This document shows positions 1 through 64,000 of a DNA stretch of 64,000 nt, piece by piece. The stretch is from assembly GCA_015099395.1 (NCBI GenBank), contig AP024096.1, positions 4,774,001 through 4,838,000 on the forward strand, given 5' to 3'. The position numbers were made by a program, and so were the translations under genes. Within the stretch, counting starts at the first letter, position 1. The number at the start of each line of letters is the position of its first letter. Source of the stretch: Ktedonobacteria bacterium brp13 (GTDB taxonomy: Bacteria > Chloroflexota > Ktedonobacteria > Ktedonobacterales > Ktedonobacteraceae). The notes below the pieces were generated by a model. The model was not told the DNA's origin. It saw only the letters and a list, made by a program, of their open reading frames with translations, and made no database searches.

Positions 1-954
1 GGGTGGGGCAAGATACAGGAGTCGATGACTAAAACCCTCCGCAAGCAGGGCATCGACGCCGCCGCCGCCGATGAGCTCGCACTGATCCCAGGTATGGATG
101 AGATCGTCAGCCTGATTAACATTTATCGCAATGCCCGGGATGGTGACTTTGATACCGTCATTATCGATGCCGCACCTACCGGCGAGACAGTGCGCCTGCT
201 GAGCATGCCCGATACGTTCCAGTGGTACGCACAACGACTGATGAAGATGCAGAGCGGCCCACTGAACCTCGCACGCCCACTGATCAAAGCTTTTTTTCCT
301 GCAACCGAGATCCTGGATGCAGTGAATGCTCTCAGCGAGCGCGTCAAGACCTTACGCGAGGTGCTCAGCGATCCCGAGGTCAGTTCGTATCGCCCGGTCG
401 TTAACCCTGAACGTATGGTGATTAAAGAGGCTCTGCGCGCTGAAACCTACCTGGCGCTCTTTAACTATCCCATCGACGGCGTGATCTGTAACCGAGTCAT
501 CCCGGCCGCCGACTACCAGGATGCCTTCATGCAGGATATGTACCGCACGCAGGAGAAGCAGCGCCAACGTATTCACCAGACGTTTGCACCCCTACCGATC
601 TGGGAGGCTCCCTATCGCTCACGCGAGATCCTGGGCATCGACCAGTTAAATGGACTGGCAAACACGATCTTTGGTGAACAAGATCCTACCCAAATCTTTT
701 ATCGGGGAGCGATCCAGGAGATCGTCCGCTCAGGCGATAGCTATATCCTGCGCCTCCCACTGCCCCATGTAGAGATGAACAAGGTCCTGATGAGCAAGAA
801 AGGCGACGAGATGGTAATCGAGATAGGTAACTTCAAACGCGACATCACGCTGCCTGCTATGCTTGCCAGCCAGGAGGCTACTGTTGCGAAATTCGTTAAC
901 GGCTCTCTGGAGATCCACTTTAACGCTTCCGCTGAAGCCGATAAATCTGCTTAA
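1..954 (+). CDS. ArsA/GET3-family ATPase, C-terminal part (5' end outside window)
   Basis: The reading frame is already open at base 1, so the gene starts to the left and lacks its N-terminal P-loop here. The first ATG inside the window is at 25. The visible part has the family's FDTVIIDAAPTGETVRLLSMP block, which corresponds to the DTAPTGHTLRLL segment of ArsA/Get3 ATPases, and a C-terminal beta-rich domain of about 80 residues (IQEIVRSGDSYILRLPLP onward) typical of bacterial ArsA-like proteins. These are cytosolic MinD/ParA-like ATPases. Bacterial members without an arsenite pump gene nearby have no settled role, and no arsenic genes are visible. Family assignment is firm; the substrate is unknown. 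Confidence 0.85.
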   Translation, partial: GWGKIQESMTKTLRKQGIDAAAADELALIPGMDEIVSLINIYRNARDGDFDTVIIDAAPTGETVRLLSMPDTFQWYAQRLMKMQSGPLNLARPLIKAFFPATEILDAVNALSERVKTLREVLSDPEVSSYRPVVNPERMVIKEALRAETYLALFNYPIDGVICNRVIPAADYQDAFMQDMYRTQEKQRQRIHQTFAPLPIWEAPYRSREILGIDQLNGLANTIFGEQDPTQIFYRGAIQEIVRSGDSYILRLPLPHVEMNKVLMSKKGDEMVIEIGNFKRDITLPAMLASQEATVAKFVNGSLEIHFNASAEADKSA

Positions 955-980
955 ACAGCTTTTTCAGGACAGCCAACCCA

Positions 981-1023
981 CAGAGGAGAGGGGCGTACTG
1001 TACCAGTACACTCTTCTCCCCTG
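981..1023. other. Long hairpin after the ArsA-like gene
   Basis: Two arms of about 20 bp pair with only two mismatches around a 3-base loop (TAC). The inner stem GTACTG/CAGTAC is perfect. It begins 27 bp after the stop codon. No U-tract follows, so it is not a standard intrinsic terminator, but it could end or protect the upstream transcript. Confidence 0.5.
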
Positions 1024-1039
1024 GAGCGTCTTATAATGG

Positions 1040-1500
1040 GGCGTCTTCCTCGTAGTCTACCTCAGTCAGGAACCCTGTCCCCTAAACGGGATGGGCTTGT
1101 AGAGATGGGGTGGTTTCTGCCCGTCTTCTCTGCAAGCTTACCTGACCAGTCCCAGCCAGGACTGTTCCTTGCATGCCCCTTGGGGCGGGAAACGGTTATC
1201 GGGCTACGATAGCGGCAATGTTCAAGAACGTACCAATGCGTGCATGCCAGCGCATTGCTCTATAACTTCTGAGTTAACCAGGTCTACGAGGGTTAAGCCA
1301 GTGCTCAGGAGACGTGCAGACCGCTATCATCGACGAGGCACACATTACTTTGTGCGGAAAAGGGGGCCAGCCATCTCTGGCATTGAAGGACAGACCGCAC
1401 TTCTGTTCTTCCCCCGCAAGGGGACGGCTTGAAACATTGTGCGTCTGCGGACGCCTTTCTTTCCTCCCATAGCCTGAAGGCGTATGGGTCCCCAGAAAGG
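1040..1500 (+). ncRNA. Candidate large structured RNA (possibly standalone omega/HEARO-type RNA)
   Basis: This 460-base stretch between two genes has no convincing protein but pairs with itself densely. Perfect or near-perfect stems include 1095-1105 with 1127-1137, 1147-1152 with 1159-1164, 1175-1178 with 1183-1186, 1208-1215 with 1321-1328 (closing a multibranch), 1234-1240 with 1251-1257, 1269-1279 with 1291-1308, 1338-1342 with 1351-1355, 1366-1370 with 1377-1381, 1412-1415 with 1420-1423 around a GCAA tetraloop, 1441-1445 with 1450-1454, and 1454-1460 with 1494-1500. A TATAAT lies at 1032-1037 without a good -35. I do not see RNase P, tmRNA, SRP or known riboswitch core motifs. Ktedonobacteria are known for many standalone HEARO/omega RNAs (IscB guides), so that is my leading guess. 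Strand is inferred. Confidence 0.5.
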
Positions 1501-1699
1501 ATTTCTTATGGGTGTCTGTTTTAGCGTAGAATGATACCTCTGGTACTTGACACCTGTTCCAATTACCCTCTATTATGAACGCTGATATACAAATTATTAC
1601 CCCTATATTGAAAATCCGGGAGCGGATCTTGCCCTCCTTCATTAGCAGCGTAATAAGATATGCAGGGGAGAGCATTGTGCTCTTCAGCCATCGGAAATT

Positions 1700-4504
1700 A
1701 TGTATAATAAAAATATACCGCAGACAACATCGACGACACTACAACAACAGATAGCATCCCTGACATCCTGTATTGAGCGCGCGCGGAAGGTGTTACAACA
1801 CGAGCAGCGCACCAACCACCAGGATCAGGCGATTAAGCCAGGGGGAGTAGAGGCGTTCACCAGAAACTGGTGTGCCGAGGTCAATGCTATCTGCCAGTCG
1901 GCAGGGCTTGATCCAGCCCCTCTGCAACATTTTGCAGACCACTTGAAAGACTATCATCAACGCGATCCCATGCAGCGCGCAACGAATCTACGCGCCGCTC
2001 TGGCTACCCTGAACGATCTCGCTGCGATCAAACAGGAGCTTGCACAGCCTCAGGAGCATACCCTCTCCGCACATGCTCCACACGTTCCTCACTCTTCACA
2101 GGTCACACCACCTCGTGTTGCAGCCGCTGGGATTGATACTCCAGGCAAGCGCAGCAGTACGCCGACCAGATTTCCGGCAGCGAAAGAGCCCGCACCCAGG
2201 GTTGCATCCACGCCTGCATCAACATCTGCGAGTACACCCAGATATAAGAAAAGTATCGAAGAATTAAAAGAGGATATCCCGCCGGCGATCCCTAATCCGA
2301 TCCAGCTTGAGGCCGGTATGACTCCAGGCCACACCTCGCTGACCCTGCTGAGCGCAGACATCACAGCGGTCCCTGGTGTAGGACCTACGGCGGCCAACAA
2401 ACTGCGCTCGCTCGGAGTGCGGACTGTACGCGATCTGCTGTACTACTTCCCACGTGAACATCGTGACTATAGCAGGTTAGAGAAGATCGCTCATGTCCCT
2501 TACAATGAGCTCACAACGACAATGGGACTGGTCTGGGAGGCCAAGACACTACGAACCCAGAATGGACGCTCACGCACAACTGCGAAGATCTCAGACGAAT
2601 CTGGCTCACTGAATGTGACCTGGTTCAACCAGCCATATCTACTGAAACAGCTGCAGAATGCGCAGGGCAACTATATTGTGGTCACGGGCATCAAGCAGCG
2701 CTTCGGCAACCGTGTCGACTTCAATGTACGGAGCCATGAGCTCCCGGAGCAAGGTGATCTGTTAAACACAGGACGCATGGTCCCGATCTATCCGTTGACA
2801 GAAGGGCTGCACGCCAAGTCGCTACGACGCTTCACCAAGTACGTGGTCGATCGCTACGCAACAATGGTCCCCGATCATCTGCCGCCTACTGTAATCGAGA
2901 TGGGACACTTAATGCCACTCCCGACGGCGATCACTCAGTATCATTATCCGGACAACGAAGAGCAACGTGCGACTGCCCAGCGCCGACTGGCCTTCGATGA
3001 GCTCTTCGCTATGCAGCTTGGCATGCAGGAGAGACGCAGCCGCTGGAAGCACGAAGGTCCACATGGACGCGCCTTCAATCTCTACCACGACCGCATCTTT
3101 CTGACACCACCTGAACCGAACATGATCTTCGACCATGAGCAACCAGCCAGTCTCGTACCGGCACTGACCAGTTCGACGCTCTGGTCGGTCATCGAGAACG
3201 ATCAGCCGCTAGAAGGGACACTCCCTTTCACCTTCACACCCGCACAGCACCGTGTCATCCGCGAGATCTTCGGTGATCTCGCGAAGACAGAGCCGATGAG
3301 TCGCCTGCTACAGGGTGACGTCGGTGCTGGTAAGACCGCGGTCGCCGCAGCCTGCCTGCTGATGGCCGCGCTCAATGGCTATCAGGGAGCGATCATGGCT
3401 CCGACCGAACTGCTGGCAGAGCAACACGCCCGCAGTATCAGCAAGATGCTAGAACCCTTCGGTATCCATACCGTATTGCTGACCGGTAGCCAGAGGCAGC
3501 GCGAGCGCCAGCAGGCCCGCATCTCCCTGGAAAGCGGTGAGGCCGCAGTCGCCATCGGTACACACGCGTTGATTCAGGACGACGTTATCTTCCGCAGCCT
3601 GGGACTGGTCATCATCGATGAGCAGCATCGCTTCGGCGTCGAGCAGCGTGACGCCCTGCGCCAGAAGGGTCTCCATCCACATATGCTGGTCATGACTGCT
3701 ACGCCGATCCCACGCACGCTCTCGCTCACACTCTATGGCGATCTGGACATCTCGATCATCGACCAACTCCCACCGGGCCGTATCAAGATCATCACCCGCT
3801 GGCGTACTGGCACACGCAGGAACGAAGCCTATACCAAGGTGTTGGAACAGGTACTGGAAGGACGGCAGGCCTTTATCATCTGCCCACTGATCGAAGAGTC
3901 CGATTCGTTGGCTGCGAAAGCCGCAGTCACAGAATACGAACGACTACGGCGTGAGGTCTTCCCAAACCAGCGCCTCGGCCTCCTGCACGGCGGGATGAAG
4001 GCCGCTGAAAAAGATCAGATCATGAACAGTTTCCGCAATCATGAGCTCGACATCCTGGTTGCCACCTCGGTCATCGAGGTCGGCATCGATATCCCGAATG
4101 CCAGCGTCATGGTCATCGAGGATGCCGATCGCTTCGGCCTCTCGCAGCTGCATCAGTTTCGCGGACGCGTCGGACGTGGCAAGCACCAATCCTACTGCTA
4201 CGTACTCAGCGCCGATGCCAGCGTACAGGCCCAGGAGCGGCTCGGAGTCTTTCAGGAGACCGACGACGGCTTTAAGCTCTCCGAAGAGGACCTGCGTCTA
4301 CGTGGTCCAGGCGACTTCATCGGCATACGGCAGAGCGGCATGCCAGAGATGCGCATCGCCAGCCTCAGCGATACTGTGCTTATCGAGCAGGCCCGCGCCA
4401 TTGCCGAACGGCTCTGGCAGAGTGATCCCTACCTGCGTAAGCCAGAACACAGTCTGCTACGTGAACGCATGCATCTCTTCTGGCAAAACATGATGGCAAA
4501 TTAG
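1700..4504 (+). CDS. recG: ATP-dependent DNA helicase RecG
   Basis: RecG is a superfamily 2 branch-migrating helicase that remodels stalled forks and Holliday junctions. The 934-residue product has a proline-rich linker (about 125-190), an HhH-like VPGVGPTAANKLRSLGV segment and wedge/OB domain (about 215-400), Walker A GDVGAGKT at 539-546, DEQH box at 640-643 followed by the RecG-specific RFGVEQR, the MTATPIPRTL motif, and C-terminal HQFRGRVGRG. It is longer than E. coli RecG because of an extra ~210-residue N-terminal extension, which is common in Chloroflexota and similar phyla. The ATG start at 1700 has only a weak ribosome site. It stands alone between the structured region and ackA. Confidence 0.97.
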   Translation: MYNKNIPQTTSTTLQQQIASLTSCIERARKVLQHEQRTNHQDQAIKPGGVEAFTRNWCAEVNAICQSAGLDPAPLQHFADHLKDYHQRDPMQRATNLRAALATLNDLAAIKQELAQPQEHTLSAHAPHVPHSSQVTPPRVAAAGIDTPGKRSSTPTRFPAAKEPAPRVASTPASTSASTPRYKKSIEELKEDIPPAIPNPIQLEAGMTPGHTSLTLLSADITAVPGVGPTAANKLRSLGVRTVRDLLYYFPREHRDYSRLEKIAHVPYNELTTTMGLVWEAKTLRTQNGRSRTTAKISDESGSLNVTWFNQPYLLKQLQNAQGNYIVVTGIKQRFGNRVDFNVRSHELPEQGDLLNTGRMVPIYPLTEGLHAKSLRRFTKYVVDRYATMVPDHLPPTVIEMGHLMPLPTAITQYHYPDNEEQRATAQRRLAFDELFAMQLGMQERRSRWKHEGPHGRAFNLYHDRIFLTPPEPNMIFDHEQPASLVPALTSSTLWSVIENDQPLEGTLPFTFTPAQHRVIREIFGDLAKTEPMSRLLQGDVGAGKTAVAAACLLMAALNGYQGAIMAPTELLAEQHARSISKMLEPFGIHTVLLTGSQRQRERQQARISLESGEAAVAIGTHALIQDDVIFRSLGLVIIDEQHRFGVEQRDALRQKGLHPHMLVMTATPIPRTLSLTLYGDLDISIIDQLPPGRIKIITRWRTGTRRNEAYTKVLEQVLEGRQAFIICPLIEESDSLAAKAAVTEYERLRREVFPNQRLGLLHGGMKAAEKDQIMNSFRNHELDILVATSVIEVGIDIPNASVMVIEDADRFGLSQLHQFRGRVGRGKHQSYCYVLSADASVQAQERLGVFQETDDGFKLSEEDLRLRGPGDFIGIRQSGMPEMRIASLSDTVLIEQARAIAERLWQSDPYLRKPEHSLLRERMHLFWQNMMAN

Positions 4505-4595
4505 TGAACTAATACAGAAACCTGTATTCACAGCGATTTGGCGATATTATTAAGGCACCGGGAACTTACTTCATCCTTGTCACGGTCACCCTGAC

Positions 4596-4623
4596 TTGAA
4601 ACGTGCTACACTTGAATTATAGT
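4596..4623 (+). promoter_or_regulatory. Putative sigma-A promoter of ackA
   Basis: TTGAAA at 4596-4601 and TATAGT at 4618-4623 are separated by 16 bp and lie about 55 bp before the ackA start, after recG has ended. Confidence 0.5.
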
Positions 4624-4676
4624 AATGTACACACCGTCTGGGTCATCTCATTAAGACATTGGGAGACATGCCATAT

Positions 4677-5891
4677 ATGAAAATTCTTATCTTCAACGCA
4701 GGTTCCAGCACCCATAAAAGCAGTCTTTATGATATCGGGCAGACATTACCGCAAGAACCACCAGCCCCACTCTGGGAAGCAGCCGCGGACTGGGGCCAGA
4801 ACCAGGGTCAGACCGAGCTCAAAGTCAAGGCTAACGGTAAGACCATCAAAACGCAATTAAAGACCGATGATCGCGAAGAGGTTATCAAAGAGCTGCTCCA
4901 GACGCTCTGGACCGGCGAGACCAGAGTCATCGAGAACCTGGACGCGGTAGCAGTCGTTGGTCACCGTGTTGTGCATGGTGGACCTGACTTCCGTCAGAGC
5001 ATTCTCCTGGACGACGACTCAATCAAGAAGATCCGCGAACTAGCCGTCTTTGCTCCTTTGCACAATAGCGCTAACGCCGCTGGTATAGAGGTAATCCGTA
5101 AGCTGAAGAACGATATGCCACAGGTAGCAGTTTTTGATACCGCCTTCCATAGCACTATCCCACGCAAGGTTGCGACCTATCCAGGACCCGCCAGCTGGTG
5201 GGACGAGGGCATCCGCCGCTATGGCTTCCACGGGACCAGCCATCGTTACTGCTCAAGGAAGAGCGCCGAGATAGTGGGACGCGACGTGCAGGGTCTGCGA
5301 CTCGTCAATTGTCATCTCGGGAATGGGAGCTCCCTGGCTGCGATCCGTGATGGCAAGAGCGTCGATACCACCATGGGTTTCACCCCACTCGAAGGCTTGA
5401 TGATGGGTACACGCTCAGGTACCGTCGATCCTAGCATCCTGATCTATCTCCAACGTGAAAAGGGCTATGATGCCCATATACTCGACAATATGCTCAATAA
5501 ACAATCAGGCCTACTAGGGATCTCAGGTATCTCCGGTGACATGCGCACGATACACGCAGCCGAAGACAAAGGCAATCCTAACGCGATACTGGCCCTCGAT
5601 ATGCTTGTCTACCGCCTGCGCTACTTCATCGCCGCAATGGTCGCCTCACTTGAAGGCATCGACGTCCTCACCTTCACTGGCGGTATCGGCGAAAACGACG
5701 CCAGCGTCCGTCAGCGAGTCTGTGCAGGGCTCAGCTACCTCGGCATCCAGATCGACGAAAAGCTCAACGCAAGCTCCCCACAGGATCGCGATATCTCAAC
5801 TCCGGACTCCAAAGTTCGTGTCCTCATCGTCCACACCCAGGAAGATTGGGAGATCACCCGCGACTGCTATACTATTATGCAAAAAAAGTAA
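4677..5891 (+). CDS. ackA: Acetate kinase
   Basis: The enzyme interconverts acetate plus ATP with acetyl phosphate plus ADP in the cytosol. The product starts with the family signature MKILIFNAGSSTHKSSLYDI and contains DTTMGFTPLEGLMMGTRSG and FTGGIGEN, both diagnostic of acetate/butyrate kinases. Length is 404 residues, normal for AckA. An upstream TTG (4659) and ATG (4668) are in frame, but GGGAGA at 4661-4666 is best spaced for the ATG at 4677, which also gives the conserved N-terminus. No phosphotransacetylase gene is adjacent, so it is probably a single-gene unit. Propionate/butyrate kinase activity cannot be excluded from sequence. Confidence 0.95.
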   Translation: MKILIFNAGSSTHKSSLYDIGQTLPQEPPAPLWEAAADWGQNQGQTELKVKANGKTIKTQLKTDDREEVIKELLQTLWTGETRVIENLDAVAVVGHRVVHGGPDFRQSILLDDDSIKKIRELAVFAPLHNSANAAGIEVIRKLKNDMPQVAVFDTAFHSTIPRKVATYPGPASWWDEGIRRYGFHGTSHRYCSRKSAEIVGRDVQGLRLVNCHLGNGSSLAAIRDGKSVDTTMGFTPLEGLMMGTRSGTVDPSILIYLQREKGYDAHILDNMLNKQSGLLGISGISGDMRTIHAAEDKGNPNAILALDMLVYRLRYFIAAMVASLEGIDVLTFTGGIGENDASVRQRVCAGLSYLGIQIDEKLNASSPQDRDISTPDSKVRVLIVHTQEDWEITRDCYTIMQKK

Positions 5892-5938
5892 ATACAGACA
5901 AATTACATTTTAGCTACTTCGCAGCTACTTTTATATGC

Positions 5939-5992
5939 ATCAGTGCTACCAATTCCAAGTACTTGTAGATGCTTGAAATTGGTAGCACTGAT
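5939..5992. repeat. 21-bp inverted repeat (hairpin) downstream of ackA
   Basis: Arms at 5939-5959 and 5972-5992 match with one mismatch around a 12-base loop. No T-tract follows on either strand, so it is not a classical terminator. The rest of the 340-bp gap between ackA and the next gene is AT-rich and shows nothing else. Confidence 0.6.
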
Positions 5993-6229
5993 AAAATAGA
6001 CTCGCTATAGTTCTCCACTCACATGCCGAATTTTATAAAGTATGGTTGCTTTTTCAGAACAATCCAGCTGACTTTCCCCTGCTACAAGAGCCAGATGTCC
6101 AGGATTGAAACTACAAGAGTTACTTATGCGTGCTCTTAGTAAGAGTAAAATACACGATCTACTTAAATTCAGATCGATATAAAACTATAGACTAGATTAC
6201 CTGCATAGTGATGGGCAAAAGGAGGGCAT

Positions 6230-7075
6230 ATGACTCGGTTACTTGATCACCGCGATACAGACAATACGAAAGATGCCGCACAGAATCTGGTTGAAGATGC
6301 AACCCAGGCGGCGAAAGATGCCGCCCAACTGGCCTACGCGAATACGAAAGATATCGCGCAGTCAACCTACGATTCACTGAAGACAAACTTCAATAAGACT
6401 CAAGCAGCGCTCGTGGCCGGTGGGGCTGCAGCCGCGACAGCAGCCAATGCAGTACTGCACGATAACCTGAAAGACAACAGCAAGCAGTTGAAAAAGGCTC
6501 AGCAGTTGAAAAAGGCTCAAAAGAACCTGAAGAAGAGCAGCTATTCTGTACAGGATAGCGCAAAAAGCCTATTAAACACTGGCTCTATCTTCGCTCAGGA
6601 CAAGCTTGCAAAAGGCAGTAGCTTCGCCCAGGATAAGCTTGCAAAAGGCAGTAGCTTCGCCCAGGATAAGCTTGCAAAGGGTAGTAACTATGCCCAGAGT
6701 ACCTGGAGTAAGAACGCCAAACAGGCCAGCAAGAACCTGAAAAAGGCGCAGAAGCAGGCCAATAAAAATTTGCAAAATCTGCAAGACTCTATCAACCCGG
6801 CAATCGAGAAGACACAGGATACCTTGAATAAGAGCTACAAACAGACGTCACGCAATATTAAACATGCCGCTGACAATGTCAAAGATGGCAGCGCTTCCCT
6901 CCAGAAGCAGTACGCTCACTATCAGCGCAAACGCGAGCGTGCAAAAACCACCTTCCGCATTGGCCTGGTCGCGGGCATCGTTGGAGCACTCTTGCTTACA
7001 CCAATAGCTGGAGCCGATGTACGTCAGCGTATCGGCGCGTTCTGGAATCAGTATCGTTCCTACCTCGGCCTCTAG
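6230..7075 (+). CDS. Repetitive Lys/Ala-rich protein with YtxH-like C-terminal anchor
   Basis: The 281-residue protein is rich in K, A, N, D and Q, with long amphipathic helix repeats resembling LEA or apolipoprotein-like stress proteins. Residues about 120-153 are three near-identical 11-mers (FAQDKLAKGSS). One hydrophobic helix near the C-terminus (GLVAGIVGALLLTPIAGADVR) followed by QRIGAFW resembles YtxH/general-stress anchors, so the bulk is probably a cytoplasmic coiled coil tethered to the membrane. The ATG at 6230 follows AAGGAGGG. It is a single gene ending at a strong terminator. Function is not known; a stress or envelope role is inference. Confidence 0.75.
   Translation: MTRLLDHRDTDNTKDAAQNLVEDATQAAKDAAQLAYANTKDIAQSTYDSLKTNFNKTQAALVAGGAAAATAANAVLHDNLKDNSKQLKKAQQLKKAQKNLKKSSYSVQDSAKSLLNTGSIFAQDKLAKGSSFAQDKLAKGSSFAQDKLAKGSNYAQSTWSKNAKQASKNLKKAQKQANKNLQNLQDSINPAIEKTQDTLNKSYKQTSRNIKHAADNVKDGSASLQKQYAHYQRKRERAKTTFRIGLVAGIVGALLLTPIAGADVRQRIGAFWNQYRSYLGL
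6590..6688 (+). repeat. Three tandem 33-bp repeats inside the Lys/Ala-rich gene
   Basis: Units at 6590-6622, 6623-6655 and 6656-6688 differ at only a few bases and encode the same 11-residue peptide, so they look recently duplicated and likely vary in number between strains. Confidence 0.85.
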
Positions 7076-7092
7076 TCGCATAGCAAGCAGAC

Positions 7093-7136
7093 AAAAAAGT
7101 GGGACGCCTCAATAGCGAGGAGTCCCACCTTTTTTT
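7093..7136. terminator. Bidirectional intrinsic terminator
   Basis: A GC-rich stem (GTGGGAC..GTCCCAC extended by CCTC/GAGG) is flanked by six A on the left and seven T on the right. It serves both the plus-strand gene ending at 7075 and the minus-strand phosphatase ending at 7174. Confidence 0.9.
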
Positions 7137-7173
7137 ACTTATGTAGCTGATTACTGGTTACTTTGATTCCTAA

Positions 7174-7884
7174 TCAGATACCTTGCACGAAGGGCGAAGT
7201 AGAGAAGTGAGCAACAATATCAGCGGGATCGTTATAGATGACAAGCGCATCTTTGAGATCCTCATCACTCCAACCACCAGAACGCAGGGCAACCGTCCTG
7301 ATACCTGCCTTCCCGGCTGCTTCAATATCATAGGCGGTATCACCCACCATAAGGAGATGCTCAAGTGGAATCTTGATACGGTCGACAGCGACCTTTATAA
7401 TGTCGTCGTCTGGCTTCGAACTTGGAACATCCTTTGAGGTAGTCGCGTTCTCAAAGAGATCTTTGGCGTGCTCATCGATTAACTTCAATAGCTCGTCAAG
7501 CTCATCCGGCTCGGCGGAGGTCGCAATGGCCATCTTTAAGCCTTGCCTACAGATGAGATGGAGCATCGTGAGCGCCTGGGGGAAAGGCTTGAGATGGGGC
7601 AGATACTGCTCTTTGAAGATAGCTTTCCGCCGCTCGCTGATACGCTTCCCCTCCTCGCTATTTTTCTCGATATGTAACGTCACCGGCAGTATCTTATCGC
7701 CACCCATCCCAATCAACGGGCGCACCCGCTCGAAAGGTACATCGTGACCCTGCTCTTTCATCGCGTGCACCCAGGCATGCGCATTGGCATCGTTACTATC
7801 GATCAGAGTGCCATCGACATCGAAAACGACACCATGTATAGCCGTATGCAGTCTCTTCTCCATACAAAATATCTCTTTCTTCAT
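7174..7884 (-). CDS. HAD-superfamily hydrolase, phosphoglycolate phosphatase-like
   Basis: A cytosolic HAD phosphatase of subclass I. Motif I is FDVDGTLID (nucleophile D22, acid D24), followed by a helical cap with the IGMGGDKILP substrate segment, motif II ATSAEPDEL, motif III lysine in SSKPDDD and motif IV GDTAYDIEAA. Length 236 residues is typical. The frame can be read upstream to 7926, but AGGGAAG before the ATG at 7884 and the family N-terminus favour this start. Likely substrates are small sugar phosphates or phosphoglycolate; neighbours do not narrow this. It converges on the terminator at 7093-7136. Confidence 0.88.
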   Translation of the reverse strand: MKKEIFCMEKRLHTAIHGVVFDVDGTLIDSNDANAHAWVHAMKEQGHDVPFERVRPLIGMGGDKILPVTLHIEKNSEEGKRISERRKAIFKEQYLPHLKPFPQALTMLHLICRQGLKMAIATSAEPDELDELLKLIDEHAKDLFENATTSKDVPSSKPDDDIIKVAVDRIKIPLEHLLMVGDTAYDIEAAGKAGIRTVALRSGGWSDEDLKDALVIYNDPADIVAHFSTSPFVQGI

Positions 7885-8012
7885 ACCAGCTTCCCTGGCG
7901 TTTCTTCTATACAACACGATTGCCAACGTATATATATAACACGTCTATAACACGTATAGTGTACAGAGAAGAGGGACGCTCATCATCAGAGTTTATCGAT
8001 GTCATCTGGAGC

Positions 8013-8714
8013 TCACCAGCACTCGCTGGCACGCATAGGAACATCCGGATTCGACGATGGCTCAGTCTGTTGCGTCCGTTGCGCCTGTTGCATCTGACGC
8101 GCCCTGGCCTGGGCACAGAGTATCTTGCGCAGTAGCACCTTCGCACGATAGAAATACGTCTTCGCAGTCGCTTCAGGCATCGCCAGAATACTACCGATCT
8201 CAGAAAAACTGAGCTGTGAAGAGTAGCGTAAGACGACGACCGAACGAAAACGCGGCGGCAGTAGTTCAATCGTCTGCTGGAGATATAATTGCAGATCATG
8301 CCGCTCCATCAGTTCTTCGGGCAGCGGACCAGGATCAGGAATGTCATGAATGATCGACGGCTCACCATCGCTGCCTTCGGTCTCTAGTTGCGAGAAATGA
8401 ATGGCATAGCGATGACGGCGGCGTAATTCATCGACACAACAATTGCGGGCAACTTGAAATAGCCAGGACTTAAATGGCTCGCCGGTCCCAAGTTTCGGCA
8501 GTGACAGGTAGAAACGTAAGAAGACCTGTTGCGAGACATCACAGGCCAGATCATAATCACATAGGAAGCGACAAATGAAATTGAAGAGAGGAGTATGATA
8601 CCGCTCAACCAGCAATTCAAAGGCGTCCTGGTCTCCTTTCAAGACCATCTGTGCAAGAACGGCATCCGAAGGTTCTGGTGGTGGTGACATTTTTCTATAT
8701 GTTTGAGTCTGCAC
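8013..8714 (-). CDS. ECF-type RNA polymerase sigma factor
   Basis: The sigma-70 region 2 block is clear (LLVERYHTPLFNFICRFLCDYDLACDVSQQVFLRFY, then FKSWLFQVARNCCVDELRRR) and so is region 4 (LPPRFRSVVVLRYSSQLSFSEIGSILAMPEATAKTYFYRAKVLLRKIL). Regions 1 and 3 are absent, as in ECF sigmas. GTG at 8714 is preceded by AGAGG at good spacing; the ATG at 8690 has no ribosome site. No anti-sigma gene is adjacent; a Rieske-domain membrane gene lies upstream on the same strand but over 240 bp away. The C-terminal tail is Gln-rich. The regulon is unknown. Confidence 0.92.
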   Translation of the reverse strand: MQTQTYRKMSPPPEPSDAVLAQMVLKGDQDAFELLVERYHTPLFNFICRFLCDYDLACDVSQQVFLRFYLSLPKLGTGEPFKSWLFQVARNCCVDELRRRHRYAIHFSQLETEGSDGEPSIIHDIPDPGPLPEELMERHDLQLYLQQTIELLPPRFRSVVVLRYSSQLSFSEIGSILAMPEATAKTYFYRAKVLLRKILCAQARARQMQQAQRTQQTEPSSNPDVPMRASECW

Positions 8715-8862
8715 GGCTAACCTCTGTGTCTCTGAGTCTACATATATGTTTTCCAGTCACACAAGTAATGAAAGAGCCTGAAGCTCCCCCTACAAGCATA
8801 TACTTCACAACTCAGAATTACAATGGATTTTACATGCAATAAAACCCTGCTATACAAATAAA

Positions 8863-8903
8863 GGGTAAGAATCTATCCTATAAATGAAGATAGATCCTTA
8901 CCC
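8863..8903. repeat. 15-bp inverted repeat (first of two)
   Basis: GGGTAAG...CTTACCC arms of 15 bp with one mismatch and an 11-base AT-rich loop. It lies between the Rieske gene and the sigma gene, immediately beside a second hairpin. Confidence 0.6.
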
Positions 8904-8912
8904 GCATGAATT

Positions 8913-8948
8913 ATAATAATCTGTTATTACATTATAACAGATTATTAT
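8913..8948. repeat. 15-bp perfect inverted repeat (second of two)
   Basis: Arms 8913-8927 and 8934-8948 are perfectly complementary around 6 bases and are very AT-rich. It sits 15 bp beyond the Rieske gene stop, so it may stop or protect that transcript, or be an operator for the sigma gene. Confidence 0.6.
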
Positions 8949-8962
8949 AGTAGAGATGAGTG

Positions 8963-9916
8963 CTATGCATGCTCAAGACGGTGTAGCTCAACCATCCCAT
9001 CGCGCACGCGGACCGCAAAGGTTGGTTGCGCATAGACGGCTGGACTGTTGACGACGCTCCCATCACACATACGAAAACCGGAGCTATGCCAGGGACAATA
9101 GACAACCCCATCTTCGTAGCTACCTTCGTCAAGCGGACCGCTCAGATGCGAACAGGTCGCCGCAATCGCACAGATCTTCGTCCCATCTTTGATAAGGACC
9201 GCCGGGATACCAGCCGCATCGACACGTGTCAACTTGCCAGGTGTAAGTTCCTCCTCTGCGATAACCGCTACATAGTCATCAGAACCACCCTCAGCTGCAA
9301 CCCGGTTCACACCAATCGCATTAGCGTATGCCAGTTCACCGCCGATAAAGCCCGCATAGATGGTGAGTGCATACGCTGTACTTGAGAGGGCCAGCGCGCT
9401 TCGCCGACGACCAGCAAGGGAGAGCAACCCCGAGGTCACATTCAAAACCAACGAGCTACCATTGAGCAACGCATGTAGTACACCGGTCCGCTGCTCCATA
9501 CCATCAGTATCGACCCAGTTTGCGATACCAGTTGCCGCAGAACCCACTGCACTGGCATTACCGACCCACATCAGGATGTCCGCACTCTTCGCAACCCCTG
9601 CGTCTTCATCGCTCAGCCACGCAAGATTTAAGATCAGCGCTGAAGTCCAGGCTCCAAGCGGTATGGTCACCAGCGCGGGGTGCACAGGATGACCAAACCA
9701 GACACCCGCCAGGAAATCCTTCACTTTATAGGATGGCGTACGCGGCTGTCCAAATACCTTTTCAGTCGCACCTTTAACGGACTGCGACACCTTGTCGAGC
9801 CAGGGCATCGCAGCAATCATCTCCCCACTCAGACGCCGTACCAGCGGGAAACGTGGCGGCGTATCCATCCAGCTTCTTGTTGGGTTTATCTCATTCGAAG
9901 TTGTCCTTGCGACCAT
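8963..9916 (-). CDS. DUF2231 membrane domain fused to a Rieske [2Fe-2S] domain
   Basis: Residues about 70-205 form the DUF2231 module, with FGHPVHPALVTIPLGAW followed by four hydrophobic segments. Residues about 220-312 are a Rieske domain with the cluster ligands CSHL and CPWH (C-x-H ... C-x-x-H). The protein is therefore a membrane-anchored iron-sulfur electron carrier; soluble ferredoxin-type Rieske domains of this kind often donate electrons to oxygenases or sit in respiratory side-paths. The electron partner is not evident nearby. ATG at 9916 is preceded by GGAAAT, a modest ribosome site. The 120 bp upstream are non-coding. Confidence 0.88.
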   Translation of the reverse strand: MVARTTSNEINPTRSWMDTPPRFPLVRRLSGEMIAAMPWLDKVSQSVKGATEKVFGQPRTPSYKVKDFLAGVWFGHPVHPALVTIPLGAWTSALILNLAWLSDEDAGVAKSADILMWVGNASAVGSAATGIANWVDTDGMEQRTGVLHALLNGSSLVLNVTSGLLSLAGRRRSALALSSTAYALTIYAGFIGGELAYANAIGVNRVAAEGGSDDYVAVIAEEELTPGKLTRVDAAGIPAVLIKDGTKICAIAATCSHLSGPLDEGSYEDGVVYCPWHSSGFRMCDGSVVNSPAVYAQPTFAVRVRDGMVELHRLEHA

Positions 9917-10036
9917 ACGGCGATTTCCTTTCGTACTGGAGAGCCATATTCATACCCTCCAGACTGCTCAAACATCTCTTGTCGAAGATTCATGCAATGC
10001 TTTTTCACGCGACCTGATGATACCTATATGTATGAC

Positions 10037-11002
10037 TTATCGATCAAGACAGAGCCAGAAGTAGTCCCGTGGTGGGTTCATGCCAATGACAGAGAACGGT
10101 ACGGCAGTGGTATGCTGTGCTTCTATATAGTGCAGGACAGCAGGATTGTGCGCATAGAAAAGTTTCGCACAATGCACTGCGCTTTGATACGACCGAAAAG
10201 CAACGGTCATCTCACCGGCTACAGGTAGCTCAACGTAGTGAAAGCCATGCTGCTGCAACCACTCATGATCCGCACTACGCGGCCAGATAATGGCGATCTT
10301 ACCGCCCGGTCGGAGTACACGCAGCATCTCCTGCAAGCCTGACGCACCCCCCTGCTCGTCCGCTGCGGTAAAGGCCGAACACGAGATAACTGTGTCTACG
10401 CTCTGATTGGGCAGCGGGATCTGATCAAAGCGACCAGCGGACGGTATGATATGCTGCTGCTCACCCCGGGCAGCAGTCTTCTGACGCAGGATGCGTAAGA
10501 GACCACTCGACGGTTCGACCGCATAGACCTTTGCAGCACCGACACGTCGGCACTCAAAAGAGGCACGTCCACTGCCAGCACCCACATCCAGCACCGTCTT
10601 ACACGCAAGATCAGGTTGTAAAGCTTGAAAGATACCCGGATGCAGATGCTCACCCTCGGTCAGCTCCTCGTAGAGGTTGGGAGTCTTCCAATAGATCAAC
10701 TCCCAGAAAAACTTGTTGAGGATCAGCTGACGAGCAGTGCGCACCTCGGCAGGCGCAAGATCGCGCTCAATCTCCTGCTGAAAGAGGCGCTGCCGCTGCT
10801 CAGGTAGGTAGCGCAGAAAACGCTGGATCAGCTCATCGCTGGCCCCATGCAGACTATGCGCCAATTGCGTACAGATAGCACCAGAATGATTGTGGAGCAG
10901 AATACTCTTCATCGTCTCACAATCCAGTACCAGCAGATCCTCGATATGAAACGGGTTATCAAACATCACCGTTGCATCGAACGACAAGTTTCCGCTTACC
11001 AT
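10037..11002 (-). CDS. Class I SAM-dependent methyltransferase
   Basis: The SAM-binding fold is seen in VLDVGAGSGRASFECRRVGA (motif I), AVEPSSGLL (motif II acidic end) and MLRVLRPGGKIAIIWP (motif post-III), matching Methyltransf_11 proteins. An N-terminal helical part of about 110 residues precedes it and contains the run QLILNKFFWELIYWKTPNLYE. Length is 321 residues. The ATG at 11002 follows GGGCAGG. The methyl acceptor cannot be told; it is a separate unit from the second methyltransferase at 12502. Confidence 0.85.
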   Translation of the reverse strand: MVSGNLSFDATVMFDNPFHIEDLLVLDCETMKSILLHNHSGAICTQLAHSLHGASDELIQRFLRYLPEQRQRLFQQEIERDLAPAEVRTARQLILNKFFWELIYWKTPNLYEELTEGEHLHPGIFQALQPDLACKTVLDVGAGSGRASFECRRVGAAKVYAVEPSSGLLRILRQKTAARGEQQHIIPSAGRFDQIPLPNQSVDTVISCSAFTAADEQGGASGLQEMLRVLRPGGKIAIIWPRSADHEWLQQHGFHYVELPVAGEMTVAFRSYQSAVHCAKLFYAHNPAVLHYIEAQHTTAVPFSVIGMNPPRDYFWLCLDR

Positions 11003-11197
11003 TGCTATACCTGCCCTTCTATCTAGTAGCCAATCAGCAAAGCCAGACGCCTGACCATGTGTACAGAGACGTATACTCCCCTTTTTGCACGAGATCTGTA
11101 TACAAAAAGTTTCTGATCACTCCTCAAAAAGTCCCTATCAGAAGAACGCACGTCACGCAATAGTTGTACAATATAGGGATAGTGCACACGTAAGCTG

Positions 11198-11407
11198 TCA
11201 CCAGCCGCTACACACATAGTCTTTGACCGATTGGACGGCTCGAATAACTGGGTGATAGACCTCATTGTTTGAGCGAAAGTCGAGGATATCCATCAGGTCA
11301 GGGGGCATGCGACGGTAGTGATGACTGTAGGATGCACGGAGTAGCATGTGTACCGGGCGGCGAAAGGTAGGTCTTTTTGAGACGTATTCCTTCCCCACCC
11401 GGGTCAT
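11198..11407 (-). pseudogene. Fragment resembling the middle of a Tn3-family transposase
   Basis: The open frame reads RPVHMLLRASYSHHYRRMPPDLMDILDFRSNNEVYHPVIRAV, which resembles the RMLP-LL-FRSNN-HRPV block of Tn3-family transposases as I remember it. Nothing before or after matches the rest of such a protein, and no DDE residues remain, so this would be a remnant. The 5' part of the frame overlaps the hydrolase gene and is not used here. Homology is from memory and moderate; the rest of the 11003-11427 gap contains no recognisable gene. Confidence 0.4.
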
Positions 11408-11426
11408 GAGGATCGAAGTCATATAG

Positions 11427-12482
11427 CTAGGGAGCAACGTGCTGGAGTGACCATGTTGTCGCGGCGGCAAACCAGAGGGGCGCCGTCTTATGCAAGTTAA
11501 GATCATGGCCTGCCTGAGGGATGACTACAACGTGAAGTTGTGCTTGCCTGGCATAGTATGGAGCTTCGGCCCGCTGGACTGAGGCCGCGCTACTACAATT
11601 GGTTGCGGCAAACCCACAAAAAAGCGCATCTTGCTGCCCAACGACCACCAGAACGGGAACCTGGATCTGCATTGAGATACCATCAACAATCGGTAGTGCA
11701 AAACTGCCAAACTCACCTGGTGTTGCGGTTTCTTTCGTCGCTTCATCCATTGCAAGAACGTTCGGATCTGTGCCGGGAAGGTAATAGAAGTCACGGCCTC
11801 GTGTCCCTGGTACAGTCGTCAGATACCCCACATAGCCTTTTCCTGCAAAACGTGGATCAAGAATAGTGGGATAGAGGGTACCTACCACTGTTAAGAGGCT
11901 GAGCGTGTTGAGATGATGGAGAAGTCCGCTGATGATAACCCCATCAACATCATGATATGTTCCTGCCTCAACCCAATCAGTCACTGATCCTAAAGAATGA
12001 CCAACCAACAAAACATGATCAAACGATACGTTGCCAATACGTCCATGACGTAAATCTTGTATGATCTCATGGACGATATATGCATTTATCCCCATCGTAA
12101 TGGTTACCAAACCAAGAAGTGGGTGAGAGCTTTTGCCGATCCCAATGCGATCAATACTGAATGTGCTATATCCCGCCGCTGTAAGCGCATGAACATACGA
12201 GTAGTTTTGCGGTTCATAAGGAAAGTTCCAATAGATATGCCCGTAGGTTCCGCCTGGAACAAGGACTTGGATGGTATGACTACTACCACCCGGGGGATCA
12301 CAACGTTCGGCATAGATCGTATAGACAACCGGCAGTCCAACACCGAGGGCAACAGGCACATTGAACGATTGGCAGTTCGGTCCCTCGCTCGCGGCATGCG
12401 CCGAGCCAGGTATAAGGACGGTGTCCAGCACCACCAGCATTAGCAAAAAGAGAAAACCCATTGTGCCACGCCAAGGTTTCAT
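11427..12482 (-). CDS. Secreted alpha/beta hydrolase
   Basis: A Sec signal peptide is plain: positive MKPWRG, a hydrophobic core, and a cleavage site after SAHA (residue 30). The mature part has alpha/beta-hydrolase features: oxyanion-side VPGGTYGH near 75-81, nucleophile elbow GHSLGS with S163, and a late VVVGQQDALF plus PQAGHD carrying the likely acid and His. Two Cys near 37 and 61 may form a disulfide. Start at 12482 is chosen over in-frame 12548 because AAGGAG precedes it and the signal peptide begins there. It is 19 bp downstream of the methyltransferase at 12502 and is probably co-transcribed. Esterase or haloalkane-type activity is possible; substrate unknown. Confidence 0.85.
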   Translation of the reverse strand: MKPWRGTMGFLFLLMLVVLDTVLIPGSAHAASEGPNCQSFNVPVALGVGLPVVYTIYAERCDPPGGSSHTIQVLVPGGTYGHIYWNFPYEPQNYSYVHALTAAGYSTFSIDRIGIGKSSHPLLGLVTITMGINAYIVHEIIQDLRHGRIGNVSFDHVLLVGHSLGSVTDWVEAGTYHDVDGVIISGLLHHLNTLSLLTVVGTLYPTILDPRFAGKGYVGYLTTVPGTRGRDFYYLPGTDPNVLAMDEATKETATPGEFGSFALPIVDGISMQIQVPVLVVVGQQDALFCGFAATNCSSAASVQRAEAPYYARQAQLHVVVIPQAGHDLNLHKTAPLWFAAATTWSLQHVAP

Positions 12483-12501
12483 ACAAGCTCCTTTCTTTCC
12501 C

Positions 12502-13377
12502 TCACATCCGAGTCTTTCCCCAGACACTGAGCAAGTACCACATCCCACAAAAATCCTCTTGCTGCATCTCTACCAGCATGCGATTGTAGAGAGCCTGCAT
12601 ATCTTGTGATGGTGCAGGTTCCATATGCTGCAACATCTTAAGTGCTCCATCGAAGACAATTTCGGTATTTCGATAAAAATCAGCCCATGCCTCCGCCTCT
12701 GCAGAAAAGTTCACCGCGTGCGCCTGGTGTTCAATATGGGTATAGCCCGACTGAGCAAATAAGCGCTCAAGCATTGGCGTGATACAGAGCGTTGTCCCTT
12801 GAGGAGAAAATCCATATCCTAGATGACGCATAGCGCGAAACAGAAGCTGATTGAGTTGATCAAAAGCTGGACTGGTGGTAATACCACCGTGATCTGTTTC
12901 CGTGATACGAAGTATTCCCCCCGGCCGCAAGATACGCTGGCATTCCTGGAGAAGCGTTGCCCAGCTATCTCTCGGGAGAAATGAACTGAGGAGCCGCCCA
13001 TTGATCAGATCGAAGGAATGGTCAGAAAAATCGAGCGGTTTGGTCACATCCATCACGCCAAAGGAGACATTGCGGATATGTTGCGAGGCCGCTCTGACAT
13101 TGGCATAAGAAATCATGATGTGACTGATATCAATACCAACCACTTCCATTTCGGGATGGAGAAAAGCCAGATCAAGCACCCAGCCACCCGGCCCACAGGC
13201 GATATCGAGTACACGTGCTTTTTCAGGCAGGGCAGCCACGTCAGCCAAAGGCTTTCCCATAGCTTTTGTTGTCATCTGGTCAAGCCTGATAAGACGAGCC
13301 ATTTCAGCAGTACTTTCGGCATCAAGAATGTAGGTACTGGAACTATTCTCATAAGGAGGAAGATCAGGGGTTGACAT
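12502..13377 (-). CDS. Class I SAM-dependent methyltransferase
   Basis: The fold is shown by RVLDIACGPGGWVLDLAF (motif I), VVGIDIS (motif II), FDLINGRLLSSF (motif IV region) and QRILRPGGILRITETD. It resembles UbiE/Methyltransf_25 enzymes that methylate small molecules. Length 291 residues. ATG at 13377 is preceded by AAGGAGAG. It forms a two-gene unit with the downstream secreted hydrolase, separated by 19 bp. Acceptor unknown; the pairing with an exported hydrolase suggests secondary metabolism but does not prove it. Confidence 0.88.
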   Translation of the reverse strand: MSTPDLPPYENSSSTYILDAESTAEMARLIRLDQMTTKAMGKPLADVAALPEKARVLDIACGPGGWVLDLAFLHPEMEVVGIDISHIMISYANVRAASQHIRNVSFGVMDVTKPLDFSDHSFDLINGRLLSSFLPRDSWATLLQECQRILRPGGILRITETDHGGITTSPAFDQLNQLLFRAMRHLGYGFSPQGTTLCITPMLERLFAQSGYTHIEHQAHAVNFSAEAEAWADFYRNTEIVFDGALKMLQHMEPAPSQDMQALYNRMLVEMQQEDFCGMWYLLSVWGKTRM

Positions 13378-13633
13378 GGAAGATACTCTCCTTCTCTACA
13401 CATGCTTAATAAATCTCATAGAGAGTATACACTATATATTTGGATAAAAGTCTTCTCCTCCTATCCTCTGCTCATATCTTTATGCGATCTTTATATGCGC
13501 TCGACATGCTCACAGATCGGATGCTCAAACCGCTGCCATGTTAGCACCCAATTCTGAACTGTCCTTCATCAGTATTTGGGATAGCTTACGTAGCTCTACC
13601 ACAAATAACAGCATAACATTGCTTCTGCATTTA

Positions 13634-14680
13634 TCAGACAGCGTTGTTTTTCATCTGAGCAGTATGTATGGTGACGGAGGGGCCTGCCATATCGAACTCA
13701 AAGGGCATCTCCTGGAGTCCAGCCTGCGTAAGTACATTGCGTACGGCTTGCTGTTTGTCGGGAAGACAGTAGAGGAGCAGGAAACCACCACCACCCGCAC
13801 CGGTTAACTTGCCGCCGCTGGCACCGGCTGTCCGCGCCATCTCGTAGTAGTGATCGATCTGCGTTGATGAGATCAAAGGAGAGAGTCCGTGCTTCACGTG
13901 CCAGATCTCGTCTAGCAAGCGACCAAACTGATCGAAGTCGCCAGCCAGCAGGACAGCATGCATCTCGTGGGCGAAAGCCTTCATACGATGGAGCTGCTCG
14001 ATCATATCCCCACGTCCATGCTGCATATCCTCGCGCTCACCACCCAGAATACTTCCGGCGTTATGCGTCAGACCAGTATTGAAGAGCAACAGGCGAGAGC
14101 GCAGCGTCGTCAGGCTCTCGCTACTCATGTTCAGTGGAATGACACGCGTATCGTGGGCGGTAAACTCAATACTATTCAGGCCACCAAAAGCACTGGCATA
14201 CTGATCCTGCTTGCCAATCGGCTCATGCAACATATCGATCTCAAAGGTACAGGCCAGTTCAGCCGCTTGCTGAGGATTGAGTGTGTGACCACAAAAGCCA
14301 CTCAAAGCGTGAGCGAGCGCAACAGCCATGGCGCTAGAGGAACCCAGACCGCTGCCAGGCGGGACTTCAGAACCCATGAAGAGCTCCAGACCATAATGCA
14401 TGCACTTACGCTCATGATTCATAAACCAGCGCAGAGCCGCCGCCGGTAGTGCCAGCGGTGGTGTGAGCTCCGGTTTGACACCACGTGGATAGCTACGCCA
14501 GTTGTGATAGTCGGCGGAACTGACCTGAAGCATGCCATCACTCCGCTCACCCAATACGATATAACAGTAACGCGTAATGGCAGCGCTGATAACGTAGCCG
14601 TTATAGTGCTGATAGTATGCAGCAAGATCGGTTCCGCCACCGCCAAAACTGATGCGCACAGGAGCCCGTACAATGATCAT
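13634..14680 (-). CDS. GHMP-family sugar kinase (heptose 7-phosphate kinase-like)
   Basis: The N-terminus IIVRAPVRISFGGGGTDLAAYY is the signature of the D-glycero-alpha-D-manno-heptose 7-phosphate kinase (HddA) group. The ATP loop PPGSGLGSSSAMAVALAHAL and the C-terminal KLTGAGGGGFLLLY complete the GHMP pattern. Such kinases phosphorylate C1 of a heptose or a related sugar for nucleotide-sugar synthesis. GGGAGGA before ATG 14680 fixes the start; the 57 bases upstream in frame lack this. Length 348 residues fits. No partner nucleotidyltransferase is next to it, so the sugar (heptose, fucose or other) is inference. Confidence 0.85.
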   Translation of the reverse strand: MIIVRAPVRISFGGGGTDLAAYYQHYNGYVISAAITRYCYIVLGERSDGMLQVSSADYHNWRSYPRGVKPELTPPLALPAAALRWFMNHERKCMHYGLELFMGSEVPPGSGLGSSSAMAVALAHALSGFCGHTLNPQQAAELACTFEIDMLHEPIGKQDQYASAFGGLNSIEFTAHDTRVIPLNMSSESLTTLRSRLLLFNTGLTHNAGSILGGEREDMQHGRGDMIEQLHRMKAFAHEMHAVLLAGDFDQFGRLLDEIWHVKHGLSPLISSTQIDHYYEMARTAGASGGKLTGAGGGGFLLLYCLPDKQQAVRNVLTQAGLQEMPFEFDMAGPSVTIHTAQMKNNAV

Positions 14681-14927
14681 GGTGAAGTCCTCCCTGCGAG
14701 GATACATGTATTTACACAACACTCTTAAAAGATACACCTATGAGATACATATATGAGGTACACGTATTTACAGCCAACTTGTTTCGTTATCATTATAAGC
14801 AGTCAGTAACATCTCGTAGAAATGTTGAGGCTAACGCATGCATTCACACGTGTAGATACAGTAATGAGGTTATGTGACAGCACAGTAGTACGAGAAGGAG
14901 CATGCGGTCATCAATGAGGTACAGAAG

Positions 14928-15071
14928 ATGAAAGAACAGATCCCTTTCCGTAAGATTCTTACACTGGCCTATGGTGCGGTTATCGCTACCGCCAGTGCCG
15001 TCTACCTCGGTGGCGTCCTGCTGGAGAAGTATGGCCGACCCACAAACAATGCTACGAAGCGTACAAAGTAG
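14928..15071 (+). CDS. 47-residue single-pass membrane peptide
   Basis: GAGG at 14915-14918 precedes an ATG at 14928. The product has a basic, polar start (MKEQIPFRKI), one hydrophobic helix of about 20 residues (LAYGAVIATASAVYLGGVLL) and a short basic tail ending TKRTK. Composition, ribosome site and a clean stop just before a terminator make it likely real. It converges with the DUF427 gene. No family recognised. Confidence 0.6.
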   Translation: MKEQIPFRKILTLAYGAVIATASAVYLGGVLLEKYGRPTNNATKRTK

Positions 15072-15093
15072 TAGCAACAGTAATCACGTCAAT

Positions 15094-15145
15094 TAAAAAA
15101 AGAGGGGAGCAAAGGCCAGGTATTCACCTGATTGCCTTTGCTCCC
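15094..15145 (-). terminator. Intrinsic terminator for the DUF427 gene
   Basis: Read on the minus strand, a 12-bp perfect stem (GGGAGCAAAGGC and its complement) is followed by CTCTTTTTTT. It also lies just after the plus-strand small gene and may stop both. Confidence 0.88.
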
Positions 15146-15164
15146 TTCCTGATCTCTCCTGAGA

Positions 15165-15449
15165 CTATTCTTCGACGTTGACCCCATGCCAGAAGGCGAC
15201 ATAATCCTTAATCCCGGCAGCGGCCTCTTTGGGCTCTGGATAGTACCATGCTGCATCAGTGTTCTCTTTGCCATCTACTGAGATCGTGTAATAGCTAGCA
15301 AGACCTTTCCAGGGGCACGTTGAGTGCGTATCACTCGCTTTAAAGTACTCACGCTGGATCGAATCCGGTGGAAAATACTGATTTCCTTCAACAACTACAC
15401 ACTGATCGCTCTCAGCCAGCGTCTCGCCGTTCCATATTGCTTTCGGCAT
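15165..15449 (-). CDS. DUF427 domain protein
   Basis: The 94-residue product is a complete DUF427 domain: AIWNGETLAESDQCVVVEGN, YFPPDSI, then the conserved STCPWKGLASYYTI and AAWYYPEPKEAA, ending in YVAFW. Structures in this family are small beta-tent folds of unresolved biochemical role, often found near oxidoreductases. The ATG at 15449 follows GAAGGGAGCG. It is a single gene with its own terminator. Start and family are secure. Confidence 0.93.
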   Translation of the reverse strand: MPKAIWNGETLAESDQCVVVEGNQYFPPDSIQREYFKASDTHSTCPWKGLASYYTISVDGKENTDAAWYYPEPKEAAAGIKDYVAFWHGVNVEE

Positions 15450-15659
15450 CGCTTATCGCTCCCTTCAAATTCCAATCGAATAGGTACATTTCTATTTTAT
15501 ACGTTACAGTCTCTGTATAAGGTACAGAACATTTACACTCAGATAGGACGAAGCAAGAATCAGAAATGGGTCCCAGATAAATTATACTTCCTCGTAGCCA
15601 GATAAGAAACCGCTACGATACGTTTTTTGAGGCATCGGCTGCTAACTATCTTCATCTCT

Positions 15660-16140
15660 GAGAGAGAAAATGCACGCTATACATGAAATACAGCCATTGC
15701 CTCCCTCTTCGAGGCTCACCAGTGTAGGTTTTTTTGAAGGATAGGCAAAGATCCGCCGCTCAGGCCGGTGGAGACAGGTGGGACGCCATGACAAATGCAC
15801 CCCGTCGCCTGTCAATAAAGTTCACCATTGCCTGTAAAGATGCTAGAATCCCTTGTCCCCCTCTTTGAGGGGGGAGATAGCTTTAGCTATCGGGGGGAGT
15901 AAATGTTCGAATAACGTTATAATCTCGAATTAAACGCTCTCTATCACTCTTGCCTTCCTAGTCTGTCATTCTTGATGACGAAATCCACGTCCGAACGGGA
16001 GATGGTTAGCGTAGAAGAGTCATCGAGAGCATAAGTGAAGGATAGCTCCCCCCGATAGCTAAAGCTATCTCCCCCCTCTTTGAGGGGGACGAGTTTTTGG
16101 CGAGTTTCCGGGCGATAGTGGACTTTATGCGATTGGCTGG
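15660..16140. repeat. Large mosaic inverted repeat, copy A
   Basis: This gap (15450-16143) carries no gene but a large repeat. Its two inner arms (about 15855-15899 and 16041-16090) are inverted copies built from a CCCCTC/GAGGGG hairpin followed by GATAGCTTTAGCTATC. The left flank from 15761 (CAGGCCGGTGGAGAC) and the central segment match copy B near 36.1-36.6 kb in the opposite orientation at roughly 80% by eye. A half copy of the GCTCACC...TAGG hairpin is present near 15712-15745. Confidence 0.85.
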
Positions 16141-16143
16141 AGT

Positions 16144-18480
16144 TTAGCGGAGGAAGCGTTCGTGCAGCGTAAAGCCGTTGGGTAGCCAGATATGCAGTTG
16201 GTTCTGGATATCTAGCGAGGCCAGACGATCGTCACACGACCAGGCAATACCCAGGATAGAGCGATTGTGTCGATCATAGCGCAAGATATCATGTCCGGTG
16301 GTCGTTTGCCATATACGTATGGTTCGATCTAGAGAGGCTGAGGCGATACGCTCACTATCAGACGACCAGGCAAGCGCCGTAACACGATCTGTATGCCCAC
16401 TATGGAGAGCACTACAACTCCCATCAGCCATACTCCAGAGACGCACCGTCGTATCCCAGGACGCCGAAGCCAGGGTGCAACCATCAGGCGAGCAGGTTAA
16501 CGCTGTAATACGCCCTAGATGCCCACGCAGATGAAAGCGTTCATCAGAGCCAGCAGCGGTAAGCTGCCAGCAGGTTGCGCTCCCATCTTCACGTCCCGCA
16601 ACTATGCTCTGGCTATCAGGGGTCCACGCCAACGCCAGAATCGGCGCACGCACAGAGACCAGTTGAGAACGCACAATCAGACTGTACGCATCATAGATCG
16701 TCACGGCACCAGCCATATCGCCTAACGCGATCAGGGCTCCATCAGGCGACCAGGCGAGCGCAAGGACCGCGCGCGTATCTGTACTCTGGAATGTGCGCAC
16801 ACGCTCGCCACTGTCACTGTACCAGACATGCACACTACCATTCAGAGCAGCAGTCGCAATCAATGTGCTATCCGTGCTCCATGCCAGCGCGGAAACCATG
16901 CTCTTATGATCCCTGTAGTGACAGACCACCTGCCATGCCGCATTCTCACAATTGTAGACAATTACTGTACCCTGCGTCGTCACGACCGCCAGATAGCGGC
17001 TATCAGGCGACCACGCAACGGCAGGCCCTGGAAAGATCACCGCATCCGATGACCGCCGAGGATCGGCCACCACCCTCTGCTTACGCGTCGCCATTGAGCC
17101 CAGATAAGAGCCGGCTGCACGCAATGAGTCAAGGCCGTTGGCTAGCATATTCGCGCCTGCATTATTGGCATTATTAGGACCACCTTGCTCTTTACGGACA
17201 AGGCGCACCGCGGGCAACGCTCCAGCAGTCAACGACTGGACAAAGCGCGAGAGAACAGAGGCAGCAGGTGCCAGTACATTGGGAGCAGGCAGCGAAGAGT
17301 CAGCAGCAACAACATCAGGCGTGGGCAGCGTCTGCAACGGAAATGGACCGCCGCTCGCGGGATACGCAATATGCTGCGCTGAGATCGCAGTATGGACATT
17401 GGTGATAGGATGGGCACGTCCACTCGCGATACGCTGCAACTCATGTTGGATGTTGAGCATGCTAGATGGTCGCTTCTTGACATCTAGCTCTAGCATACAC
17501 TGGATCAATGAACTGAGTTGCGGATAGAGGGGCAGGTCGAGCGGTTGCTGCGAAAACGGAGATTGGGTCGCGTTCTTGCCGCTGATCAGCTCATGCATGA
17601 CCGCACCCAGACTATAAATATCCGCCTGTGGAGTCGTCTGTCGACGTCCATATTGTTCGGGCGCAGCATAGCCTGGCGAGCCCAGGATCATCGTATCCTT
17701 CAGTTGCCCCTGCTTAAAATGACGCGCAATACCAAAATCGATCAGATAAAGCTGTCCCTCCGGGGTACGCATAACATTGGAGGGCTTGAGATCACGGAAG
17801 ATGACCGCCGGTCTCCGTGTATGGAGATAGCTCAAGACGCCAGCCAACTGAATACCTATCTGCAACACCTTCTCGATCGGGAGACGCCCACCCTTCTGTA
17901 TCGTATACGTATCCAGCGTCAACCCTTCAATAAAGCTCATCACGACATACCAGTTGCCGTTGACAGCAAAAAAGTCGTAGATACTCGGCAAATTGGGATG
18001 CGTCAGCGAGGCCAGCAACGTCGCCTCGCGCTTAAATCCTTCGGTCGCCTCAGCCAGTTCATCGGGGCTCAAGCCGTGTTGAATCATCTCTTTAATCGCG
18101 ACTTGCCGCTGCATAAATTTTGTATCGATGGCACGGAAGACCTGTCCATAGCCACCTGAACCGATGCGATTCAGAACGCTGTAACGCTGATTGAGTAAAT
18201 GTGGCATAAAAGGATAGAGAGCCGACGAAGCATTCTTCGCACCAGCGTTATTGACCGACTGCGGCTTCTGAGGGCTCTGCGGACTATTGGCGCTTTGTGG
18301 CTGAGAAGAGATAGCAAGACCGGGGAGGACGCCACTATCGATATCAATCACACTGGTTACCTGCACCGGCGGAGACAATAACGTAGTTCCGCACGCACCA
18401 CAAAACTTCGCACGGAGCGGATTCGCTATCCCGCACCGTGGACAATACACATGTGAACGGACACGAGTCTCTGCCCCCAT
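16144..18480 (-). CDS. Zinc-ribbon serine/threonine protein kinase with C-terminal WD40 propeller
   Basis: Cys13/16 and Cys27/30 form an N-terminal zinc ribbon (YCPRCG...FCGACG). After a Q/S/P-rich linker comes a Hanks-type kinase domain (about 100-370): glycine loop GSGGYGQVF, Lys130 in VAIKEM, Glu152, catalytic FRDLKPSN (Asp230; Phe replaces the usual His) and DFG at 248-250. Residues about 500-775 contain seven WD40-like units (LAWSPDGALIALG, VRLWSMADG and so on). No transmembrane helix is evident. ATG at 18480 has AAAAGGGG upstream; the 29 codons before it in frame are not needed. It is a single-gene unit. It likely phosphorylates proteins docked by the propeller; targets unknown. Confidence 0.93.
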   Translation of the reverse strand: MGAETRVRSHVYCPRCGIANPLRAKFCGACGTTLLSPPVQVTSVIDIDSGVLPGLAISSQPQSANSPQSPQKPQSVNNAGAKNASSALYPFMPHLLNQRYSVLNRIGSGGYGQVFRAIDTKFMQRQVAIKEMIQHGLSPDELAEATEGFKREATLLASLTHPNLPSIYDFFAVNGNWYVVMSFIEGLTLDTYTIQKGGRLPIEKVLQIGIQLAGVLSYLHTRRPAVIFRDLKPSNVMRTPEGQLYLIDFGIARHFKQGQLKDTMILGSPGYAAPEQYGRRQTTPQADIYSLGAVMHELISGKNATQSPFSQQPLDLPLYPQLSSLIQCMLELDVKKRPSSMLNIQHELQRIASGRAHPITNVHTAISAQHIAYPASGGPFPLQTLPTPDVVAADSSLPAPNVLAPAASVLSRFVQSLTAGALPAVRLVRKEQGGPNNANNAGANMLANGLDSLRAAGSYLGSMATRKQRVVADPRRSSDAVIFPGPAVAWSPDSRYLAVVTTQGTVIVYNCENAAWQVVCHYRDHKSMVSALAWSTDSTLIATAALNGSVHVWYSDSGERVRTFQSTDTRAVLALAWSPDGALIALGDMAGAVTIYDAYSLIVRSQLVSVRAPILALAWTPDSQSIVAGREDGSATCWQLTAAGSDERFHLRGHLGRITALTCSPDGCTLASASWDTTVRLWSMADGSCSALHSGHTDRVTALAWSSDSERIASASLDRTIRIWQTTTGHDILRYDRHNRSILGIAWSCDDRLASLDIQNQLHIWLPNGFTLHERFLR

Positions 18481-18762
18481 GCAAAAAACCCCTTTTCGCC
18501 TACAATATCTATTCGTATTGTTCAGATAGTACCTTATTTTTTCATAAAAATCTATGGTATAGCTCACATTTTCACTGCTAATTTCCCTGTATCACCGTTC
18601 GCCCTTGCGTTCAGGGTCCTACTTGTACTATTACTAATAAGAGTCTATTAATGAGAATCGGCCATCTTAAGACGAAGACCGAGACGATCAGCAGGTCTCA
18701 CCCGTAACGAAAAGACCTGAACGATACAACTATCTTATTTTGTTTTGTAAGGAGAACACCTC

Positions 18763-19149
18763 GTGCTTATTAAAATTGGTTCCATGGCACTGCGCGTCTG
18801 CGTGCTCATCGAACTCATCCTTGGCATTCTACTCTGGGCAAGCCTTATTCCAAACAGCATCATACCGGTGCATATGCTCATCGGCCTGCTGGCCATGATA
18901 TCGCTCTGGCTCCTGGGCATCGGGACGATCACCGCACACAAAGGTGGCAACCTCGGTCTGGGTATCGCTGCCATCATCGTCGGACTGCTCTTGCCGATAG
19001 TAGGACTGGGTCAGCTCTCATTCCTGTACTTCACAGTCTCAACACACTGGATTATCCAGGTCATCCACCTGCTGATCGGCCTTTCAGCCATCAGCCTCGG
19101 TGAAGTCATCGCTGGACGCTACCGTCGCGCCAACAAAGTAGCTGCATAA
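18763..19149 (+). CDS. Four-helix membrane protein, unknown function
   Basis: GTG at 18763 follows AAGGAG. The 128-residue product has four hydrophobic segments (about 7-28, 35-55, 66-86 and 92-115) with short loops, a histidine in helix 2 (PVHMLIGLL) and another near helix 4 (HWIIQVIHLLIGL), and a basic tail RYRRANKVAA on the presumed cytoplasmic side. The spaced His residues recall haem-binding cytochrome b-like small membrane proteins, but that is speculation. Single gene followed by a hairpin. Confidence 0.8.
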   Translation: MLIKIGSMALRVCVLIELILGILLWASLIPNSIIPVHMLIGLLAMISLWLLGIGTITAHKGGNLGLGIAAIIVGLLLPIVGLGQLSFLYFTVSTHWIIQVIHLLIGLSAISLGEVIAGRYRRANKVAA

Positions 19150-19177
19150 TAGTCGCATACATACACCAGCACAACAT

Positions 19178-19214
19178 ATTGCGCCCTTCCGCTCTTCGTG
19201 TAGGAGGGCGCAAT
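19178..19214 (+). terminator. 10-bp hairpin, probable terminator
   Basis: ATTGCGCCCT and its exact complement flank a 17-base loop, 29 bp after the small membrane-protein gene. Only a mixed T-rich stretch follows, so efficiency is uncertain. Confidence 0.5.
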
Positions 19215-19317
19215 GACTATTCCTATTCATACATATCCTATTGCCGAAACCCTCCAATATATGCTTTAATTACTACATAAATATGACAATGTATTAGCGG
19301 CTGATGAGGGAAGACAC

Positions 19318-19869
19318 GTGAAGCAGCAGGAGCAGCATCCACACAGCGCGGTATATCCTGGTAGTTTTGATCCATTGACGAACGGGCACCTTGATATCGC
19401 GCGCAGAGGAGCCAATCTGTTTGAGACCCTGATTATCGCCGTCTATGCATTTCCCGCTAAAAATCTCCTGTTTTCAGCGGATGAGCGGGTCGCGCTCTGG
19501 CAAGAGGTAATAGAGCACGAAAAGCTACAGAACGTACGCATCGTGAAGTTTACAGGCCTGGCAGTCGAGTATGTACGCTCGATCGGGGCCGTCGCACTCA
19601 TCAAAGGACTGCGCTCCTCCAACGACTTTGAGGCCGAGTTCCAACAAGGACTCATGAACCATAGATTAGCGCCTGAGATCGAGACCGTCTGTCTCTTTAG
19701 CAATCCAGACCATCTCTGTATCAGTTCATCACTCATTAAAGAGGTCGCGAAACTGGGTGGCGACGTGCATACGATGCTGCCAGCAAGCGTAGAACATGCA
19801 CTCAGAGAGAAATTTGCAGGAGAGCGCAAAGAACGCAACCAGGAAGAGTCACCAAACGTATTGCAGTAA
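19318..19869 (+). CDS. coaD: Phosphopantetheine adenylyltransferase
   Basis: CoaD joins 4'-phosphopantetheine and ATP to give dephospho-CoA, the penultimate step of CoA synthesis. The nucleotidyltransferase signature YPGSFDPLTNGHLDIARRG is at the N-terminus, with the second motif CISSSLIKEVAKLGGDV near 140-156. Length is 183 residues, about 20 more than E. coli CoaD because of a short charged tail. GTG at 19318 is preceded by GAGGG. It sits before a coiled-coil protein gene and the fatty-acid/ribosomal cluster, a common linkage since CoA feeds acyl carrier chemistry. Confidence 0.95.
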   Translation: MKQQEQHPHSAVYPGSFDPLTNGHLDIARRGANLFETLIIAVYAFPAKNLLFSADERVALWQEVIEHEKLQNVRIVKFTGLAVEYVRSIGAVALIKGLRSSNDFEAEFQQGLMNHRLAPEIETVCLFSNPDHLCISSSLIKEVAKLGGDVHTMLPASVEHALREKFAGERKERNQEESPNVLQ

Positions 19870-19980
19870 GAGAAGCATCCATTTTTCATTCACCCCCCTT
19901 CCAGCGTGAGAAGATAGATACAGTCGAACTGAGCGCCACGTCCGGGGGGATGCCAGGGCAACGGAAGGAGACAAGGTAGC

Positions 19981-20670
19981 ATGGATATCCTTTATCTGAT
20001 CGAGCGCCTGGAAACCCTTGTCACCAGTAGTAAAAAAATGCCCCTGGTCAATCAAGTGATCATCAAAGAGGCCGACATCCTGACGCTTATCGAGCAACTA
20101 CGCACCTCTGTCCCTACAGAGCTCAAGCAGGCCCGTCGCATCAATCAGGAACGCGAGCGCATCCTGGCCCAGGCCCAGAGCGAGGCGAATAACCTGATCA
20201 AGCAAACGAGCGATGAAGCCGAGCGAGCGATCACCCGTGAAGGACTACTCCAGGTCGCCAATGACCGTTCACAAGAGATTATCCGCCGTGCTAACGAGCA
20301 GGCACAGATGATCGTCAGGCGCGCTGAACGCCACACAGAACAGATGCAGATCGAGGCCGACAACTACGCGGCAGAGACGTTACGCAACCTCAAAGAACAT
20401 CTTGTACAGGTAGAGACCGAGATTGAGCGGCTCGTCATGAGCGAGATCGACAAGAATATAAGAAGTATTGAGCTTGGCCTGGCGAGCCTGGAGGGGCGTC
20501 CAGAAGAGGAAGAGCTAGCTGCTGGCGAGCGCGGCGCACCGGAAGTAGAGAACGAAGAGCCACCTGACCCATCGCATCCCTCTCATCCATCGCACCCCTC
20601 ACATACGCCACCACGACGTGCCTCGCTCGCCGCGGACACCATGGGGGGTCCAAACTTCCCCGACATATAA
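19981..20670 (+). CDS. Coiled-coil protein with DivIVA/ATP-synthase-b-like helix
   Basis: The 229-residue product is mostly one long charged helix (about 20-170) with heptad character (QARRINQERERILAQAQSEANNLIKQ and similar), then an acidic, proline/histidine-rich tail with three tandem HPS repeats. No membrane segment is present. Annotated relatives are often called ATPase or DivIVA-like, purely because of the coiled coil. ATG at 19981 follows GGAAGGAGAC. The position after coaD is conserved in Chloroflexota to my knowledge; a scaffolding role is inference. Confidence 0.75.
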   Translation: MDILYLIERLETLVTSSKKMPLVNQVIIKEADILTLIEQLRTSVPTELKQARRINQERERILAQAQSEANNLIKQTSDEAERAITREGLLQVANDRSQEIIRRANEQAQMIVRRAERHTEQMQIEADNYAAETLRNLKEHLVQVETEIERLVMSEIDKNIRSIELGLASLEGRPEEEELAAGERGAPEVENEEPPDPSHPSHPSHPSHTPPRRASLAADTMGGPNFPDI

Positions 20671-20692
20671 AGAATAGGAAAAAAAGCGGGAC

Positions 20693-20721
20693 TTGACACC
20701 CTCTATTGCCTTGTCTATAAT
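20693..20721 (+). promoter_or_regulatory. Consensus sigma-A promoter of yceD-rpmF
   Basis: TTGACA at 20693-20698 and TATAAT at 20716-20721 with exactly 17 bp between them. The transcript would have a leader of about 180 bases that contains a palindromic repeat. Confidence 0.88.
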
Positions 20722-20787
20722 GAGCAAGCGCCAGCGAAGAGTAGGGGACCATGTACCTCGCGCCAGATATTATTTTACCGGCAAGAG

Positions 20788-20863
20788 TTACTACTTATCC
20801 GCAAACTTGCGTGTGCATAGCACGAGCGACGCCAGTCGCGTTGGTTTTCGGAATAAGATATTA
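20788..20863. repeat. Palindromic repeat (CTTATCC...GGAATAAG family), copy 1
   Basis: About 75 bp with inverted ends and the internal stretch GCGACGCCAGTCGCGTTGG. It is shared with 52223-52299 and, more weakly, 55570-55625. It lies inside the predicted leader of yceD, between promoter and start codon. Confidence 0.85.
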
Positions 20864-20906
20864 ACCATATTCGTTCTTGGTCCTTATGGGAAAGGAAACA
20901 ACTTCC

Positions 20907-21446
20907 ATGATCTTTAATATGGCGCAACTGATGAAGGAACCGGTGGGAGCCGGTGCCTCATTCTCAACAGATATTCATGAAGAACAGGTTCAGCTCGACG
21001 AAAGTCTCAAGGTAACCAGCCCCGTCAATGGGCATGTGCGCATGCGCCGCGTCAATCAGGGACTCCTGGTTGATGGATGGGTCGACCTTACACTTGAGCT
21101 ACAATGTACACGTTGCTTAAAGAATATTGAGCAGCCGCTGCATGTAACCTTTGAAGAGCGCTTCTATCCAACGATCGACGTGATAACGGGTGCTGCCGTG
21201 CAACCCAGCGGCGAGGACGACGTGTTCTTGCTCGATGACCATCATCACGTAGATCTTACCGAGGCTATTCGTCAGGCTGTATTGCTCGCCATACCAATGG
21301 TGACGCTGTGCGAAGAAGATTGTGCAGGACTCTGTCCACAATGCGGTCATGACCTCAATCTTGGGCCCTGCGATTGCGAACCTGAAGTTGATGCACGCTT
21401 GAATGTGCTCAAAACGTTGTTAGAAAACGGATCACAACCATCATAA
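20907..21446 (+). CDS. yceD: DUF177/YceD family protein
   Basis: YceD-type proteins are encoded ahead of rpmF in most bacteria and are tied to 23S rRNA or ribosome metabolism. The sequence shows the core ELQCTRCLK and the C-terminal cysteine cluster CEEDCAGLCPQCGHDLNLGPCDC, a probable metal site. Length from ATG 20907 is 179 residues; AAAGGA lies 10 bp upstream. Two further in-frame starts at 20877 and 20886 exist but lack ribosome sites. The next gene is rpmF, the standard partner. Confidence 0.88.
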   Translation: MIFNMAQLMKEPVGAGASFSTDIHEEQVQLDESLKVTSPVNGHVRMRRVNQGLLVDGWVDLTLELQCTRCLKNIEQPLHVTFEERFYPTIDVITGAAVQPSGEDDVFLLDDHHHVDLTEAIRQAVLLAIPMVTLCEEDCAGLCPQCGHDLNLGPCDCEPEVDARLNVLKTLLENGSQPS

Positions 21447-21607
21447 TAGCATCACGAGTAAGAATGCCCGAGCGTGTTCGCTCAATCCGTTGAGTTGAAC
21501 GAGGCGTGCTAACGCCATTTTTTGATTACGTACTCATTGCGTACCTCTGTATCAAAGCAACTTGCGCTCAGGGACAGAACTACTGGTGGAAGAGGAGAGT
21601 CAGCAAA

Positions 21608-21796
21608 ATGGGAGCGTTACCAAAACAGCGCACGTCACATGCCCGTCAGGGAGAGCGTCGTGCGCATCATCAATTGAAATTGCCACAACTGGTGGTCTGT
21701 CCGCAGTGCAAGAGCATTCGTCGCTCGCACCATGCTTGCCCAAATTGTGGCACCTATCGTGGTCGCCAGGTGTTTGAGCCAAGGACACAGAAATAG
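21608..21796 (+). CDS. rpmF: 50S ribosomal protein L32
   Basis: The 62-residue protein starts MGALPKQRTSHARQGERRAHH and carries the L32 zinc knuckle VCPQCKSIRRSHHACPNCGTYRGRQV (four Cys). The frame is open further upstream, but GAGGAGAG precedes the ATG at 21608 and the family begins there. It is a structural protein near the peptidyl transferase region of the large subunit. It follows yceD by 161 bp, a longer gap than usual. Confidence 0.95.
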   Translation: MGALPKQRTSHARQGERRAHHQLKLPQLVVCPQCKSIRRSHHACPNCGTYRGRQVFEPRTQK

Positions 21797-21918
21797 TTCC
21801 GTGAGGAGGGCCGAGTGCTCACCACGCGCATTCGTTGCGCAACTACGCCACTCACGTGCCCTCTTACGCTGTATGAGGGGCTCGTGCCCTCCTGCTATGC
21901 AGCATTAAAAAGAAGAAG

Positions 21919-22968
21919 ATGACGACACAAGTTGCCTTTTTATTTCCCGGTCAGGGAAGTCAAAACGTCGGTATGGGGGCGGATGTCTATGCAGCCTCAG
22001 CAGCTGCACGACAGGTCTTTGCTACCTTTGATGACGTACTCGGTATTCCCCTGAGTACCCTCTGCTTTGAGGGACCGGAAGACACATTACGCGCAACCAT
22101 TAACGCGCAACCAGCGATTGTCGCAGTTAGTCTCGCATATCTTGCAGCCTTTCAAGAAGCCCTCTCTCCAGCTACATCTTCCTGGTCCATTCCGCTTACC
22201 CCAGCCTACACCGCCGGACACAGTGTCGGCGAATGTACTGCGCTGGTCGCAGCTGGCGCTATCAATGTACAGGATGTTGCCTTTCTTGTGCGTGAACGCG
22301 GTCGCCTGATGCAACAAGAAGAGCAGATCTGTCCAGGTGGCATGGCTGCGATCATTGGACTGGATACCGCAACGCTACAGACCATCTGTGAAGAGGTCAG
22401 CGCCGAGTGCAGACAGGAGATCGCCTCTGGCGTGGATGGCGTGGACGGAACGAGCAATGGGCATCCCGGACAGGGAAGCGTGATCCTGGCAAACTATAAC
22501 GCACCAGGACAGATAGTTATCTCTGGTGAGCAGCGAGCACTCGAACGCGCCTGCGCACGTGCCAGAGAACAAGGTGCCAAACGGGCTATCCCACTCGCGG
22601 TCAGTGGCGCTTTTCACTCCCCAGTGATGCAGCCCGCGACCGAGAAACTAGCCTCCTCTGTCGCACAGATAGCGCTTCAGGACACCACGATACCGGTCAT
22701 CGGCAATATTCAGGCCGCACCGCTGACCACGGCCAGTGCGTTGCGCAACGAACTGGCCAACCAGATAGCCAGTTCAGTACAATGGATTCGTACCATTGAA
22801 TTTCTCGTTGAACAAGGAGTCACAACCTTCTTCGAGATCGGACCCGGTCAGGCGCTGGCAGGGATGAACAAGCGTATCGCGCGTGGAGTCACAACAATCA
22901 ATATCGGTAGTGTCGCCGATATTGAGAAAGCCCTTGCAAAGGTCAAGGAACTGAACCTGGTATCCTGA
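21919..22968 (+). CDS. fabD: Malonyl-CoA:ACP transacylase
   Basis: FabD moves malonate from CoA to acyl carrier protein to start each fatty-acid elongation round. Seen: FLFPGQGSQNVGMG at the N-terminus, nucleophile GHSVGE (S102), the arginine region VRERGRLMQ, and SGAFHSPVM with the catalytic His. Length is 349 residues, with an insertion (CRQEIASGVDGVDGTSNGHPG) of about 20 residues relative to E. coli FabD. The start codon is directly after AGAAGAAG. In many bacteria plsX and fabH lie between rpmF and fabD; both are missing here. Confidence 0.95.
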   Translation: MTTQVAFLFPGQGSQNVGMGADVYAASAAARQVFATFDDVLGIPLSTLCFEGPEDTLRATINAQPAIVAVSLAYLAAFQEALSPATSSWSIPLTPAYTAGHSVGECTALVAAGAINVQDVAFLVRERGRLMQQEEQICPGGMAAIIGLDTATLQTICEEVSAECRQEIASGVDGVDGTSNGHPGQGSVILANYNAPGQIVISGEQRALERACARAREQGAKRAIPLAVSGAFHSPVMQPATEKLASSVAQIALQDTTIPVIGNIQAAPLTTASALRNELANQIASSVQWIRTIEFLVEQGVTTFFEIGPGQALAGMNKRIARGVTTINIGSVADIEKALAKVKELNLVS

Positions 22969-23119
22969 CACAGCAATATACAGTATAATGAGACACAGAG
23001 ATAGAGACGTACGCATAATCGCAGGCTCTTTTGAGCCCAAATAGCGTACTTGACACAAACAAAAAAAGCGCATATCTTTGCTGTAAGGTAGCAGCACACG
23101 TCAAGATAGGAGGAAAGCA

Positions 23120-23458
23120 ATGGCGGGGCAATCACAACCGGCCGGTGTGGTACGTGTAGCCCGACCGGTACTTTCAACCATTGTGCTCAACACAGCACTA
23201 CAGATCCCAGGTGTCGTTCGCATGGCTCATAGTAATGACCAGTGGACGCGGCTCCTCGGGCGCGACGTACCGCATCAAGGCGTTACGCTCACCGTGAAAG
23301 ACAATACTGTCTCAGCGGATCTCTATCTTATCGTCAAATCCGGTAGTAATATAGTCGAAGTCGGCACCGCCGTTCAGGAAGAAGTTGCATCCGCAATCCA
23401 AATGATGATCGGCATGCAAGTACAGGATATCAACGTCTATATTCAAGATATAGCGTAG
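23120..23458 (+). CDS. Asp23/Gls24-family envelope stress protein
   Basis: The 112-residue product has the Asp23 fold pattern: RVARPVLSTIVLNTALQIPGVVRMA, then GVTLTVKDNTVSADLYLIVKSG and IVEVGTAVQEEVASAIQMMIGMQVQDINVYIQDI. These proteins are small alkaline-shock or envelope-associated factors and are often next to nusB in Gram-positives and Chloroflexota. AGGAGGAAAG precedes the ATG at 23120. It is followed 260 bp later by nusB. The tandem repeat at 23444-23500 includes the last codons. Confidence 0.9.
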   Translation: MAGQSQPAGVVRVARPVLSTIVLNTALQIPGVVRMAHSNDQWTRLLGRDVPHQGVTLTVKDNTVSADLYLIVKSGSNIVEVGTAVQEEVASAIQMMIGMQVQDINVYIQDIA

Positions 23459-23500
23459 CTCGCAAGATATAGCGTAGCTCGCAAGATATAGCTTAGCGAG
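23444..23500 (+). repeat. Three tandem 19-bp repeats over the Asp23 gene stop
   Basis: Units 23444-23462, 23463-23481 and 23482-23500 (CAAGATATAGCGTAGCTCG) differ only in the last copy. The first unit contains the end of the coding region, so the stop codon is repeated downstream. Confidence 0.9.
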
Positions 23501-23720
23501 CCTGACTATGTCAGTACTGTTGACGGTTGACCTTCTGAATAAGTTCTTACTAGTATCACTGGTACTTATAGGCCTTATGACTGCTTCTTATCAAGTCAAT
23601 TCGTCATTATTATCGGTTTGTTTTTAGCTAGTCACTATTGTCATGCACAGCCAGGTCCCGTCCTCGGACAACAGGCCTGAGTGAGCACCAGACAGCAGCT
23701 AGTCACCATTCGAGGAAACT

Positions 23721-24161
23721 ATGCCAGGGATACGCAGGCAAGCGCGAATCATCGCACTGCAAACACTCTACGAATATGACATAGCCAATCACGTCCCAAC
23801 AGAGGTCTTGCAGCGCCATACCGAGGAGCGCAATCTGCATCCAAAGGTCGTAGAATACGCTAGCGAGCTCGTTCTGGGCGTGTGCAGCCAACTTGCCGAT
23901 ATCGACGCTCATATACAAAGCGCGGCCCGTGAATGGCCGTTGCAACAGATGGCGCGTATCGACAAAAATGTTCTTAGACTTGCAATCTACGAAATTCTGT
24001 TTAATAATACTGTACCAGCCAAGGCCGCCATCAATGAGGCTGTCGAACTCGCCAAAACATATGGCAGTGAGACGTCTAGCCGTTTTATTAACGGCGTCCT
24101 CGGTACAATATTTACCCGGGCACAACAACAGCCCATCCCGAAAGCGGAAAGTGAGGTATAA
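23721..24161 (+). CDS. nusB: Transcription antitermination factor NusB
   Basis: NusB binds boxA RNA with S10 in rRNA antitermination complexes. The 146-residue product has the family blocks RRQARIIALQTLYEYD, then EWPLQQMARIDKNVLRLAIYEI, VPAKAAINEAVELAKTYGSE and SSRFINGVLGTI. GAGGAAAC lies before the ATG. It is followed by acpP after only 6 bp, so the two are very likely co-transcribed, an unusual pairing. Confidence 0.95.
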   Translation: MPGIRRQARIIALQTLYEYDIANHVPTEVLQRHTEERNLHPKVVEYASELVLGVCSQLADIDAHIQSAAREWPLQQMARIDKNVLRLAIYEILFNNTVPAKAAINEAVELAKTYGSETSSRFINGVLGTIFTRAQQQPIPKAESEV

Positions 24162-24167
24162 TAGAAG

Positions 24168-24404
24168 ATGGCTTCTATACATGACCGTCTAAAGAAAATT
24201 ATCGTCGACCAGCTGGGTGTCGATGAAAGTGAAGTCGTTCCTACAGCTTCTTTCGTTGAGGATCTCAACGCCGATTCACTCGATCTCGTCGAGCTGATCA
24301 TGTCCCTTGAAGAGGAGTTCGGTCTCCAGATCTCTGACGAGGATGCCGAGAAGATCACAACAGTCCAGGAAGCTGACGATTACATCGAAGAGCACCAGCA
24401 CTAA
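24168..24404 (+). CDS. acpP: Acyl carrier protein
   Basis: ACP carries growing acyl chains as thioesters on phosphopantetheine. The attachment site DSLDLVEL with Ser37 is present, in an acidic four-helix protein of 78 residues ending EEHQH. It starts six bases after nusB; AGAAGATG before and over the start gives little room for a strong ribosome site, so translation may be coupled to nusB. CoaD and FabD in the same window supply its cofactor precursor and first substrate. Confidence 0.96.
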
Positions 24405-24455
24405 TTTTATTTCTCAATTCCTGGCAATTGTAGCCCCTCAGCAGGCTCGATTACC

Positions 24456-24490
24456 AATGGAGTGGTCTCAATAGAGGTCACTCCATTTTT
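24456..24490 (+). terminator. Intrinsic terminator after acpP
   Basis: AATGGAGTG pairs with CACTCCATT, with inner CTC/GAG, and is followed by TTTTTC and another T-run. It ends the fabD-acpP stretch. Confidence 0.9.
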
Positions 24491-24694
24491 CTATTTTTCC
24501 TCTCTCGCGTTATCCACTACCACCCAGATTCTTTTAAATTCGCTATAATTATTACACGACTGCAAAGTGAGCAAGCTGAATAGGCGATTATTTTCTTTTG
24601 TCGTTGTGGTTGTCACAAATCGGTAGCGTTATGCATCTCCATTAGTGTAGCAAGATATACTCGATCATATCTCTACAATGCGAAAGAGTGGTGT

Positions 24695-25519
24695 GTGGAC
24701 ACAAAGTCTGCGGCGCAAGTTGTTGAAGCGCTGATACATGATTACTATAAGCTGGTCTTTCATACAATCTACGGTATGACTGGAGATTGGGAGGAGAGTC
24801 AGGACCTGACGCAAGATACGTTTCACCAGGCATTGAAGGGTATTGATGCAGCCAGAGCCGCCAGTGGAGAGCAGTTTCAGGCGCGTGCGTGGCTCCTGCG
24901 TATCGCACTCAATACGGTGCGCATGCAACATAGGAGAAAAGCACTCTTTAGCTTCTTGCCGTTCTCTCGCTTCCAGGCCAATAACCAGGAACAAGAGGGA
25001 ATTAACCGTGGCACGGCTGAAGAGATGATCCATGAGCAGGCGGCTCCGGTGCAACCCGGTGGCTATGGCACACTCAAGATCGAAGATCCCGCTGAACTGG
25101 TCTCTGAACAAGACACTGTACGACGCACGATGGCTCGCTTGCCCGAACCGCTGCGTGTTGTACTCCTGCTCTCAATTATTGGCGGCCTGAGCAGCGCTGA
25201 GATCGCGACAACATTGGCTATGAAAGAGGCAGCAGTGCGTCAACGTCTGGTACGAGCACGCAAACAGTTTCAAGAGCTCTATCTACAAGAGAACGATACT
25301 GAACGTGTTGGAGCTCGCAATGCAGGAGAGACCGAAAAGTCTGCGGAAACGGCGACAAGACGGCAAGGACAGGAAAGCAATACGCTATCAGGATCTGCAC
25401 GTCCGTCAGAGTCTTCAAGCTCTTCAAGCATACGTCCAGATGGTACCGATACCTGGCAGCCATACCAACGGCTATCACTCATAGCAAAACATGCAGAAAC
25501 GCGGAGTAGCTATGTATAA
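24695..25519 (+). CDS. ECF-type RNA polymerase sigma factor with long C-terminal tail
   Basis: Region 2 is HDYYKLVFHTIYGMTGDWEESQDLTQDTFHQAL with FQARAWLLRIALNTVRMQHRR; region 4 is LPEPLRVVLLLSIIGGLSSAEIATTLAMKEAAVRQRLVRARKQF. An inserted linker of about 60 residues separates them, and about 75 residues of Ser/Glu/Arg-rich tail follow region 4, which is unlike short ECF sigmas. GTG at 24695 starts the frame. The end overlaps the next gene by 8 bp, so the small protein after it is the likely partner, perhaps an anti-sigma factor. Confidence 0.9.
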   Translation: MDTKSAAQVVEALIHDYYKLVFHTIYGMTGDWEESQDLTQDTFHQALKGIDAARAASGEQFQARAWLLRIALNTVRMQHRRKALFSFLPFSRFQANNQEQEGINRGTAEEMIHEQAAPVQPGGYGTLKIEDPAELVSEQDTVRRTMARLPEPLRVVLLLSIIGGLSSAEIATTLAMKEAAVRQRLVRARKQFQELYLQENDTERVGARNAGETEKSAETATRRQGQESNTLSGSARPSESSSSSSIRPDGTDTWQPYQRLSLIAKHAETRSSYV

Positions 25520-25802
25520 CAATTCACCAGAAACTCTTCTGCGCCGTCACTATGGCGAGCAGAGTCCCGTCCCTGAAGCCCTTGAGCAACGTCTCGTCGC
25601 TGCTGTACGCCAGGAGAGCGCTGAGATCAGCCGCACAGAGGCACTTGTCGCACGCCTGTGTGAGCAACGCATCAGTCGTCGCCGCGCAGTACGCTGGGTT
25701 GCGCTAGGGTCTGCGGGACTAGGCGCATTGAGTACCGGTATCTCAGGTGTTCAGAGTGTTCTCTCAACATCCGATAGTAACCGACCGGCATATGCATCGT
25801 AA
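25512..25802 (+). CDS. Small RR-motif membrane or exported protein coupled to the sigma factor
   Basis: ATG at 25512 lies inside the end of the sigma gene (GGAG just upstream), giving a 96-residue product. The first 55 residues are charged and helical. Then comes QRISRRRAVRWVALGSAGLGALSTGISGVQ, an arginine cluster before a hydrophobic stretch, and a short SNRPAYAS tail. This could be an anti-sigma-like single-pass protein or a late Tat-type anchor; tatA and tatC follow. No zinc anti-sigma motif (HxxxCxxC) is present. Function unproven. Confidence 0.72.
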   Translation: MYNNSPETLLRRHYGEQSPVPEALEQRLVAAVRQESAEISRTEALVARLCEQRISRRRAVRWVALGSAGLGALSTGISGVQSVLSTSDSNRPAYAS

Positions 25803-25896
25803 CTGTTTGTTTTAAGTCAGACTATTCAGGCCACTCGAGCCATCATAATACTGTGTTACATTGCTGTAGACACATAGACAAGAAAGGGTACCCATC

Positions 25897-26214
25897 ATGC
25901 TTGGACTTCATGCACCTGAACTTATTGTGCTCGTCATTATTTTACTGCTCGTCTTTGGACCGAAAAGATTGCCGAAGATGGGCAACGACATCGGTAAAGG
26001 TATTCGTGAGTTCAAAAAGGGTATCGACGATGTTACGTCCACAGATACGAAAGAAAACAATAGCGACAAGATCTCTTCGCAAAAGTCACTATCCAGTGCC
26101 CGCGCAGAGTTGGATCAGATCGAGCGCGATCTAGCTTACAAAAAATCACTACTCGCCTCACAGGAGGCTGAGAAGGCTGCGATGAACGAGCCAGCAACAC
26201 CTGGCGCCGAATAG
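25897..26214 (+). CDS. tatA: Twin-arginine translocase subunit TatA
   Basis: TatA oligomers form the transport path for folded proteins. The 105-residue product has the N-terminal membrane helix (ELIVLVIILLLVFGPKRLPKM), the FGPKRLP hinge and amphipathic helix GNDIGKGIREFKKGI, then a polar tail. AAGAAAGG precedes the ATG. tatC follows 51 bp later, so the two form the Tat unit. No tatB is seen; TatA-TatC minimal systems are normal in this phylum. Confidence 0.95.
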   Translation: MLGLHAPELIVLVIILLLVFGPKRLPKMGNDIGKGIREFKKGIDDVTSTDTKENNSDKISSQKSLSSARAELDQIERDLAYKKSLLASQEAEKAAMNEPATPGAE

Positions 26215-26265
26215 TTCATCCTTTCTTTCACTATTCGATTGCAATAGCACCTCGGGGGATTTTTA

Positions 26266-27099
26266 ATGGCTACAAGTGAGGTAGAACAGCAGCAACTTCT
26301 CACGTCCGGTAGAGAAGATAATGACGACAACGATCCGTCAGCGATGTCACTGGTCGACCATCTGGAAGAACTACGCTGGCGTATCATGAAGGCAGGAGCA
26401 GCAGTCGTGGTAGGCGCGATTATCGCCTTCATCTTCTGGAAACAGATAATGAACGTGCTCGCGGCTCCGCTCCCGATCTCGACATCATCTCTCGATAAAC
26501 TAACAGGGGGAGCCACCTCTGCGACACCACTGATCACGACAGGCATCGGTGAGGCCTTTACCGTTGCGCTGAAGCTTTCTTTTGTCTGTGGTATCATCCT
26601 GGCTTTGCCGGTCATCCTCTATCAGGTATGGGCCTTTGTATCACCAGGACTCTACAAACACGAGAAAAAGCACGCCGTCCCATTTATTGTGATCGGTGTC
26701 GTCCTCTTCATCGTCGGCGTCGGCATCGGCTATGTCGTCTTACGCTATCCCGTTGACTGGCTGACAACCTTCGGCGCTGGTACATTCACCCAGTTTGTTT
26801 CAGCAGGCAGTTATCTGACCTTCACATCCTTCTTCTTACTGCTATTTGGCATCGTCTTTGAGTTACCACTCGTGCTCACATTCCTGGCGATGGTCGGCAT
26901 TGTCACTCCGCAGTTCCTGTCCCAGAAACGAGCGATGGCCCATCTGGGTATGTGGGTAGCCGCAACAATCTGCACACCAGGTGCGGACTTCTACAGTCCT
27001 CTCTTCGTTGGTGTCTCGCTCTCAGTACTCTATGAGCTCAGCATCATTATGATCAGGATCCTGGTCAAACCAGACAGGGTTACAACCGCAGAGGAGTAA
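26266..27099 (+). CDS. tatC: Twin-arginine translocase subunit TatC
   Basis: TatC is the six-helix receptor that binds twin-arginine signal peptides. Seen: the N-terminal cytoplasmic MSLVDHLEELRWRIMKAG signature, six hydrophobic segments, the FVSPGLYKHEKK first-loop motif, and FELPLVLTFLAMVGIVTP in the middle. Length 277 residues, with a 25-residue polar N-terminal extension. It forms a unit with tatA and ends at a strong terminator. A probable Tat substrate is encoded at 35018. Confidence 0.96.
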   Translation: MATSEVEQQQLLTSGREDNDDNDPSAMSLVDHLEELRWRIMKAGAAVVVGAIIAFIFWKQIMNVLAAPLPISTSSLDKLTGGATSATPLITTGIGEAFTVALKLSFVCGIILALPVILYQVWAFVSPGLYKHEKKHAVPFIVIGVVLFIVGVGIGYVVLRYPVDWLTTFGAGTFTQFVSAGSYLTFTSFFLLLFGIVFELPLVLTFLAMVGIVTPQFLSQKRAMAHLGMWVAATICTPGADFYSPLFVGVSLSVLYELSIIMIRILVKPDRVTTAEE

Positions 27100-27140
27100 C
27101 AACCACAACCATACGCTTCCCTTGAGGTTTGCCCGTACAG

Positions 27141-27204
27141 GCGAGCGCTCCGACTGAACATTTACGATGAGTAAAGCAACGTTCAGCTGGGGCGCTCGCT
27201 TTTA
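27141..27204 (+). terminator. Intrinsic terminator after tatC
   Basis: GCGAGCGC pairs with GCGCTCGC and inner CTGAAC with GTTCAG; CTTTTA follows. The right arm overlaps the last codons of the convergent MFS gene. Confidence 0.78.
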
Positions 27205-28538
27205 GTATCGAGGCGGAAGCGCCACCAGAGTGGCAGATAGGCGAGGCAGTAGAGGACGGCAGCGCTAATAAAGACAACCGGATACCCAACGTTCTGGATC
27301 ACCAGGCCACCAAGCGAGGCTCCGATCGCCCACATACCCTGATACGCGACCTGATAGCTGCTATTGGCGACACCACGATGCTTGCGCGCAACACGCTCCA
27401 TCGAGAACACTTGCAGGATACCTTGCGACATATCGGCAAGTCCCTGACGTACAGGGTAGAGGCCAGCCGCCAATGGAAGATAGGGGACACAGCCAATCAC
27501 TAACATCAAGGGGATAGCAAGCAAACGTGGAATCAATAGCGTCGCCAGTATCCCGATACGCACAACAAACCAGGGCGCGATCAGGGTCAGCAGGGCGTTC
27601 AGGATATTCGCCGCACCATCGATCGAGCCAAAGAGCGCCGGCGAAGCTCCTAGATGCTGCACAAAATAGACATTCATATATGGAATGAAGAGGCCAGCAC
27701 CGAGACCCTGGAAGGCATACAGAGCAGTGAGAACGGTAAGAGGACGTGCCAGTGCGCTACGTAATCGGGTATGATATCCTGGCGCGAAGAAGGCTCTTAT
27801 ACGCGTCACAGACGTATTCCATAGCTCAGAGAAGTGCCGTCGTTCTTCCGTAGTAGCAGTCTGTTGTCGGCGATAGAGGAGCCGGTCATCCTCCATCATG
27901 AAGAGCGGAATAAAACTGGGGGCCGCAATCACACTGGCCGTCAGCAGCGAAAGTTGATACGCACGCGCCTGATTTTTCGCGGCCAACGCGCCATTCAGCC
28001 AGGCGGGCAGGGGTCCCATCAGCGTATGCCCCGCAGCAAACCAGAGCGGCAAAAGACCACCAAAGGTCTCACCCACCACCGTAGCCACCAGCATAATGAC
28101 CAGATTTATGCTGAACAGGTGTGGACGTTCCTCTTCGCTACTATTGAGCGCGAGAAAAGGCGCATTCACCACCAGGATGAAGGCACCGCCAATGCCAGCG
28201 ATAAATGCACTGACCAGCAACGGTACAGAGGTACGGAAGAGTATCTGGCCCGCACCCGCAAAACCGATCAAGACACTTGACCAGATCAATACAAGCTTGC
28301 CACCAAAACGATCAACACACACACCAGCAGGGATAATCGTGAGTGCCGCACCCAGAGTGCCAATAAAGAGTATCAAGCCAATAAAGTCGGTATTGTAACC
28401 CAGCGCAATTAAATAAAGATTGTAGAGGACCGTAATGATGCCGACCGTCACATAGCTCAGTGCCATGCTGATAAGATATAAACGGGCATTCCGTTGGAAA
28501 CGCCCGTACTGCCGAATATATTCAAGAAGGTACTGCAT
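27183..28538 (-). CDS. MFS transporter
   Basis: A 451-residue major facilitator with about 12 membrane helices. The family loop between helices 2 and 3 appears as GVCVDRFGGKLVLIWSS, and the region before helix 7 is a charged central loop with DRLLYRRQQTATTEERR. It starts three bases after the stop of the upstream gene (28542), with no clear own ribosome site, so translation is probably coupled. It is the last gene of a three-gene minus-strand unit with two small membrane proteins. Substrate not predictable. Confidence 0.9.
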   Translation of the reverse strand: MQYLLEYIRQYGRFQRNARLYLISMALSYVTVGIITVLYNLYLIALGYNTDFIGLILFIGTLGAALTIIPAGVCVDRFGGKLVLIWSSVLIGFAGAGQILFRTSVPLLVSAFIAGIGGAFILVVNAPFLALNSSEEERPHLFSINLVIMLVATVVGETFGGLLPLWFAAGHTLMGPLPAWLNGALAAKNQARAYQLSLLTASVIAAPSFIPLFMMEDDRLLYRRQQTATTEERRHFSELWNTSVTRIRAFFAPGYHTRLRSALARPLTVLTALYAFQGLGAGLFIPYMNVYFVQHLGASPALFGSIDGAANILNALLTLIAPWFVVRIGILATLLIPRLLAIPLMLVIGCVPYLPLAAGLYPVRQGLADMSQGILQVFSMERVARKHRGVANSSYQVAYQGMWAIGASLGGLVIQNVGYPVVFISAAVLYCLAYLPLWWRFRLDTKSERPS

Positions 28539-28541
28539 GGC

Positions 28542-29210
28542 CTATGAGCGTGTCCCACGCATAACCTGTGCTTGCGCTACTGGCTCTACTGGCTCCTCAG
28601 GTGTGGGAGCTTTTGGATGTCCGTTCATACGACGCTGCCGTCCTGGGATAACCCGAGGCTTCTCTTCCATAAGTTGACGGTAGCCAGGACTCCCAAACTC
28701 TAGCCCATCCTGTGACGCCACGGCAGAGCCTGATGCCGCCGGTATCGCTGGAGCCATCGGCGCAGTAGGAACGATGGGCTCCGTACGAGGCTTCAGGCTA
28801 CCAGGCAACAAGAAGGCCCGTGCAACCATCTTAATCTGTTCTTTACGAGCATGAAACTCGATGGCAGCATTTACCACACGATCACTCGTCTGCTCAACTT
28901 TATGATCAACTGCATTCATCCGCACAGGCATCGAAGCCACCGCGCGTGCAACCGGATTCGCACTCTGCTCCGGGAGTTCATTGTTGCGCACAGCCTCAGC
29001 AGTCTCTTGATTAATAGAGTCCACATAGGGCCGTATCTTCTTAAGCAGTTCAGCCTTATCACGCAAAACAGAGGCACCAAAGGCCAGGCCAATATTGATC
29101 GCCACAGCGAGTAGGACCGAAATGAGCACGAACAGACAGATAATAAAGGCTGCGATCTGACCCGCACCGGCCAGGATAGGGTCCACAGCAAAAACTAGCG
29201 ATGTGTGCAT
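28542..29210 (-). CDS. Single-pass membrane protein with proline-rich tail
   Basis: One N-terminal hydrophobic segment (IAAFIICLFVLISVLLAVAINIGLAF) precedes a helical part (DKAELLKKIRPYVDSINQE...) and a low-complexity Ala/Pro/Val-rich C-terminal half. The layout resembles DUF948-like or YtxH-like envelope proteins. Its ATG shares a base with the stop of the preceding gene (TAATG), a classic coupled arrangement, and the MFS gene follows after 3 bp. Function unknown. Confidence 0.75.
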   Translation of the reverse strand: MHTSLVFAVDPILAGAGQIAAFIICLFVLISVLLAVAINIGLAFGASVLRDKAELLKKIRPYVDSINQETAEAVRNNELPEQSANPVARAVASMPVRMNAVDHKVEQTSDRVVNAAIEFHARKEQIKMVARAFLLPGSLKPRTEPIVPTAPMAPAIPAASGSAVASQDGLEFGSPGYRQLMEEKPRVIPGRQRRMNGHPKAPTPEEPVEPVAQAQVMRGTRS

Positions 29211-29701
29211 TATTCACTCCCTTCTTCCGCCAGGACTGCCTCCATTGCCTCCGCCTGCTGTTGGCGTCGCAGTTCAGCCCGAGAACGTGCATGACCCTTG
29301 CCAAAGAAGACCCGCACCATCTGCTGACCTGCCACGACTGAAGCCACCGCCCGTACACTCGGTGCCAGCGCCACATTTGTCGTTAGTTTCGTCGCCGAAC
29401 TGATCGTCGTCACAGTACCACCAGCGGTCCGCGCAGTATCTTTCACAATACCGACCGTTTCCTGCACTGAATCGATCAACGGGCGTAGCTCATTACGCAC
29501 AACTGTAATGGTTTTAATCAATTTGACAATCGAATATACCTGGAAAAGAGTTGCAGCAACCATAAGAACAGCCAGAACAATCAGACTAATATAGAGCAGT
29601 TCCAGCAGGCGACCGTAGATAGCGCATAGGATAATGCCCACAACGAGCACGATCACTATTACAGCGCCTACAATGATCGCATACCTCTTTGCACTTTTCA
29701 T
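29210..29701 (-). CDS. Two-helix membrane protein, DUF948-like
   Basis: Two closely spaced hydrophobic segments (AIIVGAVIVIVLVVGIILCAI and LLYISLIVLAVLMVAATLF) are followed by a helical stretch with VRNELRPLIDSVQETVGIVKDTARTAGGTV, much like DUF948 proteins, and a basic Arg/Glu tail. Length 163 residues. The ribosome site GGGAGGCG lies close before ATG 29701. It is the first gene of the three-gene unit ending in the MFS transporter; the two small proteins may form a membrane complex, which is inference. Confidence 0.75.
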   Translation of the reverse strand: MKSAKRYAIIVGAVIVIVLVVGIILCAIYGRLLELLYISLIVLAVLMVAATLFQVYSIVKLIKTITVVRNELRPLIDSVQETVGIVKDTARTAGGTVTTISSATKLTTNVALAPSVRAVASVVAGQQMVRVFFGKGHARSRAELRRQQQAEAMEAVLAEEGSE

Positions 29702-30187
29702 AATGCGCCTCCCAATACGATTCTCAATAAATTCTGTCCTATTATAAGGTATACACGTAGTCCCCGAAAGAATAGCTACGTTTCTCTATGAGCATAAGTT
29801 GCAAAACACCTACTTACATAATACGTAAAAAGCTTTATAAGGGCGACAAAGAGTTAAAGAATAGGAAGAATGATTCTTTTATAACACACAAAGGAGTCCC
29901 TGGCTCTGTACCTATGGTACAACGAACTCAGCTATTATCTGGATACAGCAGGCCCAATTAGCCACCCATTCATCCCCTTTCCCAGCTATTCTTGTTATCC
30001 TCATTATCCTTCTCGTCCCTATACTCTATAGCATAAGCCTGGCTTATTCATGATGCAGGAGGGAGGCCACTTTCTTATGGGCAGGCGGCGCGGGAATAAA
30101 TGTGATCATTTGTACAGTTTTATCTCTTGTATGCTATACTATTGATGGGTTATTTACTGTTTTCTATCTTTTATTGAGGCATCCTTT

Positions 30188-30835
30188 GTGTACCAGGCGT
30201 TAACTTTTGCAATTAGTACATTCGTCACTTTCGTCACTGTCATTGATCCAGTTGGTCTGGCCCCGGTCGTCGTGAGCCTGACGGCTCCCTTTAATCCCGC
30301 ACAACGTAAGACCATTGTCACGCGTGCTATTCTCATCAGTGCAGCTATTATCTTCTTCTTCGCTGTCGTTGGGCATTATCTACTGGATCGTCTGGGTATC
30401 TCCCTCTACGCATTTAATATTGCAGGTGGAGCACTCCTCTTCCTGGTTGCCGTCGATATGCTCTTTGGACGACAATCGGGCGCACGTGAAACTAAAGAAG
30501 AAGAGGAAGAGGCTCTGACCCGTGAGGATATCAGTGTCTTCCCGCTAGCTATCCCTATGATTGCCGGACCCGGCACTATCGCAACCACCATTCTTTATGT
30601 CGGACAAGCCTCATCGAATAGTATCGATCTTATTGAAGTTATCATCGCCATAGTCTGCGTCCTCTTTCTCGCATGGGTTGTCATGCGCAGTTGTACCTGG
30701 ATCATCAGATTCGTGGGGAAGACAGGCATCCTGGTCCTCTCACGTATTCTAGGTATCTTGCTGGCTGCACTCGCCATTCAATTTATCCTGAACGGTATCG
30801 CTACCTATATTCACAGCGCTGGCTTCATTCGATAA
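30188..30835 (+). CDS. MarC family integral membrane protein
   Basis: The MarC pattern is clear: FVTVIDPVGLAPVVVSLTAPF at the start, GHYLLDRLGISLYAFNIAGGALLFLVAVDMLFG, and the second half IPMIAGPGTIATTILYVGQ, with about six helices. A central acidic loop (ETKEEEEEAL) is typical. Despite the name, multiple antibiotic resistance has not held up as the function. GTG at 30188 is used, with a poor ribosome site; TTG at 30185 is an alternative. A possible promoter TTGTAC/TATACT lies about 60 bp upstream. Single gene. Confidence 0.88.
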   Translation: MYQALTFAISTFVTFVTVIDPVGLAPVVVSLTAPFNPAQRKTIVTRAILISAAIIFFFAVVGHYLLDRLGISLYAFNIAGGALLFLVAVDMLFGRQSGARETKEEEEEALTREDISVFPLAIPMIAGPGTIATTILYVGQASSNSIDLIEVIIAIVCVLFLAWVVMRSCTWIIRFVGKTGILVLSRILGILLAALAIQFILNGIATYIHSAGFIR

Positions 30836-31119
30836 GCGCCCGCTTACAAAGAAGCCGTAGAAAACTAAATTGCGACCTTCGCCCTGTTCATTCGTAGTAT
30901 TGAAGTAAGGCCAAGTATACTGAGTACACATACTACCAATAAGCTCTTGGCAGGCGTGGCAATTTTAGGTACACTACTAGTTATTATTTTAGCTTCATTC
31001 GCTTTATACTACAGCGCGATATCGTAGATGCGCGTCGGGACTTGATGCAGGCCTTACATGTCTTGCATGTCAGACACGTCTGGATGAGCATGAGCGATTG
31101 AGATATGGGAGGACAATTC

Positions 31120-32352
31120 GTGGAAGCACACAGCGAACTTCAGACGTATCTGGACCAGGGCAAGCAAGAGCTTGCACATGGGCATGGACGCGAGGCCGCA
31201 ATCGCCTACGCGCATGGTGCGCAGATCGACACCGATGATCCAATGGTACATCTGGGTCTGGCCGAGGCCAATCTGGCATTAGGCAATTATGATGTTGTAA
31301 AGATGGCGTGTCGTAAGGTACAGGAACTACAGCCTCAGGGTGGTTTCGAAGGCTGGACAGCACAGGCTATCCTTGATCTGCTGGACCAGCGCTATGACCG
31401 CGCCCTGCAAAGCGCAGACAAGGTCATTGAGCTCGATCCCAGCATTGGCTACACCCATGCCCTGCGCTCGTATCTGTTACGTGCCACCGGTCAGGATTAT
31501 GATGCAAATCTGGCACGTGCGCGTGCTACTCGTATGTCTTACGGTGGCCGCTTCGAAAACTGTTTTCCAGCCCTACCGCCCAAAAGTCCTCCTAGCTACC
31601 AGGCAGTAAATACAGCAACACAGGCACAGAACGGTAGCCAGGCGAGGAATGGGCAGGTACAGGTACAGGAACCTGCTCCAAGGCAGGCTCCGCAGGCAGA
31701 GAAATTGGGCGGTTCACGTCTCAATGGTATGCAGCGCCAGATGATTCGTACGCGCTTCGCGCTCAGTCGGTACACTGGTCTGGTCACCAATATCCTGGTG
31801 CTCATCAATGTCCTGGTCTATGTGGCATCAAATCTTAGCCCGAGTATCCACCAGAATATTATGAATTGGGGTAGCCAGATTAATCCGTATGTAGCCCAGG
31901 GGCAGTATTACCGTATCTTCACGGCCATGTTCTTACACGAGGATATCTTCCATATTTTTATCAACATGCTCTCACTCTTCATGGTAGGACGAGCAGTCGA
32001 GATCTTCTATGGGAAAGGGCGCTACCTGTTAATCTACCTGTTGTCGGGTATCGGTAGTGGTATTGCGTTCTACTTTCTGGACCCAGGACAGGCTGCGGTT
32101 GGCGCATCCGGTGCGATCTTCGGGGTCTTTGGAGCGCTCGGCGTCTTCTACATCATGAATCGCCGTATGTTAGGGACAGGGGGCCAGGGTTTCATCATGC
32201 AATGGGGCTTCATCCTCGTGCTCAACCTGGTCCTTGGTTTCACACCAAACTCCGGTATAGCGATCTGGGGACATGTCGGAGGATTGATCATCGGCATGAT
32301 CGTCGCCTACCTGGTCATGCCACGTGACCGCCGGAGCCGCCGCTTCATCTAA
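31120..32352 (+). CDS. TPR-rhomboid intramembrane serine protease
   Basis: The N-terminal 130 residues are TPR-like (AIAYAHGAQIDTDDPMVHLGLAEANLALGNYD), followed by a Gln/Ala linker, then a six-helix rhomboid domain: AMFLHEDIFHIFINMLSLFMVGRAVE, catalytic GASGAIFG with Ser330 and GHVGG with His385. It cleaves membrane proteins within the bilayer. ATG at 31105 exists, but its own bases form GGGAGGA, an ideal ribosome site seven bases before GTG 31120, so the GTG is the likely start. The fusion suggests the TPR part selects substrates in the cytosol. Single gene with terminator. Confidence 0.9.
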   Translation: MEAHSELQTYLDQGKQELAHGHGREAAIAYAHGAQIDTDDPMVHLGLAEANLALGNYDVVKMACRKVQELQPQGGFEGWTAQAILDLLDQRYDRALQSADKVIELDPSIGYTHALRSYLLRATGQDYDANLARARATRMSYGGRFENCFPALPPKSPPSYQAVNTATQAQNGSQARNGQVQVQEPAPRQAPQAEKLGGSRLNGMQRQMIRTRFALSRYTGLVTNILVLINVLVYVASNLSPSIHQNIMNWGSQINPYVAQGQYYRIFTAMFLHEDIFHIFINMLSLFMVGRAVEIFYGKGRYLLIYLLSGIGSGIAFYFLDPGQAAVGASGAIFGVFGALGVFYIMNRRMLGTGGQGFIMQWGFILVLNLVLGFTPNSGIAIWGHVGGLIIGMIVAYLVMPRDRRSRRFI

Positions 32353-32395
32353 GCAAGTATGCCTCAAATGCTTAGTGAAGATAGTAAAGATAGAA

Positions 32396-32436
32396 AAGAA
32401 GCAAGTAGCAGAAATGCTGCTTGCTTCTTGTTTTTC
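32396..32436 (+). terminator. Intrinsic terminator after the rhomboid gene
   Basis: AAGAAGCAAG pairs with CTTGCTTCTT, extended by AGCA/TGCT, then GTTTTT. The region to about 32610 contains no gene I can support. Confidence 0.9.
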
Positions 32437-32616
32437 CTTGTACACTGAAGGTAGAGAGTCGAGCTTGCAATCTCGCTGTGACCCGGCTGAGTCACAATAA
32501 TCCTATCAATGTACCGTTTATCACCACGGCGCAAAGACAGGGTGATCCTATCCATGCCCTTTACCCCCCTGCTCGGCTCTCCCTCTCCATTTCCTTCTCG
32601 TTCCTGTTCCGTGAGC

Positions 32617-32817
32617 TTACAGAGAGGTAGCTACCGACAGATTATAGTTCCCGGAGGTGTTATGACCTAGGATTTCTTTGATGGTCCATTCACCTTCCGC
32701 ACAGCGAGAAATCAGTTTCTCTTCAGGCTGAGAACGAATGAGATCTTTGACCATCTGCAAATTGTCCAGTAGATGTTGTAAAACGAGACCATCATCAGGC
32801 AACAATTCGATGTACAT
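32617..32817 (-). pseudogene. Truncated DinB-like protein
   Basis: The 66-residue product begins like a DinB/YfiT metalloenzyme (LLDNLQMVKDLIRSQPEEKLISRCAEGEWTIKEILGH) up to the first metal-binding histidine. The text then becomes unrelated (NTSGNYNLSVATSL) and stops. The remaining two thirds of the four-helix domain are absent, so it is most likely a decayed gene. No nearby gene supplies the missing part. Confidence 0.55.
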
Positions 32818-33074
32818 GATTGCATACGGGGCATATTCCCCGCTTTCGGGCTTCTGAATTTTTTTTCATCAGAATAACCTCTTTCGCATTTAGACTTAAG
32901 TAGGCCAAAGGCAAGCCAGCCTTGAAGTATCTCTTCAGTATATCCCTTTCAGATCAGGTTTGCCATTCAGCGGCCTTTTCTGCTCACTTATAAACTCAGC
33001 GTTAACATCTCATCTATTGCACGTTAGTACACATAAGATCTCTTTATTGATGTATATAGATGCAAGGAAAAACA

Positions 33075-33320
33075 ATGCAACAACAGAATGGATATCCCGC
33101 TCAGCAGCAAGCACAACAGCCTCAACAGCCAATGCTTCAGCCAATCCAGCAGCAGACAAAGTTCTACAAATCAGGTCTTTTTGGTTTCTCTAGCGCAGCA
33201 GGACGCTTTGAGCGTGACTTGCACAAAATGGAAAAGCAGGGATGGAAGGTTGGGCAGTATGCTTTTCTTGGTACAAACTTCTGGTGGCAGCGTTGTATCG
33301 CTGTGACGTATCAGCAATAA
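33075..33320 (+). CDS. Small Gln-rich protein, DUF4177-like
   Basis: The first 30 residues are Q/P-rich (QQQNGYPAQQQAQQPQQP); the rest forms a compact domain with FERDLHKMEKQGWKVGQYAFLG, a pattern seen in small proteins that read 'fE.dl..me.qGW.v'. ATG at 33075 has AAGGA at the right distance; an upstream ATG at 33060 lies before that site. 81 residues. Function unknown; the low-complexity N-terminus is typical of Ktedonobacterial small proteins in my judgement. Confidence 0.65.
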   Translation: MQQQNGYPAQQQAQQPQQPMLQPIQQQTKFYKSGLFGFSSAAGRFERDLHKMEKQGWKVGQYAFLGTNFWWQRCIAVTYQQ

Positions 33321-33475
33321 TTCTGTTTTTCTTGTCCCCCAATACAGACATGAGGCATCCCGAATTTTAGAGGCAGCGCTTTACGGAAGGTAGAGCTCGC
33401 AAAAACAAACCTTCTGGGATAGAGTACGAGAGTACAAGCAGAAAAAAACATGCTGTACTCTCTCCTGGAGGTTTT

Positions 33476-33589
33476 ATGATGTCATCGCAGTATCTCATAC
33501 CACGCTTTTTTTGGAAACTTGTCGGACAAGTTTCCAATATCGTCAGTAGCATGGAACAAATTTTCAACCTACTTTACGTTGAGAAATAA
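33476..33589 (+). CDS. 37-residue small ORF with perfect ribosome site
   Basis: GGAGG is placed 4 and 7 bases before two adjacent ATGs. The peptide MMSSQYLIPRFFWKLVGQ continues as an amphipathic helix and ends LLYVEK. It overlaps the 3' end of the convergent TMEM175-like gene by 26 bp and covers a perfect palindrome (33511-33537), which may instead explain the pattern. Low to moderate support. Confidence 0.38.
   Translation: MMSSQYLIPRFFWKLVGQVSNIVSSMEQIFNLLYVEK
33511..33537. repeat. 27-bp perfect palindrome
   Basis: TTGGAAACTTGTC and its exact complement flank a single base. A T-run lies before it on the plus strand rather than after, so it is not a terminator for either gene. It could be an operator or a hairpin in the small ORF's RNA. 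Confidence 0.7.
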
Positions 33590-34280
33590 TCCGCCTATTT
33601 GCAAAAATATGAGCCGCACTCCTAATGAATGGTAAGAGTAGCCAGGAATAAAAGACATTGCTTGGCTGGAAGTTTGGAATGAATAAGAGACACAAGCTAG
33701 CCGTAATAAAAGTGGGAGTGATAGCGAATCCGATGATGCGGAAGTTATAGCTATTGGTATCTATGTCGGCAGCAATAAGTCGATGATTGCTGAATGCGTA
33801 GATCCGAAGCAGCATTGCGGAATAACCACAACCTGCCAGGACAACGGTATAAACGATGACCGCTTCTCGATACTGAGAGTACTGTGAGATATTGGCAGCT
33901 ACAGGGAAGAAGGCTACAAAGGCCAGGAAGAGGAGATTGAGCCAAAGGAAGAATCTATCGACCTGGTTGATAACATTCATTAAACGACGATGCTCTAACC
34001 AATAAGAAGCCAGAACGGCAAAGGTTAAGACATAAAATAGAGTGTTTGTCAGAAAATCATGAGTTAGAGCTTTTCTGAATTCAGCATCAGTATGAGTATC
34101 AGCAAGTGGAATCTGAATACCCAGGACAAGGAGTGTTACTGCAATCGCAAAGATGCCATCGCTCAGCATCACAATACGGTCCTCGCTCGGTTTTTTCGTT
34201 TCTTCGACCAGGTCAGGTTGCCTGGACCTGTTGGTTTCAGCGATATATTGTGTCTTTTGTTGTTGCTCGGATACGTCCAC
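33564..34280 (-). CDS. TMEM175-family potassium-channel-like protein (DUF1211)
   Basis: The diagnostic first helix RIVMLSDGIFAIAVTLLVLGIQIP (FSDGxFAIAxTLLVL pattern) is followed by helices with FYVLTFAVLASYWLEHRRLM and DRFFLWLNLLFLAFVAFFPVAANI. Bacterial homologues with six helices form potassium-conducting channels. Length 238 residues fits. ATG at 34280 is preceded by TAGGAGATAG. Single minus-strand gene. Actual conductance cannot be judged from sequence. Confidence 0.85.
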   Translation of the reverse strand: MDVSEQQQKTQYIAETNRSRQPDLVEETKKPSEDRIVMLSDGIFAIAVTLLVLGIQIPLADTHTDAEFRKALTHDFLTNTLFYVLTFAVLASYWLEHRRLMNVINQVDRFFLWLNLLFLAFVAFFPVAANISQYSQYREAVIVYTVVLAGCGYSAMLLRIYAFSNHRLIAADIDTNSYNFRIIGFAITPTFITASLCLLFIPNFQPSNVFYSWLLLPFIRSAAHIFANRRIISQRKVG

Positions 34281-34497
34281 TGCTATCTCCTAAAAAATAG
34301 AATAAAGTCTATGCTTGTTTCTAGCATAGACGATTTTCCAGTAGCATATCCAATTTGTGCTTTTTTGGCAAGTATCTATCTACATCTCTGCCCCGATATC
34401 CTTGCTAAAAACAAGATAGGTCATTTGCCCCATACCTTTTCTCTTCACGTAAAGTACACTTCCCCAATATTCTGAATTTCTGATGAGGAGAAAAAGC

Positions 34498-34788
34498 ATG
34501 TCCCAACGCATTCCAAAATCAATCTGGTTCGTGACTATTCTAACGTCTGTTATCCTGGGGATCTGGCCGGGTATCGTGCTGGCACAGGGGAACTACACAT
34601 TTTTCTCGGCGATTCTTGGTTGGTTCATATTACCACTTGGTATCTATCAACTTATCACAGGCCAATTTCCTTCTGATGAGCTGGCCCGGTTCCAATTGTT
34701 GATGACCCTTGCCTATCCGTTTGCAATGCTAGGGAATTCAGAATTGGCTACTTTCCAAAAAACTTTGGGTCAGCATGGCGATTGTTAA
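34498..34788 (+). CDS. Small membrane protein, unknown
   Basis: GAGGAG sits 7 bases before ATG 34498 (better than ATG 34483 upstream). The 96-residue product has two hydrophobic helices (IWFVTILTSVILGIWPGIVLA and FSAILGWFILPLGIYQLITGQF) and a third weaker one (LMTLAYPFAML). No family recognised. The 230 bp downstream show no gene. Confidence 0.6.
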   Translation: MSQRIPKSIWFVTILTSVILGIWPGIVLAQGNYTFFSAILGWFILPLGIYQLITGQFPSDELARFQLLMTLAYPFAMLGNSELATFQKTLGQHGDC

Positions 34789-35017
34789 AGATGAAATCTA
34801 TCATCTTTGTTGCATTCTTGTGTCTTGCTAATGATACGCGTCATGTAGAGATAGACAAGAATGCACTTTTTTTCAGTTTTATGTATATTGGTAAATTTTA
34901 AGCCAAACGCCTGCTTTAAGAAAAATCATACTTTTGGTTGTTGAATCCTATTTTGGTTTTATCTATACTTTCCTTCGAGATGACTGTCATTTGTGAATAG
35001 ACGTAACGGAGGGAATT

Positions 35018-35869
35018 TTGTTTAACACGGTTCTTACTTCAACGCGCCGCACTTTCTGTAAGTACCTCGGAGCCGCAGCCGCAACCACCTTTTTTTTCGG
35101 AGCTAGCACGCTTTCAGCACATGCAGACAGTAATCGAGATGCCAGGTTCAGGAATGCATCAGGGGCTGGTATTAATGTCTTACTTGTCCACGGAGCGTGG
35201 GCGGATGCTTCAAGTTGGATGGGCGTGATTATGAGACTGCAGGCGCAAGGCTACAATGTGCTCGCCGTTCAAAATCCACTCACATCGTTTGATGAGGATG
35301 TAAATATAACGCGGCAAGCACTCGACTCACTCTCCGGTCCGACGATCGTGGCAGGTCATTCGTATGGTGGTGCCGTGATTACCAATGCCAGTATTGGTGC
35401 CTCGAACCTCCATAGCCTGGTGTATATCGCAGCAGTAGCTCCTGATGAAGGCGAGAGTGTCATGGGCATTGCCGGGCAATTTCCTACGCCTCCCATTGCA
35501 GCGCACGTAGTTACTTCCTACCGTCAAGGCTATAATTGGGTTGATCCAGCTTTTTTCCCCCCGGACTTTGTGCAGGATATCGCTATCGAGGAAGCACAAG
35601 CGCTGGCGGTGTTGCAGAAACCGATCACACCAGAATGCTTTGCGGCAAAGTCAGGACCACCTGCATGGAAAACAGTGCCGTCCTGGTACTTAGTTTCAGG
35701 CAATGATCGAGCGATTAACGTTGACTCAGAGCGCTTTATGGCCAAACGCATAGGGGCCACTACCCGTGAGATCGCTTCCAGCCATGCCTCTCCTGTCTCC
35801 CATCCTCAAGACGTGTTCGAGATCATTGTTGCGGCATCGCAAGGCGCGGCAGTTGTTGGAAAAGGATGA
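35018..35869 (+). CDS. Tat-exported alpha/beta hydrolase
   Basis: TTG at 35018 follows GGAGGG. Residues 8-38 form a twin-arginine signal (STRRTFCKYL, then a hydrophobic AAAATTFFFGASTLSAHA with a cleavage site). The mature part is an alpha/beta hydrolase: LLVHGAWADASSW, nucleophile GHSYGG (S115) and a late SHASPVSHP with the likely catalytic His. Relatives are often annotated as esterase/signal-peptide 'alpha/beta hydrolase' of soil bacteria. It is a plausible client of the TatAC encoded at 25.9-27.1 kb. Single gene; substrate unknown. Confidence 0.88.
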   Translation: MFNTVLTSTRRTFCKYLGAAAATTFFFGASTLSAHADSNRDARFRNASGAGINVLLVHGAWADASSWMGVIMRLQAQGYNVLAVQNPLTSFDEDVNITRQALDSLSGPTIVAGHSYGGAVITNASIGASNLHSLVYIAAVAPDEGESVMGIAGQFPTPPIAAHVVTSYRQGYNWVDPAFFPPDFVQDIAIEEAQALAVLQKPITPECFAAKSGPPAWKTVPSWYLVSGNDRAINVDSERFMAKRIGATTREIASSHASPVSHPQDVFEIIVAASQGAAVVGKG

Positions 35870-36063
35870 TGCGACGTATGATCTTCCTGACCCGCTGTTG
35901 AATAAGTCCCTGTTCCTAATAGTTGCTAAGACCATAACCAAATGCTGCATTGGCCTGGGAACTCAACTTTAACCTATGTCCGTTGAAATCTCCAGGGAAA
36001 CCCAAAGACCCAACTGAACAGGAGATTGGACTACGACCAACCCAAAGTGCTGTTTCCACATTT

Positions 36064-36640
36064 CAGGCCGATGGAGACAGATGGGATGCCATGACGAATG
36101 CATCACGTCGCTTGCCAATAAAGTTCACTATCGCCTGTAAAGATGCTATAATCCCTTGCCCCCCTCTTTGAGGGCTCACCTGGATAGGTTTTTTGGCCTA
36201 TCCAGGTGAGCTTCATAGAAGAAAATGCACACGAACATTCAGTATTATATATAAAGCATGTATTAAACTCATATATCACTATCACCCCGAAACTCGCCAA
36301 AAACTCGTCCCCCTCTCGGAGGGGGGAGATAGCTTTAGCTATCGGGGGGAGCCATCCTCGCCTTCTGCTCTCGATAACTATTCTACGCCAACCATCTCCC
36401 GTTCGGACGTAGATTTCGTCAGCGAGGATAACAGACGATAAAGGTGAGCGTGATAAAGAGCGTTTAATTCGAGATTATAACGTTATTCGAACATTTACTC
36501 CCCCCGATAGCTAAAGCTATCTCCCCCCTCAAAGAGGGGGACAAGGGCTTAATTGCACTATACAGGCAATAGTGAACGTTATTGGCAAGTGACATGACGC
36601 ATTTGTTATGGCGTCCCATCTGTCTCCATTGGCCTGGAAG
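36064..36640. repeat. Large mosaic inverted repeat, copy B
   Basis: The 35870-36924 gap holds no gene. The left end (CAGGCCGATGGAGACAGATG, 36064-36083) returns inverted near 36619-36637, with roughly 80-90 bp of matching terminal sequence (CATGACGAATGC, AAGTTCACTATCGCCTGT). Inside are two inverted arms built on CCCCTC/GAGGGG plus GATAGCTTTAGCTATC at about 36310-36350 and 36500-36541. The centre matches copy A (16 kb) in the opposite orientation. A separate hairpin interrupts the left arm at 36174. Confidence 0.88.
36174..36211. repeat. GCTCACC...GGTGAGC hairpin inside copy B
   Basis: A 15-bp perfect inverted repeat (GCTCACCTGGATAGG) around TTTTTTGG. It begins exactly where the left arm of copy B breaks off after CTCTTTGAGG, as if inserted or recombined there. 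Confidence 0.8.
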
Positions 36641-36793
36641 GCGGTTTCATGGCCTATTTCCAAAAAACCTATCCCGGTGAGCTCTTTGAGGGGGGACGGG
36701 TGTTTAGGTAGTTTTATGGTGATAGTGATGTATACAGTTATTTTATGAGATATGTATAATAATGGATAGTAGTATGTATCTCATTCGTTGAGT

Positions 36794-36829
36794 CTCACTG
36801 GGATAGGCAAAAAAACCTATCCCAGTGAG
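36794..36829. repeat. Second CTCACTGGGATAGG hairpin
   Basis: A 14-bp perfect inverted repeat around CAAAAAAA, near-identical to the 36174 hairpin. A further half copy is at about 36663-36683 and one near 15712. It lies before the end of the MFS gene at 36924. Confidence 0.8.
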
Positions 36830-36923
36830 CTTGCAAGCGGGAGGTGGCTTAGATCCTCACCATGCAGGTCAGCACCACGCAGATCCAGTCCATTGCGACG
36901 CCGCTGACTCTCATCACTCCAAA

Positions 36924-38216
36924 TTATTGGACCTCGTCCGTTCTCATGAGTTGCAAAGCATCTCTAGCCAGAAAATGCTGTATCCACCCGCTACCCACGA
37001 TCAGCAGGCTGAGCAGGGCACCGCTAAGCATGGCGATAGGTGCACCGTAGAGACCTGATAGCCAACCCATCAGCAGGTAGCCCAGCGGGAGACTTCCGTC
37101 AAAGAAGAGCACCTGCATGCTCATAACGCGTCCACTCAGATGGCTCGGGGTGACTGTTTGCAGAATGGTCATGGACTGCATGGCAAAGGTCTCTTCTGCA
37201 AAGCCAATACTCGCAATCAGCACCAATGACAGTAGATAGCTGTGCGAGATTGCAAAAAACACTTCCAATATGCCGAAGACCAGCATCGCAGTCAACACGT
37301 GCCGCAGCGTTGGCTGCTGATTGCTCCAGGCCAGCAATAGTGCTGAAAGCAACGCGCCGAGGCCGATCGCGGCCGAGAGCAAACCAAAGACTGTTGCGCC
37401 CGCATGCAGCACGTCTGTGGCGAAGAGGGGCAGCAAAACGTTGAAGTTCGAGCCGAAGAGCAAGACCAGACCAACGACAAAAATCATGAATAGGACCGCA
37501 GGCGTTTGCCAGACATAGTCTACTCCCTCGCGCAGACTCTGCCAGGTATGCTGCCGCACGCCCACACTACCGGATTGAGGCAGCTGTATATGCAGTTCGT
37601 GGCTCTTGATCAGTGCCAGCGCTATAATTACGGGAATAAAGCTGAGTGCGTTGAGCAAAAAGAGCATGGTGACACCGCTGGCTCCAATGATGACACCTCC
37701 AAGAGCAGGACCCACGATGCGCGCCAGCGTAGAGATTGAGGAGTTCAAGGCGACAGCGTTGGGCAGGTCCTCGCGCCCAACCATGGCGACAACAAACGCT
37801 CGACTCGCCGGATGCCCCAGGCTATTCGTGAACCCCAGCAATAGTGCCAGGACATAGAGATGCCAGAGCTGTAATGTACCGGTCGCGATCAACGTCCAGA
37901 GGAGCAAAGCTTGAATCATAGCCGCAGTCTGCGTCAAGAGCAAGATACGCCGTTTAGGCCAGCGATCGGCAAAGACGCCTCCAAAGATTGAGAAAAGCAG
38001 TATCGGCAGAGCTTGCAGCGCGCCCACCAGTCCAAGCTGCAAGGCGCTGTGGGTCAGTTTCAATACTAGCCAGGACTGTCCAATGCTTTGCATCATAGTT
38101 CCCAGCAGCGAGATCATTTGACCAGACCAGAAAAGACGAAAATTACGTTGCCGTAACGCAGTAAATACGCGCAACCAGTCTTTTTTCGGCCGTTCAAGAG
38201 GAGAGTGCTTTTTCAT
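36924..38216 (-). CDS. MFS exporter, EntS/DUF894-like
   Basis: A 12-helix transporter of about 430 residues. Typical markers: LRQRNFRLFWSGQMISLLGTMMQSIGQSWLVLKLT at the start, FGGVFADRWPKRRILLLTQT in the 2-3 loop, HPASRAFVVAMVGREDLPNAVALNSS, and MSMQVLFFDGSLPLGYLLMGWL late. This is the pattern of the enterobactin exporter EntS and related drug or siderophore exporters. ATG at 38216 is chosen because the first 30 in-frame codons are not conserved-looking; its ribosome site is weak. Substrate unknown. Single gene. Confidence 0.88.
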   Translation of the reverse strand: MKKHSPLERPKKDWLRVFTALRQRNFRLFWSGQMISLLGTMMQSIGQSWLVLKLTHSALQLGLVGALQALPILLFSIFGGVFADRWPKRRILLLTQTAAMIQALLLWTLIATGTLQLWHLYVLALLLGFTNSLGHPASRAFVVAMVGREDLPNAVALNSSISTLARIVGPALGGVIIGASGVTMLFLLNALSFIPVIIALALIKSHELHIQLPQSGSVGVRQHTWQSLREGVDYVWQTPAVLFMIFVVGLVLLFGSNFNVLLPLFATDVLHAGATVFGLLSAAIGLGALLSALLLAWSNQQPTLRHVLTAMLVFGILEVFFAISHSYLLSLVLIASIGFAEETFAMQSMTILQTVTPSHLSGRVMSMQVLFFDGSLPLGYLLMGWLSGLYGAPIAMLSGALLSLLIVGSGWIQHFLARDALQLMRTDEVQ

Positions 38217-38436
38217 GTCCGTCGGTCTGTCGTCCCTTCTTCGTCTATTCAACAGATTGAATGGAGCGTAAGTATACCGAAGGCACAACCAAAAAACACC
38301 GTCCAAATGAACGTTGTCGAGCTCTTGACAAAAATGCTATAATTAAAATGAGAAACGGGTATCTTCGAAGGGAAGATGCAATTGCTATTCTACTATTTGT
38401 AAAGTAGCATGTCCCTCCCCTCTTATACTAACTGTC

Positions 38437-39345
38437 TTACACTGGCTGGTTCAGCCATTTCCCCTTACCACGGATGGTATGTACCTGCTGAAAACCGACT
38501 GACTCATACGCACGGCGAGCAGGAGTGCGCTCCACATTCGTCTCGACGATCGCGCTGGTGGCTCCGTGCTCTTTGAAACGACGGAGGATCTCCAGTAGAA
38601 GGATGCGCCCAATGCCACTCTGATGAAAACGCGGATGGACGCCGAGTGGCTCAATCTGTGCAATGCGGCGTTCGGGAACAAACCAGCCCACACAGAAGCC
38701 AGCTAATGAGCCATCGGGCGCGGTCACAACCAGATCCAACTCAGGTCGATATGGAGGAGTGTGTATCGTTCGCGCACGCCACTCTGGCGTCATGGAAGTG
38801 CTCTCGAAGGCCGCACGATGTACCTCGCTATATGCTGCAACTTCCTGTTCGCCTGCGAGGAGACGCAGCGTAAAGCCAGCAGGCAGTGTTGGCACAGGCG
38901 GAAGATTGGCAAGCGAGTGTTGCAGCAAGACATAGCGGTCCCCCTCTTCGTGCAGAAAGCCATGCGCTTCAACCAACTGTTGTCGCTCCAGATCATCATC
39001 ACGGAACTCTACCCAGTAGGGCAGCGGCCAACCCCGTTCCGCATCGCGCTCCCGAAAGCGTCCATCAGCCCAGGCAAAGAGCTGCGCTGCGACGTCCTGC
39101 GCCTCAGGACCAGGCAGGATAAAGAAGTCGAGAGCGGCCCAGTAGTATTGCCAGGCCGCAAAGCCGACAAGCTGCCTCTCCGAGTCTTCCCAGAAAGCAG
39201 CATCGCGTCCCTCGTTGATAGCAGGTGAACTGAGCCGCCAGGGGAGGTCAATCACGTGACGGCACGACAGGGGCATACGGAGGATAAGATCAAGAATACG
39301 AGGCATATCAGCCTCACTACGAAATGGGTGGCGAGTAAGAGTCAT
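38437..39345 (-). CDS. GNAT-family N-acetyltransferase
   Basis: The C-terminal half carries the acetyl-CoA motif LGVHPRFHQSGIGRILLLEILRRF (R/Q-x-x-G-x-G/I type) and NVERTPARRAYESVGFQQV. The N-terminal half (about 150 residues) looks like a degenerate second GNAT domain, as in tandem GNAT proteins such as mycothiol synthase-like enzymes. AAGGAGGG before ATG 39345 fixes the start, 33 bases inside the longest frame. It lies just downstream of the restriction operon's ygjP but is a separate function as far as seen. Confidence 0.85.
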   Translation of the reverse strand: MTLTRHPFRSEADMPRILDLILRMPLSCRHVIDLPWRLSSPAINEGRDAAFWEDSERQLVGFAAWQYYWAALDFFILPGPEAQDVAAQLFAWADGRFRERDAERGWPLPYWVEFRDDDLERQQLVEAHGFLHEEGDRYVLLQHSLANLPPVPTLPAGFTLRLLAGEQEVAAYSEVHRAAFESTSMTPEWRARTIHTPPYRPELDLVVTAPDGSLAGFCVGWFVPERRIAQIEPLGVHPRFHQSGIGRILLLEILRRFKEHGATSAIVETNVERTPARRAYESVGFQQVHTIRGKGKWLNQPV

Positions 39346-39387
39346 GATGCCCTCCTTAGCAGTGTATCGTATCGGCAAGCTTAGAAT

Positions 39388-40104
39388 TTAGTATTCCCAG
39401 GATGCGTGGCCCAGAGGTGCTCGATTCAGTTCCTCACGATAGTGTTGCCACAAAGGCATGAAGCTATTCATGTATGCAATGAAACGTTCGTTGTGATGGC
39501 GTTCGAGCAGGTGGATTAACTCGTGTACAACTATGTACTCGACGCAATGGACTGGTTTCTTGATCAACTCAAGATTCAACCAGATGCGGCCAGCTTTGAT
39601 ATTACAGGTACCCCATCTGGTTTTCATCTGTTTGACACCCCAGTCTGCTACCGTGACGCCAATCAGCGCTGCCCATTTATCAATCAGGGGGACAATCTCT
39701 GCTTTAAGCTGGCGACGATACCAGGTGATCAGGACACGCTCGCGCACTGCCGTACTGCTACCGGGCCGTACGCAGAGGTCCATAGTCTTGTTATTGCGCA
39801 GGCTCACTGATGGTGTGCCTTCCCGATAGATGACATTGAGCAGGTAACGATGGCCCTGGTAATAATGGCTCTCGCCGCTGACGAACTCACGGGCTGACTG
39901 ACGTTCCTGACCCGCAAATCGGGCTTGCTGATGCTTGATCCATGCAAGTTTGGAGATGGTAAAGAGGCGTACTGCCTCATCATTCACACGTAATGGTGCC
40001 GCCACCCGTACCCGACCATTTGGTGGATAGACAGCAAGATGGAGATTCTTGATATCTTTCCGAACCACATCCACTACAAAACCATTGACGGTGATCTGAT
40101 GCAT
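39388..40104 (-). CDS. YgjP/SprT-like zinc metallopeptidase of the type I RM operon
   Basis: The metal site VVHELIHLLERHHNERF (HExxH plus a downstream His) and the family block QMKTRWGTCNIKAGRIWLNLEL (KxRWGSC type) identify a DUF45/YgjP metallopeptidase, 238 residues. Its ATG lies one base after the hsdR stop (TGA-G-ATG), so it is translated with the operon. YgjP proteins are often the last gene of type I restriction operons; a role in controlling HsdR turnover is plausible but unproven. Confidence 0.9.
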   Translation of the reverse strand: MHQITVNGFVVDVVRKDIKNLHLAVYPPNGRVRVAAPLRVNDEAVRLFTISKLAWIKHQQARFAGQERQSAREFVSGESHYYQGHRYLLNVIYREGTPSVSLRNNKTMDLCVRPGSSTAVRERVLITWYRRQLKAEIVPLIDKWAALIGVTVADWGVKQMKTRWGTCNIKAGRIWLNLELIKKPVHCVEYIVVHELIHLLERHHNERFIAYMNSFMPLWQHYREELNRAPLGHASWEY

Positions 40105-40105
40105 C

Positions 40106-43100
40106 TCAATACTCGCTTTTTTGCTTATAGATAAGCTGGAAAATATCATTCTCCAGTTGTGCTAAATCCGCTTTTTGCAAGACTTTGCGGATCTCCAGAC
40201 GAATCTCTCGCTCTTTGAAGGGACTGCCACGCCAACTATCTTTCTTGATACGTTTGACTTCGGTATCCAGTACGCTGGCAATCTCATCATTCTTGCTACT
40301 TGTAGCATACTCCGCCAGTTTATCATAAATGGCACGCTTGCCCAGGGTGTTGATACCATCCGGGTAGGTTGTCTGGCTGCCTGGATTTTGCGCGTCGCTG
40401 GCGAGCTCTGCGATTTTTTTCAGATACTCTTTGTATTCCAGGGCTTGATCCTGACGCGCACGGATCAGGGCATCCAGGCGCGCAGACATCTTATCGTAGT
40501 AGCCTGTGTTCAGGGGACGCTCGTTGATGATGACTTTGCGCAGGTTGTTTTCGATGGTTTCTGCCATGGCCTTCTGGTTGCGAGCGATACCTTTGGGCAA
40601 TTTTGCCTCCAGCCCGTCGATGCCTTTCTCTACGATGAGTTGAATCAGTGAGATATCATCAAAGGCTGAGACGACTTCGCTCTCTTCGGCACGAATATAG
40701 GTGTCGATCAGGTAGCGCATCGCTGGCTCATAGACTTTGAGGTCAACGTTGTCACCACTGGCATTCTTGATCTCGGCGCTTACGTTTTCGTAACGGGCTA
40801 CTTCTTGCTTGATCTGTACAATTTCCTGCTCCGAGTAGCCAGCCTCTGGCAGGTCATTAGCGAGATTGGCAAAGGCGCGTATCAGGGATGCAGTGAGCTT
40901 GTAGAGCGTGATGCGCCTGGCTTCGTAGGCCTGCAAGGTCTCGTTGTCGGCTGTCCCATCGTTGCAGAAGTAGCGCATGTAGTCGAGTGTCTCCTGGGGC
41001 GGATCGACGGCTTCACAGAGGGTTTTGATGGCCTCACGGGCCTCGTCAAGCTTTTGACGTCCTTTTTCTATGCGATCTTGCAAGAGACCTTCTACGTCTT
41101 TCTTCTCATATCCCTCCAGTGCTTCCGAGGTGTAATCGTGGATCGAACCCTCGACACTTTTAAAGAGATCTTTATAGTCGACGATGTAGCCATACTCTTT
41201 ATCTTCACCGTCCAGTCGGTTGACGCGACAGATGGCTTGAAACAGTCCATGATCCTGCATCTTCTTGTCGATATACAGATAGGTGGCCGCTGGGGCGTCA
41301 AAGCCGGTTAAGAGCTTATCCACGACAATCAAGAGCTTCATCTGCCCTGGCTCTTCTATAAACTTCTTCTTGACCTCTTTTTCAAACTCTTCTGGCGATC
41401 TTCCGTTGAGCATCCTCTCGTAGATATCATACTGTCTCAGCTTCTCGGTTGGCCCTTCGCCTGACTCCTCGCTCTTGATGTCCGCGACGGTTGGCTTGTA
41501 TGAGGTGACGATGGCACATTTGTCGAAACCTTGTGCGAGAAAGAGTTCATACAGCTTGCAGGCTTGATAGATGCTACCTGACACCAGCATGGCGTTGCCA
41601 CGACCATTCTGAAGACGCTCCTTGAGTTCCATGTCAAGCAGGATATCTGCGACGATCTTTTCAAGGCGCGATTGTGAGCTGAGCACCTTTTGCATGGTAC
41701 CCCAGCGCTGCTTGAGTCTGGTCAATGCGGCTGGCTTGAGTCCTCTGGTCTTGGCCTCAAACCACTGATCAATCTTTTTCTGTGCAGTGATATTTTGATC
41801 GATGTCGCGCGCCTCATAGCGTAGATCTAGCACGACCTGATCGCGCACAGCCTCATCAAATTTATAGGTATGAATGTATGATCCGAAGGTCTCGATGCTG
41901 GTCTTCTTGTCATTTTTCAAGAGGGGGGTGCCCGTAAAGCCGATAAACATGGCGTTGGGCAAGATCTTCTTCATGGCATCGTGCAGCTCGCCAGATTGTG
42001 TACGATGACATTCATCGACAAAGACGTAGATGTCTCCTCTGGCCTTGAAACCAGTGGGCAGGCTGTCCTGAAGCTCTTTGATGAAATCCGCTGCTGTGCT
42101 CTCTTTCTTGCCAACGAATTTGTGGATGAGGGAGCAGATGAGCCAGGGAGTGGTGGCGTTCAACTGCGTGATGAGATCTTTGCCACTGTTGGTACGATAG
42201 ATCTCTTCCTCGACGCCTCTGAAGACCTTCTGGATCTGCTCGTCGAGTTCGGTACGATCGGTGATGATCAGGACACGTGCATCCGAGATATGCTCGCGTA
42301 GCCACTTGGCGAGCCAGACCATGGTTAAGCTCTTGCCGCTCCCCTGGCTATGCCAGATGATACCACCTTCGCGCTGACTCACACGTTGCTGGGCGGCCCG
42401 CACGCCGAAGTACTGGTTAGGACGGCAGAGCTTCCTGGTGCCGGCATCGAAGATAGTAAAATCGTGAATAATCTCTAACAAACGCTCTTTTGCGCAGAGT
42501 TGGAGTAGTGAACGATCCAATGGGCTCTCGATAGTACTCTCTTCTTTCCAGGTCAGATAATATTTTTCGGAAGTACCGGTCGTACCATAGCGCAGACCTT
42601 CGGTATCGTTGCCAGCCATGACCAGTTGGATCGTATTGAAGAACGACTTGATAAAGCGTGCGTTCTGGTTGCCCAGATTCTGGCGAATGCCCTCACTGAC
42701 AGAGACCACCGAGCTCTTGAGCTCCAGCACGCCCAGAGCGATACCATTGACGTAGAGCACTACGTCGGGCCGTTTATTGTTCTCGCCCTGGATGGAGACC
42801 TCCTCGGCGATCGCAAAGTCGTTCTTGTATGCAGCATCCCAATTGATCAGCCAGACGGTCTCAGTATTTTCGCCCACCTCGGTCTTTACCTTGACCCCAT
42901 AGCGCAACAGCGTATACACATCCTTATTGATGTCATAGAGGCTTCTGACCTGGTTGCCCACCACCTTATTAAACTCATATAAAGCTTTGGTGATCAGCGT
43001 ATCAGAGTAGCCTTGCTGCTCCTTGAGGAAGGTACGCAGAATAGCCTCTTCGACGTTACTGTTGTTCTGACGATACTGCCAGTTCCCCAGAGGGCGATAG

Positions 43101-43171
43101 CCCAACTGCTGCACGAATAACGCAAGCACACGATCCTGCGTGCTACGTTCTGGCTGACCAACGGTACTCAT
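40106..43171 (-). CDS. hsdR: Type I restriction enzyme, R subunit
   Basis: HsdR is the translocase-nuclease of type I systems. The N-terminal endonuclease motif is RPDVVLYVNGIALGVLELK (PD-ExK type, about 135-153). The helicase core has Walker A HSQGSGKS (about 275-283), DECH-box VDECHRTQSGELH (about 386) and FTGTPL. The C-terminal third is the long helical region that docks on the methylase. Length 1021 residues is normal. ATG lies 1 bp after hsdS stop. It is part of the hsdM-hsdS-hsdR-ygjP operon and looks intact. Confidence 0.97.
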   Translation of the reverse strand: MSTVGQPERSTQDRVLALFVQQLGYRPLGNWQYRQNNSNVEEAILRTFLKEQQGYSDTLITKALYEFNKVVGNQVRSLYDINKDVYTLLRYGVKVKTEVGENTETVWLINWDAAYKNDFAIAEEVSIQGENNKRPDVVLYVNGIALGVLELKSSVVSVSEGIRQNLGNQNARFIKSFFNTIQLVMAGNDTEGLRYGTTGTSEKYYLTWKEESTIESPLDRSLLQLCAKERLLEIIHDFTIFDAGTRKLCRPNQYFGVRAAQQRVSQREGGIIWHSQGSGKSLTMVWLAKWLREHISDARVLIITDRTELDEQIQKVFRGVEEEIYRTNSGKDLITQLNATTPWLICSLIHKFVGKKESTAADFIKELQDSLPTGFKARGDIYVFVDECHRTQSGELHDAMKKILPNAMFIGFTGTPLLKNDKKTSIETFGSYIHTYKFDEAVRDQVVLDLRYEARDIDQNITAQKKIDQWFEAKTRGLKPAALTRLKQRWGTMQKVLSSQSRLEKIVADILLDMELKERLQNGRGNAMLVSGSIYQACKLYELFLAQGFDKCAIVTSYKPTVADIKSEESGEGPTEKLRQYDIYERMLNGRSPEEFEKEVKKKFIEEPGQMKLLIVVDKLLTGFDAPAATYLYIDKKMQDHGLFQAICRVNRLDGEDKEYGYIVDYKDLFKSVEGSIHDYTSEALEGYEKKDVEGLLQDRIEKGRQKLDEAREAIKTLCEAVDPPQETLDYMRYFCNDGTADNETLQAYEARRITLYKLTASLIRAFANLANDLPEAGYSEQEIVQIKQEVARYENVSAEIKNASGDNVDLKVYEPAMRYLIDTYIRAEESEVVSAFDDISLIQLIVEKGIDGLEAKLPKGIARNQKAMAETIENNLRKVIINERPLNTGYYDKMSARLDALIRARQDQALEYKEYLKKIAELASDAQNPGSQTTYPDGINTLGKRAIYDKLAEYATSSKNDEIASVLDTEVKRIKKDSWRGSPFKEREIRLEIRKVLQKADLAQLENDIFQLIYKQKSEY

Positions 43172-43172
43172 A

Positions 43173-44507
43173 TTAGATTAACCTCGTCTTCCCTGTGAGT
43201 AGCTCCTGCATCATAGCATGCTTCAACATATGAGTCTTCTTACGCCTGTGCTCTAATGCGGTAATTTCAGCATCCATATCTGAAAGGACGTTGGCGATGG
43301 CTTGTTGTTCGGATTTAGTGGGAGGAATAGGAATTCGCGTATCTCTAACTTGTTTTAAACTGATTTGTGGATAGGCTTGACCTGTTGTTATCGAGTTGTA
43401 GTACTTTCTTAGCGCAGGTTGTGAAAGAAAATGGAAGACATAATTAGCATCTATACTACTATCAGTTATTCTGATTCTAGCAATGTGCTGATTAATATTC
43501 GCAATGCTAAAGCCATTACCTAAATAAATAACCCTACCAACATTTCCAGTAATGGTCATTAAAATGTCTCCAGCATGAACCTCGCCTCGCTTCAAAATAT
43601 TATGAGCTTCAGATGTTATAAACATTGACTGAGTAAGATCGAGTCCTTGCTCGGAAACACATTCACTTCTTAAAAAAAGGACACCATCATTTGCCCAGCT
43701 AAAACCATATGTTGTTGGTGTAGCACCTTTTGTAATAAAGGCCGATATAAGTCCTAGTGGCCTAGGTTCCCAATCCTCAGGTATGAACCCAATCTCTGTT
43801 TGCTTGTACCTGAGCTTTAGTTCGTCGCCGAATCCAGGCAATCGAGTCTTGCCAGTGAGAAGCCGCTGCATCGTTGTCTGCTTGATATCACGCTTCTTGG
43901 CGATGAGTTTGTCTAGGGATGTGATCAGGGCATCTACATCGCTTAAGGCGGTGGCAATGGCTTGTTGTTCAGACGTAGTAGGAGGAATGGGAATCCTTGT
44001 ATCTCTAACTTGTTTTAAGCTAATTTGTGGATAAGCCTGACCAGTTGTTATTGAGTTATAGTATTTCCTGATAGAAGGCTGTGAAAGGAAATGAAAAACA
44101 TAACCAGCAACTACATCACTATCAATTATTCTTATTCTAGCAATGTGCTGATTAATATTGGCCACTCCAAAGTCATTGCTTAGAGAAATAACCCTACCGA
44201 CATTACCCGTAATGGTGACTAGAATATCACCAGCATGAACCTCACCTCGCTTTAGCATATTATGTGCTTCAGCTGTTATAAACATTGACTGAGAAAGATC
44301 AAGCCCTTGTTCAGAAACACACTCACTTCGTAGAAAGAGAACACCGTCATTTACCCATCTAAAACCATATGTTGTTGGTGTAGCGCCTTTCGTGATAAAA
44401 GCAGACAAAGATCCCAGCGGTGTAGGTCTCCAATCCTCTGGGATATCTCCTAGCTCCATTCGTTTATATCCCTGTTTTTGATTAACATTATGTATTGTTG
44501 TTACCAT
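43173..44507 (-). CDS. hsdS: Type I RM specificity subunit with twin target-recognition domains
   Basis: HsdS normally has two different TRDs that read the two halves of a split DNA site. Here TRD1 (about 18-170) and TRD2 (about 245-397) are almost the same protein, about 85% identical by eye: both contain FITKGATPTTYGF, NDGVLFLRSECVSEQGLDL and TTGQAYPQISLKQVRDTRI. The conserved helical spacers (EQQAIATALSDVDALI and EQQAIANVLSDMDAEI) follow each. Its start overlaps the hsdM end by 7 bp. If both TRDs bind the same half-site, the recognition sequence should be palindromic. Confidence 0.95.
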   Translation of the reverse strand: MVTTIHNVNQKQGYKRMELGDIPEDWRPTPLGSLSAFITKGATPTTYGFRWVNDGVLFLRSECVSEQGLDLSQSMFITAEAHNMLKRGEVHAGDILVTITGNVGRVISLSNDFGVANINQHIARIRIIDSDVVAGYVFHFLSQPSIRKYYNSITTGQAYPQISLKQVRDTRIPIPPTTSEQQAIATALSDVDALITSLDKLIAKKRDIKQTTMQRLLTGKTRLPGFGDELKLRYKQTEIGFIPEDWEPRPLGLISAFITKGATPTTYGFSWANDGVLFLRSECVSEQGLDLTQSMFITSEAHNILKRGEVHAGDILMTITGNVGRVIYLGNGFSIANINQHIARIRITDSSIDANYVFHFLSQPALRKYYNSITTGQAYPQISLKQVRDTRIPIPPTKSEQQAIANVLSDMDAEITALEHRRKKTHMLKHAMMQELLTGKTRLI

Positions 44508-46882
44508 ACCATCCCCATCTTTGTTAAATGCTCATCCACTTTGCTGCTCAAAATCTCAACATCTTCAGTAAGCTTAGGCAATGGTATAGAATAGCGCTCT
44601 GCAAGCTCTTTGATGCGTCCCGTCAAGGCCTGGGAGATGCGATTAAGCTCGCTCTGGATATCAGCGGCAAGGGTGGTGAGCCACTTGTCTTCGATGACGA
44701 GAGTTTTGACTTCGTCTTCGCTGGGCACTTTGTATTTAGCAGTGACTTTGGCATCGAGGACTTTTTGCGCTGTCTTAATCTTTCGATTGGCTTCTGCTTC
44801 CTGCTCAAGCAGGTCAAGATATCTATTGAGCATGGCAAGCTCATCTTCGGTGTCTGGTTCGCCAAATAGGTCTTGCTGGCGAGCTTTAATGCTGGTTTTG
44901 GTAATCTTGCCCTTCTCGTTTTTGCCCTCTTCGAGCAGGCCACCTTCGCCACCATGTTCTTCATCCAGCTCTTGCAGCTGGCTACTGATGGCTTCTCTAG
45001 CCGCTTCTAGCGCCTCGATCTGCTGTTGCTCGGCGGCAAAGTAGCGCTTGATGATCAGCTGCGACGGGATCAGATCACTGTTGGCCTTCCAGCCATCCAG
45101 GGCGATCATGTAGACATCATCTTGCATGATGTCGCCCCAGTAGCTCATCAGGTGCTGGTAGACATCGTATTTATCGATCAGGCTAGCAGCGGCAAATGTC
45201 TGGAGGATATCTTCAGAAAGTTCCTCGATCAGTGGTTTGGGATGGCTACCGATGGCGATATTCTGCAGGGTTGGCGTATGCTTCGTCCGCCATTGCTCAA
45301 AGAGCTCTGTTATAGCCTGCGTATAGGTGACGAATTCAGGATGTGTCAGGATGGTCTGTTTGATCTGAGCGGACTCGACGCAAAGCTGGCTATAACCGGT
45401 ACGAGTGCCATCTGTAAAGAGGTGTACCTTGAGGGTTGGAAAAACCTGCCAGTAGTCATCTAACGCCAGGATATCGCGGTCAGGGATACCACCCAGCAGG
45501 TGCGCCTGGATGTCATGGATATCTTCGGCTTCTGTACTGTCAATGTACCGTGGAATATTGAGGTTATAGTCGTTACTCTCGATTTCAGCGACACTGACCA
45601 TACGCGAATACTTTGGTAGCTCGATCTGGCGATTAAACACATCTGCAATCTTATGGATATCTTGATGGCGCAAGCGGTTCTTGTTGCCATCCTTCACAAA
45701 GCCCTTACTGGCATCCAGCATAAAGATACCGGTACGGCTAGCAGCGTTTTCCTTATCCAGCACGATGATGCAGGCCGGGATACCAGTACCGTAGAACAGA
45801 TTGGCGGGGAGTCCAATGATGCCCTTGATATAGCCTCTGCGAATAATCTTCTCACGGATCGTGGCCTCAGCATTGCCACGGAAGAGGACACCATGTGGTA
45901 GAATCACCGCCCCCTTGCCAGTACTCTTGAGCGAGTGGAGGATGTGCAGCAGAAAAGCATAGTCACCATTCTTGGCCGGTGGAACGCCTAGCTCAAAGCG
46001 TCCATACAGATCCTCGAACGGATCAAAGCCATTGCTCCAGGATTTATTCGAGAAGGGCGGATTGGCAACGGCAAAATCAAATTTCTTCAGATGCGAACTG
46101 GCCGGGTTATTCTCATCTTCATCGCGCTTAAAATAAGGACTGGAGAGTGAATTGTCATGCCAGATAGTAGCGGTAGGATGGTTGTGCAGGAACATATTCA
46201 TTCTGGCCAATGAAAAGGTCGCATTATCCATCTCTTGCCCATAGATGGTCACTCCACCGGTCGGGGCCTCATCGGCAGCCTTGAGTAGTAGCGAACCGGA
46301 GCCGCAAGTTGGATCGTAGATGGTCTGGCTCTGACTTGTGACCTTGCTGGTACCAATGATCTTCGCAATGATACGGGAGACTTCAGCGGGAGTGTAGAAT
46401 TGCCCCTTACTTTTGCCCGATTCGGTCGCAAAGTGGCGCATCAGATACTCATAGGCATCGCCCAACAGATCATCACCGTCAGCACGATTCTTACTGAAAT
46501 CCAGCGCTGGATTCTCAAAGATCGCCACCAGGTTGGAGAGGCGCTCCTGCATCTCTCTGCCCTTGCCTAGCTTGTCACTATCATTGAAATCCGCAACATC
46601 GATCACACCCTTCAGTTCGTTACCCTCAGCGAGCTTAGAGATAATCTTATTCATCTTATCGCCAATCTCGATATTCCCTTTGAGCGCAACCATATCTTTA
46701 AAGCTACCGCCCTCAGGGATCTCGATCAGCGCATCGGGTTGGCCCGCATATTTATCAGAGACATATTTGACGAAGAGGAGGACGAGCACATAATCCTTAT
46801 ACTGCGAGGCATCCATCCCGCCACGGAGTTCATCGCAACTCTTCCATAACGAACTATACAGTTCACTTTTCTTAATAGCCAT
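44501..46882 (-). CDS. hsdM: Type I RM methyltransferase subunit
   Basis: HsdM makes N6-adenine in the target site with HsdS. N-terminal helical domain KSELYSSLWKSCDELRGGMD, SAM motif DPTCGSGSLLLKA (about 190), catalytic NPPF in AVANPPFSNKSW (about 272). At 793 residues it is much longer than E. coli HsdM (529). The extra ~290 residues (about 500-793) are charged helical coiled coil, and this form is known in several phyla. The first gene of the operon; stop overlaps hsdS start. No promoter clearly seen. Confidence 0.96.
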   Translation of the reverse strand: MAIKKSELYSSLWKSCDELRGGMDASQYKDYVLVLLFVKYVSDKYAGQPDALIEIPEGGSFKDMVALKGNIEIGDKMNKIISKLAEGNELKGVIDVADFNDSDKLGKGREMQERLSNLVAIFENPALDFSKNRADGDDLLGDAYEYLMRHFATESGKSKGQFYTPAEVSRIIAKIIGTSKVTSQSQTIYDPTCGSGSLLLKAADEAPTGGVTIYGQEMDNATFSLARMNMFLHNHPTATIWHDNSLSSPYFKRDEDENNPASSHLKKFDFAVANPPFSNKSWSNGFDPFEDLYGRFELGVPPAKNGDYAFLLHILHSLKSTGKGAVILPHGVLFRGNAEATIREKIIRRGYIKGIIGLPANLFYGTGIPACIIVLDKENAASRTGIFMLDASKGFVKDGNKNRLRHQDIHKIADVFNRQIELPKYSRMVSVAEIESNDYNLNIPRYIDSTEAEDIHDIQAHLLGGIPDRDILALDDYWQVFPTLKVHLFTDGTRTGYSQLCVESAQIKQTILTHPEFVTYTQAITELFEQWRTKHTPTLQNIAIGSHPKPLIEELSEDILQTFAAASLIDKYDVYQHLMSYWGDIMQDDVYMIALDGWKANSDLIPSQLIIKRYFAAEQQQIEALEAAREAISSQLQELDEEHGGEGGLLEEGKNEKGKITKTSIKARQQDLFGEPDTEDELAMLNRYLDLLEQEAEANRKIKTAQKVLDAKVTAKYKVPSEDEVKTLVIEDKWLTTLAADIQSELNRISQALTGRIKELAERYSIPLPKLTEDVEILSSKVDEHLTKMGMVW

Positions 46883-46990
46883 CGAAGATGTTTTCCATCC
46901 ACTTTCTAAGGTGCCGCAGTGCCGAAATAAATAGAGAGTTTATCATAGCATTGTTGAGCTCATCCTGGCACACCGGTAGAACGACACTAA

Positions 46991-47129
46991 GATATTGTTG
47001 GCGAATGACACAACCAATAGAATCAGGGTTGTTTTAACCAAAAACAGACCAGATATAACCTGCAAAAAGCATCAAAAGCAATCTAGTTTTGGCCCCATTT
47101 CACTCTCTGTGTCATTCGCCAACAATATC
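46991..47129. mobile_element. 139-bp MITE with 21-bp perfect TIRs and ACTAA target duplication
   Basis: The ends 46991-47011 and 47109-47129 are exact inverted copies (GATATTGTTGGCGAATGACA + C). ACTAA flanks both sides at 46986-46990 and 47130-47134, a 5-bp target duplication. The interior has no coding frame. This is a non-autonomous element moved by a transposase elsewhere in the genome; the family is not assigned from TIRs alone. Confidence 0.85.
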
Positions 47130-47130
47130 A

Positions 47131-47479
47131 CTAACTGGTGAAGTTTTTTAAACAACCTTCACAATAAAACCTCTGGTACCAAAAAGTAGGAATTCACAGG
47201 AAAGGATGGTAATACCCCTGCCTCCCTCTTTGAGGGGGGATGTCGCCGCAGCGACAGGGGGGAGTAGATTCTCGAATTACGCTACTCACGATACCTATAC
47301 ATCAAAAACGCTTTTTATCTACTAAGTCCATATCATCTTCTGTTGGACGATTGCTAACTTTCTACTCCCCCCTGTCGCTAAGGCGACTTTCCCCCCTCAA
47401 AGAGGGAGGCAGGCATTAGCAGCATCATCTAATTTTTCGAGCATTTAACCGTTTTTCTTTGCCCAATTTCACCAGTTAA
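47131..47479. repeat. Mosaic inverted repeat, copy C, with 15-bp outer ends
   Basis: Inner arms at 47218-47271 and about 47360-47412 are inverted copies (CTGCCTCCCTCTTTGAGG, then GTCGC...GCGAC and GGGGGGAGTAGA), the same plan as copies A and B. Outer ends 47131-47145 and 47465-47479 match as inverted repeats at 13 of 15 bases (TAACTGGTGAA core). No gene occupies 46883-47674. Confidence 0.8.
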
Positions 47480-47674
47480 TGCGGCTCTACCTGGCACACC
47501 GACACTCCATAGTATTGTGTGTATAGCCAGGAACTATGAGAAGATTGCTTAAAGTGTAGCGTAAGAGTAGCTATTGATGCAAGTAATACCTATTGCTTAG
47601 GACAGTTGTATTACAATCATGAGGGAAAACGCAGAAAAGGAATTCGAGAAAGTTATGCTTATAATGATGTGCAT

Positions 47675-48235
47675 TTATGGTTTATCTTCAATAAGCTTGC
47701 CTAGTAGCTTGAGCGTCACACCGAGCGTCAAAATAACGGCTGCGTTGACACCTAATTCAATCATAGCACTGGTAAATTCTGAGCCCTGGATATGTTCTAC
47801 GGACAGCCTGGCACCGATGGAAAGAATACCTCGTGTAGAGGAGACAATGCCGATGAATAGAAAGGGCCGGAGCGAGGTTGCACGGGCTTTGAGGTAGTGG
47901 ATGACTGTTCCTAAGACTTCCATGATGATCAGAACAAGTAGCAGGTCAGAGACAAATTGTATGACGGATGTTGCGATGCCTGCCGGATTTGATTGGATGA
48001 TTGCGGCAATGAGCAGGGTACCAAAATCCCAAAAGCTATAGAGCAGCCCACAAAATGCTCCGATTATGAAACAAATACCAACGATTGAATACACAATGCT
48101 ATCCATTCGCTCGAATATATGTTCTGAAAAGAAGGCAATACGATCATCGTCTGCTTCGCGTATTTTTTTTTGTGGTAGGGATGGTTGCAGCGTGCACTTG
48201 TTTTCTTCTGCACTATCACTAAACTGTTCGTCCAT
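47675..48235 (-). CDS. PsiE-like membrane protein
   Basis: The phosphate-starvation-inducible PsiE pattern is present: LLLVLIIMEVLGTVIHYLKARATSLRPFLFIGIVSSTRGILSIGARLS, within a four-helix protein of 186 residues. The N-terminal 45 residues are polar. Function of PsiE proteins is not established. ATG at 48235 is preceded by AAGGAATT. Single minus-strand gene between the restriction operon and the ATPase-HNH pair; no sign that it belongs to defence. Confidence 0.82.
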   Translation of the reverse strand: MDEQFSDSAEENKCTLQPSLPQKKIREADDDRIAFFSEHIFERMDSIVYSIVGICFIIGAFCGLLYSFWDFGTLLIAAIIQSNPAGIATSVIQFVSDLLLVLIIMEVLGTVIHYLKARATSLRPFLFIGIVSSTRGILSIGARLSVEHIQGSEFTSAMIELGVNAAVILTLGVTLKLLGKLIEDKP

Positions 48236-48684
48236 AATTCCTTTGTAGGACCATTATAATAGCGGTCCTGTATAGTTTTTTTGTCAGATACTTATGGTTG
48301 ACAGATACGTTCCTTAAAAAGTCATGATACATTGCGATGGAAGGACATTCTCTACACATAAAAGAACATGGTTCTTACAATATCACATCGCACTACACTT
48401 ATGCTAACAATTTGTCTGGACCCTGGCTTACCAATCTCTTGACAACCATGAGAAAAAACACAGAAATGAATACCATACACATGTCCATGCATCTCTTCTA
48501 CTTCCAACCTCAATATTATACATAATATCTTAATAATATAGCTTGCTCATAGTAAAGATGCTATACTGTAAATACGGCGTATAGATAATCAAAATGCATT
48601 GATGATAAAAGAAACCAGGAAATTGCTCATGATATTCATCCAATTTTTAGAGAATTTCGAGAAAGTTATAGAGGTTAAAAGAAA

Positions 48685-50631
48685 GTGTATTTTAATGCGA
48701 AACAAATTGAACGCTCACTTCAGCACCTAGACGAACTTCATCCATTCTTTGGCACAATTTTTCTGGCACTCCAGGAAGCTAATTTACCAGAGGGTCATGC
48801 CATACCAATCAGCTTCATTGCTATTCTAGGGGCATTTTTAGAAAAATATTATAGACCTACGTCTAAATACGGCGGCTTCTACACGCCGTTCAAAACATCT
48901 AATAAACACCAGCGATGGAACACCTACCAATATGCCAACTCGCTGCGCAGAGTTGCCGTTGATACCTTTTCTGATGTCACACTCCATCCAAATAGCCGTG
49001 ACTGGGGGTGGAAAAAAGGCTATATTGATATCCTGCACCAAGAGCATCTATCCGAGACAGTCCCTACGCTTCACCTTGCAATCTGGCTTTTCCGCAACAG
49101 GAACTGGTCAGGAGAGACCACGCCAGAAAACATTATCCAGACCTTTTTCGAAGAGTTTCACATTGGTGCTGAAGAACAAAAACTTTTCAATCCAACACTA
49201 ACTGGCAACAATAGATTCCCGTTTGGGGAATCATTATGGCAAGAGCAACCAATAAGTGAAGAAACACTCTTAGCGATTATCGGAGTACCGCCCAATGTAC
49301 AGCTAAAACCAAAGAGGAGACAGCCAACCCTCTTCGATAATACGGGGCTTGAAGAATATGGGGCAAAACTACAACATCTAACGATGACAGAGATCGGCCC
49401 TGCTGATGAATTCGAACTTGATTGCGCAACAAGAATCAATGCAATTACAGGTGATAATGCCTTAGGAAAAACATTTCTGCTTGAATGCGCCTGGTGGGCG
49501 CTGACAAACACATGGGCCTCTAAATATCCAGCACACCCAAAAAAAACAGCTCAAAAGCCAGCCATAGCATTCCAGATAGGCAAAGAGGGTCAACCAGGAA
49601 AAACACAGACAGTGCCCTATGACTGGAAATCTCAAAGCTGGTCCACCACCAAAAAGCGAAATATATTGCCAGGACTCTCCGTCTTCGCGCAAGCAGATGG
49701 TTCCTTTGCAGTATGGGACCCAGCAAAGATCGATAGTTTAGCCCAATATACAGATGACACCGAAGCTTTTTTGAATATCAGTCGTGAAGACGTATGGGAT
49801 GGGGTAATAGAGACCATAAAAGATAAAAAAGTAGTAAGGTGTAGGGGGCTCATAGAAGATTGGATCACATGGCAAACATCTAAATCCGCAGCCTTCGATG
49901 ATTTTCGCGCAGCATTGAAAGCGTTATCCCCTCATCCCCAGGATATCCTCAAACCTGGAGAGCCAACCCGGATTCCTGAACTCGATGTCAGACTTGTCCC
50001 TACAATAGAATTCTCATATGGGTCAGTACCAGTGATGCTTTGCTCGGCAGGTATTAAAAGAATTGTTGCATTAGCCTATATTCTTGTCTGGGCATGGCAT
50101 GAACATGTAGAGCAAGCGCAACTTACTCGCACAGATCCACAGCGCAGTATTGTGCTCATTATCGATGAGATGGAGGCTCACCTTCATCCATTCTGGCAAC
50201 GTGCTATTGTTCCGGCCATTATCGCTGTGATACACGCGCTATCAAAAGAGACAAGCACGCAAATTATCATTGCAACTCATTCTCCTCTTGTATTAGCCTC
50301 GATGGAACCTGTCTTCGACGAAGACCAGGATAAGCTTTTCCATCTGCGTGTAGATGAAGACGATCGATCAGTGCAGCTAGAAGAGATGCCCTTTGTCAAG
50401 CGAGGGCGGATAGATCGCTGGCTGACATCTGACATCTTCGGTCTTGCACAACCAAGATCCCAGGAAGCTGAAGTTGCTATTCAAGAAGCAAATGCTATTC
50501 AACTAGAAGATAATCCCGCCAAAGAACAAGTGCAAACAATATCAGATACATTAGTAAGACTTCTGGCCCAGGATGATGAATACTGGCCACTATGGACATA
50601 TTTTGCGAAAGAAAGAGGCGTAATCCTTTGA
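48685..50631 (+). CDS. ABC/OLD-type ATPase with novel N-terminal region (defence candidate, ATPase component)
   Basis: A 648-residue ATPase. Residues 1-250 are an unrecognised globular region (YFNAKQIERSLQHLDELHPF ... DVTLHPNSRDWGWKKGYID). Walker A is GDNALGKT (256-263), an ABC-like signature CSAGIKR at 453-459, Walker B LIIDEMEAHLHPFW (D494, E495), and H-loop IATHSPLV (His532). A ~100-residue tail follows. This is the SMC/OLD/PtuA class of DNA-linked ATPases. GTG at 48685 has GAGG upstream. The stop overlaps the HNH gene start by one base, so the two are made together. It lies beside a type I RM operon. The N-terminal domain sets it apart from PtuA, which begins with Walker A. Confidence 0.85.
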   Translation: MYFNAKQIERSLQHLDELHPFFGTIFLALQEANLPEGHAIPISFIAILGAFLEKYYRPTSKYGGFYTPFKTSNKHQRWNTYQYANSLRRVAVDTFSDVTLHPNSRDWGWKKGYIDILHQEHLSETVPTLHLAIWLFRNRNWSGETTPENIIQTFFEEFHIGAEEQKLFNPTLTGNNRFPFGESLWQEQPISEETLLAIIGVPPNVQLKPKRRQPTLFDNTGLEEYGAKLQHLTMTEIGPADEFELDCATRINAITGDNALGKTFLLECAWWALTNTWASKYPAHPKKTAQKPAIAFQIGKEGQPGKTQTVPYDWKSQSWSTTKKRNILPGLSVFAQADGSFAVWDPAKIDSLAQYTDDTEAFLNISREDVWDGVIETIKDKKVVRCRGLIEDWITWQTSKSAAFDDFRAALKALSPHPQDILKPGEPTRIPELDVRLVPTIEFSYGSVPVMLCSAGIKRIVALAYILVWAWHEHVEQAQLTRTDPQRSIVLIIDEMEAHLHPFWQRAIVPAIIAVIHALSKETSTQIIIATHSPLVLASMEPVFDEDQDKLFHLRVDEDDRSVQLEEMPFVKRGRIDRWLTSDIFGLAQPRSQEAEVAIQEANAIQLEDNPAKEQVQTISDTLVRLLAQDDEYWPLWTYFAKERGVIL

Positions 50632-51245
50632 TGCCAGTTACATTGAAGCCTGAACCTCACGATTTTTATGAGAAGGTTCAAAAGATGGGTGAAGAACTTT
50701 TAGCCGCTAATCCCAACGTAAAAGGCTCGCAACTTCAACCATATTGGAGAAAAATCAAATTCGATCTTTATGATGCCTATTCTGGCATATGTGCATATAC
50801 ATGCCATTGGATCACAAGAGATACGGGCTCGATTACAGTCGATCACTTTAAACCAAAAGACAAATATCCACAAGATGCATATCAATGGGCTAATTATCGC
50901 CTGGCTTGTGGAACATTAAATGGGCGAAAGGGTATAAATAAAGAAGTCCTCGATCCATTCACTCTACAGGAAGGATGGTTCGCACTACACTTCCCTTCTC
51001 TTCAACTCACTCACAATAAAGAGCTTGATCAGAGTATCATAGTAAGTATTAAGCAAACCATTAAAATATTGAAACTTAACGATGATACTTGTATTGGTGG
51101 TAGAAGGGATTGGCTAGAACCCTATTTACAAGGAGAATACGGTATAGATCACTTGTGTAAAAAGGCACCTTTTCTCACCTATGAGTTGAAAAGGCAGGGA
51201 TTACAAGACATTAACCTCCCTATCTGGGACGCCTTTAAAAAGTAA
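50631..51245 (+). CDS. HNH endonuclease, partner of the ATPase (PtuB-like, degenerate zinc site)
   Basis: 204 residues. The HNH core is SGICAYTCHWITRDTGSITVDHFKPK with D71-H72, then WANYRLACGTLNGRKG with N88 and N97/K100. Usual TIGR02646/PtuB proteins have CaYC and AC..CN; here the first knuckle is CxxxC (C54, C58) and the second retains only C93, so zinc binding looks altered while the catalytic His/Asn are kept. The ATG shares one base with the ATPase stop (TGATG). The pair likely senses or cuts foreign nucleic acid; direct evidence is lacking. Confidence 0.85.
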   Translation: MPVTLKPEPHDFYEKVQKMGEELLAANPNVKGSQLQPYWRKIKFDLYDAYSGICAYTCHWITRDTGSITVDHFKPKDKYPQDAYQWANYRLACGTLNGRKGINKEVLDPFTLQEGWFALHFPSLQLTHNKELDQSIIVSIKQTIKILKLNDDTCIGGRRDWLEPYLQGEYGIDHLCKKAPFLTYELKRQGLQDINLPIWDAFKK

Positions 51246-51341
51246 GGCAATATGTACTAATACTTATCAAAAGAATGGACAGATCACAGAAACTTCTATA
51301 TGCTTTATACTCAATAAAAACCAACACTGGGGAGAATATCT

Positions 51342-52079
51342 ATGTTCGAGAGACGAACTGAAGAAGCTGGACTCAATAGTTGGCCCGCGCTCCAACAACT
51401 CCTTTTCGATGGCTGGCTCTTACGTTTCGCTCAGGGCTATACCAAACGAGCAAACTCGGTGACGCCTCTCTATCCATCGTTGCTGCCTGCCGAAGAAAAG
51501 ATTGCCTGGTGCGAACATCTTTACAAGGAGAAACAGCTACCGGCTATCTTTCGCCTCCTTTCATTTTCAGAGGAAAGCCAGCAACTGGATCAACTGCTGG
51601 CGCAACGCAGCTACTCCGCCCTTGATCGCACGCTGGTCTGGTCGACCAGGCTGTCCTCCGCGTGGGCAACTGAGAACCCGGCATTGAGAGCCATTTCTCT
51701 GGCAGACTGGCTCCCAATCTATCGTCAATTTAGCGATCGCTTCAGCGAGTTACAGCATGTGCATCGCGAGCTCCTGGAACGGATTTCGTCTCCGCTCATC
51801 TATGCCGCGCTCTACCAGCAGGGTACTCCCGTTGCATGTGGTCTGGGCGTGCTGGAACACGAAACCTTCGGGCTCTTCGATATCGTGACAGACCCCGAAC
51901 AGCGCAGGAAAGGTTATGGCACGCAACTGACCACGAGCATGCTTGACTGGGGTAAGCAACACGGTGCGCAGTATGCATATCTGCAAGTCGTGGACACAAA
52001 CCTGACCGCTCAGCAGATGTATGCGAAACTGGGCTTCCAGGAGAGCTATCAGTATTGGTATCGTATACAAGCGTCATAA
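51342..52079 (+). CDS. GNAT-family N-acetyltransferase
   Basis: The start FERRTEEAGLNSWPALQQLLFDGWLLRFAQGYTKRANSV is characteristic of a GNAT subgroup with an E..LNaWP..q...DGWllR..GyTkRaNSv N-terminus. The acetyl-CoA loop is IVTDPEQRRKGYGTQLTTSML, with AQQMYAKLGFQESYQYWYR at the end. 245 residues. GGGGAGAA precedes the ATG. It is about 100 bp after the HNH gene with its own leader, so it is probably not part of the defence pair. Substrate unknown. Confidence 0.9.
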   Translation: MFERRTEEAGLNSWPALQQLLFDGWLLRFAQGYTKRANSVTPLYPSLLPAEEKIAWCEHLYKEKQLPAIFRLLSFSEESQQLDQLLAQRSYSALDRTLVWSTRLSSAWATENPALRAISLADWLPIYRQFSDRFSELQHVHRELLERISSPLIYAALYQQGTPVACGLGVLEHETFGLFDIVTDPEQRRKGYGTQLTTSMLDWGKQHGAQYAYLQVVDTNLTAQQMYAKLGFQESYQYWYRIQAS

Positions 52080-52124
52080 ACAAGCCAGGCAGCCCGCAGC
52101 CTTTTTGAAGAGGAATTGTATAGC

Positions 52125-52155
52125 GGCCTGCTACCCCTAGAATGAGTAGCAGGCC
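52125..52155 (+). terminator. Hairpin after the GNAT gene
   Basis: GGCCTGCTAC and its exact complement flank 11 bases, followed by ACCTCTTTG. Probable terminator with a weak U-tract. Confidence 0.6.
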
Positions 52156-52222
52156 ACCTCTTTGTATAGAGGAACGCATAATCATTATGCAGATATGTAC
52201 ATATAGTATGCGTTTATTTTGT

Positions 52223-52299
52223 GTTACTACTTATCCGAAAACCTGCGTGTGCGGGCACTAGCGACGCCAGTCGCGTTGGGTTTCGGAATAAGATCTTAG
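52223..52299. repeat. Palindromic repeat family, copy 2
   Basis: Close match to copy 1 near 20.8 kb (TTACTACTTATCCG, GCGACGCCAGTCGCGTTGG, TTTCGGAATAAGAT). The stop codon of the minus-strand DUF4288 gene lies in its right end. Confidence 0.88.
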
Positions 52300-52742
52300 T
52301 GGTCTTGCCTGGGATTCTGGATGATGCGCATGACTTCGTCCATTACATCTTTGGCGATATAATTAGGTGCAGAGGTCTCGCTTTCAACGCTCTGGAAGAC
52401 ACCAAGTTCGCCTTTGGTGGGCAGGAGTTCCTGGATCTCCTCTTCGGTGAGGTTCTCCATCTCCTCATAGGCGATCTCAGCCCCATCCTCAAGGTCATCC
52501 ATAATAACATTGAGCTCACTGAGACCACGGAAGGTGATAGTAACGGCCTGGCCATCCGTGTTCTCATAGGTCATGTTCGCCTCCTCGCCTCTGGCTATCG
52601 CCTTATCATATGCCTCTTCTGGGGACTGCGCATGGATGAGTACGAGGTTGTTATGTACTACGTTGCTGCTGGTACCCTCTACTTTGATCTCCTCTACGAT
52701 CTCTGCCAGATACCACCTGGCTTCTTCTGGGATATATGCCAT
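52296..52742 (-). CDS. DUF4288 domain protein
   Basis: The domain pattern WYLAEIVEEIKVEG ... VVHNNLVLIHAQSPEEAYDKAIARGEE ... FRGLSELNVIMDDLEDGAEIAYEE matches DUF4288, small single-domain proteins of unknown role. ATG at 52742 is preceded by GGAG with a 7-base spacer; the frame extends 36 bases upstream without a ribosome site. 148 residues. The last codon and stop sit in the palindromic repeat at 52223-52299, so the C-terminus may have been altered when the repeat inserted. Confidence 0.82.
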   Translation of the reverse strand: MAYIPEEARWYLAEIVEEIKVEGTSSNVVHNNLVLIHAQSPEEAYDKAIARGEEANMTYENTDGQAVTITFRGLSELNVIMDDLEDGAEIAYEEMENLTEEEIQELLPTKGELGVFQSVESETSAPNYIAKDVMDEVMRIIQNPRQDH

Positions 52743-53022
52743 TAGGAGGCTCCTCTCTCTCAACGCTCCAGACGTCATGTAGCATGCAACCTAACCTATC
52801 GCACATGACAGCCTTCTCTATCTCTTTATCCTATTTACCCCTGACGACTATCATAAATATGGTCACACGCTCTCTTACCCTCAATTATATACAACATTAC
52901 AAGGGACTGCCCACTCACAGAAGGTTACGAGCGGTTTTCCGCTGTTATCCAGCATCTTCGACAATAAGTTCAGAGACAATCTTCCCCGAAAGCAAGGGAC
53001 AGTCTGGAAGGGGCGATACTAT

Positions 53023-53053
53023 GTAAGCTGAGGCTTTGACGCTTCAGCTTACA
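53023..53053. repeat. Hairpin between DUF4288 and GNAT genes
   Basis: GTAAGCTGA and TCAGCTTAC pair around a short GC-rich loop with one mismatch. It lies about 30 bp beyond the stop of the minus-strand GNAT gene. The rest of 52743-53083 has no gene. Confidence 0.5.
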
Positions 53054-53083
53054 CGTCCTTATAACGTTCTTACACGTAGAGCA

Positions 53084-53551
53084 TCAGGTAAGATCCTTAA
53101 TGAGATGCAGTTCATGGTCGTAGGGAGTAATCCCACGACCATCGGGCAGATAGCCAAGGTAAGGATAGAGGCGGTTCGCCGCCGCGTACTCGGCTGATTG
53201 TACCACAGAGATACCGATCATAATTTTCCCATGCTGCACCGCATGCTGTTCCACGGCCTGGAGCAGTGCAGTCCCCACACCTTGATGCTGATACAACTCA
53301 ATCACATTCAGATCAACGATCTCCGGGATACGTCGTATACGAAAATATTCATAGCCTGATTGCCAGATCAGCGTCGTATATCCGACGACCAGTCCTCGAT
53401 CATGAGCAACCAGGATCATCCGTTCACCACGCAACTGCTCTTGCCAATAGCGCTCAAATAGTCCACGTGGTCGCTGCCAGGTCGAGAAAGAATCCACCAT
53501 CGCATCAATATCCTGCGACCCCATTATGTTAATCGTGACGTGAGAAGACAT
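53084..53551 (-). CDS. GNAT-family N-acetyltransferase
   Basis: The acetyl-CoA motif is VDLNVIELYQHQGVGTALLQAVEQHAV, followed by the terminal NRLYPYLGYLPDGRGI typical of small GNATs. 155 residues from ATG 53551, which has GGGGG six bases upstream; the longest frame extends to 53605 without a ribosome site. Its start lies inside the end of the preceding membrane-protein frame, so it is the last gene of a minus-strand cluster from 55.6 kb. Substrate unknown. Confidence 0.88.
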   Translation of the reverse strand: MSSHVTINIMGSQDIDAMVDSFSTWQRPRGLFERYWQEQLRGERMILVAHDRGLVVGYTTLIWQSGYEYFRIRRIPEIVDLNVIELYQHQGVGTALLQAVEQHAVQHGKIMIGISVVQSAEYAAANRLYPYLGYLPDGRGITPYDHELHLIKDLT

Positions 53552-53893
53552 GTGGCCCCCAAATTCCACAGATAAGTATACCAGCGCAGAGTGCCATACC
53601 AGCACCCCAATAATATCTGTGAGTCAGATCGACAAGGCCAAACATCAAAAGACTACAACTAAAAAGTACACGCGGAACAAGCACTGCTCGCTGCGATAAC
53701 CACGGCATTTCCAACATCCACGATATCCACAACATCCACGATATCCACAACATCCACGATATCCCACCTTCCTCCCCATCCTCTCTCGCTCATACTTCCA
53801 CGCCCCCAGTTCATGTTGACCCTGTCCATTGCCCCACCTGAACACCATATCTACGAGTAACAATAACACGAACGTTACCACAAACCACGCCAC
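53529..53893 (-). pseudogene. Small membrane protein, probably frameshifted in a tandem repeat
   Basis: Two overlapping frames together look like one protein. The 5' frame starts at GTG 53893 with a membrane helix (AWFVVTFVLLLLVDMVFRWGNG); the 3' frame contributes two further helices (RVLFSCSLLMFGLVDL and WGAGMALCAGILICGIWG) and ends HVFSRHD. They switch in an 18-bp tandem repeat (53713-53766) where both frames encode nonsense-like GYRGCC or ISWMLW repeats. A slipped-strand indel is the simplest reading; programmed frameshifting or two tiny genes are alternatives. Confidence 0.5.
53713..53766. repeat. Three 18-bp tandem repeats
   Basis: Units AACATCCACGATATCCAC at 53713-53730, 53731-53748 and 53749-53766 (last copy imperfect). 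Likely unstable in copy number. Confidence 0.9.
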
Positions 53894-54048
53894 AAATTCG
53901 CCAGATCTTGCATTACTGCTAGCACCGCACCAAGCAATGCCGTTCCGATACCAATTCCACGCCTGATATCAGGGCTACGTTTCACTAGCACGCAGGCACC
54001 AAAGGAAAAACCAGACAGAAAAGTCCTGGCAGCACCAATAAAAGCCAT
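53875..54048 (-). CDS. 57-residue membrane protein
   Basis: ATG at 54048 lies 35 bp after the stop of the upstream propeller gene, with GAAGGG before it. The product MAFIGAARTFLSGFSFGACV continues with a basic loop VKRSPDIRR and a second hydrophobic helix (GIGIGTALLGAVLAVM), ending NLWRGLW. It overlaps the next frame's GTG start by about 19 bp, suggesting coupled translation. No family recognised. Confidence 0.55.
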   Translation of the reverse strand: MAFIGAARTFLSGFSFGACVLVKRSPDIRRGIGIGTALLGAVLAVMQDLANLWRGLW

Positions 54049-54082
54049 CGTGGCAACCCTTCACCCATCATCAATGTGCCCT

Positions 54083-55555
54083 TCACGACAGGGTAGCAAT
54101 AATACGAGCATATCCTCCAGGCGCAGCCAATAATGCCAGAGTCTGCTGCTGTATATCAAATGCATAGAGAGATCCATCGGCGTAGAATAGCAGCGTGTGA
54201 TTGTCCAGCCAGCCACCCATCTCACTATAGATAGCAACCACCGTCGCCTGGAGTTGCGATCCACCACCACTGGTCGGCAATGTGTAGAGTGCACTATAAC
54301 GTGGAGTGTTCACACTGGGCAACACAGAAAACTCTACATATGCCAGATTCCGACCATCAGGCGAGAAACTCGGCTGAGCGACCCAGTTGTACAATGCATA
54401 ATTCGCCAGGTCGCCCTGTGACTGCATCAACTCTTTTACATTGACCAGACGCTGCTTACTCGTATCAATAGTCGCAACCGTCAACTCATTGGCATAGGTC
54501 AGCGAAGAGATATCATTCGGCGCATGCAAGAGCGGCGGCGGTACATACCCTAACGACGACGAGTAGAGCAGCGTATTCCCCTGAGCAGTCAGCGCCAGTG
54601 GACCCTGCTGCGGTGTGTCTAGCAAAAGTGCCCGTGGCTGCTGTGGTTGAGTGGAATTTGTAGCAATATCCAGTGACCAGAGTCCATACCAGGCACTACG
54701 ATGATCACCATGGTCATCACTCAGCAGAATCGTGGTATCGCTGCCATTAAGGAACGAAAAGGCCCGGAAGCTCGGGAGACGACCTGCGACCGCCTGATAG
54801 ATCCGCTGCATATGCAATAAAGGACCAGCATAGATATTCAACATGCCACTCCCGTTAGCCGGCGCACTGCTATACACCAGCGTGCTGCCATCATCGCTCA
54901 CCTTTAAAGAGGTCAGCACCTGTCCAGCAGGAAGACTGGCCAACTGCTGCGGCTGCTTGCCAGGCTGCGTAAGATCCGTCAGCCAGATCCCTGTAGCGCC
55001 GCTATAGATCAGCTTTTTATCAACAGTCACCAGGGGTGGTAGCGCTCGATTATACGTAAAGCCAGGCGTAGAGAGTTGCTCAGAGCGCCCTTCGGCTGTC
55101 TGCCCTCCATTCGCCTGCGCTCCAGTTGTCTGTCCTTCAGTTGTCGCAAGGTAGATATGTGTTGTAGTCTCATAGACCACCGTATGGCCGCTCGGTAGTT
55201 GCAAGATGTGGGGAGCAGAGCCATTGGCAAGCTGGATAGGAGGACGCGAGAAAACGGTACTGCCGCTGGTATTGCTGGCAGTACCGTTGCGCAACGGCCA
55301 CGCACGCGCAATCTGTTCTGTACCATACGCAAGCACACCCACCAGGATCAGCAGAGTCAGAAGAATGCCACTTAAGGCACGACGCCGCTTTACTGGTAGA
55401 GGCGAAAGAGAAGCATCCTCTGGCGAACTATTATGATGCTGTTTCAAGATATTCAAAAGCTCCAGTGAGAGCGACAACCTGGAGTCATCCTTCTCACACA
55501 TAGATAACAGGCGCAACAAAAATACCGTAAGGTCATTGCTCTGCCTGTACAACAT
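54083..55555 (-). CDS. Membrane-anchored beta-propeller-like protein
   Basis: One transmembrane helix (LSGILLTLLILVGVLAYG, near residue 65) precedes a ~400-residue extracytoplasmic part made of repeated beta blades with TolB/WD-like phrases (LKVSDDGSTLVYSS, GWLDNHTLLFYADGSLYAFD, SFSPDGRNLAYVEF). Serine/threonine kinases of this phylum have similar anchored propellers, but no kinase domain is present. The start is uncertain: the longest frame begins at 55594 inside a palindromic repeat (55570-55625), so ATG 55555 or 55501 is more likely. First gene of the minus-strand cluster. Confidence 0.72.
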   Translation of the reverse strand: MLYRQSNDLTVFLLRLLSMCEKDDSRLSLSLELLNILKQHHNSSPEDASLSPLPVKRRRALSGILLTLLILVGVLAYGTEQIARAWPLRNGTASNTSGSTVFSRPPIQLANGSAPHILQLPSGHTVVYETTTHIYLATTEGQTTGAQANGGQTAEGRSEQLSTPGFTYNRALPPLVTVDKKLIYSGATGIWLTDLTQPGKQPQQLASLPAGQVLTSLKVSDDGSTLVYSSAPANGSGMLNIYAGPLLHMQRIYQAVAGRLPSFRAFSFLNGSDTTILLSDDHGDHRSAWYGLWSLDIATNSTQPQQPRALLLDTPQQGPLALTAQGNTLLYSSSLGYVPPPLLHAPNDISSLTYANELTVATIDTSKQRLVNVKELMQSQGDLANYALYNWVAQPSFSPDGRNLAYVEFSVLPSVNTPRYSALYTLPTSGGGSQLQATVVAIYSEMGGWLDNHTLLFYADGSLYAFDIQQQTLALLAAPGGYARIIATLS

Positions 55556-55569
55556 AGTATATATTGCTG

Positions 55570-55625
55570 CTCCGAAAACGTGAATGCATCGCATGAACGA
55601 CGGTTTTCGGAATAAGATCTTAGTA
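55570..55625. repeat. Palindromic repeat family, copy 3 (shorter)
   Basis: TCCGAAAACG and CGGTTTTCGGAATAAGATCT flank a divergent centre (TGAATGCATCGCATGAACGA). It overlaps the 5' end of the longest reading frame of the propeller gene. Confidence 0.78.
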
Positions 55626-55692
55626 TGTATAAAGCGGCTTATGTAATGCTAAAATATTGTAGCATACTTTCAATGAGTCAAAGAAATGTATA

Positions 55693-55737
55693 ATAGAAGG
55701 GGAGGTAGCCTCTATCCTTATGGGCTACCCCTTCTAT
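55693..55737. repeat. Hairpin in the 55.6-55.9 kb spacer
   Basis: AGAAGG...GGTAGCC pairs with GGCTACC...CCTTCT with a small bulge. It lies before the PLP enzyme gene and could be a leader structure or terminator; no riboswitch core was recognised. Confidence 0.5.
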
Positions 55738-55909
55738 AGATTTGGCTATTTTTGCTAAAGATGATATAGTATATCAATAATATTTTAATTGTTCCACCTA
55801 TTACTGTTTATCTGAACATCTTAGTGCAAAGCATGAGGAAGCGGCTTCTGTCGCAGCATGTTCGATAGCAGGTCTTAGAGGTGCGGGGAAGCGGATCGGA
55901 GGAAAGTCA

Positions 55910-57052
55910 TTGACTAAATTCTCAACAAAAGCAATTCACGCGGGTCAGGAACCAGATCCAGGGACTGGTGCCGTTATGACTCCCATTTTTCAGACATCGA
56001 CCTATGCTCAGACGGGGCTAGGTGGGCATAAAGGCTACGAGTATTCGCGCTCGGGCAACCCGACTCGCACCGCGCTAGAGGAATGTATAGCCGCACTCGA
56101 AAACGGTACCTATGGTCTGGCCTTTGCCTCTGGCCTTGCAGCCGAGCAAGCCATCTTAAGCCTGCTCAAATCCGGCGATCACCTGCTCTCATGTGATGAT
56201 CTCTATGGTGGTACCTATCGCATCTTTGAACGTGTCATCTCACGTTACAATATCGAGACAGGGTATGTCACAACCGGCAAGCCAGAAGATTACGAGAAGG
56301 CGATCCAGCCCAACACAAAGCTGATCTGGTTAGAGACACCGACCAATCCGTTATTGCGCCTGGTCGATATTCGCGCTATCGCGGAGATCGCCCATCGCCA
56401 TAATATTCTGCTGGTCGTCGACAATACCTTCTCCAGCCCCTATTTCCAGCGACCGCTAGAGCTAGGCGCGGACATCGTATTACACAGTACCACCAAGTAT
56501 ATTAACGGGCATAGCGATGTCGTCGGTGGAGCACTCGTGCTCAACGATCACGAGACCTATGAGGCGATCAAGTTTTACCAGAACGCAGCCGGTGGCATCC
56601 CGGGTCCCTTCGACTCCTGGCTGACACTGCGCGGTATCAAGACCCTGGCCGTTCGCATGCGTCAGCACGAAGAGAACGCCTTTAGCATCGCTCAATTTCT
56701 GACCGAGCATCCACGCGTCCAACGCGTCTACTATCCCGGTCTGGCCTCACATCCTGATTACGCACTGGCTAAACGTCAGATGAGTGGCTTTGGTGGTATG
56801 GTCTCATTTGACTTTAAAGGTACACTAGAGGACGTCGACCAGCTGGTACGCAAACTGAACGTCTTCACCTTTGCGGAGAGCCTGGGCGGCGTTGAGTCGC
56901 TTGTCTGCCATCCGGCCACCATGACCCATGGCTCAATTCCGAAAGAGCTTCGCGAGTCGCGCGGCTTAACCGATACATTGCTGCGTCTCTCAGTTGGTAT
57001 TGAAGATATCGACGATCTGCTACTCGACCTGCAGCAGGCCCTGGCAGATTAA
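55910..57052 (+). CDS. Cystathionine gamma-synthase/lyase-type PLP enzyme
   Basis: A Cys/Met-metabolism PLP enzyme, fold type I. Seen: IHAGQEPDPGTGAVMTPIFQTSTY, YEYSRSGNPTRTALE, the PLP lysine region LHSTTKYINGHSDVVGG (K196), and GVESLVCHPATMTHGSIP near the end. It may be cystathionine gamma-synthase (metB), gamma-lyase, or O-acetylhomoserine sulfhydrylase; the sequence alone does not settle it. TTG at 55910 follows GGAGGAAAG. 380 residues, normal length. It is a single gene after a 300-bp spacer. Confidence 0.93.
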   Translation: MTKFSTKAIHAGQEPDPGTGAVMTPIFQTSTYAQTGLGGHKGYEYSRSGNPTRTALEECIAALENGTYGLAFASGLAAEQAILSLLKSGDHLLSCDDLYGGTYRIFERVISRYNIETGYVTTGKPEDYEKAIQPNTKLIWLETPTNPLLRLVDIRAIAEIAHRHNILLVVDNTFSSPYFQRPLELGADIVLHSTTKYINGHSDVVGGALVLNDHETYEAIKFYQNAAGGIPGPFDSWLTLRGIKTLAVRMRQHEENAFSIAQFLTEHPRVQRVYYPGLASHPDYALAKRQMSGFGGMVSFDFKGTLEDVDQLVRKLNVFTFAESLGGVESLVCHPATMTHGSIPKELRESRGLTDTLLRLSVGIEDIDDLLLDLQQALAD

Positions 57053-57183
57053 ATAGCCAGAGACTGCGTATTCCAGATCCTGCCGCGACAGCAGTCGAGG
57101 TGGGGCCTGGCATACGCACGCCATAGAGATAGGCACAACGAAGAAGAGGAAGAGAGTACTGCCACTCCTTCGTCTCAGCACGT

Positions 57184-57213
57184 TTGACACATTCAAGACA
57201 CTTCTGCTATAAT
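57184..57213 (+). promoter_or_regulatory. Sigma-A promoter of rpsT
   Basis: TTGACA (57184-57189) and TATAAT (57208-57213) with 18 bp spacing, about 90 bp before the rpsT start. Confidence 0.85.
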
Positions 57214-57228
57214 CTACGGGCTATCCAA

Positions 57229-57253
57229 TCCGACAGTCAGGTCGGAATTTTTA
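57229..57253 (+). promoter_or_regulatory. Attenuator-like hairpin in the rpsT leader
   Basis: TCCGAC pairs with GTCGGA around AGTCAG and is followed by ATTTTTAT, the form of a weak terminator only about 10 bases after the likely transcription start. It may gate rpsT expression. Confidence 0.55.
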
Positions 57254-57303
57254 TAGATAAGCCCACGTGAAGGGGCAGATGCTTCGGGGAGGATTGATTC
57301 TAT

Positions 57304-57582
57304 ATGCCCAATAATGCAAGTGCGCAAAAGCGCATGCGTCAGGAAGAAAAACGCCGCGCATTCAATCGCGTAACAAAGACCGTCGTAAAAAATCAGGTTA
57401 CTAGAGCACGTCAGGCTATCATTACCGCTGATAAGCACGAAGAGCAGTCCATTGAGGCGGTTCGCCTGGCCGTCAGTGAGTTGGACAGGGCCGCCAAGAA
57501 AGGCGTCATTCACAAAAATAATGCCGCTCGCCGCAAATCGCGCCTGATGAAACAGCTCAACGCAGCAACCGCAAACAAGTAA
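57304..57582 (+). CDS. rpsT: 30S ribosomal protein S20
   Basis: The 92-residue basic protein has the S20 pattern KRMRQEEKRRAFNRVTKTVVKNQVTRAR and the end VIHKNNAARRKSRLMKQL. S20 binds 16S rRNA early in assembly. GGGGAGGATTG lies before ATG 57304. It has its own promoter and leader; rplS follows after 69 bp. Confidence 0.96.
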   Translation: MPNNASAQKRMRQEEKRRAFNRVTKTVVKNQVTRARQAIITADKHEEQSIEAVRLAVSELDRAAKKGVIHKNNAARRKSRLMKQLNAATANK

Positions 57583-57651
57583 ATAGACGCGCCCAATGCT
57601 CTGCCACCCATCTAATCACGTTGAGCAACTGGCGCATAGGAGGTCCTAGGG

Positions 57652-58089
57652 ATGGCTGACAATCAAGTCGTAACGAAGCCAGCAGGGCGGGCGTTACTTA
57701 CCGCTGTCGAAAGTGCTCAGTTACGGAAAGATATACCGCTACTGAAGTCAGGCGATACAGTACGCCTGCAAGTCAAAGTTGTTGAAGGCAACAAAGAACG
57801 CCTTCAGCCATTTGAAGGTGTGGTTATCCGCCTGCGTGGCGCGAGTGTTAACCGCAACTTCACCGTTCGCCGTATCACCAATGGTGTCGGCGTCGAACGT
57901 ACATTTCTGGTCAATTCCCCTCGCATCGACAAGATCGAAGTGCTGCGTCACGCTCGCGTACGCCGCAAACAGCTCTACTATCTGCGTGGCTTGACTGGTA
58001 AAGCTGCTCGCTTGAAAGAGCTTCGACCGTTAAGTGCCAAGCAGCTTGCCGCAAAGGAAGCCGCCAAAGCAGATGCTGCCAACAAATAA
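57652..58089 (+). CDS. rplS: 50S ribosomal protein L19
   Basis: The L19 core is clear (DTVRLQVKVVEGNKERLQPFEGVVIRLRG, FTVRRITNGVGVERTFLVNSPRIDKIEVLRHARVRRKQLYYLRGLTGKAARLKE). At 145 residues it is longer than E. coli L19 because of an N-terminal 25-residue part and a C-terminal Ala/Lys tail (AKQLAAKEAAKADAANK). AGGAGG precedes the ATG at 57652. rnhB follows and overlaps the tail, a common rplS-rnhB linkage. Confidence 0.96.
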   Translation: MADNQVVTKPAGRALLTAVESAQLRKDIPLLKSGDTVRLQVKVVEGNKERLQPFEGVVIRLRGASVNRNFTVRRITNGVGVERTFLVNSPRIDKIEVLRHARVRRKQLYYLRGLTGKAARLKELRPLSAKQLAAKEAAKADAANK

Positions 58090-58741
58090 AAAACTGAAGC
58101 AAGCCCCAACGCTCGTGGAAGAAATGGCCCTGTGCGAACAGGGCTATTCCTGTATTGCGGGCCTTGATGAGGCTGGACGTGGCTGCCTGGCTGGCCCGGT
58201 CGTAGCAGGGGCAGTCATCTTGCCACGTGCAGAGAATACGCTGGAGCTTTTCGCTGGGGTCAACGACTCCAAAAAGCTAACCCCATTGGCTCGCGATCGC
58301 TTCTACGATCTAATTATGCAGAACGCGCTCGCAGTCGGCGTCGGTATCGGCTCAGTCGAGATCATCGACCGCAGGAACATTCTCCAGGCCACAAAATACG
58401 CGATGGGGCAGGCTCTCACACAGCTCTCAATCGCGCCAGACGCGCTCCTGCTGGACGCCATATATTTACCAAAGATCGCGCTCCCCCAACGTTCGATTAT
58501 CAAAGGTGATGCACGTAGCCTCTCGATCGCAGCAGCCTCTATCATCGCCAAGGTCACCCGTGATCGTATCCTGCTCGAACTCCACAAAGAATATCCCGAG
58601 TATGGCTTTGATCAACACAAAGGTTATGGCACACCTGCGCATCTTAAGGCACTCCACACCCATGGAGTCACACCCCACCATCGCCGTTCGTTCGCGCCAG
58701 TAAGCGAGCTTTTTGGCCTATTTGCCCAGAACGATCTCTGA
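58073..58741 (+). CDS. rnhB: Ribonuclease HII
   Basis: RNase HII cuts RNA-DNA hybrids and single ribonucleotides in DNA. The catalytic start GLDEAGRGCLAGPVVAGAVIL (D32, E33) and later LLLDAIYLP plus KGDARSLSIAAASIIAKVTRDRI are complete, ending HKGYGTPAHLKALHTHGVTPHHRRSF. The chosen ATG at 58073 overlaps rplS by 17 bp; ATG 58124 is an alternative start giving a 206-residue protein. Translation is likely coupled to rplS. Confidence 0.94.
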   Translation: MLPTNKKLKQAPTLVEEMALCEQGYSCIAGLDEAGRGCLAGPVVAGAVILPRAENTLELFAGVNDSKKLTPLARDRFYDLIMQNALAVGVGIGSVEIIDRRNILQATKYAMGQALTQLSIAPDALLLDAIYLPKIALPQRSIIKGDARSLSIAAASIIAKVTRDRILLELHKEYPEYGFDQHKGYGTPAHLKALHTHGVTPHHRRSFAPVSELFGLFAQNDL

Positions 58742-58807
58742 TACCCGTATTTGTGTTACAATCAAGCGAGAACTTCAGATCTTGATCTTATGGAAAAAGG
58801 AATGACT

Positions 58808-59260
58808 ATGTCATCAACACATACAGCAGGAACAACTGCACCAGAGATCCAGGCACTCTTTCAGGCCCAATACATTAATCTGACGACCTACCGTAAAGAT
58901 GGTACTCCCGTTGTAACTCCTGTCTGGGGTTCAGAGGAACGTGGCACTATCTATATCGAGACTTCGGCCACCTCAGGAAAAGTCAAGCGTATCCGCCGCG
59001 AGCCGCACGTGACGGTCAGCCCCTGCACCGCCAGAGGAGTGGTGACAGGACAGGTTGTAATGGCGCACGCACGCATCGTAGAAGCACCCGCAGAAGCACA
59101 TCTCGCCGATGGGGCACTGCAACGCAAATACGGCCTCAAACGCCAGGCCTTTCATATGATTATGGATGTCGCACGCGTCATCCGTCGCGGGCCAGCCATG
59201 GTACAGGCGCAGATCGCCGTAACACCTTTTACCGAACACGATCACCATCATGACCATTAA
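58808..59260 (+). CDS. PPOX-class flavin/F420-binding protein
   Basis: A split-barrel protein of 150 residues: YINLTTYRKDGTPVVTPVWGSEERGTIYIETSATSGKVKRIRREPHVTVSP is the FMN/F420-binding pattern of PPOX-class enzymes. The C-terminus is His-rich (DHHHDH). ATG at 58808 is preferred because AAAGGA sits 8 bases ahead; earlier in-frame starts reach back to 58751. Substrate unknown. Related proteins in Actinobacteria and Chloroflexota use F420, and an LLM-type enzyme, another F420-linked class, is nearby at 60052. Confidence 0.88.
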   Translation: MSSTHTAGTTAPEIQALFQAQYINLTTYRKDGTPVVTPVWGSEERGTIYIETSATSGKVKRIRREPHVTVSPCTARGVVTGQVVMAHARIVEAPAEAHLADGALQRKYGLKRQAFHMIMDVARVIRRGPAMVQAQIAVTPFTEHDHHHDH

Positions 59261-59347
59261 TTAAAGATAGTATAAGCCTTGAGCAATCCAGCAAAAGAGA
59301 CAGCTTGCTCAATTTTAGTGGATCTATAAAATTGGGCGTGAGAGTGC

Positions 59348-59376
59348 TTGTCACTTCGCCAGAGATGTGTTATACT
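59348..59376 (+). promoter_or_regulatory. Promoter of the tRNA-Ser pair
   Basis: TTGTCA (59348-59353) and TATACT (59371-59376) with 17 bp spacing; the first tRNA begins 8 bp later. Confidence 0.75.
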
Positions 59377-59383
59377 CCGTCAC

Positions 59384-59468
59384 GGAGAGATGTCAGAGTG
59401 GTCGAATGTGCCGCTCTCGAAAAGCGGTAAGGTGCAAGCCTTCGTGGGTTCGAATCCCACTCTCTCCG
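59384..59468 (+). tRNA. tRNA-Ser (anticodon CGA)
   Basis: Acceptor GGAGAGA pairs with TCTCTCC. The anticodon stem CCGCT/AGCGG encloses CTCGAAA, so the anticodon is CGA (59418-59420), reading UCG. A long variable arm follows, as in class II tRNAs, then GGGTTCGAATCCC. No encoded CCA. Confidence 0.97.
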
Positions 59469-59473
59469 CTCCC

Positions 59474-59558
59474 GGAGGAGTCTCATAGTGGTCTAGTGAG
59501 CACGACTGGAAATCGTGTAAGGTGCAAGCCTTCGTGGGTTCAAATCCCACCTCCTCCG
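59474..59558 (+). tRNA. tRNA-Ser (anticodon GGA)
   Basis: Acceptor GGAGGAG pairs with CTCCTCC. Anticodon stem CACGA/TCGTG with loop CTGGAAA gives GGA (59508-59510), reading UCC/UCU. It follows the first tRNA by five bases and shares its variable and T arms almost exactly, so the two arose by duplication. Confidence 0.97.
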
Positions 59559-60051
59559 CCCAATATTTTAAACCCACTGCTATCCATACACATCTACATA
59601 AAAACTACTCAGTAGTTGACAGCAACACCTCAAAAAAACTGTTGAAGCTCATCACATTTTCCCCTTCATCTTGCTCTTTTGAAGGCGAGAGCCTCACTGG
59701 TTATTGGCTCAGTTTGATTGGATCGTCGTGCTTGCATCGCTGCCATAAAATAAGAAGCGATATTTGAGAGGTACTGATGCCGGCCATCCCAATTTTTTCC
59801 TGTTATTACCAGCGTTAAGCTTAACAGTGGAGCAGTTTCACCTCCTCATTGCAACGGAAAATCTTACAATTGCTCCGCACTTATCCACTTTGCGGCGGCA
59901 AAGCCGCTACCTTAACGCCGGGCCTACATGGCGGGATCTCTGCTGGTCCTGCCGGATAGTGATGCTCAGCCCTCTCCGTAGGGTCTTCGTTCGCCAACGT
60001 AGGCTCTTGAGTTCGTCAAACGCATCTGGAAAAGAATGGAGTGCAAGAACC
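59559..60051 (+). other. Non-coding leader with several hairpins before the LLM gene
   Basis: No gene is supported in this ~490-bp stretch. The open frame running into the LLM gene from 59764 lacks protein-like character until ATG 60052. Paired segments include GGAGCA (59829) with TGCTCC (59871), GCGGC with GCCGC around 59892, GGCGGGA with TCCTGCC around 59930-59955, and CCCT/AGGG near 59970. It could be a structured 5' leader, but no known riboswitch is recognised. Confidence 0.35.
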
Positions 60052-60915
60052 ATGAAGATAGGATTAAGCCTTCCTCCGACCACACAGTCATTAGATCAGT
60101 TTTGTGAATGGGTCAGACGTGTGGACGCTGGTCCCTTTTCAACTTTCAGTGTCCTTGATCGCCTGGTCTACTCGAATTTTGAACCACTTGTGACGTTAGC
60201 AGCGGCAGCAACTCTCACCACGCGCGTTCGCCTAATGACAGAAATCTTGATCGCTCCCATCCGCCAGACGGCAATTCTTGCCAAGGAAAGCGCGACCCTG
60301 GATATCCTTTCCAGGGGTCGTCTCACCCTTGGGCTCGGTCTTGGTGGCAGAGAAGATGACTATCTCGCCGCAGAAGTCCCGTATAAGCGCCGCGGCAAAC
60401 GGCTGGAAGAGCAAATGGAGCAGATGAAACGCATCTGGGCTGGACAACCAGTGCACGCCAATGTGGGGCCAATTGGGCCTCCTCCCACCCAGACAAAGGG
60501 ACCTGAACTCCTGCTGGGTGGGTACATACCGACTACCATCCAACGAGTCACGCACGCTGCTGATGGTATCATCGCTGGAACAAACGATATGGAGCAGATC
60601 GACAAGATGTTTCGCGAGGTTGAGCATGGCTGGCAAGAAGCCGGCAGGGCGGGGAAGCCACGGCTCGTTGCCCAGATCGATATCGCGCTTGAGACGCGCG
60701 ATGTTGGACAGGGACGCAAGAACCTTCTGGACTACTATGCTATACTCCCTTCCTTCGCCGCGTCCAAAGCTGCAACACTGCTCACGACTGAGCAGCAACT
60801 CTCGGAAACCATGCACGCGCTTGAGCAGATTGGCACAGATGAGGTGGTGTTCTTTACGTGGAGCACGGAAATCGAGCAGATTGATCGTATCGCAGACCTT
60901 GTATCCTCTCAATAA
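60052..60915 (+). CDS. LLM-class flavin/F420-dependent oxidoreductase; last codons from IS element
   Basis: A luciferase-like TIM barrel of 287 residues. Seen: MKIGLSLPPTTQSL, FSTFSVLDRLVYSNFEPLVTLAAAATLTTRVRL, the LAKESATLDILSRGRLTLGLGLGG block and LLLGGYIPTTIQRVTHAADGIIAG. Bacterial members use FMN or F420. ATG 60052 has GGAG upstream; the longer frame to 59764 is not protein-like. The end has been rewritten: an IS66-like element begins at 60901, so the last residues VSSQ and the stop come from its terminal repeat. Without it the protein would end IADLLR. Confidence 0.9.
   Translation: MKIGLSLPPTTQSLDQFCEWVRRVDAGPFSTFSVLDRLVYSNFEPLVTLAAAATLTTRVRLMTEILIAPIRQTAILAKESATLDILSRGRLTLGLGLGGREDDYLAAEVPYKRRGKRLEEQMEQMKRIWAGQPVHANVGPIGPPPTQTKGPELLLGGYIPTTIQRVTHAADGIIAGTNDMEQIDKMFREVEHGWQEAGRAGKPRLVAQIDIALETRDVGQGRKNLLDYYAILPSFAASKAATLLTTEQQLSETMHALEQIGTDEVVFFTWSTEIEQIDRIADLVSSQ
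60893..60900. repeat. Target-site duplication, left copy (CAGACCTT)
   Basis: The 8 bp CAGACCTT just before the IS left end recur exactly at 62775-62782 after its right end. Confidence 0.93.
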
Positions 60916-62774
60916 TTGGGGGAGAGAAAAATCGATGTACGCATAAAAGGCAGAGCAATGTAAAGAGGGAGGGAAGGAGGAGCGAAGAAGAACACGATGA
61001 GGAAAATGCATGGGGATCGATCTTGTCTCTGAGAGGGGGAGATGCACTACAACATGGCTCAGGTGGTGAGACGCCAGGAGTCGCCAAGGTGAAGATCGAG
61101 ACTGCGTTGTTGGATTAAGGTCGCCAAGGCGGGAACCACGTTGAGGTGCGAGATGCGATCATGGAAATACTGGAAGAGATTGACTCCAAGCTTGTTGGCC
61201 GTTTCGACCAGCGTCTGAAAGGTATCCCAGGCCGTGATGCCATCTGCGGTGCATGCTTGTAGACTCACGTCTCGTTTGCGGACCCGCTGTCGAGCCCCCA
61301 GTTCAGCCGGATTGTTGTGCAAGAGAATCTCCGGATGGGAAAGCACCATCAATAAGGGCTCTTTCTTGGCGAGCGTCTGGGCGAGGCGCTCATCCAACTG
61401 CTGGTAGCCGCTGGTTTGCCCAAAGAGGTGATCAAAGGCCGTACGCAAGCTCTCGGCTTCGACCGCGCTTGGATGATCACGGTAAGCCAACAGCCTTCGG
61501 TACAGCGCCCAAAAGTCCTTGGCGAAACCCTTGAGGAGATCGAGATGAGCCAGGAAGCGTGGGGTCAGTTTCTTGTAATGGCGATATTCATGAATCCAAC
61601 ACAGGGCCAACTGGGCCGTCAAGTGGTCGAATTGGGGAGCATCATCACACAGCAGTAACTCAACCACCGGGTATGTCGTCTGCGTTCGATAGGTCGCAAT
61701 GGCCAGGGCTTCCTTGATGTGCCTGCGCAGATTCACTCCTTGTGAGGGCAGAGAGCGATCCAGCACGGTGTCGAGTTGGCTCTCGGTGTAGATTTGATCG
61801 GGCGGCAACAGCGTGGGAAGCAGACGGCACCACTTCTCAGAGACGCCCAACTGAGGCAACAACATCAAGGCGAGCGCATTCACCTGAAAGAGGGGATCAA
61901 CACCTCCTTGAAGAACACGAAGCAGCGTCATCCGATCTTTGGAAGGGAGGGTACAATAGGCGGTATACCAGGGATTGCAGAGGATATGACACTGTTCGTT
62001 TTTGCCATTGACGCGGGTGCCCGTACTGTCGAGATGCTGCCAAGGGGAACTTGAAAGACCTGCCTGCAAGACGGCTGCACGCTCGGCGTGGAACACGTCT
62101 TGGTCGCCAATCAAGAGCGTTGAAAGGTGTCCGGCACTGATGTGCACGCCGACCGTCTGCAAGAGGTTGAGGATTTTTGGCTGACTCATGCCAGCGGCGT
62201 AGTAGAGAGCCAAGACCCAGGCTCTGACTCCCGGCCCAAACTGACCGTGGTAGCCAGTGGGAAGATCTGCCAGATAGGTCCGCTTTTGGCTCGGAGAGTA
62301 ATATTTCTCTTTGCGAAAGGTAACATTCTCCGTGCGAAACACCACATCTTGCACAATGACGTCATCGTAGCCCTTAAACTGGGCATCGTCCGGGAGGCGC
62401 CCCGGATCAATCGTGACCATCTCGACCCGATCGATCCGTATCTGAACGTGCTTCTTGGCTTTGTGATGGGCTTTGGACTCATGACGTTCTTTTTCCGATG
62501 AGAGGGCAGGTGTTGGTGTCTTTGGCTTGATACTGGGCTTGCCTTGTTCACCTTTGAGCCGATTGTTCTCGTCTCGCAGGCGTTGAATTTCTTCGGCTTG
62601 CTCTTGCACTTTGGCCGTCAGGTTTTCCACCAGATTCATCAGCGTGGTGAATACGTGACGCAGACTTTCATCTTCAATGGTGTTGGGATCGAAATTTTCT
62701 ATCATACTTCTAGTATATATGAGCCATCAATTGTTCTCTCATGCTTGGCTACCCCCAATTATTGAGAGGATACC
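60901..62774 (-). mobile_element. Complete IS66-like insertion sequence, 1874 bp
   Basis: Perfect 22-bp terminal inverted repeats (60901-60922 and 62753-62774, beginning GTATCCTCTCAATAATTG) enclose a single transposase gene. Each side is flanked by the 8-bp direct repeat CAGACCTT, matching the 8-bp duplication known for IS66. No accessory tnpA/tnpB genes of classical IS66 are present, as in the shorter IS66 relatives with transposase only. The element sits at the 3' end of the LLM gene and appears recent. Confidence 0.93.
61059..62705 (-). CDS. IS66-family transposase
   Basis: The 548-residue protein starts with a leucine-zipper-like coiled coil (VENLTAKVQEQAEEIQRLRDENNRLKG) typical of IS66 TnpC, then a linker with KPKTPTP, and a DDE core: first Asp in WQHLDSTGTRVNG, second in LLLCDDAPQFDHL, and Glu in HNNPAELGARQRVRKRDVSLQ. 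The C-terminal RKRDVSLQACTADGITAWDTFQTLVETANKLGVN matches the family's conserved end. No stop or frameshift, so the element could be active. ATG at 62705 has weak upstream sites. Confidence 0.93.
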   Translation of the reverse strand: MIENFDPNTIEDESLRHVFTTLMNLVENLTAKVQEQAEEIQRLRDENNRLKGEQGKPSIKPKTPTPALSSEKERHESKAHHKAKKHVQIRIDRVEMVTIDPGRLPDDAQFKGYDDVIVQDVVFRTENVTFRKEKYYSPSQKRTYLADLPTGYHGQFGPGVRAWVLALYYAAGMSQPKILNLLQTVGVHISAGHLSTLLIGDQDVFHAERAAVLQAGLSSSPWQHLDSTGTRVNGKNEQCHILCNPWYTAYCTLPSKDRMTLLRVLQGGVDPLFQVNALALMLLPQLGVSEKWCRLLPTLLPPDQIYTESQLDTVLDRSLPSQGVNLRRHIKEALAIATYRTQTTYPVVELLLCDDAPQFDHLTAQLALCWIHEYRHYKKLTPRFLAHLDLLKGFAKDFWALYRRLLAYRDHPSAVEAESLRTAFDHLFGQTSGYQQLDERLAQTLAKKEPLLMVLSHPEILLHNNPAELGARQRVRKRDVSLQACTADGITAWDTFQTLVETANKLGVNLFQYFHDRISHLNVVPALATLIQQRSLDLHLGDSWRLTT

Positions 62775-62782
62775 AGACCTTC
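62775..62782. repeat. Target-site duplication, right copy (CAGACCTT)
   Basis: Exact copy of 60893-60900. The bases after it (CTCAGATAA) are the original end of the LLM gene. Confidence 0.93.
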
Positions 62783-62915
62783 TCAGATAAGGTGTAAATT
62801 ACTTTTTCTGTGACTCATGTCCCCTTTTGGTGATAAGCTCTTCGATCAGGAGTATTATCAACTTTGCATAATGATAGCTATATTACTTGTCATTGGAGAT
62901 AGAACAGCAATTTGT

Positions 62916-63557
62916 TTAGAGAACAAAGTGGGCCTGGGCTTCAATGATATACTGCGCTATTGCTTCAGGGCGATCAAAGCGCGCATCTAACGGCCAGCGT
63001 GTCCATGTTCCGTCACGCTGCTGAACATCGAGCCAAAAACTTGTGCTGGAGCGGGAGCCAGTGAGTTGCAATTTCAGACTGCTGATCATGGAAAAATCGA
63101 GTACCTTCCATTTTCGCCGCTGAGGCCGCTGATAGTACTCACATTCAACGACCCCTTCTGGGGTGATCACTAGCAAAGAATTGAGCATGCGCCGATTTTG
63201 GCTATAGTCGATTACAGCAAACGCTGTTCCAATGAGTACTGCCACCAACACTACCAATCCTCCTGTTTGCAGAAATAGATGATAGCCACCTGCACGTGGA
63301 GAAGAGGGCTCAGGATAGATAAGAATGAAAGAAGGAAAATTGTTTTCTGCAGGCAATAATAAGCGGAATTCGTCCAGAAAATCTGCTAGAGATGCATAAG
63401 TTGCACATGGAGAACCGCATACAGTAGCAAGAACACTGATGAAAATACTTAACAGAATAGTAGACAAGACAGACCGTCCTTTACCGTGAAAGACACGCCA
63501 GGTCTCAGGTAGCGCTCCTTGCTGGGCTTGCTCAATAATCTTTTCTGGTTGGATCAT
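62916..63557 (-). CDS. Two-helix membrane protein, unknown
   Basis: 213 residues with two hydrophobic segments (VLSTILLSIFISVLATVCG and GGLVVLVAVLIGTAFAVIDY) separated by about 60 extracytoplasmic residues with two Cys, then a C-terminal cytoplasmic beta-rich domain (SLLVITPEGVVECEYYQRPQRRKWKVLDFSMISSLKLQ) resembling bacterial PH-like modules. ATG at 63557 lies after AAAAGGATTT. Single minus-strand gene. Confidence 0.72.
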   Translation of the reverse strand: MIQPEKIIEQAQQGALPETWRVFHGKGRSVLSTILLSIFISVLATVCGSPCATYASLADFLDEFRLLLPAENNFPSFILIYPEPSSPRAGGYHLFLQTGGLVVLVAVLIGTAFAVIDYSQNRRMLNSLLVITPEGVVECEYYQRPQRRKWKVLDFSMISSLKLQLTGSRSSTSFWLDVQQRDGTWTRWPLDARFDRPEAIAQYIIEAQAHFVL

Positions 63558-63749
63558 AGTAGAAATCCTTTTTTACCCTATCCCTTAATAAATACTATCG
63601 TTATTTTTACTGTCTGCACCTATACAGACGCTATTTTCATGGCTTTACCAATGTAAGAATTGCTGTAATTCATCTATGGCTTTGTAGCGAAAAGGCTGTT
63701 ATCAACAGGAGGAAGCACTAGAGGCTAGGACCTGGATAAGGGGAGTAGC

Positions 63750-63772
63750 GGGAGGGCCATAAGGCCGCTCCC
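63750..63772 (-). terminator. Hairpin after the right-edge HNH-like gene
   Basis: GGGAGcGGCC pairs with GGCCcTCCC around TTAT when read on the minus strand, about 20 bp after the gene's stop. No clear T-tract follows. Confidence 0.5.
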
Positions 63773-63789
63773 TCCCTCTCTACCGACGG

Positions 63790-64000
63790 TCATGGTCTCA
63801 GTTGCATCTTCTTCTGCCAGTGCAGATCTGCTCGGATCTGTGTGGCCGACTTCTTGTAAAAGCGCTTGACGTCTTCTCGGACGTGTTCGTTGTATGAATT
63901 CCAGGCGTCGAGATGCCCGAGTAGCAGGTGATGCTCTCGGCCTCTGGCTTCACACAATGTAATCAGGTTATGCGGGTCAAGCTCTAGTTGAGGGTGCAGG
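63790..64000 (-). CDS. HNH-type protein, C-terminal fragment (runs off the window)
   Basis: Reading the minus strand from the right edge gives LHPQLELDPHNLITLCEARG, then EHHLLLGHLDAWNSYNEHVREDV, ending MQLRP and a stop at 63790. The pattern 'P.LELDP.NLITLC ... HLLLGHL..W.SYN..VR.D' is the C-terminal half of phage-type HNH endonuclease-like proteins; the H-H core would lie outside. The Cys/His pair (LCEARGREHH) is the remnant of the metal site. The start is not in the window. Confidence 0.6.
   Translation of the reverse strand, partial: LHPQLELDPHNLITLCEARGREHHLLLGHLDAWNSYNEHVREDVKRFYKKSATQIRADLHWQKKMQLRP

Follow-up and report, generated by a model that had tools for sequence, protein, structure and literature searches.

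A HEARO (omega) RNA without an adjacent iscB lies on a short mobile element of Ktedonobacteria bacterium brp13 that in many of its other copies sits at a host start codon

What is the densely paired sequence that separates an arsA-like gene from recG in Ktedonobacteria bacterium brp13? We studied it in a 64-kb stretch of the 8.88-Mb genome (AP024096.1, positions 4,774,001 to 4,838,000, forward strand), hereafter the window. The initial annotation had flagged window positions 1040 to 1500 as a candidate large structured RNA, perhaps of the HEARO/omega kind with no IscB beside it, or else a member of a new class. Its description of dense pairing was sound: the predicted fold of these 461 bases has an energy of -184 kcal/mol, compared to -162.1 kcal/mol (standard deviation, 6.4) for dinucleotide shuffles (z = -3.4), none of 100 shuffles folded as well, and the stems covary in relatives. 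The three structural details it had singled out are all present in the sequence. In the closing stem, which belongs to the omegaRNA, GTCAGG at 1065 to 1070 pairs with CCTGAC at 1141 to 1146; the GCAA tetraloop hairpin (CCCC-GCAA-GGGG, 1414 to 1425) and the CTGCGG hairpin (1441 to 1454) are located in a 3' tail outside the core matched by Rfam.

A cmscan search of window positions 1 to 4000 with all 4227 Rfam families, the kind of check that had been proposed, gave HEARO (RF02033) as the sole convincing match, at 1065 to 1348 on the plus strand (97.6 bits, E value of 5.6e-20, model positions 1 to 211, i.e., full length; gathering threshold, 83 bits). This copy also passed the cut-off when the entire 64 kb was scanned and was the sole match other than tRNAs; in a whole-genome HEARO search with other settings it scored 71.5 bits, under the cut-off. 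Two tRNA genes lie side by side at 59384 to 59468 and 59474 to 59558 (+). HEARO is the omegaRNA of IscB and IsrB, and the window RNA agrees with it in the full-length covariance match, the conserved helices, the 5' position of the guide, and an RTGR motif at the far end. It differs from the model in its extra hairpin insertions (284 bases in the core versus 211 model positions) and in having no iscB at the locus: no such open reading frame (ORF) was found directly downstream, at 1349 to 1700, and the next gene is recG, which together with the arsA-like gene is its nearest neighbor. The RNA at 1065 to 1348 belongs to the omega (IscB-guide) RNAs and has no iscB beside it, as had been guessed from the sequence; the genome contains 35 HEARO matches.

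The annotation had also pointed to homologues with compensatory changes as a test of the fold, and these were found. We aligned 28 HEARO RNAs drawn from brp13 itself, from its genus-mates, and from further genera in the family; the consensus comprises 42 pairs, 30 of which have changed on both sides. Paired cells made up 97.0% of the real alignment, compared to 75.2% after shuffling and 34 to 44% in a slid control in which pairing partners were shifted by 1 to 3 columns, which destroyed the signal; cells with changes on both sides numbered 239, 65, and 30 to 55, respectively. Covariation extends to internal helices 5, 6, and 7, which are distant from the element ends, and compensatory changes in helix 6 divide the subfamilies inside the brp13 genome. 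ORFs do overlap the region (e.g., 1169 to 1432 on the plus strand and 1274 to 1675 on the minus strand), but the conservation of the RNA, its covariation, and its dispersed copies are explained without them, and protein coding is not needed as a cause of the conservation.

The limits drawn in the annotation need revision. While its structured RNA stands, the omegaRNA occupies 1065 to 1348 within a multicopy mobile element spanning 1065 to 1507, which is followed by ATGG at 1508 to 1511; bases 1040 to 1064 are host flank, outside the element, and include a would-be guide at 1049 to 1064. BLAST comparison with the other genomic HEARO loci delimits a 447-bp unit, 1065 to 1511 (443 bases plus a 4-base target), that reads GTCAGGAACC...GGATTTCTT followed by ATGG, the junction being TTCTT/ATGG. 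The element has sharp ends, unrelated flanks, and no recognizable protein gene. We found 19 copies that share 90 to 100% pairwise identity and all have different left flanks; 4 match the consensus exactly, and the window copy departs from it at 3 positions. The unit is a recently amplified dispersed repeat of the brp13 genome. A second stand-alone subfamily (L006, L008, L011, and L012) has the right-end tail in common with the window element. The best matches in genus-mates reach 72 to 83% identity at most, and the arsA-recG intervals of three genus-mates (G001, G003, and G004) lack the element.

The right end is predicted to form an imperfect hairpin, CCTTTCT...AGAAAGG (1454 to 1500, +). Similar hairpins close IscB-bearing elements and the solo elements of G012, a genome of another genus (g9), and the structure is likely the end recognized by a transposase. 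None of the genome's three Y1_Tnp matches clearly belongs to this element family: they are a TnpA beside a tnpB-like gene, a sequence with an internal stop beside a GTGAAC-type IscB element, and a partial match. Like MITE-like nonautonomous derivatives of IS200/IS605, the window element is short and multicopy, with end hairpins and no target duplication, but it differs from them in carrying a full-length guide RNA scaffold.

All mapped copies of this group have RTGR at the right end. IscB-bearing elements end in AAAG/ATGG or TTAG/ATGA, and the second stand-alone subfamily is followed by ATGA or GTGG; since the right ends read ATGG, ATGA, or GTGG across groups, the target is the tetranucleotide RTGR, which is not part of the element. 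RTGR is already present in the orthologous empty sites of other copies, and the empty sites in G001 to G004 show insertion immediately 5' of it without target duplication. Target motifs measured for some IsrB proteins are NTGA or NTGG, which includes ATGG (PMC9581776), and by analogy RTGR, which would lie 3' of the junction once the site is rejoined, is a putative target-adjacent motif.

At the left end, the IscB omegaRNA has a guide of about 17 nucleotides located 5' (PMC9640706). The corresponding host bases of the window copy, CTCGTAGTCTACCTCA (16 nucleotides, 1049 to 1064, +), are unique to it and form the predicted guide, which may extend to about 20 nucleotides from about 1044. The element begins at GTCAGG, and the left flank is different in every copy, as would be expected for per-copy guides. 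A search of the 8.88-Mb genome for a second target consisting of CTCGTAGTCTACCTCA with a 3' RTGR, allowing up to 3 mismatches, returned only the locus itself, where the element's GTCA stands in place of RTGR.

The 35 HEARO RNAs compare with 11 IscB genes (PF14239) in the brp13 genome, which leaves about 24 stand-alone HEARO RNAs; the gap between the two numbers is narrower in most of the family's other genomes. Seven of the 11 iscB genes, one per distinct copy group, were scanned and all encode RRXRR and HNH domains; all 4 tested of those 7 matched NCBIfam guided_IscB (NF040563). The window scaffold is approximately 68 to 71% identical to IscB-linked scaffolds over part of its length. IscB-bearing elements of the L002 and L003 groups (about 1.56 to 1.58 kb) have the same right-end hairpin and RTGR target, and the GTCAGG start is common to the window element, L002, L003, and L005; the IscB-bearing elements of brp13 differ in carrying iscB and in lacking a Shine-Dalgarno-like right end. 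Stand-alone HEARO RNAs are already known in Ktedonobacteria. Altae-Tran et al. reportedly described in 2021 stand-alone omegaRNAs in Ktedonobacter racemifer, where HEARO RNAs outnumber adjacent IscB genes and are presumed to act in trans. The window element belongs to a different sequence family, and to our knowledge the 447-bp family is a further case of the same phenomenon. G025, a 13.7-Mb genome of another genus, has solo HEARO elements of about 410 to 430 bp that are of the GTGAAC type and end at TATAAA (L254 to L258, L263, L268, L278, and L309); these make up another lineage of elements that carry an omegaRNA alone.

Many insertions lie at the very start of genes. In at least 10, and probably 14, of the 23 mapped stand-alone copies, RTGR is the start codon of a host gene; for the 10, the start position is backed by a nearby Pfam domain or an aligned orthologue, and the other 4 are probable. 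The genes concerned encode leucyl aminopeptidase (pepA, L014), a metallo-beta-lactamase fold protein (L024), a HicB-like protein (L021), a caspase-TPR protein (L028), a response regulator (L027), an FtsH-like protein (L026), an HD domain protein (L045), a glutaredoxin-like protein (L047), a nucleotidyl transferase (L011), and a conserved protein (L029); the less certain copies are L006 (RadC with a long N-terminal extension), L015, L018, and L030. Genus-mate orthologues of the genes at L011, L029, L024, L045, and L014 have the same start residue without the element. At L024 and L029 the native leader, including its Shine-Dalgarno sequence, is recognizably the same in genus-mates up to the junction, so insertion took place between the Shine-Dalgarno sequence and the ATG, with no duplication. 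Ten of 23 has a probability of 5e-10 if 3% of noncoding ATGG sites are starts. That rate came from a home-made gene caller run on the window, whose 63% coding is probably too low, and we therefore also give the value at a pessimistic 10%, 3e-5.

The pattern is not confined to brp13. In G025, 7 to 10 of the 22 elements that carry iscB and have an RTGR target lie at gene starts, among them those of gyrase/topoisomerase IV A, glutamine synthetase, and a HIT protein; right ends there were placed by script to within a few bases, with the longest frame favored, which may make the count of 10 a little too high, and in 7 of the 10 the Pfam domains are positioned in keeping with the start. Two solo elements of G012 also open frames at ATGG, and on visual inspection one of these looks PIG-L-like. 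Docking at start codons therefore characterizes the RTGR group and not just the brp13 genome. Within brp13, none of the 5 mapped IscB-bearing copies is clearly at a start codon, in contrast to their G025 relatives, and the G025 elements of the GTGAAC type that end at TATAAA, unlike the RTGR group, all lie away from start codons. Docking may reflect either a preference at insertion or survival afterwards, each of which is compatible with the data. The literature that we searched makes no mention of start-codon docking of HEARO/IscB elements; earlier reports are possible, and this pattern may be the part of our findings that is new.

The hairpin stem contains a Shine-Dalgarno-like AAAGGA, 6 bases upstream of the ATG (1496 to 1501, + in the window copy). 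Of the 23 stand-alone copies, 20 have AAAGGA, 1 has AAAGGG, and 2 have neither; AAAGGA is also present in the G012 elements. We considered a replacement Shine-Dalgarno sequence as the cause of docking and find it doubtful, because IscB-bearing G025 elements without AAAGGA also dock and because AAAGGA is predicted to be mostly paired in the terminal hairpin of most copies, and may therefore mask rather than rescue translation.

The window copy itself is not at a gene start, since its ATGG opens a frame of only 8 codons. It follows the arsA-like gene, is preceded at a distance of 27 bases by an exact TATAAT (1032 to 1037, +), and lies upstream of the recG promoter (TTGACA-18-TATTAT, 1547 to 1576). 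As a possible -10 element, the TATAAT would start a transcript some 20 bases ahead of the mobile element; a promoter scan found no match for a -35 there, and with the -35 this weak we infer transcription of the window copy only provisionally. Hexamers within one mismatch of TATAAT occur 13 to 90 bases upstream of 14 of the 23 stand-alone copies, compared to about 5 expected from a background of 23%. The recG promoter region (1534 to 1585) is about 92% identical in genus-mates, and the remaining intergenic region is not; in the relative L083, the 22-bp GTACTTGACACATGTTCCAATT part of this region is also present inverted.

We propose, as the likely explanation, that the window locus is a stand-alone omegaRNA on a short nonautonomous relative of IscB/IS200-IS605-like elements that is transcribed from host promoters and retained by IscB in trans. 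The RNA family, its mobility, the RTGR target, the empty sites, and the docking are observed. An upstream host promoter would yield an RNA beginning with host flank (the guide) and continuing into the omegaRNA, which one of the genome's IscB proteins would bind in trans. Excision by a transposase would leave a rejoined site, CTCGTAGTCTACCTCA-ATGG, that recreates the guide match together with RTGR; IscB would cut this site, and repair from an occupied copy would thereby restore the element. The occupied site would escape cutting because the element's GTCA takes the place of RTGR. Since the guide lies outside the element, the element cannot itself carry the guide's promoter, and docking at a start codon would bring both the guide and the omegaRNA downstream of a promoter of the host.

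It is also conceivable, though rather unlikely, that the element is purely a parasite, its omegaRNA stems being kept as DNA hairpins needed by the transposase and no longer guiding anything. The first stem-loop and the right-end hairpin are indeed located at the element ends, and a recent burst with 4 consensus-identical copies has given selection little time to act on the function of the RNA. On the other hand, the covarying helices 5, 6, and 7 are far from the ends, the helix 6 changes between subfamilies fit an RNA that was functional at least ancestrally, and 11 IscB genes are still available. Much less probable is adoption by the host as a 5' leader, in which the omegaRNA controls the downstream gene through a masked Shine-Dalgarno sequence or IscB binding, or guides an IscB regulator. 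The 10 to 14 docked copies would suit such a role, as would an AAAGGA that is at the right distance but mostly paired; yet the insertion sites are unshared with genus-mates in the cases examined and the copies are near-identical and recent, so there is no sign of long-term conservation, and the window copy precedes no start codon. We give practically no weight to another large RNA class (RNase P, tmRNA, GOLLD, ROOL, or OLE) or a wholly new one. The annotation had already judged that RNase P, tmRNA, and SRP do not fit, and the return of HEARO alone from 4227 families bears this out and excludes its new-class alternative for 1065 to 1348.

Retention by IscB in trans, our preferred reading, could be studied in brp13 as a natural system for testing, with IscB working in trans, the model that a nuclease retains the element: it offers about two dozen nuclease-less guide RNAs, 11 candidate IscB partners, and relatives whose empty sites are clean. 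We speculate, tentatively, that RTGR HEARO/IscB elements accumulate between the Shine-Dalgarno sequence and the start codon because only there are guide and omegaRNA reliably transcribed by the host. Should that be so, it is possible that guide expression decides which insertions survive and that compact solo elements exploit IscB in trans; selection of docking for guide transcription would explain how a guide is expressed when it lies beyond the element's own ends.

We also noted two variations among IscB-bearing elements. L009 and L010 share an altered left end and about 15 to 20 upstream bases, CTTTGTAAAATGTGG, and differ in their right flanks, as if one copy had moved with a fixed guide. 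Three IscB loci (L046, 1832 to 4195, +; L048, 1854 to 4216, -; L049, 1837 to 4200, -) have a group II intron between the omegaRNA and iscB, with matches to Rfam RF02012 and RF00029 and a 620-amino-acid ORF, and this intron may have travelled inside the element.

Follow-up and report, generated by a model that had tools for sequence, protein, structure and literature searches.

A Septu type I gene pair in a Ktedonobacteria genome with a long-form PtuA whose front domain may serve in DNA recognition

A stretch of 64,000 nucleotides (the window) from the 8.88-Mb genome of Ktedonobacteria bacterium brp13 carries an overlapping ATPase-nuclease gene pair that is a Septu type I system by membership and a new layout variant of it, the pairing of an ABC ATPase with an HNH nuclease being itself already published. 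The ATPase, PtuA, starts with a front domain of about 205 residues. Long forms of PtuA with this domain make up one clade among the loci compared, a DNA methyltransferase gene directly precedes ptuA in two of the six long-form loci, and the front domain is homologous to the N-terminus of one McrB-like protein. The explanation that we favour, and to which we give about an even chance, is that the complex keeps its nuclease idle until nucleic acid is recognised, with the front domain as the recognition part, probably for DNA. The nearest named relative of the host in the comparison was Tengunoibacter tsumagoiensis (Chloroflexota). The features of the pair and of the adjoining operon, in window coordinates, are the following.

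48685..50631, plus strand: ptuA, long form, an ABC/OLD-type ATPase of 648 aa with a GTG start; matches PDLC00270 (9.8e-189 over residues 1-647) and AAA_21 (1.2e-16)
48685..49299, plus strand: front domain of PtuA, residues 1 to about 205, modelled as largely helical; without Pfam, PDB or fold match
49369..50628, plus strand: ABC ATPase core of PtuA, common to short PtuA relatives without the front domain
49450..49473, plus strand: Walker A of PtuA, GDNALGKT, residues 256-263
50044..50061, plus strand: ABC signature of PtuA, SAGIKR, residues 454-459
50149..50169, plus strand: Walker B of PtuA with the catalytic Glu, IVLIIDE, residues 489-495
50278..50280, plus strand: switch histidine of PtuA, H532
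50631..51245, plus strand: ptuB, an HNH nuclease of 204 aa that begins at the last base of the ptuA stop; matches PDLC00348 (4.2e-65)
50790..50921, plus strand: HNH motif of PtuB, C54 to N97 (DH 71-72, N88, N97); each expected zinc pair is short of one Cys
39388..46882, minus strand: type I RM operon with a YgjP-like metallopeptidase, a neighbour outside the pair
44501-46882, minus strand: hsdM, full-length
43173-44507, minus strand: hsdS, full-length
40106-43171, minus strand: hsdR, full-length
39388-40149, minus strand: YgjP-like metallopeptidase

The original prediction had described two genes overlapping by one base beside a type I RM operon, and both points held. Each ORF was found where it had been placed, and in TGATG at 50631 the ptuA stop TGA and the ptuB ATG have one base in common. 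The open frame of ptuA amounts to 650 aa and opens about two codons before the GTG start. The RM operon, with all three hsd genes full-length, lies upstream on the opposite strand at 1.8 kb from ptuA, with hsdM divergent and a PsiE-like gene in between. The G+C content of the pair is 43.5%, against 50.2% for the window, which is compatible with horizontal gain and is no proof of it.

The pair is Septu type I by database because full-length models match both genes: PDLC00270 (PtuA) is covered over profile positions 1-626 of 627, and the adjoining HNH gene matches PDLC00348 (PtuB), with Walker A and B and the H-N residues intact. The predicted Septu-like pairing of an ABC/OLD ATPase with an HNH nuclease was thereby borne out. 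The further proposal of a new Septu type or a separate system finds no support by name, since the front domain is already covered by an existing PADLOC model of PtuA. Taken alone, the front domain matches PDLC00270 at 3.4e-36 and the next model at 0.022, and the N-terminal region accordingly does match a known PtuA subtype. The roughly 250 N-terminal residues that had been called unrecognised are so for Pfam, which gave no match over residues 1 to about 205, but not for PADLOC. The window pair resembles Septu type I in its full-length model matches, its ATPase-HNH order, its overlapping genes and an H-to-N distance of 16; it differs in the front domain, in the missing zinc-pair cysteines and in its distance from the PtuA of solved structure. 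Likeness to solved structures is weak: the strongest match (E 5e-6), with a retron ATPase, covers the final third of PtuA, and 8ee4, the PtuA of solved structure, matched at E 1e-4 across some 100 residues.

Retron type I-A / Septu type II systems (Ec78, Ec83) likewise combine a PtuA-like ATPase with an HNH effector. Unlike the window pair, they have a reverse transcriptase and an msr-msd: no reverse transcriptase was found among the eight genes scanned around the pair, and there was no Rfam match in window positions 38000-54000. The NCBIfam retron models NF041760 (1.9e-14) and NF041761 (6.7e-10) both scored far below cut-off on the pair.

The ABC ATPase motif set of PtuA is complete, from Walker A through S454-A-G456 and Walker B to the switch histidine. 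The Walker A Lys is residue 262. In the tested E. coli EcB88 PtuA, Walker A lies near the N-terminus, at K43 (PMC13096335, in excerpt). The tested Septu examples have their own Walker A N-terminally, unlike the window PtuA, and this layout lies outside the PADLOC definition. One database label, PtuA1, covers proteins of differing layout.

The front domain gave no match among PDB sequences and no useful match in PHROGs. An AlphaFold2 model built from five sequences reached a pLDDT of 69.5 and a pTM of 0.73, against a pLDDT of 39 from two sequences. Fold search with the better model returned no significant match in PDB or BFVD, and DNA binding by the domain for this reason stays a prediction. 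The five-row alignment behind model and profile, A8, excludes the genus-mate locus L006. The front region is genuine coding sequence under constraint: it is 54-58% identical in two relatives, and its dN/dS of about 0.16-0.18 against L006 indicates purifying selection. It changes faster than the ATPase core, with 58 versus 70% identity to L006. DUF4007 (BREX type 4 / BrxA-like) was tried as the front domain and rejected at an hhalign probability of 0.2%. In PMC open-access full texts, outside which most subscription journals lie, no paper describing the front domain was found.

Sequence search found intact long PtuA in 3 of 400 genomes of the phylum. A front-domain profile matched four of the 400, namely these three and a relic in G265, and the A8 profile matched five, relic included, the one new genome being G329 (E 8.9e-8). 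Three IMG/VR contigs carry further long forms, which makes the six long-form loci the window, L003, L006, L084, L085 and L086. Short PtuAB relatives, from Myxococcota, proteobacterial and cyanobacterial plasmids and proviruses, have the same ATPase core (34-42% identity among the aligned rows) and the same HNH type; unlike the window PtuA, the Myxococcota and plasmid forms are without the front domain. In Myxococcota, 29 places matching the PtuA model were found in 22 of 282 genomes; none of the 29 starts before profile position 200, so the front domain is absent from every one. Plasmid relatives, also without it, start near residue 229. The front-domain profile gave no match in 245 Myxococcota genomes, in a search that had no positive control there. 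Viral scans with the window protein alone, the first N-domain profile or A1 as query gave no match, further viral scans gave only loci already known or no match, and there was no match in phage genome records or, at DNA level, in E. coli genomes.

A tree was built from ATPase cores with the front domain excluded. It holds 38 of the 44 candidate loci, a motif filter having left out L036, L044, L047, L053, L059 and L065, and L089 was excluded as a twin of L088. The six long forms fall on one side of a branch (support 100/99) that was present in all 200 bootstrap trees, and none of 500 label shuffles gave a value as low. One gain of the front domain is the simplest reading, which is unproven because the tree is unrooted.

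Two of the six long-form loci, L084 and L085, have a gene for a TSPPY DNA methyltransferase immediately before the long ptuA, the distance between the two genes being 0 and 10 bases, respectively (METHYLTRANSFERASES). Both enzymes match PF01555 (6.7e-39 and 2.6e-43) and are 59% identical to each other, and the TSPPY motif suggests N4-cytosine methylation. Next upstream of the methyltransferase in L084 comes an HTH_3 regulator gene, and a serine recombinase-like ORF, read by eye, is also found upstream. There is no methyltransferase directly upstream of ptuA in the window, L003, L006 or L086, and a search at E 1e-5 gave no relative of the L084 enzyme in the window's own genome (G000) or in G124, G293 and G265. 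A methyltransferase gene of its own, as an RM system has, is seen beside the pair in L084 and L085, and none stands beside the pair in the window. When flanks were scanned for two motifs, a methyltransferase-like ORF was seen in 4/6 long-form and 1/38 short-form loci; this excess is a hint and no test, because the flanks were of unequal length (most short forms having 1.5 kb) and because the scan misses the PglX-like ORF of L012. The long-form four include the window, by its hsdM at 1.8 kb, and G124 (L033), by an ORF 1.2 kb beyond ptuB. The G124 ORF has a TIR-like start when read by eye. PMC open-access full texts, a set that leaves most subscription journals outside, yielded no paper on a methyltransferase-PtuA-PtuB operon.

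In G329, the new match falls on the N-terminus of a protein of 607 aa that also has an AAA+ part. Against the front-domain profile this N-terminus scored 31.0 bits, the best of 200 shuffles reaching 2.9, and hhalign gave 95.2% over 125 columns. Its gene is the last in the following row.

L126:4010-9299 (G329), minus strand: methyltransferase gene, 531-aa gene and McrB-like gene with the front domain, in a row

The methyltransferase, encoded upstream on the same strand, matches PF01555 (6.1e-38) and is 28-30% identical to the L084 and L085 enzymes over about 210 residues. The 531-aa partner gave no informative Pfam match; a PD-(D/E)XK-like stretch was seen in it by eye. The AAA part matches Pfam weakly (AAA_5, E 0.017). 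Its relatives were matched in 181 plasmid records, and two annotated ones were examined: in a Chlorohelix record an EVE-domain relative is encoded near a DUF2357 (McrC) gene, and in a Mycobacteroides record an AAA relative is encoded near a DUF2357 gene, together with a methyltransferase gene. The G329 pair is called McrBC-like because of these two records, and the McrB-like assignment draws on weak Pfam matches, on relatives and on motifs read by eye. The row is possibly a methyltransferase-linked McrBC system. According to excerpts of the CoCoNuTs paper (PMC11090510), type IV enzymes like McrBC have a dedicated specificity domain, and predicted methyltransferases go with some clades of McrBC, a subject deferred there to a later publication. 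Homology of the front domain to an McrB-like N-terminus was seen in this one protein only, and no PtuB accompanies it. The G329 system resembles the window pair in its related front domain, and a TSPPY methyltransferase is encoded upstream; systems of this kind differ in having an AAA+ engine and another partner, where the window has an ABC ATPase and an HNH nuclease. The built-in sensor domain of the original prediction gains indirect support from the single six-locus clade, the upstream methyltransferase in two loci and the McrB-like N-terminus.

In the favoured explanation, PtuA and PtuB would act as a complex, listed for Septu as 6:2 in part of a review (PMC12948488), in which the ATPase holds the nuclease idle. 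Recognition of nucleic acid from a phage or plasmid would lead to an ATP-driven change that frees the HNH nuclease, and PtuB would cut, which would make the pair a phage defence. The front domain, placed in PtuA where McrB has its specificity domain, would do the recognising, most likely of DNA and probably of its sequence or methylation state. In both the methyltransferase-PtuA-PtuB arrangement and that of a methyltransferase with an McrB-like AAA+ protein and its partner, the methyltransferase would mark self DNA, so that in L084 and L085 it would protect the host. The window's lineage, in which no methyltransferase of this family was found, would have something else in its place or need none: here the front domain may read foreign DNA directly, or it may read the marks of another methyltransferase, for example the neighbouring type I enzyme.

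A bolder form of this explanation is possible, though short of probable: the front domain would be a portable DNA-recognition module that works with a TSPPY methyltransferase and has been built into two unrelated engines, those of Septu and of McrBC-like systems, the window copy would be a modification-reading descendant that has lost the methyltransferase, and long-form Septu would be an RM system built on a Septu effector. The methyltransferase-ptuA loci seen number two and the McrB-like carriers one. What triggers Septu, and how the host is spared, are largely open questions in the field. If the shared front domain supplies recognition, the trigger could be tested by the swap or deletion of one domain, and restriction systems and Septu would exchange recognition parts.

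A somewhat unlikely alternative is that the pair is an ordinary Septu in which the front domain is structural or autoinhibitory, stabilising the PtuA oligomer or keeping PtuB idle, with no part in DNA recognition. The PtuAB of the Ec83 retron-Septu is kept idle by msDNA (PMC12948488, in excerpt). With no reverse transcriptase or Rfam match found around the window pair, something else must restrain its nuclease, and the front domain could do so. Short forms, if functional, manage without the domain, which also fits a structural or autoinhibitory role. But such a role leaves the methyltransferase linkage unexplained, and the presence of the domain in an McrB-like protein without PtuB would need another reason.

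The zinc site of canonical PtuB consists of four cysteines, arranged as two CxxC pairs. In the window PtuB, Cys is absent at C54+3 and at C93+3, and the catalytic H72 and N88 are intact. The loss of two of four zinc ligands with His/Asn kept had been predicted and was confirmed as such, but it is clade-wide: Cys at first-Cys+3 is kept in 0/38 HNH partners, in long and short forms alike, and the loss says nothing special about the window's copy. In six loci (L010, L047, L049, L054, L059 and L086) the zinc-site pattern had caught a preceding Cys or a Trp further along, and when these rows were read by eye the second Cys was absent too. For 22bv, only the first CxxC was visible in the comparison. 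The spacing of the catalytic residues equals that of H75-N91 in the tested EcB88 PtuB, also 16 (excerpt of PMC13096335).

It is unlikely, though worth weighing, that the HNH partner cuts host tRNA instead of DNA, giving abortive infection rather than DNA restriction. The PtuAB of Septu EcB88 and of retron-Eco7 cut or deplete tRNA-Tyr (PMC13096335 and PMC11555353, both in excerpt), and the missing zinc cysteine, which distinguishes the clade, also counts in favour. The Septu of E. coli ATCC 25922, however, is described as targeting nicked DNA (part of PMC11555353), and a DNA target is in keeping with the methyltransferases linked to two long forms.

All 44 loci were covered in a search for the HNH partner, and an HNH ORF follows ptuA in 38 of them; of the six without one, L085 ends at the ptuA stop. 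Homologues found mainly outside defence and without the HNH partner would have spoken against the original prediction, and this is not the picture obtained: the partner is kept in these 38 loci, and the settings are often, not always, those of defence. The names PglX, PglZ, pheST, TIR, recombinase and PD-(D/E)XK stretch are what we take ORFs read by eye to be. In an Aeromonas caviae record (L012:565-7957), a short PtuAB pair has a PglX-like gene on one side and a PglZ-like gene on the other, as though it had entered a BREX operon. OLD-ABC plus HNH dyads, the same domain pairing as in the window, occur in BREX loci as backup effectors (PMC12839542, in excerpt). No front domain is mentioned for them in that excerpt, and the window pair lies outside any BREX locus.

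Quite improbable is a guard of restriction like PARIS (AriA-AriB), which would sense a phage anti-restriction protein or failure of the neighbouring RM and kill the cell, perhaps by tRNA cutting: the adjoining type I RM operon, the Aeromonas pair within a PglX-PglZ operon, the methyltransferase-like ORF with a TIR-like start near the G124 pair, the BREX backup dyads and a related ATPase (AriA being the best PADLOC match of the window PtuA not named PtuA, 3.3e-19) all suit it, but the PARIS partner is a TOPRIM protein where the window has HNH, defence genes cluster anyway, and the long form of L003 stands beside pheST with no recognised defence gene near.

Several observations on individual loci were also made. 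The Tengunoibacter pair (L003:5291-8588) has pheST nearby, and the roughly 6 kb flanking it on each side contain no recognised defence gene. The G265 relic (L016:1237-1743, minus strand) joins roughly the first 46 residues of long PtuA to the C-terminal half of PtuB, looks like an internal deletion and is divergent to pheS, like the intact pair of L003. In the genus-mate G124 (L006:3437-3500), ptuB is apparently frameshifted just past its start, through sequencing error or decay. Two IMG/VR contigs, L087 and L091, have short PtuAB among phage structural-like genes (by eye), like provirus cargo.

In an empty-site comparison within the genus, the two flanks of the window pair were found far apart or on separate contigs in relatives. 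An element of 75-82 bases at about 52222-52303 recurs in some 40 close copies (88-100% identical) across its own genome, and a genus-mate gave a single weak match. A repeat region at about 36055-36845 has well over 100 matches in its own genome, on both strands and at up to 98% identity.
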